A DNA stretch of 64,000 bases from Galerina marginata (taxonomy: Eukaryota; Basidiomycota; Agaricomycetes; Agaricales; Galerinaceae), in contig JAECYW010000005.1 in NCBI GenBank assembly GCA_023014335.1, positions 248,001-312,000 of the forward strand, given 5' to 3'. This document shows positions 1-64,000 of the stretch, one piece after another. Both the position numbers and the translations under genes were made by a program. Under the pieces are notes generated by a model. The model was not told where the DNA came from. It did not search any database and worked only from the letters and a program-made list of their open reading frames with translations. Position 1 is the stretch's first letter, and the number at the start of each line of letters is the position of its first letter.

Positions 1-329
1 GCAAAATTATGTCAAGAGTCGCGCTCATGATCGGCTTCGATTTGCTTCCCCAGCGAGTTCGCGACAACCACCAGTACCAGCTCAAGGTTCTGAGTACGCC
101 CTTTCAGCGCGCGATTCAGAAGATGCTGATCGCAGCTCTCTGGTTCTTTTACCCCATGTTGATGTGGCTGCCATTGCGTGGAGCAATATGCCTGTGGCTC
201 ATTCTAGAGCCTCAGTTGATGCCAGTTTTTACGGTACGCTGCTCCTTTTCCCCGTTTGTTTATGATATTATACTAATTATGATCATTCGAATCTCTTCTC
301 CGTAGTCCTCCCTGCAAACCATCCATTCC
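1..329. other. Unassigned left edge, 5' flank of the prenyltransferase gene
   Basis: This stretch has an open frame on + from 9 to 305, but its product resembles nothing I recognise. It could be an upstream exon, the 3' end of a gene starting before the window, or chance. No splice pair convincingly joins it to the gene that follows. Confidence 0.3.
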
Positions 330-1496
330 ATGGATATTGTCTCCGACGAGCCTACCTACCCCAATGCGGACAACGAGAGGTTGAAATCCACAGATAGCGA
401 GGATGAGTTTCCTTCAAATGTACTCTGGCTCGACTCGGGTTCAATGGAGGGAACTTTCCTGCAGCGCCTTCTTGTACGCTTTTTACGGGCAAAGTTGATG
501 AGCTCTGCGCAAGCTCGCTTGTCTGTCGCCTGGATCGTACCATGGATCTGCCTTTCTGCAAATGTGGCAGGGATAACTGTAGACGTTATACGGCGAAGTA
601 TTCAGGACACCGCTGCTCGCTGGAAAACGCAGATCAAGGAAAGCATGATATTCGGCGGTGATGAAATTAAAATACCGCGCCACAGTAAGTTCGCTACCTG
701 GATTATCCTCTGATATTCGATACTAATTTAGCCTCACAGTAGGTTTTGTCATGGATGGAAATCGACGTTACGCCCGGACTATTGGGCAGTCAGTCATAGT
801 CGGCCACCAACGCGGAGCACAGACCGCAGGCAAAATCCTCGACTGGTGGGTGCGTTTCATGCTCAAAGCAGCGGCATATACCCGCCCAGGTCTCGGGCCT
901 CGATATCTCACCATATGGGCGTTCTCCGCCGAGAACTTCAAGCGCCCAAAAGTGGAGGTCGACTGTCTCTTTCGCTTGATGACTTTTCACTTCAAGAACC
1001 TTGCATTCTCCTCGACGGTACATCTATTCCAAATTCGCGTTCGCGTCGTAGGGAGTCGGGAAAGACTACCGCGAGACCTGTTGGATGCCATCGAACTTTT
1101 GGAGGACGCGACAAGGAAATACTCGCGGTTGTTCTTCCAGGTTGCTGTGGGCTATGGCGGACGCGATGAAATCGTGCGTTCAGTGCGAAGTGTCGTAGCT
1201 CGGGGAGCGGAAGTTACTGAGGATAGCATTGGCAAGGGAACTTTTTGCTCTCAAATTGGTGTACCTCCTGTTGAGCTTATCGTTAGAACCTCGGAGCGCA
1301 GGTGAGTGGTGGTTAGATCACATTTTCGCCTTTCTAACTAGCCTGCGATTTTTACAGGACAAGCGGCTTCTTCTTGTGGGACACTCAAACCGCCGAACTG
1401 CTCTTTTTGGACAAGCTTTGGCCGCAGTTGACTGAAGAGGACTGGCTGGACGCAATTGGGAGCTTCGCTCAACGGGAGATTCGTAATGGCAGGTAG
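330..1496 (+). CDS. RER2: cis-prenyltransferase (dehydrodolichyl diphosphate synthase, RER2-like)
   Basis: Exons are 330-684, 740-1301 and 1358-1496, giving 351 residues; both introns (55 and 56 nt) are GT-AG and phases fit. Joining exons 1 and 2 produces PRHIGFVMDGNRRYA, the substrate-binding signature of undecaprenyl/dehydrodolichyl diphosphate synthases, with the catalytic Asp in MDGNRR near residue 124. Further on are IWAFSAENFKRP (family box III) and, across intron 2, RTSERRTSGFFLWDTQTAEL followed by LFLDKLWPQL, the C-terminal box V. The family adds isopentenyl units in cis to farnesyl diphosphate, making the dolichol precursor for N-glycosylation and GPI anchors at the ER membrane. The roughly 118 residues before the core are longer than usual and unlike the short N-terminus of RER2, so the start at 330 or an unrecognised intron near 480-575 is uncertain. 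The core assignment is firm. Confidence 0.9.
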
Positions 1497-1677
1497 TTTG
1501 CCGGCTCTTCATTTAAGTAAATTATATGAATAAACGTATTTTGATCGCTTCGCAAATGACTGTATGGTAATCTAAAATTATTAACCACCTTAACTGTTAG
1601 TGCACGATGGATTGGTACATGGATGTGTTCGTGCTCCAGAATCACGATTAGTTATATGTAATGCTAAATCCTAAAAT

Positions 1678-3007
1678 CTACAGCATGTGCATCCACCTCT
1701 TTGTCAACCCCAGAACAAGCGTCGATGGACGAAGTACATGTGGAAAATAGGTACTACCTATTAAACCACGAGTAAGGTAAGCATCGACCACTTGATTCCC
1801 CCACAGCAGCAACCAAAGAGCCACCCATATCCAGCCGCTGATACCGCCGACCCTACGGCCTGTGAGGGCTTTGTACGCGTGCTCTGCTAAGATCCCGACA
1901 CCCATCATGACGAAAAACCCAGTAACACGCGCAAAGTCCGTGCTCCGCCCCATACCCCACAGGGCAAAGGCGTGTAGCAGCCCGGAGGAGAGGAACACAC
2001 CGAGGACAGCGGGGGCGCGTCCAAACAACGAAAAGAGTGGTGTGCCGCCTGTGGCGATGAACAACTGGCGAAAGAGCTGGTGCCACCTGCAAGCCCAGAG
2101 CTCGGTAAGGGAGGTGGAGGACCAGGGGCTATGAAATAAGGGAGGCCATTGGGATGGTGTATGTGAGAGGAGGATGAGAGCGGGGAGAGAGGAGAGGAGG
2201 TAGGAGACGTGGATTACGTGGTAGACAAAGAGGGCGAAAAGACAACTTATGAGGGAAGAGCGGAGGTATCTAATGTGTAGGGGAAGGGTGTGGTCAAAAA
2301 TGGAGCCCCCTACGGGGGAGGCAAATGTGTTACTGATGTTTTTGGGGTCGGGGCCGGTGGACAGTGGAAGGGAGAAGGATTGGAGGGAAAATAGGAGGAA
2401 GTCGATAAAGAAACAGGAGACAAAGCAGGACCGGATAGTGTCTAAGATGAAAGCCGACTGTGAGGATGTGTTCCGGGTTTCGATGGGGACTTTGAGCCCA
2501 GTGCACCAGGTCCAGCCTATGCCGCGAAGGTTAAAATAGAGGTCAAGTGCGTCGACAAAGGGGTTGTTGGACTGGTAATGATGGAGACGCTTATAAGGTT
2601 CAAGCTGGAAGGTCCATATCAGAGCTCGTGCGCCAAGAGTGATCATGACAGCCTGCATGCTACTATCAGTAGCAGAAATCGTGATGACGCGAGAGCCAGC
2701 GCACCACTAAGACCTGGTTGCGATACACGAGGCGTTCCTCGTAAGGACACCCTTTCGGGAGGTTGACCGCGGTGGCGCAGTGGAAGGCCGTATAGAGGGT
2801 TATGGGAAGCAAAGCGAGGCGTATGAGGAAGGTGCGCGGTGTGATGACAAGAAGAGCGGTGACATAGCAAAGCAGGACCGGAGGCAAACAATCATACGTG
2901 AAAGTGTGCCAGTTGAGAGGGCGGCGCGTCGAAGGGTCTGGGATCCTGTGCAGGTGGAGGTTATATTATTTAGAGAAAAAAAGATTTTGAATGACTGACC
3001 ACGACAT
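1678..3007 (-). CDS. Wax-synthase-like membrane-bound O-acyltransferase (MBOAT)
   Basis: Exons from the 5' end are 3007-3000, 2945-2705 and 2652-1678 (407 residues); introns are 54 and 52 nt. The short first exon encodes only MSW before the splice; the mature start reads MSWIPDPSTRRPLNWHTF. The protein is strongly hydrophobic with about eight predicted membrane spans. Near residue 270 it has ELWACRWHQLFR, and near residue 310 SSGLLHAFALWG with the likely catalytic His, both hallmarks of the fungal wax-synthase-domain family (PF13813 type). Relatives acylate fatty alcohols, sterols or terpenoid metabolites in the ER; the substrate here cannot be read from sequence. The left end of the large transposon lies about 23 bp upstream of the ATG, so the native promoter has been displaced by some 20 kb. 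Confidence 0.85.
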
Positions 3008-3029
3008 GGACTGATGGCGGCAGGTAGAA

Positions 3030-3190
3030 TAGCAACAATGTACCGTAGACTACGATACAGCTATTGTTTGACAATGTACCCGCAGCTATGGATGCAGCGG
3101 ACGTAGCTTATGAATATACAATGTATCAAGGAATACGAGTAAGCTAACAGCCCATACAATGTACAATACTGAGTGGATAAGCTTATGGGT
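3030..3190 (+). repeat. Left terminal inverted repeat of the KDZ element
   Basis: Starts TAGCAACAATGTACC and contains at least four ACAATGTA copies within about 120 bp, in head-to-tail orientation. It pairs with 22640-22799 in inverted orientation. Subterminal short repeats of this kind are usually transposase binding sites; that role is inferred. Confidence 0.75.
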
Positions 3191-3333
3191 GTCTCCTGGG
3201 GCAGTATAGAGACGGCATGGATTGGAATTTATCTATATACACGGATGGGCTTATGTAGTAGGCTCGGGAACTATTTACAACGGTCGCGGTGGCTTAAAGC
3301 GTAGAACGGCCGACGGAAGGTATTCGGATGCGA

Positions 3334-5247
3334 TCATTGGTCTAGCTCCTCCAGGTCTTCGGTGATGGCTTCGGAAACTTGAGTGAGTCGCTGGTGCACA
3401 ATATCTAAACTTTGCATTGCTGTTATTTCACTCCTGATTTTTGAAACCCGGGCATTGTATAGGAGGGCCCCGGCGTTCTCAAAACCCAAACTAGGGGAGA
3501 TCTCTTCGATACTCCTCAGGCATTGATGAAGTTCTTCCCAAGAAAGGGGCTACATGTGGTATCAGAACCCGAAAACGGCGAAAGGGAGGGATCAGTACTT
3601 ACAGGTTTGCCGGGGGTCGTTAAAGGATTACCCTTGGGTATAACAGCCTATAATTATTAACGTACTATTAGCCGTAGGAATAATGAAACATTAATAGACA
3701 CGTACGACTTGGTACGGCCAGGGATAACCAGCCGACTCAACGGGATGAGGATGAGGAGCCGCCCGTGGCATGCCTGGTCCTCGGATAAAATCGAGATTGG
3801 GGTCATCTTTATGGTCGGTGATTGGAAGCGTAAAGTTTGGTGGGGCTTGGGCAGTCATCCCGGGTATCGGTTGGGGGGCAGGCGGGGCAAAAACCTGGGG
3901 GATTCGAGCTCCAACGGGTTGTTGACGCAGGGCGGGCGGTGACCAGTCAATTGTAATCGGTCTATCAAATGCATTACCAGGGGACAACCCGGGCTGCGGG
4001 GGGGCATGGCCGACGGATGGCCCGGCGTCGAGCTCCTCGGGCCCTGTCGAGGATAAACTAATGGGTGTCCCACCGCGTTGTGGAATAACAGCGCGCATTT
4101 TGCCTTTCTTCTGTTTCCGCACTGCAGCGGATGACGGGTGAGGTGGCAGAACGGGGGACGGGTGAGCAGCACCGACGGTTGGTGCTTCAGGCTTTTTGTC
4201 TGTTTCTAAGTCGTCAAGGAAGGCGTTTAAAGAAAAACTACTTGCAGAAGATTCCGTCTTGTCGGGTTTCGGACCAATATTCCCAATCGGCCGTTGAAGA
4301 TCGTTTTTGGGTACAGGGAAGCCGAACGGGTCCAGTAACGAGGGTGCTGCTATCGGGTGTGCGTATGAACCCTGGAAACGGCTAGAGGACGCCATCGGCT
4401 CTGCTTGCTGTGCTAAGACACGGGCTGCATAATCAAGAGGGTCCTCCTCCGACCCACTGCCACCCGAATTTGCGTGATCAGCCGAACCGACTGCCCAGGG
4501 CTGTCCACTACACGCTGATTCCTCCAGTTTAATAGTCGGAGGGAATAGACTGCGCTGTGAACTGCTGGGTATGTTCGATGTAGCCCCGAAAAAAACTTCC
4601 CTCGGCGGCGGGACGTAGGCGGCGAGAAGGGTAGGTGGTCCCCAGGGCTTATGGCGCCAAGCTTGAGGTGACTTCTGTGCCTGTGGAGGGCCTATCTGAG
4701 ATTCCATGTAATCGAAAGGATCACTTTCAGAATCGGAATGTTCCTCAGCCGATTCCGCGGCCGGCCGATTGTTACTTGAACCACCACCTTGGGGATTGGT
4801 CGGTCCTGGTAAGGATGTCGGCTAAGTCTAATCAGCCTGGTACCAACAAAATTCATGTTTCAAGCCTTACATTGTCTTCGGGCGTAATCGGTGGCTCGTC
4901 CGATGGTTCACGGAAAAGCCCATCATTTTGCGTGATTCTTTCAATCTTTAACTCTTTGGACAAGTACTCCAAAGGATCGCTTTCATTGTCAGATTCGGAC
5001 CCGGAAATGCTCGTCGCGGGACTATGGTCGTCATTCGACTGATCCAACTCCCTGAAGCTCACCGGATTACCGGATGCAAGACCTGCATGGTTGAAGACTA
5101 AGTAGTTGACAATATAGAACAATATGGACTCACTGGTAGAATCATCCATAACGATATCAACGGCCTAGACATAGAAATGTGTTGAGTGTTAGAGAAATTT
5201 TGAAATTCTGAATTTACCTCGGTTGTTGGATTTGACATCCTATCCAT
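3334..5247 (-). CDS. Element-borne protein with repeated Ser/Asp-DP-x-(D/E)Y motifs, unknown function
   Basis: Exons from the 5' end: 5247-5218, 5164-5134, 5082-4871, 4821-3706, 3647-3603 and 3549-3334, giving 549 residues. The five introns are 44-54 nt, and all but the second fall between codons. The second intron (5133-5083) has a GTGAGT donor and is a multiple of three, so a read-through form adding a hydrophobic 17-residue insert is also possible. The protein is mostly disordered, rich in Pro, Ser and Asp. Three related acidic blocks occur in its first third: ESDNESDPLEYL, SDSESDPFDYM and GSEEDPLDYAARVL. The last exon is helical and amphipathic (SWEELHQCLRSIEEI, then MQSLDIVHQRL), likely a coiled coil. 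It is divergent from the next gene across a shared 240-bp promoter. No family recognised. The start could also be the ATG at 5238. Confidence 0.65.
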
Positions 5248-5487
5248 TAATTTTCTTATCTTGGTGAGACAACGGCTGCGATGGCTGAACAGTGAGCAAT
5301 ATGCGAATCTGTTCGGTGGAGAGGTTGATCTTGTTGATAACAATTAAAGTGACGATGACAAAGGCACGTGACCTTGTCACGGTTTGGTTGGTTTTCAAAA
5401 TGTCGCGTTCTTGCTCTCTATCTATAAACACACTCAAGTCCTCCTCACGCGCCGTTCTCCCCGAAAAATCTTCCCTTTTGCATCAAG

Positions 5488-8400
5488 ATGTCAGCCCAAC
5501 CAACTGTCACCCCCTCTGCCGTTCCACTTGCACCCGTCACCACCACCTCCGTCGACGTCGCTGGCTCTCTTGCGACGACCACTGGCTCCTCTGCTGCACC
5601 GTTGGCCCCAGCTGCAGGTGCGCCAGCCATTAATCCAGAAATGTTGCCCCCTGTTGCGCCGAGCGACGTCGCTCCCATCCTTCCTCTCGCCGAAGTCCCC
5701 CTTGTTCCTGCGACCACTTCTTTGGAACCTGCCCGTGCATCGCTCCCCCCTGGGCCTTCATCTCTCGGCGAAACTGTTGCATTGCCCGGCGCCCAACCCG
5801 CTGCGTTGGGTTCTCCATTTGTCCCCGCACCTCGCCCTCAGTTGCCCGACATTACGAAGCTTCTCGCGACGGCCGCTCGTACTAGCCCGCCGCCCCCACA
5901 CCCGACGCAGACGAAGAAGGAGAAACAAAATCTTCGGTACCGCTTGTACGACGAAAATGCTCTCGTCTCTTCTCTTGAAAAGCTGCTTGTCACGAAGGAA
6001 GAGTGGGCTGAAAAGGGAACGGATGCCGTTAGGGAAATTGTGAGTAATGAAATTTTCAACATAATTCCTCTCTCACCCCCTTTCTAGGCGAGGCTATGGA
6101 AATCGTTCCGCGTCAATCAGATAGAAGTCCCGCCCTTCCTTCGTGGACTTCAAGACCACATCCTGTTGATTCGCCAGGATGCTGAGCAATGTCGGGTAAC
6201 TTTGCAACAATATCTGGCTGACCGCGACGCCAACGGTGAAAATGATGTACCCGCCTCCGGTGAATCGACCGCCCTTCCATCGACTACGTTCCCGCCGCCC
6301 TCCGCTCCTACTGGTGGTCCGACCATCCCCCCAGTGTCGATTGAAGCTTCGGATGCGATGCCCCCGCCCCCCGCCAACGAGAGACCTCATCCAAGGCCCA
6401 CGTTCCGCAAACCGGCTGCAGGTGGAGACATGCCCCCTCCAACCCAGCCGTTAGAGTCTTCCCAAGTCCCACCACCGTCACTTTCACTCCCCGCCCCGCC
6501 ACCCGTTGCATCGGCGGGCGCTATGAATGCTACGCCCGCTGGTCGGAAGATGCAACCGACGATTATGATGGTTGATCAGGAGAAGACTGAAGTGGACGGT
6601 TCTCACGAGGACGAAAGTAATGATGAGGTACCCGACGAAGAAGAGCGACAGCGAAGACGGCTAGCAAAGGGAAAGTTCAAGGAAGAGGAGCAGGAGGCCG
6701 ACTACCCTATGGATTTGTCGAAACCGAAGCGGAGGAGCGTCAAGGGGAGGTATGTGGACGTGGAGTCCGAGGACGAAGAGGTGAAAGGGAGCGACGACGA
6801 AGAAGAGGAGGAGGAGGAGGAGGAGGACCAACTGGCGTCCGACAAAAACGACGCGGCTCCGAACACCCGACCTCGGCGCCGATCGAAGACCGCCGCCAAC
6901 AAACGACTTAAGGAAGAACCCGTGGACGACGATATGGACTACGTAGGGATGCTTTCCGACTACGCCGACGAACGCAAGGGTCCCCGTACGCGTTCAAAGA
7001 AAGGACGGAAGCCTAAGCCCGAGCCGAAATCAAAGGCTTTTGTCAAGGACACCGACGAAGAAGACGACGACGTTCCCGTCGAGGTAGACCGTTTCGCCGC
7101 CGCGGGGAAGAACGATCCGGCGTGTTCCAAGTGCGTGTCGAAGGACATCACTTGTTACTTCGTCGTCGACCAAGGGATCTTTGCCTGCAAAGGTTGTCAC
7201 AAAAGCAAGGTCAAGTGCACTGTGGCAGCACGTAAGGCCGCGAAGTTAAAGCACGACCAAGAAAAAAGGCCCCGTTGGGACGGAACCAAGTCTGTACCCC
7301 GGACGTCGACCTCCCGACCGCCTCGAGCATCAACATCCCGACCGACTCGTTCCTCGAAACGGACGACTGAGACCGAAGAACGCAAGCCGTCCCGGGTGAC
7401 GACGACGAGGTCCACGACGATGGAGAACCAGCTGAGGGCCGAAATGCAAGCGGCCGATCAGGGTAACTTCGCCACGTTCAATTTTTTTTTTTCCAAACTG
7501 ACATCGGATCTTAGGTCACCGATACAGCGCAATGGAGAAAATTATTCAGGAGCTACAGGCTGAGGTTCGTGACCTTCATCAAGAAGTTGTTGAACTTCGG
7601 GCAGCACAAGGGAGCCATGCGACCATGGCAACTCAACGGGCTTTGAACAATGCGGAATCGCAGTCATTGTTCATGAGTGACATCCAAGCACGTCTTCGAG
7701 CCGCAGGGATTCCCGAAGTCAACCCCCTCGAACACCGGGCCTACCTTGGCGCGCCTCCGGATCCAAACGCCCAATCGGCCGGCAACGTCATTCGAGGATG
7801 GCAGACGAACGAGATTCGTCCCTCCATCGCATCGACATTGTCGGTCCCACCGGCCCCTGAAGCACCCCAAGGACCCGTCCTGCCCTCGCAGGCTTCGTCG
7901 GCCCCAGCTCCTACCATTCCCCCTCCAGTGGCAGCCCCGGTTCCCGCCCTTCCCCCTCCTATTTCACCTCCAGTGGCCCACCCCCACGCACTTTCCTCGC
8001 CGTCCCAATCCGTATCGGTCCCGTCGCCTGAAAATTTGGCTGCCACTGCGCCTCCCGCTCCCGTTACCGATCCGACACCTTCCACGGGTGGTCAAACCAC
8101 TGACATTCCCTCGACGGCCGAGGTTTTACCGCCGGCCGACGACAGCTTGCCAATTGGGACGGCGGAGCTACAGGCAACGCCAACACCTGGGTTCAATGTG
8201 GATGGCAATTCCTTGCTACCATTAGGTCTCCAAACGTCAGAGGGGCTCTCGGCGGGTGTGGATAGTCAGCCACCGGCGGCCCGACCTCTAGTTGAGTACG
8301 ACGACACTCCCGCTTCCTCTCAACTCGCGCATTCCGACATCGCCGACCCCCCCACAATTGTGGCAAGCTCAGTGGGCCCCGCCGTAGCCGCTCCCGACAC

Positions 8401-8791
8401 CCCAAAGCCAGACGTTTCATCGGCCGAACAAGTTACACCCGACCGAATGACATCCCAGGAGGCAGGACACACTGCATTGTCTCCAATTCCAGAACAGTCC
8501 GAGCCGCCAGCCGATGGAGAGGGCGAAAACATGCAGGTCGACACCGCCCCAGTCATCACCACTGGAAGTCCCCGGGCCCCGTCGTCGATTGCCCTTCCAT
8601 CCGTCCCCCATGTCCCATCCTCGTCCGACACAACGTCGGCTATCAGCCCAGCACCTCCTCAACTACCTGGGTCACCGGCTTCATCAACTCCGAATGTCCC
8701 ACCGTCGTCGGGCGAAAAAAGAAAACGCGGCCGGTCAGGATCTGTAATGTCGACCCGAAGTTCGAAGAGGTTGAAGGACGGAAAGATGTAA
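5488..8791 (+). CDS. Element-borne large disordered protein with a six-cysteine cluster, unknown function
   Basis: Exons 5488-6039, 6088-7462 and 7515-8791 give 1067 residues; introns are 48 and 52 nt. Order: Ala/Pro-rich disordered N-terminus (1-150); a conserved-looking helical block around 150-235 (LEKLLVTKEEWAEKG, then ARLWKSFRVNQIEVPPF); a strongly acidic/basic tract with an E-run near residue 430; a cysteine cluster C530-C533-C540-C551-C554-C561; a short coiled coil after intron 2 (EKIIQELQAEVRDLHQEVVE); and a long Pro/Ser tail ending in a basic KRKRGRSGS-type patch. Cysteine spacing (2-6-10-2-6) matches a Zn2Cys6 binuclear cluster, but the basic residues lie in the second half. A TATA-like TCTATAAAC lies at about 5422. 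DNA binding is inferred only. Divergent from the 3334-5247 gene. Confidence 0.65.
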
Positions 8792-9012
8792 TATTGAATG
8801 GGGGGGATATCTTTGTAACAGCCATGTAAATATTTCATTAATGTTTATCCACACATTTCTTCTTGGTATGACCAGTGTGTCAAGATATTTGGAAGCATTT
8901 GGAATTATTAAAGGTATATTATTGTATGATACTAGAGAGAACTTTATAACACAAGGTAAGAGATGTATTGCCAGGTTTAGTTATTAATTTGCTGGTCTGC
9001 TATGGTAAATCT

Positions 9013-11597
9013 TTATGGTTTGTTAAACTTGTAATTTCCACGTTTAGCCGCCGGGCCAGCTTCATAGTCCGGCCGACTGACTGCCGCCCGTTTCCTTGGA
9101 CTATTACAAATCTGCACTGGTGGGTCTTGATATTGTACCTTCTTTGTCTTCTTGATATCATTTGCAGAGGTGGTTGGGTGTTGAATGATTGGCTCTTGTC
9201 TAGGTCTTTTACCATTTACATTCTTCATGAAATTCTCGTCGGTATTGAAGTGGTCTACCGTTTGACCGGCCGACTTCACCGGCCGTGGCTTGGGCCTTGG
9301 TACGAGAGGGGGCTGCGGCGGGTCCAGTTGTTGAATGTGAACCGGATCACGAACATTATTGGTGGATTTCGTTTGCAAGGGACTAGTGGGAATGCTTGCG
9401 GGCTGAGGATGAACATCCATCTCCATCATGCCGGCCGCCGGTTGATCCCATCTCAACGGCTCTGTCGGAACATTGTTTGGGGTGTACGTGGAGCTGGGGA
9501 AAACAAAAGGCTGGGTAGACAATGGCAGACCGGTGGTTTGACAAGGCTGATTTCCATTGTGCTGCTGGTAATCAGTCACATGGGGATGGGGCTTATGTGA
9601 GTCCATCGGAGCGGGTGGATTGGAGTTTCTATTCATCAACCCTTCCCCGAAATCCATGGGTGGAAAGAAAATGGGTTCATTCATGCCCCAGGCTGGGGCA
9701 TCACCAGTGTAGTCGGGACCGGCCGACGGACCCTCAATAAATGTAAAGTGTGGGTTGGTGGTAGCTTTAGAATATACTTGAAGTGCAGGATCTAAGAGCC
9801 GATTGATATCGTCGCCCCCAAGAGGGTTTGCGGCCGACGGGTCATAAGTTAGTGATGGGGGACTGGGTACCTCAGTCATTGGGCCGTCGGGTTGAGAAAC
9901 TGCATACTGGGTAATGTGGGAGTGGATGGCAAGACCAGCGGCCGACTGGTCCACGGGAAGAATTGCGGCTGACGCATCATAGGTTTGTGATGGCAGATCT
10001 CCAGTCATTGGGTCGTCGGGTTCAGATATCGCTTGCGGGTCAGTTCCAGAATCATCCAGAAAGGGTTGAGAAACCTTGGCGGTTGCTTTGCCCTTTCCCT
10101 TTCCTTTAGCCTTCCCCGATTTGCGTTGTTTGGGCGGAGCGGCGGCCGGCGCATCCAACTCCTCTTCATCGTCGGATACACAGTGGCTCATTTCCGGATA
10201 AGGCGCAAGAAGTCTAATGGGTGATTTTTTGTTACCACCTTTGATGTGGGACCAACGAAAAATTTGCGACGGCTCAACACGTGTCTGCCTGTCACGCCAG
10301 AAGTCCAATAGTTTGTCAACTTGGTCTTCAGTCATCCTCGATGGATCGACCATCCGAACATCGGCCGGCCAATATTCAGCAGCCGCCCATTTCAAGGGGT
10401 CCTCACTAACCTCCTTGAATGGGCTGCTCGCATGCTTGCGGCCGCGGGCTATGGCTGCTGATTGTTAATAACAAGGAAAGTATGGCAAAACTGATTGACT
10501 GACCATAGTTAAGATTTAGAAAGGTTCGGACCATGTCCTTCCTGTCGGACAAGGGAGGATTAACATAGTCGGCGCCGGTAATTGGCTTGAATACTGGATA
10601 GCCATATTTTCTGTCGAAGGCAGCCGCCGCGGCTGCCCGTTTTTGCAGTCGTCGGCTGGGGTCCACCGGGGCGTCGTCATCATCCTCAACACCATACATG
10701 TATTTGGCGTGCGTCCACCAGTCTTTAAACAAAGATTCAACGAGCTTGGGCTGCTTGTCCTCCAGCTTCTTTTTGGGGTCCCCCAATTCGTTATTATAGT
10801 CATAGCTGTGCAACAATATGAATATCAAAGAGACAATAGGAGAGGCACCATACATTTCCATGCCGAGGACCCCCTTCTGGTTAATATATGCACCTAGAAT
10901 GACCACCCGCATTCCACATCTCTTGAACAGAAGCTCCGCGAACTGTTGGGTCAAACGGGTACTTTCTTTCTCAACACGCCTGGTCACAGTCGGCTTTAAA
11001 AAACAACCCAATAAAGGCAGGCCGCAAAACGCACCTTTGTTGAACCTCGGCCGGAAGCCCAGCAACCTTCCAATCCAACGCCGCCTGGCGGTATTCATCA
11101 AGAACACGCGATGGAAGGCGGTCCTTTACGTTCCGGACGCCTTCTCGAAATTTTCCAATATATCCAGGATCACCGGGTGCGACGCCGGAGATTTTGCGGA
11201 CTTCCTCTTCGATTGCCTTTCGTTCCATGCATGCTATAATGCTATCCACTTTCACCTTTGGGGCAAGAAGATTGAACTTTGGTTTAACAATCCTTCTCCG
11301 ACCCGAATTGCTAAACCACTCTTTGACCTTCTGCTTTAACTGTTAGATATCTCCTTGTAAACAATCAACAATCTGTGTACTCACCGTCTTTAAAACACTT
11401 TTCTCAGGTGGTGACAAATTCGGGTAGATTTTATACAGTTGGGGCATGACAATGTTGCCAAGAAGAGCCTTACGCCCCTCTTTGTCTTCATCACGGAATT
11501 TGTCAAGATGGGGCTCGAGAACTGCGAGTTCATGGTCCTTCCAAGGTGACTTCTTATTCTTCGAAGCCTTTTTCTTCTTTGTAGGTTGTTCAGGCAT
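9013..11597 (-). CDS. Element-borne protein of unknown function, helical N-terminal half and repetitive tail
   Basis: Exons from the 5' end: 11597-11385, 11339-11035, 10979-10854, 10805-10504 and 10454-9013 (795 residues); introns are 45-55 nt and phases fit throughout. It begins with a lysine-rich stretch (KKKKASKNKKSPW), then folded-looking sequence with KQKVKEWFSNSGR, ELLFKRCGMRVVILGAY, YDYNNELGDPKKKLED and DWWTHAKYMYG, and after the last intron EDQVDKLLDFWRDRQ. From about residue 390 it is low complexity, with an acidic patch, a basic KAKGKGKGKA patch and an imperfect internal duplication. It resembles a large class of unnamed Agaricomycete proteins with a WF(S/T)N block, but I cannot name a function. 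A nested element sits about 220 bp upstream of its start codon. Confidence 0.65.
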
Positions 11598-11820
11598 GGT
11601 GGATGGACAGAAAAAAAAGGTGGTTCGTTTCCAGGAACAGGATTGTTGATTCAGAGTCAGCCACAGGGTTTGATCACCGAATGGGCGATCAGTATCACCC
11701 ATATTCCAAAAAAGGAAAAGTTACCCAAATTGGTATCCCCTCTTCGTTGCCTCAAGGAGTCTTCAACAGGGGTTGGACATCTGCTTGCCATTCCAATAAG
11801 GTTCCGGTCACTCTATCAAT

Positions 11821-12519
11821 AGGGGAATTCAAAGTTGGCGCAACGGCCGTTTCGAAACGGTCGTTTCGTTTCACTTTTTTTCTGAGTTTAAATGAGGTTG
11901 ATGCCATCAATCACCACTCGGCAAACAGGAACGGCAGCAACATGTGTTCATCAAGGTAACTAACCCCGAAATGTTGATGCGGAGCAAACCGAACATGTCT
12001 GCTCGCTGTGTCAGACGATGAGCGCAACAATACCACCTTCTGTTAAATTAATTTAAGGCGCTTTTTTGAAAACCTACTTGAACAGCTGTATGGCTTAAGT
12101 ATACACCATAATTTACTTTTAATTCGAACAATTCATTCCACAGTAAAGGGAATTATGTTTTGATATTCTCCCTGTATTTTTCGCCTTTGAGCGACCTTAA
12201 TTGGGGATTTAATGTCATAAATGAGTATTTTAAGAGATAGTTAAAATATGTACAAGTTTTTACGACAAAATTATCTGATTTGAGGGATAGACAATCCAAG
12301 TGCTGTTCTCGCCGTGTCAGACAGCGAGCGGACAGGCTTCTTCTGCGGCCTCGGCAGCTATCAGGGCTGACGTGCGCAAAGAAGTTATTATTGGAACATG
12401 TGCGGCCGCCTTGTTTGCCGGGCTAGTGATTGATGGTATCAAACTCATTCAAACTCAGAAAAAAAGTGAAATTAAACGACCGTTTCGAAACGGCCGTTGC
12501 GCCAACTTTGAATTCCCCT
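11821..12519. mobile_element. 699-bp non-autonomous element with long terminal inverted repeats
   Basis: The first ~95 bp (AGGGGAATTCAAAGTTGGCG...) recur as the reverse complement of the last ~95 bp, with weaker inverted similarity continuing inward (a CGCTGTGTCAGAC-type block near 11998 and 12315). Each arm has a near-palindrome around TTTCGAAACGG. The element is flanked by AAT on both sides (11818-11820 and 12520-12522), a possible 3-bp duplication; a TA duplication with a GGGG terminus fits equally well. No transposase is encoded. It lies inside the KDZ element, upstream of the 9013-11597 gene. Confidence 0.85.
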
Positions 12520-12522
12520 AAT

Positions 12523-14101
12523 GCATTCATTGATGTTCCAACACATGTTGTTACCCGATTGCGCCTGTCCTCCCGGGCAGAGGATGATATTCACCCACAA
12601 GTTCGTTGAAGGCAAGGATTAGATTCTTTAGGTCTATTGGCCTAAGTAGACACTTCAGAAGGACCAAATACATGACGTTACTGTATTCAGTGACATGGTA
12701 CGATCGAAAACTAAGCACAGATTTGAAATTAATCTATAAATGAAGGTAATCTAGACTTAGAGTATCAAAAGAGTAAACATGGTCACCCCAGCTGTCACCC
12801 ATAGAATTTCATACTGCAAACAACATGAATGTATTCTAATAGAGCCAATAACGTTATTTCTTCAAAAGAACATTCACCCGGAAAAATTACGGAGCTACGG
12901 GCGAATTGTAAAATTGGTCGGGCAAAGTTAGAATAGGTCCGGGCAGGTTCAAATTTTGTTCCAGAGGGCTGAATGTCTACGATTGAGTTTTCATACACAG
13001 ATCCTTCAAATATATTATGTAGCCGAAGATTTGAAGGTTGATTTGGCGTTTTTCAATTTCGTGTTTCAAAAAGTTCAAAAGCTTGACTGAATTCATGTAT
13101 GCAACTATGAAGAGTCCTCGAAAACAACTTCCTAATTGGGATGACCATTTCTGAGTATCTGAATTTTGTTTAGGACATCCTATAATGCTTCTGGCCAAGT
13201 TTGAAAAGATTTGAACAAGATTTGGATGAGCTACATGTGTTCTGGTCCGGGGGGAAGACTGTTTTGATGCTCCAGAGATTACCTGACAATTGCATTTTTT
13301 TGCCACGGTTAAAAACCTTCGGTCTATGTGTGTTATAGATAGGTCCTAGTAAGGTTTTATTCAGCCACGAATTGAGCGGATTGGACCACGGCGGCTACCA
13401 CGGATCTCAGTTTTACCCAGCCGAATAATTCCCCATTTACTACCTCAATTGGACATGCTGTCATGAGAAAATTGGCAATATTATGAGTCAGATAGCAGAC
13501 ATTCATATGTACCATACAAGGTATGATTTTACGTGGCAGTCTGAGAGGTTCTTCCATTGGCATGGCTGGCATTCCGGGAGCGGACGGATTCCGGGAGCAG
13601 TGGGACCACAGCTCCACTGTGCTTCGAAATACAAATAATAACTGTATTTGGATTCGTGACAATTGTATTGCATGTGGATGAAATGTGTGGCTCACCAGTG
13701 TCACCGGGCCTTCATTCCATTGAGAATCCTAATACAAAGAGTAATTGTATTAGGCCACAACATTAGTGTGAAAGGTTCCGGCCGAGCGTAATGCCCTCTT
13801 ATCTATCCATCATTCTTAGGCCGCCCATGTACCAGGATTGCACTCATTGCTGTCCAATTACAAGTACGGCTATAGTTGGGATTATATTAGAACAAGGGGA
13901 AGGAATTGCCTATAAAATGGCCCGACATTTCGCATTGTTTAACAGTTAAATCTCAAGGCTGTAGAAAAGGAAACTTCCCGTGGTATACAGGTCAAAAAGG
14001 TTACCACCGAGATTGACCTAGGCCAGCCATCGGCCCGTGCGCAAGGGAGTCGTCCGAACATTGGTAGGGTCGCCGATACACCCACCGATGACGCTTCGAC
14101 A
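12523..14101. other. Intergenic stretch upstream of the KDZ transposase
   Basis: Only short open frames occur, all lacking recognisable domains. A TATA-like CTATAAAAT at about 13910 and an open frame joined to the transposase (reading KKVTTEIDLGQ, 13993 onward, splice donor after 14137) suggest that transcription begins near 13940. No initiating ATG for that extension is visible. An in-frame ATA at about 13987 could be a lost start codon. Confidence 0.5.
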
Positions 14102-17100
14102 ATGTTTCAAGAGCACGGGGCTGATAACTCAAGTCAGGTACATTTAAATATCCGCCCGGCCGGTGGAAAGGTACTCGCAATCTTCGGTGGCACTGTGAAC
14201 CTTCTGACTTACCTTTGACTTTTAGACTCAGGGAGATTTCCTTCTGGAATTTATTGCCCACAAGGAAGGAATGTTGGAGGCATTGTTGGCGACGTATGGC
14301 CTGCCCCCAAGCAGCACCTGCCAGAACTGCCGCAAACGGATCGGCCGGTGGCGCTGCAAAGATTGTTACCTCCACCCTCTTCTCTGCCGCGGATGTTGTC
14401 GCAATCAGCATATCAATCTTCCGTTCCATTGTCTAGAACGTTGGACGGGCAAGTTTTTTCAGCGGGCGGCCCTGTGGGAAGTCGGGGCATGGTTATGTGT
14501 CCCACATGCCGGCGAAGTATGCGCCACGTTAAAGGACGTCCTAAATCACATGGAATCAGCTGAACAACGTCGTGATCTACTGGAACAGGAAATTGTTGCC
14601 AAATTGGCATCTTTAACAGCCATCTTCCCAATGAATCGGCCGGCCGCAAAGCGACACCCGGCCGATCATGCGCAAACCGATCCTGACTTCCAATGGCAAA
14701 AGGTCACTCAGTGGAAGCAGAATATGGCCATGGATGATCCCGATGTAATGCCAGAACTTCAAAGTGTGGAAGACTCGGACGACGGCTACTCAGACGACGG
14801 CTTGGATGACGGCCGGTACACCATTGGCCGCAGTGATGTAAGTTGATTACAAAGCTCACACCATTCTTCCGATGTTAATTTCACCACGACAGGATCCTGA
14901 AGCCATGGACACCACCGACGACGGCTCTTCTAAGGATGAGGACCAAACGGCCGGAACGGGGGTGTATTCAGATACCTTTGGAGGTCTCCCGGAAGAGACG
15001 GAGCCGACCTTGGTCGATGATCCCGGTGATGATCAGGATTGGGATGATTTTGATCCTGACGAATCCGTCGAAGCCACCGGTAATCGGCTCGGGCAAGGCA
15101 TTCCTCATCAGAACGATCTGGGCCACCCATTTATTACTATCGTCGACACCACCGGAATTCATCACCTGCCATTTTTGACTTGCAATTGTCATGGGCCTGG
15201 ACTTGTCATCCAGGAATGCTTGTTTGCTGGGCTGCTTCCATCCAGTTTCAAGGTCATACACACGGTTTTCACCACTAGGTGCCTTAATGATTTTCGGATT
15301 CTGAATTTGGAATGTAAAACATCGGCATATCAGTATTATCAATGTCTCCGACGAATCACCAACCCAGCGAATCCATCTGCGGTTCCTGATCGATATGCTG
15401 AACTTCGCCGGGCCTCAAGGGAATGGCGTCATCTCAAGAAATTGAAGCAAAATGGATTCGGTCACAAAACAGAAACTCCTTCCACAGGGGAACTCAGTCT
15501 CTTTTGTCCTGCCTGTCCTCAGCCGGGGATCAATCTCCCATCCGATTGGCAAGACTCTGAGCATCCGTATGGTTCATCCGATGTTCCGTACACTCTATGC
15601 TAACAATTTCCCCAGTGAGGTATATACCCGGACGTTTGCAATGGATGGTAATTTTACGGCCGATCACCTCAAACAAAAGCGTCCGGGCAATGATGTGTGG
15701 CTTCTGGATGGTGAGGGTATGATCACGGATAGGACACGGTATAAAGAGCAGTTAAAGACGGCCTTCGAAAAATACACGGTACATTTCATCTGGCATCCGT
15801 TCCGTTGACCTAGTTGACATTAATGCATTGCAGAAAGCACCATGTGAACGAAATTTCCAAGCTGTTGAACAGGCAAACAGAACATCAACAACCAATGATG
15901 TTACAGGGATTGCCGGTGTTGCATGCGCTCGGCATGGTTGTTTTGCCCCCGGCTCGGTTTCGGACCTCCAGAAGGGTGAAAGGCAAATGAATGTTGATTG
16001 GGCCTTTTGCGAAGCAGTGAAGAACACCAATGTTCCTCTCAATCGGCAGGTATTGCTTCTATATGACATATACTGTCAATGGTCTATCAATTTCGAGGAG
16101 CGGTTGGCCAAAAGCCCCATGTTGTCACTTCCGGATGGTGTTACTGTCGATGGCGGCATTGGATTATTTCATGTCCATGGACATTGAGAGGAATGCCTTT
16201 ATCGATATGCAACATATTTTGTACCCTCGGCGGCGGTCGTCGATGGCGAGGTCCTGGAACGATTATGGTCTGTATTGAACCTAGTGTCCAGGTCCACAAG
16301 AACCGCCACACTGGCGCATCGGGCGGAAATTCTCGATGACCATATGAATGACAATAACTGGAAGAAGTTAATTGGAATGGGTGAGAGTTTGTAGATTGTT
16401 GCGTCATTCAGCCAATGTATATTTCCAATATAGTGGCACTTATTTGTAAAAGGTACAACACAGCCCGAGAGTCGGAACAAGAAACAAGAGGTTACTGGGA
16501 GGAATTAACGGAGTCTATGTCTCCTACAATAATCGAGCAATGGAAAAGGGATATAGAGCGAGCCGAATCACAGAGGCGAAAACACCCGAAAGGCATGGAT
16601 ATTATGGGAGCCAAGGGAACAAAGTGTTTGTTTGTTTTATTCCGAAGCCAGCTCTATTCTGAAATTCTTTACCCTTCAAATTATAGTGAAAACACGGGCA
16701 GATGTTGAATTGGATTTAGTGTCAGGACCGGCCGTCAACCAAACTTCGACCGTGCGCTGGCTCATGTCGGGATTGAATCTGGAGGAGGATCAGTAAGTTA
16801 AAAACACTTGTATCTTATGTTTCCTAACAATGCTTAGGCTTCACCTCCAAATTTACATCCATCACAAAGGACGATATCTTAGCCGAGCCGAAATAGTCGA
16901 TATCGCAGGCCGCCGGGATCGTCTACGTGTTCGGATAGAAAGATTTCAAAGGGAATCACTGGAAAAACTGGACGAAAATGCAACCGGATATATTCAGGAC
17001 GAGTCGGCCGATATCGAATTCTTTGACGCCGACCAATCTGGACAACCACCCGGACAACCCCCAGTGGAAGCCTTTCGCACTGAACCCGGTGCCGCCTCTG

Positions 17101-18064
17101 AAAAGCTCAAATTGGCGTTACCCTCAAGCTTCCCACCAGAATATCTCAAGAACTTGGGCCTGGAGGGATTAATCAAGCAGGAACTTCAACTACGTTATGG
17201 GCAAGCCAATGAAGCTCTGCAGGGCATCCGATTAGCAGTGGGACAACGATCATTCCAGTACACGTCAAATATGCGGGCCAGGGGCACGGTGGTGTAGTGG
17301 CATCACCGTGTAGAGCCTGTCATTGCACACCCTCGCCAGGCGCCGGAAATGCCTACTCGATGCACGCGTTCGAACCCAGCTTACATCGACATTTTGGCTT
17401 AGTATTTTTCCGAACAAATTTATTCACCACTACCGATCACCCTTGATTATATATCTCGCCAATACTCCCACTCTAACACACCAAACACATTCAAAATCCG
17501 ACACCAGTTGCCGGTTCAAAGCAGGCGAGCGTACGTCAGTCCGGCATAACAACACAGCAACCGTACAGTCCCATTTCGGAGTCAGGCGCCGCCACCAGCT
17601 GCCCCCTGGTCTGCCGCGCCCGGATATGGTGGTCCGAAAAAATGGCCGAGGATGACGTGACAAGCAACAGCGTGAGGAAATGCACTGTGGCTGAAAGTGC
17701 CGCCATCAGTCTTAACCCGCCGCTAGGCCGGACAGCGAATGTGGGAGGTTTACGTAGAGGGGAGGTCGGAGAGCGGGATTGGGTGTGAAAGACACGTGTA
17801 TGGATGCTTGTAGTAATAGTTCCCGACAACATAATTACTAACCGTAGCATTAGGACCTAAACATATCATCGCGGAGGTTATAACTTCCTCGGGGGGCCCG
17901 GTACCTCGGGGACGTTTCCGCTTCGGGCCGCCCACGTCATGGCCCAAAGCAGCTGCTCAAGTTTGATCGCTTACGAGCCGTACAGAGAGAATTTCGCTAA
18001 GTAGATAAAAATTGCATGTACATACCCTAACATATGGCTCAGCCACAAAGGGGGAGTTTGCGGA

Positions 18065-18101
<37 letters not shown>

Positions 18102-18715
18102 GCGGGCCGGTGAAGGCAATCCCGGTTTGAAAACCCGCAGCCGAGCCGCCATTCAAGGCCTCGGCCGTACAATATCGGCCCACCGCCGAGTTTATGTCAA
18201 GTGCCGTGCAGCCATGATGGTGCTGGGCTTAAGTCACGAGGATCAACAGGTGTATCGAAAGATTGAAGATACAGACGTTCGGACCGACACAAGCATTTTG
18301 GATCCAAATCGGCCGGGTGCCGCGAAAGAGCAGTTATCTTGGATTTTTACCTTTGGACGAGCTAGGAACGAGTCTCCATCAGATTTAACAGAATGTAAGT
18401 TCTTCGGCCGATCCAATTAGAACGGTTCATAATTGATTTGCAGATTACCGTGTTCACTGGCTTCGGGCGAGGGCTCATGCACGTCGGTGGGCAGAGGAGT
18501 TGCGCCTGACCGACCATGAAATGACATGGGTCGCAAGATTTTTCAGTTATAAATATGGCGGGTGGCAGAATTGCAGGGACTTTGCGGTGAACAAAAAATC
18601 GGCCGGAGCGGTTGCCTACGCGGAACGGCAAATGCATTTTTGGTTTGTCATGGCCCAGAAAGCCGACGGTGCATTTACAAAAGTGAACCCAGATTATGCC
18701 CCCATTACCAATTAA
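14102..18715 (+). pseudogene. KDZ (Kyakuja-Dileera-Zisupton) transposase with CxC2-like cysteine cluster, disrupted
   Basis: Exons: up to 14137, 14226-14837, 14893-15566, 15616-15778, 15834-16380, 16434-16625, 16687-16792, 16838-17279, [insertion], 18109-18394 and 18444-18715. From 14226 this gives 894 codons in phase. The head has CQNCRKRIGRWRC followed by CYLHPLLCRGCCRNQH, the cysteine cluster attached to KDZ transposases. Core motifs: YTRTFAMDGNFTADHL (first catalytic Asp region), GVACARHGCFAPGSV with LQKGERQMN, LLLYDIYCQWSINF, FHVHGH, DGEVLERLWSVLNLVS, ILDDHMNDNNWKKL, and the C-terminal YRVHWLRARAHARRW. Two lesions: an in-frame TGA at 16185-16187 inside the HVHGH-x-EECLYRYA motif, and a SINE-like insertion after residue A of NMRA at 17279. 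The splice donor at 16626 (GTTTGT) is weak. The start is uncertain: 14102 is the first in-frame ATG, but the frame extends upstream. Family role: cut-and-paste transposition of the whole element. Confidence 0.9.
17280..18095 (+). mobile_element. SINE-like retroelement inserted in the transposase gene
   Basis: About 816 bp lie between two copies of AAATATGCGGGCC (17267-17279 and 18096-18108), a 10-13 bp target duplication; part of the A-run is shared with the tail. The insert begins with a tRNA-like RNA polymerase III promoter: A box TGGTGTAGTGG at 17290-17300 and B box GTTCGAACC at 17368-17376. It ends in about 32 consecutive A (18067-18098). No reverse transcriptase is encoded. The A-to-B spacing (67 nt) is longer than in a plain tRNA, and the body is long for a SINE. 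Removing one duplication copy plus the insert restores the transposase frame exactly (NMRA joined to GEGNPGLKTR). Confidence 0.88.
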
Positions 18716-18856
18716 CTTGTACCCGTTAGTGCAGAATATCTATTTATGGAAATGTTTGATAAGCCTGTCACAATGTCACCACACGTGAAAATTGTTCAAC
18801 TTTGTTTCTTACCACAAACTATTCAACTGATTCAAAGATCTTCTGCCGATCCGACA

Positions 18857-20657
18857 ATGACATCCACTGCCAATCCTGACATTCCCTTCCATCCATTCTC
18901 CCCATGGAGTCCCATATGGATTTACGAAGATAACGCAGTATTGGACTGTCAAGATCAAATATACTACATGACAAGCCGCTTGCGAGCCATTCTTGTTGAT
19001 TATTTTCTGGACACTTTGTTTCTGGAAGATACTGAAAGAGCCTGGTGGAACAGCAATTTCCTGGAAGAGGTTGTGAGTATTTTGAGACTTCTTGCAGAAT
19101 CAGATTGATCCATGATATCTGCAGGCAATTGCCAATGGGCTTCTCGGCTGGGTAACGGCCATAGGTTCCACGCCCGACGTTCCATATATCCTAAGATCAA
19201 TTTGCGTCTACTCGGTTTTTTTAGATAAAACCTCGACCATTGGCTATACTGACGACATGCAAACTCTTTTGCTGACGAATCCCCAGCATATTGAGTCTCC
19301 GTACCTTCGCCCCGCGCCGGAATATTATAACCAATGGTGGAAAGCATATACGCCCGAGGCCCGCAGCTTACAATATAAAGAACTTCGTCTGGCGCAACAA
19401 CACCATATTTCGGTCGTGCCGTTGCCCGACCCGATACCCGAGCCGACGCCCGACCCAACCACCTACATGCCCGATCATTCTCCTCATCAATCTTTCACCG
19501 AGAATTACAAGGATTTCAACCCAGGTTACGTGGATCATTTGAATGCGCCAGATACCAGCCTCGCCGCCGACGAAGATATATATGATCCTGAACGGCATTG
19601 TGACAGATGCGACATCTACCGTGCACTTGCCATGAAGGCTACAACGGCTCTTCGGGAAACATCGACCCATGTCAAAGCTATGAAGCAGTATGCCGAATGG
19701 TCGGTAGCGACATCTCAACGCATGTGCTTTGGGCTAAAATTCTTGATAATGAAACGGCGCCGTCTCAAACGAGACATTGTTGTCACCGACTTGAAAAAGT
19801 GGGGAAAAAAGGCTTACCCGGACAAGGATAATGCCTCCTGCGAACGGTTTAGCGTCACCTATCCATCGGAATCAAGCCTCGAAATCGTCGGCCAGTCTCC
19901 GGGAGATAGCCAAGGTCCACTACTGTCTGCCCCGGGCAGTGCAATGTCGGACCCTGAAGAGGAATTCATTGTCATACCTGGCGGTTACCCTTTATCTGAA
20001 CTCGAACCCGAATTCGAACACTCGCCCGACATTCGTGATTGGATTTCCAAGCTTCACGGGCCGCCGACCGGTTGTCCGTTCGACCCCCTGTCGGACAGTT
20101 TGGCTCATTCACCACCGTCGAACGAAGTGGTTGACCTGCAGTCTGCCATTTATCAACTGGCAGATACCCCTCCTCCCATCGATCACGAAGGTATACGGAT
20201 GACCACAATGATTGAAGGGTTGGACCAGGCGATCAGCACCGGAACCTCTCTTTTACAGCAGCCACCGATCCCGCCAACCCATCAACCGCCGAGTCCGTTT
20301 GCCGCATCACCAACACCCCCGACACCGGTTCCATTTCCAGCTCCCCTAGCCACCCATCCGGGGAGTCAACCCTCTGTACCCGAACGGGAATGGAACACTC
20401 GGCCGCCGATAGTAACATCACCTCATGTCATCGGACGTGATACTGCAATGGATGTTGACCAGCCGATATCGCCGGCCGGTACCTTCATATCTTCAACAGG
20501 TCTCTCCGATCGATCAGTGGGACCCAATGAAGCAGAAGCAGATGATGAGGATGAAGACGGGGAGGATGAAGACGAAAATATGGACACCTATGAACATGGA
20601 AATCATGGGTCGGATGGATCGGAGCTGAATGAAAAGGATCCAGAATGTCAAATGTAA
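18857..20657 (+). CDS. Element-borne acidic-tailed protein downstream of the transposase, unknown function
   Basis: Exons 18857-19072 and 19125-20657 (582 residues), with one 52-nt intron between codons. The N-terminal 130 residues look folded (PWSPIWIYEDNAVLDCQDQI, RAILVDYFLDTLFLED, IANGLLGWVTAIG). Next comes a Pro-rich linker of PDPIPEPTPDP type, then a CDRCDIYRALAMKA segment leading into a helical stretch (STHVKAMKQYAEWSV) and a basic MKRRRLKRDIV patch. The last 250 residues are disordered and finish in an Asp/Glu run. It starts 142 bp after the transposase stop on the same strand and ends 47 bp from the convergent TET/JBP gene. An in-frame ATG at 18746 would add 37 residues; I chose 18857 because the codons before it look like untranslated leader. 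No family recognised. Confidence 0.65.
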
Positions 20658-20704
20658 TTCATCACATTTTATGTATTATATAGCTTGTTACCCTCTAATT
20701 TAGT

Positions 20705-21932
20705 TTACTTTGGTGTGTACCATCCAGGGATAGGTAACCCAAGCCTATTGTGAACCTTTTCCCTCATATAATATGCAATACATGCTCTATCCCCATCACA
20801 ATGAGCAGAATGTGATATAACCCGTCCGGCTAAGGCTACCACTGTGCCCGGGTTATAGTGGAATCGGACACCGATTCCTGGCAACTCCAAAAACCCCTCA
20901 CGGTATGATCCTAGTGCAACAAGAATATCCATGAAGGTTTTTCCAGTATTAGTGTCTCGGTGAACTGGTGTCACTCTGTTGCTAATGACTGATAGACCAT
21001 GGAATGGCGCAGTCCATATCTGCAACACTTCCAACAAGGCATTAGGATGGTCCACTCTCTCTGGTTCCTGGCTGAGTAATAGCATTGCTTGTTTGCCAGC
21101 TTCATACAGCTCGGGCTGTACCAGGCTTAAGATTCCGCCAATTAGGGCCGACGATTCCAGCATGCCGCTCAGCCATTGGCGAGCCGGTCCCTTCAAATAA
21201 TGTGCATCCGTCTACAAATAGAATTAGATCGGCCGATGAAATTAAGACGACTTCGTACGTCGTGTCCCTGCTCAAACCATGCCGGAGCAATGCTTGCTGT
21301 CCCCGGCCGAAGCCAGCCGGTGGACTGCGAACTGTAGTATTTCGGCCCACATCTCCAATTACTGCTGCTTTGATGTACCTTTAGCTCCGGTTGCAATTCA
21401 TGTAATCTGTTCCACATTAATGTCTACAACCGGTCAGCTTATTAGCCCGTCCGAACAGCAGCCTTCGACGTACTCTTCGGAACTTCGTCAGAACACCCGG
21501 GAGATACCATGCCAGTGCCTTTCCATTGACATCAGTAACCATACGCGGATATTCATATTCTTCAACCTCGTCATTTATGGGGGGGAATTCTTCAATTAAA
21601 GATTTCTCGGTTGATTCGTTCCGGCCGGTATTCCGAGTCTTGAGCCGTGCTGCATAATCTTCTACCGCCCAAGTTGTGCTGACTAGTTCAAGTAATCAAG
21701 CTACATCCCGACAGTTCAGTCATCTACCGGGAGACTTACTTCTCTTCTCCCAGGCTGCTGCTATTACATTCACTGCAAGGTCACAGTCAACCAGGAGTTC
21801 CATTGTCCACTCATTTGGAAATGGGACATGACTCTTGTCTTTCTTAAGGATGGAAAGGAGTTTATGATTCATATACTTTGCCACTTTTTCTGTCAAAGTC
21901 AGTATGGGTAGGCAAGGACTTGATTTTGTCAT
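20705..21932 (-). CDS. TET/JBP-family 2-oxoglutarate/Fe(II) dioxygenase (5-methylcytosine oxidase type)
   Basis: Exons from the 5' end: 21932-21740, 21682-21474, 21423-21259 and 21211-20705, giving 357 residues; introns 57, 50 and 47 nt with matching phases. The double-stranded beta-helix core is in the last exon. RVTPVHRDTNTG holds the iron ligands His273 and Asp275. GFLELPGIGVRFHYNPGTVV is the family-typical strand pair. VISHSAHCDGDRACIAYYMR supplies the distal His (323 or 326) and the 2-oxoglutarate-binding Arg331. Upstream, MVTDVNGKALAWYLPG and the TGWLRPGTASIAPAWF block match the N-terminal part of fungal TET/JBP proteins. Family members oxidise 5-methylcytosine stepwise in DNA; relatives on KDZ elements are known in basidiomycetes. 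No frame break is visible and the catalytic residues are present, unlike in the neighbouring transposase. Single-domain, no CXXC zinc finger. Confidence 0.9.
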
Positions 21933-22639
21933 GGTGAAAGTCGTAGCCAAGAGTAATTTCCTTTTAGAGAATCAGAACCATTTTCAATTAATATTCTAGT
22001 TATTCCCACAATTCATTCAATGCAGTGCTGGACGGCCGACCTGTTACATCTGGTACTCCGACAATTGACTTCATATGTTGTATCTATTTTACACGGGTCG
22101 TACGATCACACCGAATGCTTGGTATAAATATTGGGCGGCCGATCTTCCGCGACCCGGCCGATGTCTACAGGATTTATTGAACTTCAATTATTTGGGTGCT
22201 TAAACAGGAATAAAGTTCATTGACTACTTACCTCGTCGATATTCTGACTAGTCAACCAATGTTTACCTACTGCTACTCAGCTTTGCCGGCTGTCCGATAT
22301 AGGCACCTGTCGGTGAACCATAAACTTGTGTCATCCCTTCTTAACTTTCATCGGTAATTATTTGGATCCCACAATTCGTTTGTTACCGGTCATTTGCACC
22401 ATCCGGATGTGAGCCCCGCCTGGCGGCCGATCGATCTACTACCGTTCCATCCGCTTATGTCTACAATTTAAATTCTTGAAGGGAAATATTTCGCTCACAT
22501 AGTTTCACTTACTCCCACATATCCAATCATAATTATTGGGGTGTAGTTCAATCATCGGGCCATCATCTTGTCAATGCCGGTTGGCGACAGCCGCTCTTGT
22601 CTTGCGCAATACCTCTCACCTTTCAGCCTTAAGTGCAAA
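21933..22639. other. Right interior of the element, no gene recognised
   Basis: There is no frame of useful length. The stretch contains several CGGCCGA-type octamers (about 22034, 22136, 22155 and 22424), like the rest of the element. It would include the promoter of the TET/JBP gene. Confidence 0.4.
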
Positions 22640-22799
22640 GACTATAAGCTTACTCGTGGCTGCAGCTACATTGTACACCTATTAGCTTATCCATTGTCTA
22701 CCTTACATTGTATATCTATAAGCTACATCCGCTGTATCCATAGCCCCCGGTACATTGTCAAGAAATAGCTGTATCGTGGTAGAGGGTACATCATTACTA
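22640..22799 (-). repeat. Right terminal inverted repeat of the KDZ element
   Basis: The reverse complement reads TAGTAATGATGTACC, then ACGATACAGCTATTTCTTGA, CAATGTACC, CTATGGATACAGCGG and GTAGCTTATAGATATACAAT, each with a counterpart in the left repeat in the same order. TACATTGT occurs at least three times. The outer limit near 22799 is set by loss of similarity. Confidence 0.75.
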
Positions 22800-23288
22800 T
22801 GGTATGTGATGGCGGGACGAAGTCGTTTTGTAGGCTATGCCAAAGCTATACCAGGGTATATTTGTAGTGATTTTCTCCTAACAGCCATGCTTCTGAGCTG
22901 GCTGTCGTCTGTTACGGATACGAACAAGATTGAACATAACTAAAAGTGATAATTCGGGAAAGCGACTTTTCCCGTGAGTTAGTCGTCCCTGTTATAACTG
23001 GGAACCGAACAAAGTTAGACTTACAGCTCCTCATATAGCTATAGTGTATCTCTGCTTCCCTTTCATTCATTTACTGGGCTATTGTGTTTGTCGGAGAGTT
23101 AAGGAGTCGTTACATGGACATTCAAGTGGGTGCTCGAATCGCGAAGAGCAACTTTCCTGCGCTCATTGAGATAAGATAAGATTATAATTATGACATCACA
23201 TGTCACATTTTTCATTTACTCGGAGTCGGTGCTCCTCCTCGTTTTCCCCTCTTTCTTCTTCGAATAGTTCTTGTGCTATCGCTGCGGA

Positions 23289-24880
23289 ATGGCGACACCA
23301 GCGCAGGTACCAGTACATCGTCTAGACATCGACGTACTCCTTTACATCTTTGATCTCAATGCGAACATCTTCTCCCCTTCGGAAAACCCTCTGAAAACAA
23401 CCCGTTTTGCATCGCAAGTATGCCGTCTCTGGCGATCCACAATCCTCACGGCACCCTCTCTCTGGGGAAAACTTCTTGATCTAGATCATCTCTGCCTCTA
23501 CACCGACGAATTCAAAGATGATATTCTCCAACGCATCGGTCATTCGTCGTCGCTCTGGATTAAGGCGACGAGCAAGATTTCACAGCAGCGTACCTCAGTC
23601 GTACAGAAGATCAAGGCGTTCTTTTTCTCAATTCTTGGCACACATTGGGAAAGAATTGAGGTGCTGGCAGTCAAGTTTGACGTACACGGGCTTGAATCCA
23701 AACTCCTCCGCACCATTTACCTCCCAGCTCCTCGTCTCCGCGTGTTTGACCTCGATTTCCACGGGTTTCTGCCAGAATTCGACGTTAATTGGGAGGCAGA
23801 TAGCTCAGCTAGTCCAACAGCACAGGCTCTCTTTGCGAACGAGGCACCTTTCCTTTTCACCTTTCACGCTGCATTCGTAAAGCCCAACCTCCGTGCGCCG
23901 TGGTTTTCCAACATACGCTCTCTTCGCCTCGGCTCGTTTTTCACCCTCACCGAACTTTTAGCTGCGCTCAAACGGATGCAGCTCCTCGAATACATTAATA
24001 TTCGCCAATCCGAATTGATATCAAGCGATGGACCTCTTTTGAGTGGTCTTTCACACATTCATCTCCCAAATCTTCGCTATATACGACTCGAATCAGCGAT
24101 CATAACGGGCGTAGCGTTACTGCAACGCATCACGCCAGCAAGAGGTTGCTCCCTCTCCGTGTCCCTGAGCGACTTAGGAGCTGACCTCCGGCGTTCGGAG
24201 AACCTAGCTGCGGCCCTTAAATTTCTTTCCAAGTTCGCGAGGGACTATTTTACCTATCATTTTTCGACCAGCATATCCCTTGAAATATCTTCCGACTTTT
24301 TTTCATTGCAGGATAAAACTAATCCCACCAATTCGCCGTCAGCTTCGGTTTTCGACGTGTCGATCTTCCTCTCAGACGGAACTTCCTCGACAGATATGAG
24401 TTTTTTGTTGGCTTCATTCACTCTTCCAACGCCAGCGCTAGCATTTGATCGTGTTACGGAACTGGAGTTGAAGGCATCGACGTTAGAATATCAGATCGGC
24501 GCTCCATTCGCCGTCTTCTTCCACTCTTTTCCTTCAGTTAAGAAATTGATCATCGACGAGGCAGGCCTAAACTCGATTTTCGACGTGCAAAGTCAGGATC
24601 CTATGACCCCCTTCCCAGTCCTCGAAACCTTCGACTCGATTGTTTGCCTTTCAACCTATCCGAATGGGACGATATTCAGGGTAGTTATTATACCTCGATT
24701 GGTGTCTCCTACTTTCTGCGACTCCAGAAAAACTCTGGTCATCCGATCTCTGTCCTCGATCTCACGACATGCCCCATGGATCGGGCGCCAAAGCTGGCAT
24801 CTTCCGATGAAATGGCAAGTATGAAAGTGCTTTGGAAAATGTGGGGAGCACGCGACATCTTCGAGTTTGAGTGTAGGTAG
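23289..24880 (+). pseudogene. F-box protein gene with a one-base frame break
   Basis: The start ATG at 23289 gives PVHRLDIDVLLYIFDLNA, the F-box helix, then TTRFASQVCRLWRSTILTAP and SLWGKLLDLD, the usual Agaricomycete F-box N-terminus. A leucine-rich-repeat-like middle follows. F-box proteins link SCF ubiquitin ligases (through SKP1) to targets; the target is unknown. Near 24628-24631 the sequence reads FPVLET and then continues sensibly only in another frame (LRLDCLPFNLSEWDD, SYFLRLQKNSGHPISVLDLT), ending at 24880. One missing C in GAAACCTTCGACTC explains this. It may be a real deletion or a sequence error. In the unshifted frame the protein would end at 24824 with an unrelated tail. Confidence 0.75.
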
Positions 24881-25525
24881 GGGATTTATTGGCAGAAAAC
24901 TCAAGATCTACATTTCGGGGGACGAGAACCCGGATTTATTGTATAGTCGAATCAAGTCATCAATTGTAGGGATGTATTCTCAGGTAGTCACTTGTACCAG
25001 GCTCCAAATGTGCCGCAATATAGTGGTCGATATCGAGGCGATAAAGGCCGCGATAAGGGCCATGATTTGACTTGAGTTCTCAAGCCAATGTTTATCTAAA
25101 GTTCACCTTAGTTGACAAAACGATTCGCAGCATCACCATTCTCGGTCATACGGTAGGCCCAGGAAACGACAAGGTGTGTTAAATGTCATTTTTTTAGCAC
25201 AAAAATATAGGGTATTGTGAAATGGAATTGCCCGACCAGCCCTACGGCAGCACTCTTTGCAGCCAAATGCGCCAACAACATAACAGACGGGTGGAGGAGA
25301 GGCTAAGTCGAAGGAAAAGACTGTAAACGCTAGTCGGCGAACGAGAAAAATAGACTCTCACATGCCAAAATTCGGGCCTGGCAGAAATAGAATTAAGTAC
25401 GACCAATCAGTCCTTCATCATTCCGAATTTTGTCTAAATTCACAATTGACGTACTTCAAGACTATCATCTGGTACTTAGTTCAATTGTATCAAAAGTCAA
25501 ATTCAAATGAAGTGAAATCATCTAA

Positions 25526-25914
25526 TTACGAGTGAGATTCGGTTTTGGACTTGGAGCTGCCAGTGCTGTCGACAAAAACACGACGTTAGGGCTGTAGATA
25601 TTGATTCTCTGCGATGAGGATCCTTACGAATCACGAGTTTGAAGCGTATAGCCTGGTCCATGAAGCGCTTTCCCGAACCTCGGGAGCCAGTTATCCTTTA
25701 GCGCAGAAACGAGGCAGATGTTGGTAGGAGTAACCGTGAGGTTCACAATGAGCGCTCCCTCTTCTTTCAACCAGGTAGCGAGTCGAAGAAGGATTTCGGT
25801 GGTCCCGACATTATCCTTGTCGACGCGGAAAAGAAGGGGAGAGGCATCCGCGTTGAGGTTGACGACTGTGACCGATGGTTGCGGGGTATCGAAGTCGAAG
25901 TCTGATTCGAACAT
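25526..25914 (-). CDS. Small two-exon protein, unknown function
   Basis: Exons 25914-25628 and 25565-25526 (108 residues); the 62-nt intron has a GTAAGG donor and ACAG acceptor. The product starts MFESDFDFDTPQPSVTVVNL and contains LLRLATWLKEEGALIVNLTV and ALKDNWLPRFGKALHGPGY, then ends in a short Ser/Lys tail (TGSSKSKTESHS). No signal peptide or membrane span. The intron position and open frame on both sides support a real gene. I cannot assign a family. Confidence 0.55.
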
Positions 25915-26889
25915 TGTGCTGAGCTTAGGATATTGTTGGTGATTCAAGTTGGAAGGTCAAAAGAAAGAAGGGATCGGTGCTTTTATCGCAAGGCAGCTTC
26001 GTGGAGATAGTTCGCTCCCTGGCCTTCGAATGTCCGGAATGACTCGACCCATTGAATTTTGGACAAGAAATAAAAGTGTCCGGACTGCGCATCCGTTGAA
26101 TGACTCGAATCATAACATACCGGAAAGTAAGGAGACTTCACGGACTTCCCAAGTAGTATCAACTTACCAGACATTCGAATTTGAGATGCGGGCAAGGGAC
26201 GAGGACCGAGCTATCAAGTCGACTGTGTGGACACGGAGAATTATCAGCGAGTGTTTTGCAGTCAGAAAATGAATACTTCAAATCTTGATTAATTAGCTTT
26301 TTAAGCCTCGCCTCCAATTGCCTTCGTCGTTTGCGTAGTCCGTCTCGCTCTCACTCTTCGTTTACACTCGCCTTTGTCATTCGCGCCTCAGGAACCTTGG
26401 GATGGATTAGAAGTTGATAAAGTGATGTTGGAACGCTGGCTTGAGGGGTTAATTTGTTAGTTCAAATTGCATGTCTGTGAAGTGACGAAATAAGTTTGCA
26501 TTTGCATCCGGGATGATGTTGGTAAGTAGGCCAAGGCCAGTCACGTTACTTTGACGAAGCCAAAAAGCGACTCGACTAGCTATAATTCCCAAAACCACAA
26601 GTCAGAAGGAAGATACCGATACCAGTAAAACTTCGCTTCTGTCAATCACGGAGTCAACCCAGCTAGCTGCCGCCAGTGTCGTCGGAGTAAGACAGCGATC
26701 ATGGGAATATTTATAGGGCTGCGTTTTGGAATTCTATACGCCAGTTCAGACAGAGGAACTCGTGGAGGATGGGGCGGGCGTGGAGTTCAGCCGTTATATA
26801 GTGCGTACATGGAAATGATGCACGGCAGGAGTCGCATGACCGGAGGCCAGAGAGGAGAACATTCAAGATACATAAACCGTACCTCAAGG
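25915..26889. other. Intergenic region
   Basis: There is no supported gene; short frames on both strands lack domain features. It includes the upstream region of the small - strand gene at 25.5-25.9 kb. Confidence 0.4.
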
Positions 26890-29800
26890 AGGGTAGCCTA
26901 GTAGTACTTATGTACCCCAGTGATCGTAAAATTCAAGAGAGCTCCTCCTCGGGTTAAATAAGCGAATTTTCGACTCGAGGTGTAGTACTTACGTGTGTAG
27001 TACCCGTTAGACAACTGGGTATTTTGTATTTTTTTTGAGAGCAACAAGCTTTAACTATCCAAGTAGGAGTGGCAGCCGACGTTGTGCCATGTCGAGTTCG
27101 CAAGTGGGCGTTGTCGTCATCGTCAGAGTAAGGTAACACAGCTGAATCCGAAAAGGGACAGGCACGGGACTGAATGGCTTTGGCGTTCAAACCAAATAGC
27201 AACAATCGAATCTCCCGACTCTCCCATGAGTTGCATGACCGACGATTCTTCCAAGCGTCCTATCGTACCAGGGCACCGTTTCTTTCCTTCTCGAATGTTA
27301 GCCAGAGGACGACAATATAGTCAGCCCTATCTTTTCCTGATCTCTTTGCCTAACTTACCTTGGACCTTTTCTTTCAGCTTCGACATTCTCCGATTTAGAC
27401 GCTTCTGTTGCGGTACTTATTTCTACTTCAGTGTGATAGCAAAGCGGTCTGGGTTACAGTTTACCCTTTGGAGGGTGTGAAGGAAATCCAAGTCGTGTGA
27501 CTGACGTCGTCTTCTGCAGGTCTTGACTGGACTATCCCCGTTTTTCGAGCTCGGGGGGAGTCAGGCTGCGTCTCACAATGTCGCTCGCCACAGCGAGCTC
27601 AAACGAGGACAGCGAATCAAATGCATTGAACACCACCGATGCGCGTCACAGTTGCTGGAAGAACTGTCCAGTCATGCTGTGCAGACGTTTCGATCTGCGT
27701 CTATTGTGCTTCTTGGATCCAACCCACGACATGTCTGGACAGGCACACGGATGAAGATTTAGAAGAAGAGGCTTACGCTGCGTTTGGTTACGCGCTTTGA
27801 GCCTCATGCCCTTGATCGATTGATCTTTCACCACCTGGAGCCCACTTTTACTCTTTGGAAACCGATTATCCGACGTTTGGGAAGAAGGACTGTCGAACAG
27901 CCCAATTCCTCTGTCGTTCTTACCCTCGACTTCGTATTTCAGGCCCTTCCGACATCGCTTCTCACTCTTCATGGCTTTCCTCGACCTCGACCTATCCCAT
28001 TCATGTCGAATTTCATCCACGTTGACATCTCAGCCCCTACTCTTCCTCCATCGATTAGTCGGGTCAGGATCAAAGGGCCTTATAGGAGCTCAAGTGTCAG
28101 ATATGATTCATGGTTCGGACCTCGTCTTTGTGGATGGCTTGTGGCTGCCGTTACTGCTGCCTCCCAGAAGAGTGAACGATGTCGGGGTGGGGAGGAAGGG
28201 GATTGGATATGGCCAGCAAGTCGAATGAGAAGGCTAGGAGGTCGAGGAAACTACGGAACGCACAGATGAGGAGAAGTCACGCTGAGAAACGAGGGATTGT
28301 TGGCACTGCTCAAACGCTCAACTTTATTCGTCCCGGTCGAGCTAGATGTCTGCCCGAGCACAGACTTTGTGCCATCGATGCGGGTTCTTCAAATCGTCGT
28401 TGTGACTACGACTACGACTATGGCTTGCCTTTTCAGCTCCAGGATCGTTGGCACCACTCATGAATCAAGCTCTATTTGTCGCGGTCGAGCTGGATATCTG
28501 CCACGAACACAGAGTTCGACGACATCAGTCAGGGTACTTTAAATCGTCGTTGTGAGTATGACTACGCCTGTGGCCCGCTTTTTCAGCTCCTGATTGAAAC
28601 CACCCACTGCAGCCCGCGACCGTGTTTAACTTCGACTACTGGCAGGATAGGACGAATATATGGGCCTCAGAACCTTCCCACTCAATATCTTTTCACTCCC
28701 TCGGCACAAGGACCCCGCCTCCGTCCTCTCGCTGCGGCACGACGACACCGTTGCCTATGCCCATTGGCCATTTGGAGGTCACGTATGGCTCTCGCCCGTT
28801 CGTAGCACAACAATTTTCATCACTTCCGTCCCCTTCCTAATTCTCCACCGACGTTCGCTGGGCCACCCACAAAACTTTGTTCCTTCACGCTGCTGCACGA
28901 AGACGACGTTCTAATGACTTCCTCCACTGCCGCCCGCGTGTCCATTGACGTGTTATGCTTGAACATCGTCTCAGCGGCCCACTGTTGCATTTTAGGCACA
29001 TGGTTCACGGTCCTTGGGAGATGAAGATGTTATTGAAGGAGGTCGGTGGAGGCTTTCAGAGCTTGTGGTAGACGTGCCTGCCGACGGGCGTGGATATGGG
29101 CTTGAATTCTACGCCCACAAACGAGCAGGAGGAGCAGGAGGAGGAGACGTGGTCCAGGGCTTAGCTTCGGAACCCCGGCCCGCGGCGGTGCCTGGATTCG
29201 GACGAGCTTCTTTACGGCTCCCAAAACCAATTTCCTGCTCTCCGTTCGTCAGCGTAATCCACCTTGCCATGGTCGCCCTTGGTGGTTCGCACATCGAACT
29301 TCGCGCAGCCGCTGTCTCCTCCCTCGACTTCGTCGTTTCAACACCCATTTTGCCTTTGACTTTTGGCACCACGTCATCGCTTTCAACCATCGCCTCAAGT
29401 TGTCAGGAAGCACGGCCGACTAAACCTGCGATCGATCCTTGTACACGTCTATCATCGACATCTGCTTCTTATAACCTCTCTAACGACCTTCGTTTGTTTG
29501 GAACTTCGACCTGCTCTTCCCTTCGCGCGCCCTGGACCACCCACCCTCTGTAAAACGATTGCCAAACGCGTCTTTTCTTCCCGTGTTGGGCCTGGTAGTC
29601 GACAAACGGCCCTCGATGAGGCTGTTGCTACGTTTATGCGGCAGGGTCAGGTCTGGAGGTCGAGTTTTTAAAACTCGTACAATTGATCACGACGATGCCG
29701 CTGCCAGCGTGGAGGAGTCGACGAATATCGATCAAGGCGCCGATAACCTCTAGTCATGGAATAGGAGGCGGGAGGAGGGGCCTGACCTTGCCAAGCACTT

Positions 29801-30241
29801 ATAGCTCGGCGGGCGGGTAGAAAGGGGGTGGACATGAGGAGAGGTAACGAAAGCGGGTGTTGGGCGGACATCTGGGTTGATGAGATGAACCACCACTGCC
29901 ACTCGGCGCTGATAGATTGATGTAGGTGTGGGTGTGGGATATTTGGCGAGCGTGGATCTGGGGTGGAGTACCCGCTCGTGAGCAAGAATGTCGATTGCCC
30001 TGCACCTATATATCGGCGGGTGGGTGAAAGGGTGGATGTGAGAAGGGGCAACGAGAACGAGAGCGGGTGTTGGGCGGAGAGCTGGGTTGAGGAGAAGAAC
30101 AATCGCTGCCGCTCGGCGCTGGTAGATTGATGTGGGTGTGGGTATGGCCAATTGGCGAGCGTGTAGCTGGGGTGGAGGATACGCTCATGAGCAAGAATGA
30201 CGAGGGGAGAAGGAGGAGGAAACTGGGCCAGGGCTTGCCGC
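26890..30241 (+). repeat. Dispersed repeat, copy A
   Basis: It shares many blocks in the same order and orientation with copy B (35.47-38.96 kb) and copy C (42.93-47.27 kb). Examples are GTAGCCTAGT at the start (A and B), the ACGATTCTTCCAAGCGTCC region, GATAGCCAGAGGACAACAATAT, GCAGGTCTTGACTGG, CCCGCGGCGGTGCCTGGATT and the closing CGTGAGCAAGAATGA block. No intact coding frame; short translated pieces such as GSHIELRAA are found in more than one copy, so it may derive from a once-coding unit. Near its end an approximately 210-bp segment (from 29817 and from 30020) is tandemly duplicated. Element class not determined. Confidence 0.65.
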
Positions 30242-30510
30242 TGCCAATGTTTCCAAATCCCAGATTCTTTGGCTAACTGGGTATCTACGATTTTCTTGCT
30301 CTCGTAGCCGTTATTCTTAAAAATTTAAGCACTTGCCATATTATTTCTCCAGAACCGAAGGCTATCCTAACCATCACACAGTCTTGCGATAATTATACCT
30401 CACTTGACACAACTCCGTGACACACCATGAGGCAGTGCATGCGTATGCCAGGTTTGATTTCATCCCTCCGCTTCTTCTCCCTTACGCTCAAAGTCATCTA
30501 TCCTCTCAGT

Positions 30511-33500
30511 ATGGCGCCCGATAAACCGTTGCTACTCAGTGCGACTTTAAAAAGTATGAACACAATACCTGTATGATGTCGTGTTCCACTGATTGTTGTC
30601 CAGGTATCGAAGTTGAAGGCGACATTGAAAGTGGAAAACGATCACACTACCGTGTACGGGTTTATAGAGGCGACCAGAAGGTTGCAAAATCGATGAACCC
30701 CAAGTTTGCTCCGTCAAACTCCAACCCCTCCTCGTCAATGTTCAGATGGGAATGGAATACAGACAATCCGATGTAGGTCTCGGTCTTGTAGTAAATGATT
30801 TCTCGATCGATATTCACACCTTGGAATCAGCTGGTTCGAGCCGTCGTCAATCGTGAAGATTGTGATCTATCGTGGATTCAAAGCTGACATCAAGCTACTC
30901 AATCATCTTGTGGGACAACAAGAGGGGAAATTCGGAGACCTGCTCGAAAATAGGAAGTGCAACGTTCATTATTTTGATGCATTGTGCTGAAGGCGGACGA
31001 TTTAACTAGACTCCAGTTTTGGTCTGATCGATAAGAAGGGCAACCCTGTCCCTCTCAAAATGAAGATAGCTTTGTCTCCCATTTCCAAATCGGAAGACTA
31101 TATCAAGGAATTCATGGAAAAAGTAGACGCCGATGTTGCTCGCCTGTCAAGTAATGACGCTCTCTCGAGCACCGTTTCGACGCTTGGACAAGTGCTGAAG
31201 TTGACCAAGAAAATTATGGACCAGTTTTCCCAAGTATGTTGTCAACGTCTGTGTTTCTGACCCCAGTACACTGTTTAACCGTGGCGATTAGGTGCACCCG
31301 ATACTCAACGCCTCGTGGACGGTTGTTTCCAGTCTCTATCAGGTGAATCGCCCCGCGTCCCACGAGATCTCGAGCAAACTAATATATATACCTGAGTAGG
31401 CGGTAGAAGAGACGGAACTCCAAGATGGATCTGTACGAGAACTAGCTAGAACCTTGCAGGAGATGTTGGCTACTGCAAATACGGTTTCTGACCTTCCAGT
31501 GATCCCAAACACGATGAATGTCATCGAAGAGATCAGCCGTCAATCACTACAGGTTGCATCGCTCATTCATGAATACACGAAATTGCCTTGGGCAGGTAAT
31601 TCGGCCCAAATCTCCCCCTTGGCCTTCTCAAGTCTAACCATGGTTTTTTTGTAGCGCGAACGGCCAAGATCCAGCTACCCGGTGGTCTGAAATCGCGTAT
31701 TGATGGTTGCCGAGACAGTTGCGCCGCTCTGAAGGACAAATTTTATAGTAGACTCCATATCGATACGAATGCGCAAGTGAAGGGTATGAATACTGAATTG
31801 CAACGAACAAGTACATTTCCACTTGTTCAACGTGTCTATTCTCTGATTCATTCATGGTGTGCATAGGACGGACGTTGGAGGAATTCAAGAACGACAAACT
31901 GGGTACCTTTGGTTCCAGATTTCTCTGCTAATTGGAAGTAACTCATTCTAATTACTTAGCCAAGGACATTCGAAGCTGGCTATCCCCTCCTGACAGCTCC
32001 AGGAATCATAATGAAGCCCACGGAAAACGTCAAGAAGATACCTGCTCCTGGTTCCTCGACGGCGAGCGATTCCTTAGGTGGCTAAAAAACCCTGGGTTTA
32101 TTTGGATTAATGGGAAGCGTAAGTTTCTTAGTTTAGCCTTTCGCATTTTCATTGTTTCAACAATTTTCTAGCGGGATGCGGCAAAAGCATTCTGTGGTAA
32201 GTTCCCTCATATGAACGATGTAGTTGTACAAATTAAAAACGTATTTCTCAGTTCCTCGATTATCGATAAACTCCCTCAGCCAAGTCCGTCTCTTGGAATT
32301 GCATACTTCTTCTTCGACGGAAGGGATGGCCAAACGGACCAACAGCTTCACAACAAGCTCATCCTATCCCTCATTTCACAGTTCTCTGACATGCGCCATG
32401 GGGGTATACCCGTAGAACTGGTCGATTTGTACAAAAATTGTGGAGGTCAGCAGCCCTTGGACCTTCAACTTCAGAATGTTTTACACGATATTCTCGATGG
32501 ATTCTCTGGCGCTTATATCATTATTGATGCTCTCGACGAGTGTACCAACCGCGCCCAAACGCTAAATTGGATAAACAAACTTGTCACGGATCAGAAAGCA
32601 CCAAACCTTCACATTGTGGTCACCAGTCGGCCAGAGCCAGACATCAAAGAACTTTTGGGCGCGCTTGATCTACATTCAATTGATGTTGGTGAGGCAACTG
32701 AAAACCAGGACACTATGAAGTATCTGGGGCTTCAAATGAAATTGAAATTCACAAAGTATACGGAAGATGTTCAAATGAAGATCAAATCGCAATTGGCGAA
32801 GGGCATGGAGGGATCGTATGTTTATCCCCACCATGTGTTCAATTGCGGCTGATCCTGTCTCAAGGTTTCGATGGGTTGCATTACAGCTTGCTGAGTTGGA
32901 GAAATGTGCAAGCCCAGCTGAAATAACCAAGAAACTTGAAAAATTGCCAAAGGGTCTGGACGAAATTTATGATCGAATCTTGAAGAACATTGATGAGGAT
33001 CACCGTACCGACGTCAAGACGTTCTTAGAGTGGCTGGCCTTTTCCAAGCGTCCGCTGACTATCGCAGAAATGGCTGAAACTATCACGGTGGACTTTGCTT
33101 CCGGAGATGGTCCCGTTTTTACAGCGGAAAATCGGTACGCTGTTCCACAGGATGTATTAGTGAGGTGTTCGAGTCTTGTTACTGAATCAGGAGGCAAGGC
33201 TTGCTGGTTGTTCTGTATTTCAGCCATAGCTGACAGTGAAGACAGGTACCATCAAGCTTTCTCACTTCTCAGTCAAAGAGTACCTCATTTTCAATTGTGT
33301 TGAGAAGAATTTCAGTATCACCGAGAAAGCAGCTCAAGTGAAGATCTCAGAGATATCTGTTGCCTACCTCCTGCAGTTTGACTCATTTATGCCTTTGACA
33401 AGGGCTATGCTTGACTCCTCGCCACTCGCAGAATATGCAGCTAAGCATTGGATCAACCATGCAAAATCTGGAGGCATAGGTGGTGTTCTCCTGCAGTTAG

Positions 33501-35299
33501 TGTTACGACTCTTCAGGTCTGAGACTGCTGGTTTTACAAATTGGGTGCGGATACACAATATCGATGCAGATGCAACATATTACGCACAGGACCTTTCAAT
33601 GGATAAGGCCAAAGTTCCTTCACCCCTGTATTATGCTTCATTGGCTGGATTGGAACAAGTATTGGAACACCTGCTGAAGAATAAAGCAGATGTAAATGCA
33701 CAGGGAGGAGAATATGGCAACGCACTCCAGGCGGCGTCGTCTCAGGGTCATGAGGGGATTGTGAAGCTGCTGATGGAGAAGGACGCAAATGTGAATGCGC
33801 AAGGAGGACAATTTGGCAATGCGCTCCAGGTGGCATCTTATCAAGGTTGTGAGGAGATCGTGAAGCTGCTGTTAGAAAAGGATGCGAATGTGAATGCCCA
33901 GGGAGGAGTATATGGCAATGCACTCCAGGCGGCGTCTTTTCAAGGTCATGAGGGGATTGTGAAGCTGCTGTTGGAGAAGGATGCAAATGTGAATGCGCAG
34001 GGAGGAAAATATGGGAATGCACTCCATGCGGCGTCTTTTCAAGGTCATGAGAAGATTGTGAAGCTGCTGTTGGAGAAGGATGCAAATGTGAATGCGCAAG
34101 GAAAACAATTTGGCAATCCACTCCAGGCAGCATCTTATCAAGGTTGTGAGGAGATCGTGAAGCTGCTGTTGGAAAAGGACGTGAATGTGAATGCACAGGG
34201 AGGGGTATTTGGCAATGCGCTCCAGGCAGCGTCTTTTCAAGGTCATGAGGGGATTGTGAAGCTGCTGTTGGAGAAGGATGCAAATGTGAATGCGCAGGGA
34301 GGAGACTATGGGAATGCACTCCAGGCGGCGTCTTCTCGAGGTCATGAGGGGATCGTGAAACTGCTGTTGGAGAAGGACGCAAATGTGAATGTGCAGGGAG
34401 GATATCTCGGCAATGCACTCCAGGCGGCGTCTTGTCTAGATCATAACTTGGGGATTGTGAAGCTGCTGTTGGAGAAGCAGGTGGATGTGAATATGCAGGG
34501 AGGACTATATGACAACGCACTCCAGGCGGCATCTTATCATGGTTGTGAGGAGATCGTAAAGCTGCTGTTGGAGAAGGACGCAAATGTGAATGCAGACGGA
34601 GAAAAATACGGCCATGCACTCCAGGTGGCGTCTCTTCAAGGACATGAAAGGGTTGTGGAGCTGCTGTTGGAGAGGGACCCAAATGTAAATGCACAGGGAG
34701 GAGAACACTGCAATGCACTCTATGCGGCGTCTTTTCAAGGTCATAAGGGGATCGTGAAGTTGTTGTTGGAGAAGGATGCAAATGTGAATGCGCAGGGAGG
34801 AGAATATGGGAATGCACTCCAGGCGGCGTCTTTTCAAGGTCATGAGGGGATCGTGAAACTGCTGTTGGAGAAGGACACAAATGTGAATGCGCAGGGAGGA
34901 TATTTCGACAACGCACTCCACGCAGCATCTTTTCAAGGTCATGAGGAGATCGTGAAGCTGCTGTTGGAGAAGGATGTAAATGTGAATGTGCAAGGAGGAC
35001 AATTTGGCAATGCGCTCCAGGCGGCGGCTTCTGAAGGTCATGAGGGGATCGTGAAGCTGCTGTTGGAGAAGGGTGCAAATGTGGATGCGCAGGGAGGACG
35101 ACATGGCAATGCGCTCCAGGCGGCGTCTTTTGAAGGCCATGAGGGGGTCGTGAAGCTGCTGTTGGAGAAGGATGCGAATGTGAATGCGCAGGGAGTATGG
35201 TTCGACAACGCACTCCAGGCAGCGTCTTATGGAGGTCATGAGGGGATTGTGAAGCTGCTGATGGAGAAGCAGGCAGATGTGAACGCAGACAGAGGATAG
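30511..35299 (+). CDS. C2-like / NACHT / ankyrin-repeat STAND protein (NOD-like receptor type)
   Basis: Thirteen exons: 30511-30553, 30604-30772, 30831-30956, 31017-31233, 31292-31342, 31400-31595, 31655-31783, 31867-31902, 31960-32118, 32172-32196, 32252-32815, 32865-33193 and 33246-35299 (1365 residues, all phases fit). Residues 1-120 resemble a C2-like beta domain (ATLKSIEVEGDIESG, RVRVYRGDQKVAKSMNPKF). A helical region leads to a NACHT NTPase: Walker A KPGCGKSIL near 375-383 and Walker B YIIIDALDEC near 470-480, then VVTSRPEPDI. A winged-helix-like region and LSHFSVKEYL precede about 17 ankyrin repeats from residue 808 to the end, with a 33-residue unit of NVNAQGGxxGNALQAASxQG / HEGIVKLLLEKDA type. 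The twelfth intron (33194-33245) appears to be GC-AG. Fungal STAND proteins of this layout are thought to act in non-self recognition and programmed cell death; the ligand is unknown. Confidence 0.88.
33679..35299 (+). repeat. Near-identical 99-bp tandem ankyrin-coding array
   Basis: Sixteen consecutive 99-bp units encode the near-identical ankyrin repeats; unit eight has two extra codons (CLDHNLG). Differences between units cluster at the two residues after GG and those after AAS, positions on the exposed face. High nucleotide identity between units points to recent expansion or gene conversion. The array continues past the stop as a degraded unit (YGNTLQA, 35300-35320). Confidence 0.9.
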
Positions 35300-35469
35300 T
35301 ATGGCAACACACTTCAGGCGAAAACCTAGTTAATATGTAGCATGGAGAGTGGACTTTTGCCGTGTCATGGCGCTTAAGTACTTGGAAATATGGAAATGCA
35401 CGACAAGGCCGACTGTAGTATGGACTCTGGAGAAGGCCGACAGGGAGAAGATTTGAGATACCTCTGGAC

Positions 35470-38400
35470 CTCGTTATGTAGCCTAGTGATAATGAAATTC
35501 TTCTAAGTGAAACAAATCTTCGACTCAAGGCGTACGCGTGTTTTTGACCCGTGTTGAGTAGATAACTGGGTAATTCTGGGGTTAAAACGTTAATTCCGTA
35601 AATTCTTAGGAGAACCGATCTTGTAGAAAGCAAGTTCAAATTCCAAGGAAAAGCCTGAGTGGTGTTCATTGTCAGAAGTGTTAATGAGGAAGGAACGGGC
35701 TTCAGACGGGGATCAAATGGCTTTGACATTTAAACCAAATAGCGTCAATCGAATCCGTCGCAACTTCCACTCCCTTACACCGTGACTCTTTCAAGTGTCT
35801 TATCATACTAGACCACCGTTTCATTTCTTCTTCGAACGATAGCCAGAAAACAACAATATGGCCAACCCATGCTTTCCTGGTCTCCTAGCCCAACTTACCC
35901 TGGAAATCTTTCTCCCAGCTCGATTCAAGCACCTCCGTTGCGGTAATTCCACTTCAATGTGATTGAGATAGAAACGCCGAATGTGGTTTTTCGGTAAGCG
36001 TTTCGCTTGGGGGGTGTGAAGGGAGTTTGAGTCCAGTTACTGAAGTCTTCTTGTGCAGGTCTTGACTGGAATATTCGCGGTTTTTGAGCTTAGGCTGCGT
36101 CTCAACGCCGCCACGTCGAGCTCGATAGGAAAGCGAATTAGGTGCATCATACACCACCGATGCGCGTCCCAGTTGCCAGAAGTGTCCAGTCATGCTGTCC
36201 AGGCAATTTGTGCCTTATGTCCTCGACATTCCACTACCGAAAGCCCAGTGTCACGTTTGCTCTTGGGACACCGATCCTTCGACGTTTGGGAATAAGGGCT
36301 GTCGAACGGGTGTCCAATTCCACGGCGCCCATACCCTTGACTTTGTATCTCAAGCCCTTCCGATATCGCCTCTCACTCTTCTTGGCTTTCTCAACCTCGA
36401 CCTATACCGTCCTTATCAAACTTTAGACGTAATCACGTTCACGTTTCAGCCCGTAATCTTCCTTCATCCATCAATTTGTCGACCGCCAACCATTTACCCC
36501 CAATAGAGTGGCTTGCTACAATTCGCGGTGCCGTCTTGAGACGGGAATCTCCATCGAATATGGTTGAGGGTGCCAGCGGCAGTATCAATGGCGAGAAGTT
36601 AGCCCAAGGCTGCGACGGGAGCACGGGGGAGAGGGAGGTGGATAGGGATAGGGATAGGGATAGGAAGCCGAACGAAGGATAGGCTATGGATGCGAGGCAG
36701 TCGGGCAGCTACGGAACGGTACTCACGGAGAAAAGTTACGCTGAGGAAGGAGGAATTGCCAGCGCCGCCCTAGCTCTATTCATCGCGGTCGAGCTGGATG
36801 TCTGCCACGAACACAAGACCTTGACGACCTCAGTACACGTACTTGAAATCGTCGTTGTGAGTACGACTTCGCCTCTAGCCCGCTTTTTCAGCTCCTGATT
36901 GAAAGTCCTTGCTACAGCCTGCGACCGACCTCGACCTCGACCACTAGTGGGATAGGACCGGACCATATGCGCCTCCAACTTGAAACCTTCCCGCACCAAT
37001 GTATTTTCACTCCCTCAACACACGAACCTTGGCTCTGCTCTTCCCGGTGCAACAAGACGACGTCATTACCATCAATGTTGGCCATCTGGAGGGCAAGAAT
37101 GACTCCAGCCCGTTTACTGCACGACGATTTTTATCACTTCCATTGCTCTCCACCCACGTTCGCTTCGCCAGCCCCAAACCCTTGGTCATTTGCGCTGCTG
37201 CACGACGACGAGCTTGTTGTCATCCTTCTCGTTGCCACTCGCATCTCCATCGACTTCTTCTACTCGAATGTCGTCTAACAATCCGCTGTAGGTCTGGTAC
37301 CGGGTTCACGGCTCATGGGAGGGAGATGAAAGCGCTGTTGGAGGAAGTCGGTGGGGACTTTCATGGCTGGTGGTAGACGTGTATGCAGACGGGAATAACT
37401 ATGGGGCTAGAGTTTACGACCACATTCGAGGAGGAAGAGGAGGAGTGGAAGGGCTGGGCTTTCCGGAACCCCGGCCCGCGGCGGTGCCTGGATTTGGAGA
37501 AGGTTTTTTCACGTCCTCAAAACCAATTTCCTGCCGTTCGTTCCCCAGAATGATCCAGCTCACCATCATCGGCCTTATTGGTTCACCCATCGAACTTCGC
37601 GTGGCCGCTATCTTCTCCCTCTCATGATCATCTTACCCTCGACCGCCCTTCCTCCAAGTTGTACGTTTCCTCAAATACCAACTGGACGTATCTTGCACCT
37701 CGACAATACTTTGCGTCTGTTCGTTAACAGACGTTGTTAGGAACCTCACGCTGAGGAAGGAAGAATCATCAGCGCTGCCCGAGCTCTATTCGACGCGGTC
37801 GAGTTGGATGTCTGCCACGAACACAGACTTTGACGATATGGGTACTACAAATCGTTGTGAGTACGACTACGCCTGTGGCCCGCTTTTTCAGCTCCTGATT
37901 GAAATTTCCTGCTTTAGCCCCCCGATCGAGTTTAGCCTCGACCAATAGGACGACTATATGCGCTCTCAAAGATCTCAAACCTTGTCGCTCCAATGTTCTT
38001 TCACTCCCTCAAGACAAGAAGCTTGGCTCTGTCCTTCCCGGTGCGACACGACAACGCCATCAACTACGAATTTTGGCCATTTGGAGGTCACGAATGGCTC
38101 GGGCTTGCTCATAGCACGACAACTTTCATCACGTCTATCCCTCCTCCAACTCTCCATCCAAGTTCGCTTGGCCACCCACAAAACCTTGATCCTTCACGCT
38201 GTTGCACTACAATGACGTTCTAATGACCCTGTTCACCGCCGCTCGTGTGTACATTGGTATCTTCTGCTTGAACATCGTCTCACCAGTTCGCAGTGCGTCA
38301 GTTCGCAGTGCGTCTGGGCACCGGTTTTACGGCCCTTTGGAGGTAGATGATGGCACTGTCGAAGGAAGTTGGTAGAGGCTTGTAAGACTGGTGGTGGACT

Positions 38401-38965
38401 CGCTGGTTGATGGGCTGATGGGCGTCGATATGGGGCTAGAGCTTGTGACCACAAACGACGACGGGGAGCAGGAGATGCCTTTTGGAACCACGTCACCACA
38501 TTCAACCATCGCCTCAAGTAGTTAGAAAGCACACGCGACTCCACATGCGGATTGGATTGACCTTCGTACCCACCTATTCGTCGTCATCTGGTTCTCGTAA
38601 TTCGTCTCTCAAGGCCCTCGTGTTCTTGAATCTTCATCCAGATGTCCGTTCATGCGCCAAATAATAGGAGAGCACCGCGGACTACCCACATCCATAAAGC
38701 GATTGCCAAACTCGAAAACCGCGTCTTTGTCGTGTCCGGAAGTCGAATTTACAATCGATCACGACGACGCCGCTGGGGTGATGGGCAGAAATCCGGGTTA
38801 AAGAGAAGGACTGCCCTTTCCGCTCGGCTCTGGTAGATCGATGTGGGTGTGGGTATGGGTATGGGATACTGGCGAGCGTGGATCTGGGGTGGGGTATACG
38901 CTCGTGAGCAAGAATGATGAGGGGAGAAGGAGGAGGAAATTGGGTTAGGCTCGCCGCAGCCGGTG
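35470..38965 (+). repeat. Dispersed repeat, copy B
   Basis: Same order of blocks as copy A, beginning with GTAGCCTAGTGATAATGAAA and ending with GTATACGCTCGTGAGCAAGA near 38905. Weaker similarity to copy C may continue to about 39270 (GCCATTGTCGGCGATTGTGG against 47.5 kb). It contains an internal partial duplication: the GAACACAGACTTTGACGA segment occurs at about 36800 and 37810. Copies A and B flank the 30.5-35.3 kb NACHT gene as direct repeats. Confidence 0.6.
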
Positions 38966-40264
38966 CATGGATACTCGAGTATGTAAATATCCCCTCGTTT
39001 CACGTCTCCTCAATTTATTTTCCGCCCTCCTTTTACCAGGGTGATACATTGCCATTGTCGGCGATTGTGGTTACTTCAACCGTCGCCTCTCCGCCGTCTC
39101 TTTCCGCGACTTTTACTGTTTCTTCCGGACTCAGTTCGCTTCTTACTATCCCGACTCCAATGTGAACGTTGTCCTCGAGGCTACAAGCGTTTATACTTGC
39201 CGCTCGCCTCTTCATCCGACGGCGACGGCTATTGCTCGTACTACCATCCGAGCCTCGAGATTGGTTCCAAGTTCCAGAGTCATTCAGCCTGCAACGAAAC
39301 CTCGATCCTCCTCAACTTTCACCTGATTAAATGGTACCTACGTACGCCGGGGACGTTCATCAGAACGCTTGAGTACTCGCAAACCTTGGTCCGCCACTTT
39401 GGAGCTAGGTTTTCCAACCTTGTGTGGACATTGTTTGGTCTTGACTTCCTTTTTCCTGCTCTATGGATGGCGCGCTGGCCTCGATGTGCTGGCAGTTCCT
39501 CCGATGCCGAGGGGTTGGAATTGGTTGGTTGGTTGATTGGGCGATGGCGCAGAGGATATAGGCGAGGGCATGGTGCGCCGACAAAAATGAGTCACCCACT
39601 TTAATCCCTTTCTCTTTTTGAATTCGAGACCCTATTCTATACCTAATCGACTGCCAACCTGTTCGGAGAATATGGCACATATGTAAAGTCGACATTAATT
39701 CGATCTTGGCACTTCAAGCTCGTTGTATTACTGGCGGGAGAGGATTTATCAGGGCCATTCTCTAGCGTATTCTCAATTACCTAGACTGTACACGTAGATT
39801 TCTTTGCTCACTTCGGCGTTCGTCTAAGCTGTTCTGGAAGTATCCGTACAATTACAGAACTTTTACTGGTCCATCTATCTGTGCTGAACGTCCGTTCATA
39901 TGAGCCAGTTACTCCAACGGCACTGAGTGCATACGCACAACCGTTTTGCAGCCTCGTGCTATTCTGGTTGCACATATAATTATATATTCTCCTATTATGG
40001 TCTGGTGAAGAAGAGTTGATGTTAACGTCAACGTTGTGCGTTTCTCATCATCTGGAAGCTGCGATTAAATCCGAGCTACTGAATCCTCCACAATGGAAGA
40101 GGTTAGGAGGTTTCTTTTATTTCGAAAAATTTCATGGTTGACGGTATTTCACAGAGACAACTTATATTCCTCAAGCGGAGGTCTTAAATTAATAAACCTG
40201 GTTGCAGTCAATTATGAAAAACGATAAAAAAATTAAGAAGAATTTGAGAAAGTCCCCCACGATT
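38966..40264. other. Intergenic region between repeat B and the second NACHT gene
   Basis: No gene recognised. The + frame 39041-39604 has no recognisable domain. AT-rich sequence lies near 40000-40230, next to the 3' end of the following - strand gene. Confidence 0.35.
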
Positions 40265-42724
40265 TCATCCCCTCGAGGTGTCCCCGGAATCTACTCTAGC
40301 AAGATATCGAGCGATTTCTTGCTTTACGGCGCTCTTTTGACCTGCTTCCTTCCACGTCAGTGGCCCAAACCGTTGCTGGCGAGCAAGCATAACCAGTTCT
40401 TCGGAGAAGTCGGATCGTGGTAGAACGTGCACGAGACTCGTGAGCGCCCGATAAAAAGCAGCCTCCAAAGAGTGCGGAAGTAGGGAGTACGCCTTCCTGT
40501 TGTGTAGTTGCCATCGGCGAATTTGCGCCGCTTCAGAGGAATGTGCCTTTTCCACAGTTTTCCTCCAGAGCCAAGGAGTGCTTCTTTGCTTGTTATATTT
40601 CCGGCGAACTGTAGCGTTCGATGGAAGTATTTGTTCCGAATGACTAGAGATATACTTCAAAAAGTATATCGCAGCAATCGAATACCTTTCGCCATTCAAC
40701 GCGTATATTCCAGACCGAGCGGGATTCTCCAGGAATTCTGACATAAATATCCCGTAGCCGCCATAGTACATGCTATGAAAGACCCAATAGGAAAACGAAA
40801 GTTCGTCCAGGTTTCGACGGGCTTTATTTAATGAAAATAAGGCCGATGTTTCACCTGTACTGCTTGGGCCGGTTCCCGGGGTAGCGATAGAAACCAGAGA
40901 AGTAAGAACTGGGTCTGAGTAAAGTTTTTCCATTTTTTCCTGGGCAAATCGGTCAAAAATCCGAAGATGATGATCGTATAGATCGGGTAAATTATCGATT
41001 TTCTATGCGGTCGTCATTGATGGAAAAGACAATACAGAAATTCAAGCCATACCCAATGTTTGATGCATCCAAGAAAATCGTTGATCCAACTAAGATATCC
41101 AGAATCTATAATAAAGGATCCGAGAGAGGATTCCATGAGGTCGGTGTAAAGTTCCAACTTAGGCATGCTACAACCAATGAAATGAATTGCAAGGAGTATG
41201 GCCTGCCGCGGCTCCATTTGTTCGAGTCCTTCTGTAATGAATATTGAATAAGTCTTGAAGTCAAGTTGAGCCCTAAAGATGTTCACCTTGAATATGATGG
41301 ATGAGCAGGCGCGCAAATTCAACATGTCGCACTCCAGCATCAATCCAAAACTGTTTTGATCTTGATTGATCGAGAAGAAAGTCCTCGAGAGATGCATGGA
41401 AAACACGCATAACCGGATATCCAGGATATCCGTTTTGGTTAGGCACGGGCTTCTCAGTCGAAATAAGTGCGGTGAGATCGCACATTAATTCAGAAAGGCC
41501 GCCATCACCGAGTGAGAGCAATTCCTCTATATCTGGCATTGAGACAGACCACCTGGACGAGAGAAAATGAAGAGAAAGTATACGTAAGACTGATTCGATA
41601 TCCTCCACAGACGATAGAATGTGCCGATATAGAGAGTCTAGTTCCGCAAACGGTAGTTGACGATCCGCAGGACGAATTCCGAGAATAATTTCTAAACGCA
41701 GTGAGGGCCGATGCCTAGAAGATTTAACGAATTTAATCACAGTCGCTGCGTAAATAAATTGACCCGAAGATTTCTTGACAAGCATCTGCAAGTCTTCTTC
41801 AGAGGGCCACATTGTAGGCATTTGTCCTTTAAACGGATGTGTTTGTTTGATCTCCGCGAATTTGTCTTTGAGAAGGAGGAGTATGTCGTCCGAAGGGAGA
41901 TATTCGTCGTCCAGGGCAATTCGGGTAGTATTGTCCCCTATATATCCTACACCAAAGTAATTTTTGATATCATGCTCGGGGCGGCTTGCAATGAGGAACA
42001 TTAATGGGATGTGGTGGTTTTGGAGGGCTCGAGAAATTACGTCTAAGATTTCAAGTTGATCGTTGCTATCCTCGCATTCATCGAGACCGTCAAGAATGAC
42101 CACACGGGGTACAGTCGGCGTTTCAAAATATCCAGAATTAACAAGTTCTCGTATTGGCTGGATTAGAAGACTGAGCATTTGAGTATCGAGCGAGCGCGAG
42201 AGGATAAGGGGATCGTGGTCAATTGAAGCGATTATGTGGTCTTTAATGGTCGGAAAGTAGAGCGTGGCTTGGTAGGCGATTGTCGCAATGAGATGGCGAG
42301 CGTTATTGCGTGTGGCATCGAACCTGGAGAAGAAGTAACTTGCCACAAGGATACCTTCCTCGTAGCACAGCTCTGCAATGGATTGTGCGATGGCCGACTT
42401 TCCCGATCCAGCTGGACCATAGAGCCACAGAATGAACGATTCAAGCGTCTCGGGATCAAGCCTGTGGATCCAATCCATGATTTTCTGGAGTACTGCGACT
42501 CGTGTATTCGGATGGCATTTTGGGGCGTCGCGACGGTCATTGGAGTTATGGAACGCAGCGGGAGATGCAGCCTCGAGTAGACGGTCGAATGGGCCTGTAA
42601 GCTGTGTGATGATCCTCGGAGTATTCTCATTTAGGCGCCAATGCTCACCTTTCGAACTTGTAAATATTTGTTGAAAGTTTCCTCCGGTAATCACATTCTG
42701 CGAACCAAACATCGAGGGAGGCAT
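40265..42724 (-). CDS. NACHT-domain STAND NTPase
   Basis: Exons from the 5' end: 42724-41287, 41231-41053 and 41002-40265 (784 residues); introns 55 and 50 nt, phases consistent. The start has MFGSQNVITGGNFQQI followed by LLEAASPAAFHNSNDRRDAP, the standard lead-in of Agaricomycete NACHT proteins. Walker A is GPAGSGKS at 103-110 and Walker B VVILDGLDECED near 206-217, followed by FLIASRPEHDI (sensor-like). FHASLEDFLLDQSRS marks the end of the ATPase/winged-helix part. The C-terminal 300 residues are helical with no recognisable repeats (LYDHHLRIFDRFAQEKMEKL). Probably a signal-transducing ATPase of the fungal NLR-like class; it lacks the ankyrin or WD repeats of larger relatives. Transcribed toward copy B. 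Confidence 0.88.
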
Positions 42725-43418
42725 TTAGTATTGCTAGAGGTCTCAATGAGAGTAGATGACAGGACGATGTGGGAATGAATTGAGGATGTATCCCGCCCAA
42801 GGCGCAAGTTCGTCGGAGATTGCCCACGACAGGACGTGAGACGGCCCAAACCAGTCGTGGGACGCCCTTTTATCTAATCTAATCTGTTGATCCGAAGTTT
42901 CAGCGAAACTTACAGCGTCCCTCCCAACTTCCGCAGTTGCCGGATCGCTGACGATTCTTCCAACCGTCTTATCTTACCAGAGCACCGTTTCATTTAGTCT
43001 TCGAACGATAGCCAGAGGACAACAATATACTAATATAGTCAGCCCCGTGTTTCTCTATCTCCTAGTCTAATTGCAACTTACCTTGGACATTTTTCCTTTT
43101 CTCCCTTTGAAGCTTCCCCACCCTTCGATACAAGCGCTTCTGTTGTAGTGGAAAATCCGAATCTGGGTTTGCGGTAAGTGTTTCATTTAGAAGCTATGAA
43201 GAAAATCACTTTACTGAAGGCTGCTTGTGCAGGTCTTGACTGGGATTTCCTGTCAAGCTCAGGCTGTGCCTTACAACGTCACCACTTCGAGCTCGACGAG
43301 GAAAGCGAATCAGGTGCATCGTAAACCACCGATGTCTGCTATAGTTGCTGCCAGAACTGTCCAATCGTGCTGTCCAGATGTCTCGGTGTGAGGATGGCAA
43401 TCGGCCTACCCTCAGGAC

Positions 43419-43492
43419 GAGGCTATAGCTCAGTGGCAGAGAGCACCGGCATCGAAGGCAGGAGGACCTGGGTTCGATTCCCAGTGGCTTCG
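43419..43492 (+). tRNA. tRNA-like gene, anticodon loop reads CGA
   Basis: A 74-nt cloverleaf can be drawn. Acceptor stem GAGGCTA pairs with TGGCTTC (two wobbles). The D arm is GCTC/GAGC with TATAGCTCAGTGGCAGAG, an A-box match. The T arm is CTGGG-TTCGATT-CCCAG, a perfect B box. A TTTT terminator follows at about 43495. The anticodon stem CCGGC/GCAGG has one mismatch; the loop ATCGAAG puts CGA at 43453-43455. That would read Ser, but the long variable arm of tRNA-Ser is absent, so the identity is doubtful and it could be a pseudogene or tRNA-derived sequence. It lies in a stretch absent from repeat copies A and B. Confidence 0.6.
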
Positions 43493-44828
43493 AGTTTTCC
43501 CAAATGCGGCCAGCGTCGTATGATCTCTTACATCGGTCTGCGCCATGTGCTTCTTGGATCCGACCACGAACTCGGAAATGTTTATTCGAGTACACGGATG
43601 AAGATGCAGAAAAAGAGGCTTCCGCTGCGTTTGGTTCTGCACATCGCGCCTCACCTCCTCGACCTTTCACCACCTTTTCTCTTGGGAAACCGTTCATCCG
43701 ACTTTGCGAACAAGAGCTGTCGAACAGGTCCTGAACTTCACGGCCTTCTTACCCTCGACTTTGCCTTCCCCAGAAATACCTCTCAATCTCTACCTATCCC
43801 ATCCTCGTCAAGCTCCAGGCATAGCCACCTTCACATCTCGGCTCGTACTTTTCCTTCATCTATCGATTGGTCGCGTCAGGATCAAAGGGGCTTAAAGGAG
43901 TTCAAGTCTCAGATATGATGCATAGGTCGGACGTCGTCGTCTTTGTGGATGGCTCGTGACTGCCGCTGGCTCCCAGAAGGTTGAAGGATGTCGGGATGGA
44001 AAGGGGAGGGGGAAGTGGTTAGAACTAGCGAGCCGAACGAGGGATGGGCTATGGAGGCACAGATGTAAAGAAGTCACGCTCAGGAAGGCGGGATTGCCAG
44101 CGTCGCTCCAACTCGGCAAGCTGGAGGTTTGCCACGAACACAGACCTTGACAATATCAGTCCAGGTACTTCAAATCGTCGTTGTAAGTATAACTACGCCT
44201 AACGCGCGCTTTTTCAGCTCCTGATTGAAACCACCAGCTGCAACCGCGATCGAGTTCGGCCTCGAGAAATAGGGCGACTATATGCGCCTCAGAACCTTCC
44301 CACTCAATATCCTTTCACTCCCTCGGTACAAGAACCCTGCCTCCGTCTTCCCGGTGCAGCACGACAACAACATTACCTATGATCGCTGGTCATTTGGAGC
44401 GCACGAATGGCTCTAGCCTACTCGTACCACAACGATTTTCATCACTTCCGTCCCTTCCTAACTCTTCACCGACGTTCGCTTAGCTACCCACAAAACCTTG
44501 GTCCTTCACGCTGTTGCACGACTACGACGTTCTCATGGCCTCCTTCACCGCTACCCGCCTGTATATTGACGCGTTCTGCTTGAACATTGCCTCACCCAGT
44601 TCGCTGTGGGTTTAGGCACCAGTTTCATGGCCCTCGGGGAAGGCGATGTTGGATGAAGTCGGTGGAAACTCGCAAGGCTGGTGGTAGACGTGCGTGCTGA
44701 TGTGCATGGATATCGGGCTAGACCTTACGACCACAAACGAGGTGGAGGAGGAGGGGCTTTCCGTAAACCCGGCCCGCGGCGGTGCCTGGATTTGGACGTG
44801 CGGGTGTGTCGGCCACCGCTTCGCATGG

Positions 44829-46593
44829 CAAATACGAGACCTTATGAGAGTATTTTTTGAAAGTCCGCTGGTACACATACGTTTCAAGAAAATGACCACC
44901 GTCGAAAGCCCGCACATGGAACACGAATAGCTTGATAAAATACTTGATCATCCGGCGAACACTCCTTCGCATCAGGTTCTGCGCATATTTGCTTCAATTG
45001 CTTGAATTTCCCAAGGCAACTTCCAAACTCTTCCATGTCAATTCCTTAGCACTTGCCTCGAAACGCTCCGGAACACCGTAAACCACACGACCATAAGTGC
45101 GAAAAAAAGTTCCTTCCGTGGCACAAAGCATCCCCAGAGCCATTAATATGTCCACTTGCTCCAGGGAAGGACTCCGACCTTCGGGAGCGCTCTGTAGAAG
45201 TATAAGAGGAGGTGCGCGCAGAAGTTGCGCGACGCGTTCAGTATGCCTAGTCAGCAAAATCGCCTTATCGGGCATAAATTCTGTAAATTTGTTGGATGAA
45301 CCTCACGTCCTTCATCCTTCTGAATCAGAACCAAGGACCCCAGAAATAAAAACACACCTTATTCATTGTTGATTCATTGGCTAAATTGAAAAGCTCGACG
45401 AAAAAACTCACGCTTCATGACTACGCTGCAGACCATACACGTAACACGTTGAAGATGTAAAGATGAGAAACCACAAATTTCCATCCCTATTTATACCCGC
45501 AAACAATACAACTAAAGTTCTGACACAATTCTAATGTCTCGACAAGGCGCTAGCTGCCTTAAGTTGACTTGACAAACTTCCTACAGATTGTATGATCCAA
45601 TAAAATCTAATCAAGATCACTTTCTAAACGCGATTAACACATTATAATGACATTAATCGCTCAAGTAAACGTCACGAAGTAAATCCAGAGTCAAGTCGAA
45701 TGTACTAAAATGGAGTCAATATTCCCCCATTCGGCCGACTGCCGACACATGTCAATCTGATATAAGCGACAGGTCACCGGATGTGATACTGCAGATTACC
45801 CTCCGCTACAAATTTCTTGGTACACTGGTGACTCCACCCATCAGTCACTTCGTGCGCTTGATAAACGCGGTGGAAGGTAATAGCGCGATGAGAAATAAGT
45901 AATAAAAGGGCCTGACATAAGTAGACAGCGGATATCACTATCTGAATGGAAGATCACTTCCAAGCTAGAACCCCTGGACGTACAGTGGACCCCTCTGGCT
46001 CTAATCATGCTCCAAAAGACCCTGTTTGACTCGCACTACTGATATTCCGCTAGTTGGATAGACAGACGGTCAGAATGTATGAAACATGACTACCAACCTT
46101 CGATAATACCTGTACGACAATCAAACCGACTTGGAGGTTATCCAAACAATGCATCGATACCGTTTTAACCACATATCCCGAATGCCTTTCATTATCGGAC
46201 ACACACGGCCGTCGTAAGCATGGAAAACAATTAAACCTCCTACAACTTTGATATACCAACATAGCGAATATTAATCCATCCAACCACTGGCAGTAGATTC
46301 AGTTTAGATAAATACAGCTTGTGATCTCAAGGCAATATAATGACGACTCTCCAGAACACCCCCACACCACATATCAACCTTCTTCCAGGCTATCACGAGA
46401 GAAACAACGCCATTACGATTCGTCAATTTGAAAACCCAGAGAAACACTTGAGAAACACATACCGAGAACCGGTTCGGGTATTCTAACTACCGAAAAATAC
46501 CCAAACATCACCATACAACCGGGTAATGAAAAACGCAGGAGAGTCAAATCGTCTCAGAGGGTAAGACGATCCCTTATTACATAAGGTCTCGTA
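44829..46593. mobile_element. 1.76-kb insertion flanked by short inverted repeats
   Basis: TACGAGACCTTATG (about 44833-44846) occurs as its reverse complement CATAAGGTCTCGTA at 46580-46593, and the segment between is missing from the equivalent point of repeat copies A and B. Similarity to A and B already ends at about 44803, 26 bp before the left inverted repeat, so the exact left end is uncertain. A - strand frame at 45275-44994 (MPDKAILLTRHTERV start, 94 codons) is open but unrecognised. No transposase seen; target duplication not resolved. Confidence 0.45.
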
Positions 46594-47275
46594 ACAAGCT
46601 TTTTCACCTCTCCAAGCCCAATTTCCTGCCCTCCTTTCGTCAGCGTAATCCACTTCGCCATTGGCGGCCTTGTTGGTTCAGACGTCGAAGTCCACATACC
46701 CAGCCTCTCTTTTCTCGACTTCGGCTTTTCAACACCCAATCTCGCCTACGACTGTTCGCATCCCGTCATCACTCTTTACTCGTTTTAATTCCATGGGGCT
46801 GGCGTGTGCGGCTGTACCTGCGGATTGATTTTCGTACGCACCTATTCGTCGACATCTGGTTCTCGCAATTCGTCTCTCAAGCCCCTCGTTTGCTCGGAAA
46901 CCTCAACCAGCTGTTCTTTCACGCGCCAAATTATGGGACAGCACCACGGACTACCCACATCCATAAAGCGATTACCCAACTCGAGAACCGCGTCTTTGTC
47001 GTGTCCGGAAGTCGAATTTACAATCGATCACGACGACGACGCCGGGGTGATGGGCAGAAATCTGGGTTGAGGAGAAGGACTTCCCTTTCCGCTCAGCTCT
47101 GGTAGATCGATGCGGGTGTGGGTATGGGTATGGGATATTGGCAAGCGTGGATCTGGGGTGGGGTATACGCCCGTGAGCAAGAACGAGTTTTAAGAGGAGG
47201 ATGAGATGAGATTTAGCCAGGGCTGGGCTCGCTGCTGGGTCGGCGCCGGCGCCGCGTATCTCAAGGCGAGGCAAG

Positions 47276-48215
47276 TACGTTCTGGCTTTTTGTCCTGCTG
47301 TTGATCCGAATGCTAATCAATTGTGTGCATAGACTCAAAGATGTGACATGATGGCACTAAGAGGCTGAATGCGATTGTACCATTGTCTTTGGCGCGGAAA
47401 GGTCAGTTCCACTCGGTCGTTCTTTCCTTTGTTCGCTACTTAATTGATTCCCTTTCATTGCCATGCAGATTTTACGGATGTCTTGACCTCTGTTCATCAG
47501 AATAACGCACCTCGCCATCGTCGGCTATTATGTTGCTTCTGAATTGTACATCCAAGTCCATGTACTCCGCCGTTTCCCTTCCTCAACCTTCGCCTTTCGA
47601 GACTCGTTTTTGCTTCCGAATGCCCCGCTGCTCCAATTTGAACATAGGTTACAATGGCACGGTCGTTTGATCCTCGTTTGATCTCGAAACAACGACCCGC
47701 TGTCGCCATATTGTGCGAATTACCTTCTGTAGAAAGGGGGTACACCCCCAACAGTAAACAACGTCCACGATCTGCAGATCTGACATCGCCAACGCAAATG
47801 GTGCATTATACATTCCAGACACATACCAGACGCCTATTATTTAGACCCGTTTGAATTCCACGATTTTCCAAATAATTTTAAAAGATGCTCGGTGACGTTG
47901 CCAACAGTCTCTTCATCCATTCGACGGCTCAGACAGGCCTTTGTCGATGTCAATAATTTCATCATTCCTTATTTCACCGTATATTCAGGAGAATTAGCTT
48001 GCAGGAAGGATAATTAAGGCCGTATTTCACCGGTGCCCGTGTTTTAACATCTTGAACGCACCTGAATAAGATGCCTCTCAATCCGCAGAAGAACATTCTA
48101 AATGCCGTTACAGTTATACATAAAATGTGTAAGTTCAGCTCCAAAGCCCGATCAACCTCCTACTTCTCCCAACTTTTTCGCACCTAGTAAGCGAGTTACT
48201 CAGTAGCGCAGGGAC
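47276..48215. other. Intergenic region and leader of the coiled-coil gene
   Basis: Partly weak similarity to copy B (up to about 47660). A GT-AG pair (donor at 48129) would fit a 5'-leader intron before the ATG at 48216; joining the upstream ATG at 48071 in phase was not possible. Confidence 0.4.
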
Positions 48216-49690
48216 ATGTCAGTTGTTTCCCAATTTTTACAAAGCGTCAACATCGCCGGGGAGCCTCCTTCCAAGGACCAGCTGGCATCTGCCCATAACA
48301 CTTTGAAAGACGCATTGGAAAAAGATGTTAATCTCCGACAACGGATCCGCCAAGACCTCGCAGACCTTGGTAATAATGCCACACGAGTTGAACAGAACTT
48401 TTCGACCGTCCAAGGTGTTGTAAACGAACTCGACGGCCGAGACATGTTGCAAAATAACGAGAAATTTGGCGCCAGGTGGGAGGACCTTCACAGGGTGTGT
48501 CTTGTTCGACATTTCTCGAAATTTACATGCACCGACGTTTTGTTTTTCGCAGCGCTACAGCGTTGCCCTAGGCCAATCTAAAGCAAGCATTATAGAACTT
48601 CATAATAAGATTCACGGTAAAACGTTTCACCTCTGATATTGTTGATCAGATTTGACAGCCTGTTTTAGAATTTGTTTATGTCTTATTGCCCATGGTCGAG
48701 AGCGATGACCCTAACATGCAGGTTATAAGAATGAAGCGTCTTGAAGACTTTGTCAAGGTGAGTACCGATTTACCTTTCTGTGAAACATGACAAAAAACTC
48801 CAACAGATTATCATGGCTTTTCATGAGCCAGCCGAGCAGCGCGGTAACGAGTTCCTCTATCTCAAACAAGACGTCGTTGCCTTTCATGGCAATTTGGACA
48901 CGGCTCTCCCGAATAGTGATAACCAACTGCACAATCAAAGGAACAGCTTGAACTCTGATATTTCGAACTGCGAAAGGGAGATAGAGGAGTAGGTTTTCCT
49001 ATCCGGGCGCTCTGCTTGAACTTTACTAATGGGTTTTTCCACAGTTTAAGGCGACAGGTAGCTTGGCTCGCTTTACTGTGTCGTTGTTCCACCCTCACAG
49101 TTCACCAAATTAAAGTATGACCAATGCCGAGATAGCGACAATGTATTTTCATTCTTCGCCGAACTCGTAAGTTTGAAAGTCCTGTTTACAGTTTTAAGCC
49201 AACAAGTATCATAATAGGTTACCAACGACAACGAAAATAGACGTAATGATATCAATCGCCAGATACGAGGTGACTGGCATAACATTCCTGAAATTGAAGG
49301 TAGGCCACTGAAATATTCTTCCCTGAAGGCAAAATGGATCAGATCGATGGCGATCGTCAGCAATTGGATCGCTTGGAAAAAAATGAAGAATGCATGCACC
49401 GCATTATGGAACTCTTGAAAAATCACACTTCCTGGTTCGATGAAACGACCCAGAAGCTGAGTGGAATGGAAGGAATCTGGCGCATGGTAAGCAGCTCCGC
49501 ATTTGACAATAGTTCCTTCATGAAGTATTCATTATTGCAGTTGACGAGCGATGCGACCACCCTTCAGACGCGATTGAAAGCCATGGAGAAGGAAGACGAC
49601 TCAGATATGTTCGATCTTCGAGCGAAGAGCGTCCGCCCAGTATATGATGCTTTGGAGAACGCTCTAGAGGCCTACATATCCGCGCTGTAG
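48216..49690 (+). CDS. Helical coiled-coil protein in many small exons, unknown function
   Basis: Exons readable from the sequence: 48216-48494, 48553-48616, 48669-48757, from 48807 to about 48988, a tiny exon around 49045-49057 (LRRQ), then about 49100-49168 (FTKLKYDQCRDSDNVFSFF), from 49219, from about 49330 and from about 49541 to 49690. The product begins MSVVSQFLQSVNIAGEPPS and is almost wholly alpha-helical with heptad-like segments (LKDALEKDVNLRQRIRQDL, QQLDRLEKNEECMHRIMELL, TLQTRLKAMEKEDDSD). No signal peptide; one moderately hydrophobic stretch (EFVYVLLPMVE). It ends YDALENALEAYISAL. Cytoplasmic scaffold-like or oligomerising protein is all that can be inferred. Confidence 0.65.
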
Positions 49691-50199
49691 GCCAAGAGCG
49701 TCAGACTTGTTAATCGGGATGGTTCGTTGACGACTACGCCTGTCTTGCTGCTTGTTACATCTTTGGTCGTGCAATTAAATACGCCCCCGCACTGGCGTTG
49801 CGGAAGGGAGGTTGAAGTCCAGAGGTTCAATATAACGAGGTATCAGTGGCACCTGCTTTGAACTCCTTTACACCGGGGATGTGTTAGGAGCATTATAAAA
49901 GCGGTCATGAGAACCGCACATGGTCTGTATAGTTTTCAAGACGATTGAGCCATGGAATTGGCATCAAAAGAAGATTCGACAGACCGTGTCAAGGCCGCCT
50001 GCAGAGAACTGGCGTCAGAGAGAAAGAATTTCGGCCACGAAAAGACAATCTACCGGAATTAGTCAGAGCAACAGTTCCGCGAACGCCTTTAGGGTCTTCG
50101 GCATTGATCTCGCCAAGCAACAACGAGACGTTCCAGCGGCCTGAAGTATCCAATTAATCGCGAACAACATATCCCGGGAGGAAATGCGTACGATTTACT
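49691..50199. other. Intergenic region
   Basis: No supported gene. The right part may contain further remnants of the adjacent P450 relic, but its frame cannot be followed. Confidence 0.35.
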
Positions 50200-51140
50200 T
50201 TTAACCTAGTTGAACGAGCCGTAGATGAAGTTTTGTGGTCTTCGCGGGTGCCATGGGGGAGTTTCGCGAAAGTTTCGCCAGGGAGCCATTCAGGAATACC
50301 CCTCACTAAACGAATACGTATTAAATGAGTTCTTATACAGGTAGGAAGCGGTGCTCACTATGGGCAGGGAGCCGCTCCCGCAGCTTGAATGGTTTGAACT
50401 CCTTTCTCGGCGGATTCGACGTCGTGTCCGTAGGTCATCATCATGGTGATTCCAGCCGCCATGCTTAAAGAAAGGTTGAGAATCGGAAATCGACGGCAAT
50501 AGCTTTAAATACCGTTTGATATGCCGCCTGTAATTCTCTGGGTCGTTGAGAATATCACGGAGCATACGTTAGGCCTCTTTAAGCTGTATGTGGTAATAAT
50601 TTGCTTCGAGAGATAAAACTGGAGGTATTTGCGGTGCCTCTTGGATTTGTCGCAATAATCCATGCTTGTAAGTGAAAATTTATGAGGTAAAACGTCGGTT
50701 ATTAAGGGTTCAGATAGTACTCCAAAGGAGAGAGATTACTCAACCAATTCTAGGGAAGAAACACAGGAATGAGGAAGGAGTATATATTGATAGTGAATCA
50801 CTTACCATTCCTTCGCCATGGTAAACTGGGGCCGATACGAATAAATAGCGCCACGCTTGTCCAACAGGTCATGAGCAGCGGTTACAGACTTGAGGACGAC
50901 AGCTGGGTTTCCAACCGGATGGAAGTAAATGATATCACCTAACGCAAATCACCAACATATCATCATTATGTCGACCAGACGGGATTAACGCTTGATAAAC
51001 TTACCATACATTTGGCCCCAGTTCTGGAATACTTTCTAGGGTACATGCTGAGGGACGTCCTTCAAGTTTATAATAAGCGGTAGAGGTTTCGGCCCCGGCG
51101 GGCATGGTGAGTTATTAGGGTTCCTCGAAGTTGACCTAAA
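50200..51140 (-). pseudogene. Cytochrome P450 N-terminal half, pseudogene
   Basis: Reading - strand: PPGPKPLPLI (proline hinge), DVPQHVP-stop-KVFQNWGQMY, a GTAAG intron, GDIIYFHPVGNPAVVLKS / VTAAHDLLDKRGAIYSYRPQ, an intron, a decayed patch, then KEA-stop-RMLRDILNDPENYRRHIKR, an intron and MAAGITMMMTYGHDVESAEK, and RGIPEWLPGETFAK. This is the order of the first ~250 residues of Agaricomycete P450s of the CYP64/CYP5037-like type. The haem-binding half is missing. The two stops (TAG near 51028 and TAA near 50573) fit single-base changes. No function expected. Confidence 0.7.
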
Positions 51141-52520
51141 CAAAGTGAGGTACATAGGCAACGACAACCAGTATGACGATCAACTTCAAATTAAGATGGA
51201 TTTCTGGTGGTATCTGGGAGTAAAACTAGTCAGTTTGCAGCATATAAGTTGCAGTTGACATCCTGCTTTGGAAGCGGCGGCGTTGCGGTCGTTGACACTG
51301 ACACTGACAGTAAAGTGAGAGCAAGAGTGAGAGGTAAAACCGTAAAAATGCAACCACGATTTTCACCACGTGATCATTCCGCCACACTGCAGTGTGACAG
51401 TGACTGCTCGCAATGCTCGGGGACGGACTCGGATTGCATGCTTCCCCTACCACATCTTGTTCTTTCTTTCAACTTACTGGCGACGAGACGACCGTTAGAC
51501 AGTGAACATTTGAAGAATGCTATCTCTGAGACCGAGAACTTATCTTCAAGGTAATGTTCCCTTGGGTCAATGGTGAGTAATTCCAATTCAGTGGATCCTT
51601 GGACACCTGCCTTGATCTTTCAAGTTCTGGGCTGATAAGTTCTGTTCGTGGGAGGTGAAGTCGCTGACTGTTCTCACATTACGCCCTACACCACCACGCC
51701 CAAAATCTATGACTCTTAGTTCAGCTGGATCGATGACTTCAACTTCAAAACGTTGTTCACATTTCTGCCCCGTCCCCGCACTCAGTCTCGTAACGCGTGA
51801 GCATGCTCAAGAGTCAAGTGCAAACTGGGACAATCCCATAGTGAGTTTATAGGCTACTCAAGGTCGACCTTACTGATTACTTTCCATGAATTATGGCCCT
51901 TTAGGATGTATTCATAACGGACTATTTAAGTCGTCCTGTTCCATTGTCTTCGGCCTTTAAGACGGCGAAATTGATGGACAGGTGGAGTCTTCTAATTGCA
52001 TGGGGCGGGCTCATCAGCTTGTGGTCTTTAATTATGTACGCCAGGTAACTGACGTTCTCTTGCGCCTTCAGGTTTTAGACTTTCGGGCACACTGTCGTGC
52101 TGGCTTTCAGGCTTGCCGAGTCTTTCCGGCTGCCTTATCAATCCGCTTTAAACACACTTCGTGGAAACCGAATTTACTCCGCCTCCAAACTACGACGAAT
52201 GGTGAATATAACTTGTAAGAAGTTGACCTCTATATCTCGTATACTGATTTATTTTCCCGTCAAGCTGGCGTCCTATACAGCACGGTGTAGGCAGATGTAT
52301 TGTAAGCTCCACATAATGCTTCATTATGTTTGACACGCTAAATTTAACCTGTGCGCTTGGCAAACCTTCTCTACGACCTTCCTTCGCTTACGAACATCCT
52401 GCACGGTCAAATGATCTTATCGTATGGGCTCCATGTGCAGCGTCTAGAAATAGCTTGTGCTATATAAGCCATTTCCTCTACGTTTTCGCGGATTCCGACG
52501 TTCGGCGCTCCTTTCATATA
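51141..52520. other. Intergenic region upstream of the OPT transporter
   Basis: Only short unassignable frames. A CACTGACACTGACAGT-type short repeat is at about 51295-51312. Confidence 0.35.
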
Positions 52521-55500
52521 ATGAACCGTACAGAGGAACACTCGTCCGAGTCGCTCAAGAATGAAAAAGTCCACTCTGGAAATGTGGAGACAGCCGCACG
52601 ACCGCCCTCGTACATCGACGAGAAGTCTGATCATCCGGACAAGATCGATTTGACGAACCTCGATGCGTCGCAGATTGGAGAAGTCTTTGCGGATGGCCCC
52701 AGGTTAATCGACCTGGGAGACGACGGGAAGGAGAGGCCTATAGGTATGTACTGCGATAGACTACAACTCTCACCGTACTAAACTTGGGCTACTCAGAAAC
52801 GGACGCAGACTATTCTCTGCGTCTTATTTCTCTGGATGATGACCCCACGCTACCCATTTGGACTTTCCGTATGTGGTTCTTATCGCTCGGACTTTCCTGC
52901 TTTGGCGCCGTTCTGGGTCAAATTTTCGTAAGTTCTATCTTTCCTGTCTTTGAAGGAGCCACTGATCTCGACGATCCGTATACAGTACTTTCGTCCACAA
53001 ACCGTATGAACGTCTCTCTTAGTATGGAAAACATAGAGGCTCACTGTTTATTTCTATAGGTTCAAGTCAGCCAACTTTTCCTGCAAATTATTTCTTATAT
53101 TATGGGGAAGGTAAGCCTTTTCCAATTAGTTTCGTGCTTGCGTCTCAAAGGGGTCGTAGGTAATGGACGAATTAATTCCTGGTCCGGCCGAGAACGCACG
53201 ATTCAAAACAGCTGACACTGCATTTTGGAGGTACAACAGCATCGAGTTTTTCTTTATTTCCTACACATGCTTACGATTTGATTCGGTTAGATTCATGAAT
53301 CCCGGTCCATTCAGTGAGTAGCGTGATGGTTCAAATTCTAGCCGGCTAATTTGGTGCAAAGATATCAAGGAGCATGTGGCAGTTACGATTATGGCATCTA
53401 CCGCATCTTCTTCAGCGCTTGCTATCAGTATCTTTGCTTCTCAAGATCTCTACTACAATGTTCGACCCAACGCTGCCGTCGGAATATTCACGTAAGCCCT
53501 CCCAAAATCGTTTTTCTCCCATCATTTTAAAACCAAAGTTCAGGTTGATCGGATCTCAGCTGATAGGATATGGAATGGCCGGTACGCTCTTGCCTGGCCA
53601 CCTGTGAAAATTTGATTGATTTCTGCGCAATGACCCATAGGTGTCGTGAGGAGCTTCTTGGTGTACCCTACCTTTGCGGTTTACCCGCAGCTTATGCCGA
53701 CCGTGCAACTATTCGAAGCGCTTCATAAAGGTCAAGAAGCGGTCATGCAAAAGAAGCGCTTGAAGTTTTTCTGGATCATCTTCATTGCGATATTTGTCTG
53801 GGAATGGTTCCCTGTGAGTCATGAAAGTCAGGCTATAGGAGGCTGTATACTAATCTTCTTCGTTAGGAATATATTGCCCCGTTCGTCATGTTTTCGGTCT
53901 TTCCACATGCTTATAAAATCTGACCGACTTGATCAAATTTTTTATTCTCCACCGGTATCTCAGGACACTTACTGGAATCAGTATATTCTGCCTCGCCAAT
54001 CAGAAGAGTGCATGGTTCACTCGAGTCTTTGGTAATTAATGGCTTTTTCCTTTCCATTTCATTGCGACTGATTGAGGCGGTACAGGTGGCGCGGCTGGCA
54101 ATGAGGGCCTGGGAGCCTTTTCGCTCTGTTTTGACTGGGCGTACGTTGGCGCTGGAGGAGGATCCATTGGATCCCTTTTTACCCCTCTTTCGACCCAGCT
54201 GTCTCTCTATGCAGGATGCGGGGTTTGCATGTACGTTCGACCAGCGTGCTCCACTCCAATTGCTGATTACTCTGTAGGATCGCTTTCTGCGCTTGCTACG
54301 CCATGAATACTTGGAATACGCAGAACTTCCCATTCTTAACTCAATTGTTGTACTATCAGAATGGTAAGCATCGATGTCGTTTTCCATGAGCATCACTATA
54401 GTTGTCTTGGTTGATAGGAACTGAATATGACCAACTTTCAATCCTCAACGATGATTTCACTCTTAACCTGGATAAACTCGCTGTTCAGGTTCACAATGTT
54501 ATTTCCGTTTCAATTACGTGATTTTTAACAAAACTTTCTAGGGCTTACCCTGGTATGCTGCGTCTCAGTTATTGTACAAAGTCAGTCGGACGATGTATAT
54601 TGGTGGTAAGCTACTCGTTTATATGACCCGCGGCTCCTGGTCTTCACGTCGTAACATTCCTAGCTGCTATCACCCACTTTTTTTTATGGCACTATAAAAC
54701 GGTTTACAACATCGTTCGAGATTATCGGGTGAGATTTTTGTCGCATTCCTTCGACGGTGTTGCTGATGGTACCAAAGACTTCCGAATGCCAAGATCCTCA
54801 CTTCCAGAAAATGAAGGTAGATTCCACCCTTTAATTGATACGATTGAAAATATTCAACGTTCTTTAGATATACAAAGAAATGTCGAACTGGTGGTACCTC
54901 GCGATCTTTATCGGAACGACCGCCATGGCCCTGGCTACGACTTACGCTGCAAAATCGGGTCTGCCTTGGTGGGGATTGTTCGTCGCGTTAATATTCGCTT
55001 GGATGTTTGTCCCGATTATTGGCACAGTACGTCTTCAATTATTATTGATCAGTTTTTGGTCCGATCAAATATTCATCTAGCTAAACGCAACTGTTGGCTA
55101 TGCTCCTAGTATCGAGAACATGGTCCAAGTAGGCAGCCGTAGCGTTCATTCTTCGAGTCGATTGCTCATTTAAATTCTATTCATTAGATGTTGGGTGGCG
55201 CACTGATTCCCGGAAAGCCCGTCGCCAATATGTACTTTACAATGTACGGCTACAATCCGGTGGTCCAGGCCCTTAATCTACTTCGAGATCTCAAGTTGGT
55301 ATGAATAAACTCAACTCAGTGGCATGTATCGTGTACTGACCTAAGACTAAAGGGCCAGTACTCTAAGCTTCCACCCCGGGTGACATTTACGGTTCAGACT
55401 ATTGGCACTATAATTGTAGGTCATTTCGCTCCTTCACATCGTAAACCTTGCTTAATTATTTTGGTCCAGGGAGGAATATTGAATTTCATTATTATGAAGG

Positions 55501-56479
55501 TTTGAAGGTGACATTTTGTCCCAGATTGTTGATACCAACGCATGTTCCAGACCGTTTTGAGCGCTCAACGCGAAGTTTTACTCAGTGTTCAGGGAACGAA
55601 CGTATGGTCAGGGCAACAAGTAAGAACCGCAGTTTGGTGTTGTAGAATCGGGCTGACGTTATATGTAGGTTCAGTCGTACAACAGTGATGCCATTGCATG
55701 GGGCGCCCTTGGAACACCTTTGTATGCCACAGGAACTCGATATGGCGTAAGCTATTCCTTTCCGAGGAGTTCTACTGCTGAACTATTTTACTTTCAAAGT
55801 TTGTACCGTACATGTTGCTCGTCGGTCTTGGCTTCCCAATTCCTTTCTGGCTCCTCCATCGGAAATACCCCACCTTCGGGTTCAACTATGTGTTTACACC
55901 GATTCTCGTCGGTATGTACGATAGTCCACATTGTTCGCACTTACTGACCATAATTATGTAGCCGAACTCGGTTTCTTGAGTGTTGGAATTAATTCAAGTG
56001 TCTTCACATCGTTTGTTTTGGCTATATTCTCCCAGTATTATCTGAGAAAGTGCGCCTTTCCATCTTGGCTTGATCTTGTCGTTGTTCACGCCTCGTTTGG
56101 TTATGTCTTAGATATCGGGCCACTTGGTTCAGGAAGTACAAGTAAGTATATCGAATTGGTTTTTGAATGCATGTCGAAACCCATTACTTCCCAACTTTAG
56201 CTTCTTGCTCAGTGCAGCACTCGACGGCGGTACTTCGGTGCGTCCCCTAAATTTCGCCCGTCGAAGTCGGACTAATCTACTAAACAATAAGGTCATGGTG
56301 TTCGTATATACATTTGCCGTGGGTGGAGGAAGTGGGAAGGTCATTCCTTTCCCTACTTGGGCGTTGGTAAGTCCTAAAACTTCGGTCAACCCTACGTTGC
56401 TTCGAATGCTTCGAATTAATCCAATTACTCCTGATAGAACCCCAAGGGAAATCCCGATTATTGCCAGAGGTTGACGTGA
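52521..56479 (+). CDS. Oligopeptide transporter, OPT family
   Basis: A many-exon gene whose exons can be followed end to end. It starts MNRTEEHSSESLKNEKVHSG; the cytosolic head continues to 52743, then ETDADYSLRLISLDDDPTLP (from 52798). OPT hallmarks follow: NPGPFNIKEH joined across an intron at 53305-53360; TIMASTASSSALAISIFASQ; SFLVYPTFAVYPQLM; GGAAGNEGLGAFSLCFDWAY; CYAMNTWNTQNFPFLTQLLY; MSNWWYLAIFIG; AKSGLPWWGLFVALIFAWM; MLGGALIPGKPVANMYF; YNSDAIAWGALGTP; FPIPFWLLHRKYPT. The last exon encodes NPKGNPDYCQRLT and stops at 56477-56479. About 14-16 membrane spans. Family members are proton-coupled importers of tetra/pentapeptides, glutathione or metal-peptide complexes at the plasma membrane. 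Most introns are short GT-AG; no frame break found. Confidence 0.88.
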
Positions 56480-56632
56480 TAATAATATACTCCCCCGTAT
56501 TGGTTTCTGCCTTTTGAATAAATTGACCCATTTTAGACCGTCGAACTGAATTATTACTTTCTTTTACCAAGAGATCCGGTCTTCATTAAATTATAAAGAG
56601 CAAGACAAGGAACGTTTACCATTTAGGATGCA

Positions 56633-58495
56633 CTAGACACTTTCGGTATTTACGAAGCCCTGGTTATTACCATAACGCACGGTCGCCTTGCGTAGGCGGC
56701 CTGTTTGGACCAGATCGCGGATGTGTTCGGTCTGAGCAGCGCCGATTATCTCAGTCAGATTCAACTCCTTGAGGGTCGAGTTTCCCTGGCTAAGGTAACA
56801 TGTGTAGATCAGCGATACAAAGTAGAGCAGCAGGGAAAAAGCAGGGATGAGCCCTTGTAGCCACCACCTGCCTGGATTGATATTCTCGACGCGGGCGATT
56901 AGTTGTTGCGTTGTAGGGCCATCTATGGGGGATGTTTGCATAATTCCATCGAGCATGCTTGTCGCCGTCTCCTTCCAGACGGCAGTGGTCAGAGGACAAG
57001 GCTCAGAAATATTTCCGCGATCCAGGGGTCCGAGGACTCCACCGCGACAATTAACGTCCCAAATAGCTTGTCCCAGCCCACCCCACCAACTGAGGATCGC
57101 ATTGGACACCGAATCGGCGACACAAGCATCGATATCGGTAACGTCACATCCAGGCACGTCTGCAGCATTCGAGTTGACATATTGGGCGTTAGGATCGTTG
57201 ACGGATTCGTTTTTCATGAAGAGGGAATGTCGACACAATGTGGCGTAAAAATTGCCATTATCAATGATAGTCGCATTAGGAAGTAAATCGGCAGCGTTGC
57301 TGACCCATAAATACTTCCCAGTAGCTGTGTCGATCCCACCCGCTTCCGAGACACCGAGGACGGTGCTGGACGGAGCTAAGAAGCGCGCGACGCGCCCACT
57401 AACGGTGATATCTAGAATATAAGTGACCGGTGCGGTGGTGTTTATTGTGATGTTTGTGCTGGGAATGGGTTCGCAGGACAATATTCCGTCGATGATCGGG
57501 CCGCTGGGTCTGGCATTTACTGAGAAATTTGTGCGAGAGTCCGGCACGACGAGCGAGCCACGGAAGGCGTTGTTGTGACTAGTATCATTTGCTAGGGCCC
57601 AGCTGACGACCATCGCGATAGCGCCAACTTGCCCATCAGTGTTCAAATGCGTGTATTTGCTGTTTGGCAGGCGAGATATGCCCTGATAAGTAAAGGTCGT
57701 CTTCCTTAACCCCGGCGTACGAATGATGGATAAACCGACGAAGAGATTAATTCCGCTGTCAATGCTAATAAGCGCAAGGACTAAGAAGCTGAGGATGAAG
57801 TTCCGTTTTCGAAGGAGAAGGCGCGCTGCATCGAAGGCGCTTCCTTTGATTGCACCCAAATGCAGGTCGAGATTATCGATGGTATTTCCGTGCTTCATGA
57901 GAATGAACCACGACTGAAATGCGCTTAGTTTCAGGAGGCCAAAGCTAGCAAGGACGAGGCCTAATTTAAGCCAATAATTCATGAGGATCTGTAAAAGATT
58001 GAGAATGTTGGAATTGTTGGGGTCCCAAAACGTTGAACATGTTGCACTGGGTGGGCAGGTATGAATCTTCGGAAGGATAGCACCTTCGACGATTCCGATG
58101 CCGAGTATCATGACGGCAATTCCAAAGACAGTGTATCCGGCTGTTCGTCCAAAAACAAGCCAGGCCATACCCACGAGATTCATGCGACTGGACTCGCCAA
58201 CTTCTAAAGTGTTTATTGACCGTGCAGATAAACTCCCTGGTGGTGGGTTCGTCGCTTGCTTCTCAAGCTGAACGTCGTTTAAGAGGGACATGTTCTCACT
58301 CAGGACTTGTACGGCGTTTGCTTCCGAATGGTCACCCAAGTGGCTGGAGGGAAGCGGTAAGTTTAGATAGGAATTAGAATTCTTGGAATACGTGGAGGGT
58401 AGCGCGTTGGAAAAATTTGGAGACAATGATTGTGAGTGAGGATTGGCCATGGCACACAGTGTTGGCTCGACTGACTGAGCTTCCGAGGTCAGCAT
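56633..58495 (-). CDS. Multi-pass membrane protein with large glycosylated loop, unknown function
   Basis: Single open frame, 620 residues from ATG 58495 (or 605 from ATG 58450). A Ser-rich cytosolic head (1-105) is followed by hydrophobic spans near GYTVFGIAVMILGIGIVEGA, LGLVLASFGLLKL, FILSFLVLALISI and, at the C-terminus, GLIPAFSLLLYFVSLIYTCY. Between the third and last spans is a ~300-residue loop with many N-x-S/T sites (NDTSHNN, NFSVN, NITINTT, NATIIDN, NISEP) and paired cysteines (PGCDVTDIDACVADSV), consistent with an extracellular glycosylated domain. Layout matches a common, uncharacterised Agaricomycete membrane family. Convergent with the OPT gene, whose stop is 153 bp away. Function not assignable. 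Confidence 0.75.
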   Translation of the reverse strand: MLTSEAQSVEPTLCAMANPHSQSLSPNFSNALPSTYSKNSNSYLNLPLPSSHLGDHSEANAVQVLSENMSLLNDVQLEKQATNPPPGSLSARSINTLEVGESSRMNLVGMAWLVFGRTAGYTVFGIAVMILGIGIVEGAILPKIHTCPPSATCSTFWDPNNSNILNLLQILMNYWLKLGLVLASFGLLKLSAFQSWFILMKHGNTIDNLDLHLGAIKGSAFDAARLLLRKRNFILSFLVLALISIDSGINLFVGLSIIRTPGLRKTTFTYQGISRLPNSKYTHLNTDGQVGAIAMVVSWALANDTSHNNAFRGSLVVPDSRTNFSVNARPSGPIIDGILSCEPIPSTNITINTTAPVTYILDITVSGRVARFLAPSSTVLGVSEAGGIDTATGKYLWVSNAADLLPNATIIDNGNFYATLCRHSLFMKNESVNDPNAQYVNSNAADVPGCDVTDIDACVADSVSNAILSWWGGLGQAIWDVNCRGGVLGPLDRGNISEPCPLTTAVWKETATSMLDGIMQTSPIDGPTTQQLIARVENINPGRWWLQGLIPAFSLLLYFVSLIYTCYLSQGNSTLKELNLTEIIGAAQTEHIRDLVQTGRLRKATVRYGNNQGFVNTESV

Positions 58496-60215
58496 TTGTC
58501 TACGAACGGTTCGGGACACTCACAGTCGACTCAGCTTTGTGCACAGCTAAAGGTCAATCTCCAGGTTATTCCGTTTTATAGGCTTTATCTAAGGGTGACC
58601 AACGCGGCATCGGGCGAATTATGTGTTGGCATTGGCAGACGTTGAGATCGGTAGTTCTATCATGCCGGCCACTGAATATGGTCTGTTGCGATGTAGCACA
58701 ACAAAACAACGAAGGGTTGATTTTAAAATATACACTAGTACCTTGTGACTGGTCTTGTTCTTTGCACTATACAAATTCAATACAGTTAGTATCGACTCGT
58801 ATTGACTGTCAACCAATTTGATCCAATAAACCGAATAAACCGGCCACTTTGTTAATCATAAGCCGTCAAAGGTTGGCAGCGAATCCATGATATATATGCC
58901 AGCAGAGTATTTATATATGTTCGCCAAGAGAATTTAGCTCGTATAGCAGTCTCATGATGATTAATACACGGGCATGCAAGCGCATCACTCCAGATGGGTG
59001 AAAATAACCGGACAAGATGTCCAGATAGATAGGTCTTTCTGGAGACCTGGTATTGGTCTTCATGAGTAACGTGCTCGGTACAACAGGCAAGGGGAAGACG
59101 GATTTTGTAAATAGGATCAAAAGCATTCGCCAAGGGCGAAGTCTGTGGAAGTTAATTTAATTGGGGACGGGCGGCTCTGTCAACGGACAAATGTCGAGCG
59201 TTCAATTTACGTATCGATAATGACTCGGAGTAACAGCGGGTAAAGCGCTGGAAGCAGCTCCAACAAGAATCTTTTATTACGAACTCTGAAAGTACAAGGA
59301 TTCACTAATCAGTTGCCTTAAAATAGTCATTGTCTTCTTACATCAAGCCCCGCTGCACACGCGTAAGGGGCTGGCTGTTTCCACAAACGTCAATCACAAG
59401 GCCGATGTGGGAAGAGGTTTGACTAGGAGTGTGACTGGGGTGTAAATTCGCTTTGAGCCTTTGGAGTAAGGGGGATAGTCCTCCAGCACACCTAAACTGG
59501 CAGCCGACGCAAAGATTATGTAGTGCGAGATGAAGAAATGTCACAAGGCTCTCCAGCAGGGCTATGAGAATCCTGTGGAAGTGATGAACCGCTTTGATCG
59601 TTATCCTTACGTTGGAGTCTCTCCTTGGTTAACACCGTGGAATTTGGTCAGGAGGTACCAGCTGGCAGAATCTAGGTGTGAGAGGAAATTAATAATCTCT
59701 TATCACGTCTGGCTGTTGTCGCTGCGTCTTCTTGCGGTAGAGACTGAGAACTAACGCGATTTTGGAACGAATTCGAACGAAAGTGTGTCCCCATGATTGA
59801 AAAGTCATTAAAGAAGGAACGATAGAATACGCTATCAAGGCTATTAAACCTACTTTAAATGCTCGTGGAGGGCTTAGATTGCGCGTCGATCAGCCATACC
59901 TAGCGCTGCGGGCAATGAACCGCGGCAACACAACCATGCACAGCCGCTGATGGAGATCTGCTATATCTAATCTAATCTACAACTTAGGCCACGACCAAAA
60001 CGACAGTGTGACGTCAGTGGGATCTCGGAACCGTTCCCGACTTTCCCTTGCAGTCTACCAGTATGTACCTCGTCACACGCCTGTTGGGCGACCGGTGCAT
60101 CTCTCAACCGTCGGATGCTTAACCGACACGTTATGCAAATGCAACTTCGTTGGCTGCCTCTTTGCGTTCAGCCATTGGAGCCTTTACCTTTCCCTCCTCT
60201 TGACGCTCTTCCTTC
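58496..60215. other. Intergenic region
   Basis: No recognised gene; frames such as 59530-59754 (+) are short and domain-free. It includes the upstream regions of the divergent membrane-protein and MFS genes. Confidence 0.4.
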
Positions 60216-62664
60216 ATGTCTCGCTTGGTCGATATCCCAAGCAGCAACCGTAACGACTCAAGCTCAAGTCCTTCTTTGGTATTGGCCCATATCAGTGAAA
60301 CCCCGAGCTTGACTAGAGAAGAAAATGAACATCGATCGGTCCAGTTGACAGACCAAACCAACCTCCTCCCATTCAAGAAATTGATTACTTGTTTCTTTGG
60401 GCTCGCACTTTGCATCGTCGTGTCCACCTTAGATTCTGTTATTGTGGCGACTGCAATTCCTACGATATCTGGGGCATTTCATGCCGGCTCCATCGTCTCC
60501 TGGGTACCTTCAGCATACCTTTTAACGTCAACAAGCTTCCTGCCCCTGTATGGCCGTTTTAGCGACATATTTGGCCGTAAAGCAGCGATATCCGTTGCCA
60601 TGATCGTCTTCATGATTGGAAACCTACTTGCTGGATTTTCAAGGACCATTATTCAATTAATCATATTTCGGGGAGTAGCTGGAGCTGGTGGAGGTCAGTT
60701 GCTATCTTTTCCTCATTCGTCGTTCCTTGATGTGTCAGGTGGAATTATAAGCATGTCTCAAATTGTGATATCTGACATCGTCAGTTTGCGTGATAGGTAA
60801 GTTTGTATGCTAGCCTTTCTTGAAATACTGCACCGCCATGAGCTAACCATGCCCAGGGGAAAATACCAAGGTATTATAGGAGTATTCATTGCCCTTGGGT
60901 ATACAATTGGGCCTATCATAGGAGGAGCGCTCTCGCAGAAAGTCAGCTGGAAGGTGCATTCTCCGTTACTCCTTACTTTTCCCAACCTTACGTCTGCTGT
61001 ATCTCTGTAGTGGTGCTTTTGGATCAGTGTTCCTACATCGTCATGTGCGCTTGCTGTCGTCCTATTCGTTCTTCCGTTCAAACCTGTCAACGGGGATATT
61101 AAGAGGTGAGCCGGTGATGGGCGCTCCTCAATTTGTCTCTAAATCTGCTCAGAAAATTGATTTCAGTCGACTTCTTGGGAGCCATTTTAACACTCGCGGG
61201 ATGTTCCCTCGTAATCTTGCCACTTATCTGGGTAATTTTTTATTGCTACGTTGCTATTACATTTGACTGAGTGGAAAATAGGGCGGTGTCACTTTTCCGT
61301 GGAATTCTGCAGTCGTTCTGGCCCCCTTATTCTCTGGTTTTCTCCTCGTCACAATTTTTTGCTTCTGGGAGTGGAAAGGCGCTCGACTGCCAATCGTACC
61401 AAGTAAGCGCTTGATTCATAGTAATTCGATATTCTGACCTCAAAGTTCTTACTCATAGTGTACATATTCAAGCACTCGACCGTCACCGGCGTGTACATCA
61501 CCATGTTCGTGAAGTGCGTCATTTCTATCGATTAACATAAACAATAGCTTCATTCTCACTCGATAGTGGGTTCGTATACTTCTCGGCACTATATTACCTC
61601 CCACAATACTTCCAAACGGTTCTCGGATATGACCCTATCGGCGCCGGGATATTTCTTATTCCGATTCTCGTTAGCCAAATGATTTTGAGCTGGATTGCGG
61701 TAAGGCCTTTCCTCAAAATATTTCGGAGTACTCTAACATGCAAATTGAAGGGCGTGATTGTGAGTCGAACTGGACGCTACCGAGTACGTCATACCATTTT
61801 GTGGGAATGCATAGGGAAAAAGATTAAGTATCTAGCGTGGCAGATGATCATCCACTCCGGCTTCGCGATCTGGTCCATTGCTTGCGGTCTCATATCCACA
61901 ATCACGCCGAGATCGCATAAAGTGCAACTTGTAATTTACATGCTTCTCGCTGGAAGTGGAGCGGGACAGGTGGGTTTTTCTACGCTGTTCGACCTTCCTT
62001 GTTCTAACGAATCATTAGACGTTACAGACTACTACAGTTGCAGCTCAAGCTAGCGTGTCTAGGCAGGACATGTCCGTCGTAACTGCTTTTCGGAATGTAC
62101 GATTGCCTCATTATATATCTTTGTAATTAAACTCACTACCTATCGCCTAATTTAGTTTATTCGTCTCCTTGGAGGAACCCTCGCCCTTGCTGTCGACTCG
62201 ACTATAATGTAAGTACTTGTTTCGCCCTATGAAGTCGCAGGGGTTTTTACTATGTATTTGAACTCTCCTGCAGAAACAACGCGTTGCGCTTGTCCATGGA
62301 CAAGCTTGAACTGCCTGCCTCGGTAATCTCACAGATAATTGACGACCCTTCCATGCTCGCGTTGCCTGAAAAGCTCGGAATATCTCTAATGACGGCAAAT
62401 TCTATTCTCAACAACGGCTATACCAGAGGATTTAGGACAGTGTTTATTCTGAATGCCAGCCTAACATCTGCAGCCACAATCGCAAGTATAGTTTTAATCA
62501 AGCACAAAAACCTTACCAGAGCAGACGAGGGCGAGTCAAAAGACGGGCAAGAGATGGTAGTGGTCGCGACGGGTGCAGTTACGGAGAAGGACAAAAAGAC
62601 TTCGAGGGCTACCTTGCCTCAGCATGGATCTAAATCCCTTGAAGAGCTAGAAGGTAATAAATAG
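60216..62664 (+). CDS. MFS transporter, DHA2 (14-span drug:proton antiporter) type
   Basis: Exons identified: 60216-60693, 60739-60795, 60857-60953, 61011-61105, then starts near 61153, 61282 and 61460, and further exons to 62664. Motifs: STLDSVIVATAIPTISGAFH (span 1, motif D1); VPSAYLLTSTSFLPLYGRFS followed by DIFGRKAA (motif A); FRGVAGAGGGGIISMSQIVI joined across intron 1 (motif B region); ALGYTIGPIIGGALS (motif C, antiporter signature); WCFWISVPTS; YYLPQYFQTVLGYDPIGAG. The C-terminal exon codes PASVISQIIDDPSMLAL and a hydrophilic tail ending EELEGNK. Likely a plasma-membrane exporter of toxic or secondary metabolites; the substrate is unknown and no biosynthetic cluster lies beside it. Confidence 0.85.
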
Positions 62665-64000
62665 CGATCTACATACCAGTCAGAACCTCAAGGAAATGAC
62701 CACTCCTGTTTAAAATTATCGTCGCATGAGAGCGAGGAAAATTCGACAACCAATGCTGTGCTGATCCTCGGCTCGTAAGTACGACTGACGGATTTCGGAA
62801 TCAAATTTATGAACTTTTAGGTAAGCAACGGGTTTTCAGTCGAGCAACCCTGTGAACTTCTGACAAGACGCGCCGCCGGCCAGGAAGTCTGAGAGAGGGA
62901 ATCTAAGGATGTTGTTTTTAGGTGCGATCGTGAAGGGGATGGAAGTTGTGCGGGGTGCGTATGAACTGAAGAGCAATCGGATATGGTACTAAAAGGTATG
63001 CATTTCCCCTTCATGTCGATATTTTGTCATTTTCCTATCTAAATCGTAAACTGACAACCTCAATTTGTTCTTGAGGACTCTAGGCTATAATATCACCGAA
63101 ATATCTCAAGCTTATCGACCTATGTTGACATCCTCTCGCTGTCGTTGGTGGCTCAAGAGCATCCACCGCACAAATTAGCCTGAGGCCAAATCCATTACGC
63201 GGTGGCAGCAGCAACGCCAGCTCGCACCTCAGCAACCAAGACGCAGCTGAGGACGCACTATTGAGCCATACTGATCGTCGCAAACTGAAGGGTATTTTGG
63301 AGATGCTGAAACTGGGTCTTGTAATTCGGGATGGGACGATCACTACCGATGTACCTTTTCTATCTTTCTTCTCATCTACTGTTTTTCGAATTCCAGTGGT
63401 TAATGATTTCGAAATTGAACTACAGGCGATGCCACCCACCCCCACCCTCATGATCAGTCTCTATGCAAAGATAACGGATCGGAGCTGGAGAATCCGCTGA
63501 CCGTGCCTTTTCCGCCTCTACTAGTGTCCATCACCGTTTTCAAAGGCGTCAACGTCACCCCCACTTTCATCCATGCCTCGAACCACTCTCTTCGTGAACC
63601 CACCTTACATCGTCCTCAACACCTTCTTTATCGTCGCCTTTCAATTCACAGCATGTGTCGGCGACTGCCACATCCGAGTCTCTTTTAGACGTGGATAGAT
63701 GTCAAATCATAAATACGACACTTAATGGTGGGGCGAGGCCTTGGAATGACTGATAATCATGACGAATATGAACTTCGATGATGTCACCATTTGCCTACGG
63801 CGCCGCGGTGTTTAGAACTTCTAGAATTCAGCTCGATTGAGATGATCTTTCACGATGTCAGTTGACTACACGGTTCAAATTTACGTCCAGGACTGATCAA
63901 GGATAGTGCAGACTTTGTAAGGTGTTACGAACCTCCGAACTTACTCATGTTGTTTTAGAATACCCACGATAATACTGTATCTGGCCCAACCCTATAAGTG
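62665..64000. other. Right edge, unassigned
   Basis: The + frame 63261-63500 (SHTDRRKLKGILEMLKLGL, codons continuing to ITDRSWRIR) and an overlapping - frame are open, but neither resembles a known family. No RNA gene or repeat identified. Confidence 0.35.

What the first reader, a model, noticed from the sequence alone, without database searches (positions are those of the whole stretch)
3030..22799. A ~20-kb KDZ transposon that carries a TET/JBP enzyme and four uncharacterised genes
The sequence shows long imperfect inverted repeats at 3030 and 22799 enclosing six genes on both strands. KDZ transposases next to TET/JBP genes are known in basidiomycetes, but here the unit can be delimited at both ends and includes four proteins with no assigned role. 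The package looks like a mobile element with its own chromatin or methylation toolkit: a possible zinc-cluster binder, an acidic protein, a motif-repeat protein and a demethylase-type enzyme.
Basis: partly seen in the sequence, partly recalled or inferred. Interest (0 to 1): 0.85.

Follow-up and report, generated by a model that had tools for sequence, protein, structure and literature searches.

The report
Six-gene mushroom transposon carrying a demethylase
A 20-kb stretch of a mushroom genome is a jumping gene that carries its transposase, helper genes that sister jumping genes also have, and an enzyme that may strip the DNA methylation used to silence it.

Summary
The element is window 3021-22808 (19,788 bp), 5'-CAGGTAGA...GGTATGTG-3', with 122-nt imperfect inverted repeats and a perfect 7-bp target-site duplication. 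A C10 copy (97.5-98.3% identical) has a different 7-bp duplication. A diverged C3 relative has the same six genes in the same order; a 5.7-kb C8 element shares only the ends. Ends, duplication length and CcTET-like enzyme match the published TET+ Kyakuja KDZ transposons (Kojima 2025, PMC12730594). The 'uncharacterised' genes look mostly like backbone: g3 and KDZ, with g2- and g5-like genes in fixed place and orientation, recur at 11 of 11 loci, eight without TET. g3 homology across the two groups is strong; for g2 and g5 it rests on position and weak profile similarity; g1 is positional only. TET is the variable sixth gene. The ends carry oriented iterons (ACAATGTA) that differ in the one TET-less sister delimited. 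This copy's transposase is broken three ways; the other five frames are open. Helper binding to the ends and TET anti-silencing are inferred. Class known; the backbone is the useful addition.

The parts
3014..3020 (.). left copy of the 7-bp target-site duplication ATGGCGG
   Evidence: identical 7-mer at 22809-22815
3021..22808 (+). whole element, CAGGTAGA...GGTATGTG, 19,788 bp
   Evidence: identity with the C10, C3 and C8 elements stops at these bases
3029..3150 (+). left inverted-repeat arm with iterons ACAATGTA at offsets 15, 51, 98, 136 from base 3021
   Evidence: iterons
3334..5149 (-). g1: 551-aa (C10 model) protein with spaced SDP-Y acidic motifs; an upstream first exon up to about 5240 is possible
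   Evidence: C10 model placed on the window by the alignment; window frames; dN/dS 0.36, p 0.06
5488..8791 (+). g2: about 1050 aa, acidic middle, six-cysteine cluster, coiled-coil-like stretch, basic end
   Evidence: C10 model 1052 aa; weak Pfam hits Zn_ribbon_IS1595 0.012 and Zn_clus 0.062; dN/dS 0.48
9013..11597 (-). g3: likely DNA-binding protein, head-to-head with KDZ
   Evidence: C10 model 813 aa; conserved W/E/L/R...WF.N columns; C20 homologue hits GTF2I-like repeat 2.3e-5, 25.1 bits against a 27-bit cut-off
11821..12519 (.). later MITE-like insertion with 98-nt arms (94%), duplication AAT; Harbinger-like by duplication length (inference)
   Evidence: absent from C10
13954..18715 (+). 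g4: KDZ transposase with CxC2 cluster; broken here (143-nt 5' deletion at 13953, premature stop at 16185-16187, SINE-like insertion)
   Evidence: PF18758 6e-48 and PF18803 2.1e-16 on the C10 model; lesions
17280..18095 (.). later SINE-like insertion with poly-A tail and 13-bp duplication, in the last part of KDZ
   Evidence: absent from C10; no tRNA gene and no Rfam match found
18857..20657 (+). g5: 582-aa protein with a CxxC and an acidic tail
   Evidence: window frames; Hebeloma homologue P0001, E 7.3e-50, 34% over 62%; dN/dS 0.67, not significant
20705..21932 (-). g6: TET/JBP dioxygenase, AG-type by its residues
   Evidence: PF12851 1.4e-21; C10 protein matches CcTet structures 8jkk and 7vpn, E 6.4e-44 and 7.4e-44; dN/dS 0.12; 27-nt in-frame deletion against C10
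22679..22800 (-). right inverted-repeat arm with iterons at offsets 51, 98, 135 counted inward from 22808
   Evidence: iterons
22809..22815 (.). right copy of the 7-bp target-site duplication ATGGCGG

Best explanation
A TET-carrying, Kyakuja-type KDZ cut-and-paste DNA transposon. The KDZ transposase recognises the ends and inserts the unit with a 7-bp duplication. It is a TET-carrying branch of a multi-gene KDZ group with the order g2(+) g3(-) KDZ(+) g5(+) and a motif-repeat gene beyond g2. Most likely g3, perhaps with g2, binds the repeated motif in the ends and brings the transposase there, and g5 and g1 are acidic or coiled-coil partners. TET, between g5 and the right repeat, oxidises 5-methylcytosine and so helps the element escape methylation silencing. 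The window copy has lost its own transposase and could move now only with help from another copy. Shown: ends, duplications, copies, gene order, recurrence, selection on four of six genes, lesions. Inferred: every protein's role (KDZ and TET from their families), and that g2 and g5 are the same genes in TET-less elements.
For: Five of five elements read at both ends have perfect 7-bp duplications and CA..TG ends. Second copy and colinear six-gene relative. g3 at 11 of 11 loci head-to-head with KDZ, g2-like 11 of 11, g5-like 11 of 12. dN/dS below 1 with p under 0.01 for KDZ 0.15, TET 0.12, g3 0.33, g2 0.48. The gene-poor C8 element keeps only the ends and has its own duplication. Oriented iterons in both ends. 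CcTet homology with HxD kept. Excess of CpG-context transitions between copies, 83 of 187, as expected of methylated DNA. TET+ Kyakuja published with 7-bp duplications and CA..TG ends (PMC12730594).
Against: No empty site found. g1 and g5 show no significant constraint (p 0.061 and 0.45). Profile similarity of TET+ and TET-less g2 and g5 is weak (hhalign E 0.0013 and 0.0052, probabilities 18% and 7%) and absent for g1 (0.076). CpG observed/expected is 0.94, inside the 0.93-1.08 of the window flanks, so no sign of long methylation. Inverted repeats are present, whereas Laccaria Kyakuja have none; residue 331 is Thr, not Gly or Ser. No transposase tree was made. g3 has no Pfam hit above cut-off.
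Confidence: 0.8

Rival explanations
1. The four extra genes are passengers of this TET+ lineage with no part in transposition.
For: No role has been tested; g1 and g5 show no significant constraint between W and C10; g1 has no detectable homologue by profile in the TET-less C34 element.
Against: g3 is with KDZ at 11 of 11 loci including eight TET-less ones, and g2-like and g5-like genes keep place and strand there. g2 and g3 are under constraint.
Confidence: 0.15
2. TET is the ancestral gene and the eight TET-less loci have lost it; the backbone is then just the rest of a TET+ ancestor.
For: Kojima reports TET+ Kyakuja from five orders of Agaricomycotina (PMC12730594). Direction cannot be told from one genome.
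Against: In the C34 element the stretch between g5 and the right repeat is about 400 bp, with no TET match anywhere near, so a loss would have had to be clean. This is weak evidence.
Confidence: 0.4
3. The element and its C10 copy are segmental duplications of a host gene cluster, not transposition.
For: Only two near-identical full copies were found.
Against: Identity stops at the CA..TG ends in different flanks, with a different perfect 7-bp duplication each time.
Confidence: 0.01

Closest known systems
TET+ Kyakuja KDZ transposons of Agaricomycotina (Kojima 2025, PMC12730594; parts 1-5 of 7 and figure legends read)
   Same: KDZ transposase, 7-bp duplication, 5'-CA..TG-3' ends, CcTET-like TET with HxD and Asp337
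   Different: 122-nt imperfect inverted repeats here, none in the Laccaria families; Thr at position 331 in the window and C10; the text read describes no g1, g2, g3 or g5 in Kyakuja; its supplementary tables were not available
KDZ-TET neighbourhoods of basidiomycetes (Iyer et al. 2014; paper not held, recalled only)
   Same: KDZ and TET linked, with additional proteins, one with a divergent HMG domain as recalled; g3 may be that protein
   Different: I recall no delimited unit with duplications; could not be checked
KDZ1-KDZ3 of Cryptococcus neoformans (PMC12810828; passages read)
   Same: KDZ elements of about 9-11 kb with inverted repeats, seen to insert in the laboratory
   Different: 8-bp (KDZ1) or 4-8-bp duplications, CxC1 rather than CxC2, no TET mentioned in the passages
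KDZ transposons of Pleurotus ostreatus (PMC7641404; passages read)
   Same: intact KDZ all preceded by a CxC2 region, as here
   Different: no unit with ends and helper genes described in the passages
En/Spm TnpA and Vandal VANC of plants (TnpA recalled; VANC mentioned in PMC12730594)
   Same: element-coded protein and, as recalled, motifs repeated in the element; anti-silencing
   Different: unrelated proteins; binding and demethylation untested here

Membership tests
KDZ superfamily | KDZ transposase domain over the curated cut-off | tested here: met
   PF18758 163.8 bits against 26.6, plus CxC2, on the C10 model; window exons 147.7 bits
Kyakuja (Kojima 2025) | 7-bp target-site duplication | tested here: met
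   5 of 5 elements read at both ends
Kyakuja (Kojima 2025) | 5'-CA..TG-3' ends | tested here: met
Kyakuja (Kojima 2025) | no terminal inverted repeats (stated for the two Laccaria families) | tested here: not met
   122 nt at 78%, 383 nt at 98% in C34; not shown to be a defining trait of the whole lineage
Kyakuja (Kojima 2025) | transposase groups with Kyakuja in a tree | not tested
   no reference transposases were at hand
AG-type TET/JBP | CcTET-like domain with HxD and Asp337 | tested here: met
   read from the alignment to 8jkk; numbering from PMC12730594
AG-type TET/JBP | Gly or Ser at position 331 | tested here: not met
   Thr in the C10 protein, Ser in C3
AG-type TET/JBP | oxidises 5mC | not testable with these tools
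   needs biochemistry
VANC/TnpA-like self-targeted anti-silencing | motif repeated in the element and bound by an element-coded protein | tested here: inconclusive
   iterons present; binding not testable

The most novel reading that the evidence does not exclude
This KDZ group is a multi-subunit transposition system: a dedicated protein (g3, with g2) reads a family-specific motif in the ends, and in the TET+ branch the same protein steers TET to the element's own ends, giving self-targeted demethylation in the manner of plant VANC or TnpA but by a TET enzyme.
Probability: 0.22. Interest if true: 0.8.

Novelty: new member of a known kind. Interest (0 to 1): 0.5.

Why it matters
TET genes spread in mushrooms with transposons, but how the units are built and whether TET acts on its own element is open. 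Here two near-identical TET+ copies, a diverged TET+ relative, eight TET-less sisters and a gene-poor element lie in one genome, with the ends of five of them, their duplications and candidate binding motifs defined. That makes it testable which genes are needed to move and whether TET changes methylation of its own element.

Tried and rejected
Empty site: a 26-nt joined-flank pattern with up to 3 mismatches found 0. Partners of two single ends were sought in the fetched stretches only and not found: C6:1089208 (two CAGGTAG sites, neither with the matching 7-mer) and C3:752322 (no GGTATGTG in 10 kb). Protein database: g3 alone, none of 4899 candidates; g3 as a four-row alignment, none of 7447; g5, one of 7997 scored, so breadth outside this genome rests on one Hebeloma protein. 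Homeodomain-like and HMG-like readings of g3 are by eye; Pfam gave neither. Structure: g5 model useless (mean pLDDT 33), g3 exon model 59 with no fold match at E 0.001 or better. No Rfam match in 3000-23000 and no tRNA gene at 16800-18500. CpG depletion: not seen. My first reading of the nested MITE as Tc1/mariner-like (note) was wrong: its duplication is AAT.

Not in print, as far as searched: (open-licence full text; listings seen) showed no paper on this backbone by title or start of abstract. Iyer 2014 and Kojima's supplement could not be read, so priority is unsettled.
Full report
The element. The window is contig C39:248001-312000 of a 69.3-Mb genome in 43 contigs. The inverted repeats are real: 3029-3150 and 22679-22800, 122 nt, 78% complementary. 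Identity with copies elsewhere runs 8 bp further out on both sides and stops, so the element is 3021-22808, 19,788 bp, CAGGTAGA...GGTATGTG, between two copies of ATGGCGG.

Copies. C10 (903312-921704, 18,393 bp) is 97.5-98.3% identical over four blocks, duplication ACCCGCT. A diverged relative on C3 (1319347-1341989, 22.6 kb) has GTCGGTT. A 5.7-kb element on C8 shares the ends (88-89%) and has CAGGTGA; against the window its interior gave only short stretches of about 25 bits or less. Two single ends, on C3 and C6, were not paired in the stretches fetched. No empty site was found.

The genes. From the left: g1 (-), g2 (+), g3 (-), KDZ (+), g5 (+), TET (-). Translated comparison with C3 gives colinear matches for all six: up to 84% identity for KDZ and 71% for TET, 37-58% for the main stretches of g2, g3 and g5, and short weak ones for g1. 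The C10 KDZ model has PF18758 (6e-48) and CxC2 (2.1e-16). The window TET exon has PF12851 (1.4e-21), and the C10 TET matches the solved CcTet at about 7e-44, with HxD and the Asp337 position kept; position 331 is Thr here, Ser in C3. g3 shares a W..E..L..R...K....WF.N pattern in 4 of 4 aligned members, and 1 of 4 members hits the GTF2I-like repeat at 2.3e-5, under cut-off. g2 has a six-cysteine cluster with sub-cut-off Pfam hits. g5 has a CxxC, an acidic tail and one database homologue, in Hebeloma cylindrosporum.

State of this copy. Against C10 the window KDZ gene has lost 143 nt at its 5' end, carries a premature stop and is split by a SINE-like insertion; a MITE-like piece sits between g3 and KDZ. 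The C10 model shows none of these. The other five frames are open, and indels inside them are multiples of three. Over 18,216 aligned sites 281 differ (1.54%). dN/dS: KDZ 0.15, TET 0.12, g3 0.33, g2 0.48 (p below 0.01 each), g1 0.36 (p 0.061), g5 0.67 (p 0.45).

The backbone. The genome gave 135 KDZ matches, merged by me to 98 loci; such counts are lower bounds by the tool's own words. The TET+ g3 query found 11 loci, and the TET-less one found the same 11. TET+ g2 and g5 queries found only the three TET+ loci. TET-less C34 queries found g2-like genes at eight loci and g5-like genes at nine, and not the TET+ ones. Taken together: 11 of 11 g3 lie 5' of KDZ on the opposite strand (2.4-8.0 kb), 11 of 11 g2 or g2-like further 5' on the same strand (5.0-10.8 kb), and 11 of 12 g5 or g5-like 3' on the same strand (1.6-2.5 kb). 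The twelfth (C5:2035325-2041304) is 26.5 kb from a KDZ. At most 2.8% of the genome lies within 10 kb of a KDZ locus. Direct profile comparison of TET+ with TET-less: g3 7e-23, g2 0.0013, g5 0.0052, g1 0.076; the 12 mismatched pairs gave 0.085-0.57. So g3 is shared for certain, g2 and g5 probably, g1 by place only: a motif-repeat gene sits beyond g2 in C34 and C20.

The delimited TET-less sister, C34:139990-159118, has 383-bp inverted repeats (98%), CACATGGG...CCCATGTG ends and the duplication GCCTTTA. Its g5 ends about 400 bp from the repeat, where TET lies in the window element. The ends of the other seven TET-less loci were not read.

TET. Of 18 Tet_JBP matches three (75.8-77.8 bits) are the TET+ copies, 3.6-4.4 kb from KDZ. 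The other 15 score 23.9-34 bits; five of them pass the cut-off with neighbouring pieces. Of the 15, 13 are 62 kb or more from a KDZ and two lie on a contig without one.

Ends and methylation. ACAATGTA lies at offsets 15, 51, 98, 136 of the left end and 51, 98, 135 of the right, all in one orientation, against 0.05 per kb inside. Shuffles reached the observed maximum 8-mer count in 5 and 25 of 2000. The arms are homologous, so they are not independent. C34 has other iterated motifs (CGATCGGA, AAGTAGCA). CpG-context transitions are 83 of 187 between W and C10 (p 4e-8 against 0.26, 2e-5 against 0.30, both chosen by me; the CpG share of C+G is 0.234). CpG observed/expected is 0.94, against 0.93-1.08 for window flanks. 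So CpG sites mutate faster, but the element is not depleted.

Comparison. Kojima 2025 describes TET+ Kyakuja with 7-bp duplications and CA..TG ends. This element fits except for its inverted repeats and residue 331, and its place in a transposase tree is untested. Iyer 2014 is recalled only. Cryptococcus KDZ elements insert in the laboratory (PMC12810828, passages), which supports mobility of the class. Marasmius KDZ elements also have inverted repeats (PMC8290104, passages).

Verdict. A real, well-delimited member of a known class.

Noticed in passing
G000:C23:2791967-2870203: Five Tet_JBP-like matches about 19.46 kb apart on one strand, with no KDZ within 860 kb: perhaps a tandem array of a 19.5-kb unit with a second kind of TET-like gene.
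   Followed up: no
G000:C34:152915-158472: A 1.1-kb inverted pair (93.6%) spanning 5.6 kb inside the C34 element; its size fits the difference from the 13.5-kb C23 copies, so probably a nested insertion.
   Followed up: partly
G000:C5:2035325-2041304: A g5-like remnant followed by sequence resembling a C34-type end (C5:2041326-2042393), with no KDZ match within 26 kb.
   Followed up: no
window 3005-3020: The insertion lies 13 bp upstream of a putative start codon (by eye) of a gene with an MBOAT_2 acyltransferase domain (1678-2706, PF13813 3e-16); it may change that gene's expression.
   Followed up: no
window 33230-35299: A long ankyrin-repeat frame built of 99-bp units, over 16 in a row.
   Followed up: no
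window 41273-42724: A NACHT/NPHP3_N protein (1.1e-25) near repeated blocks at 28-30, 36-39 and 44-47 kb.
   Followed up: no
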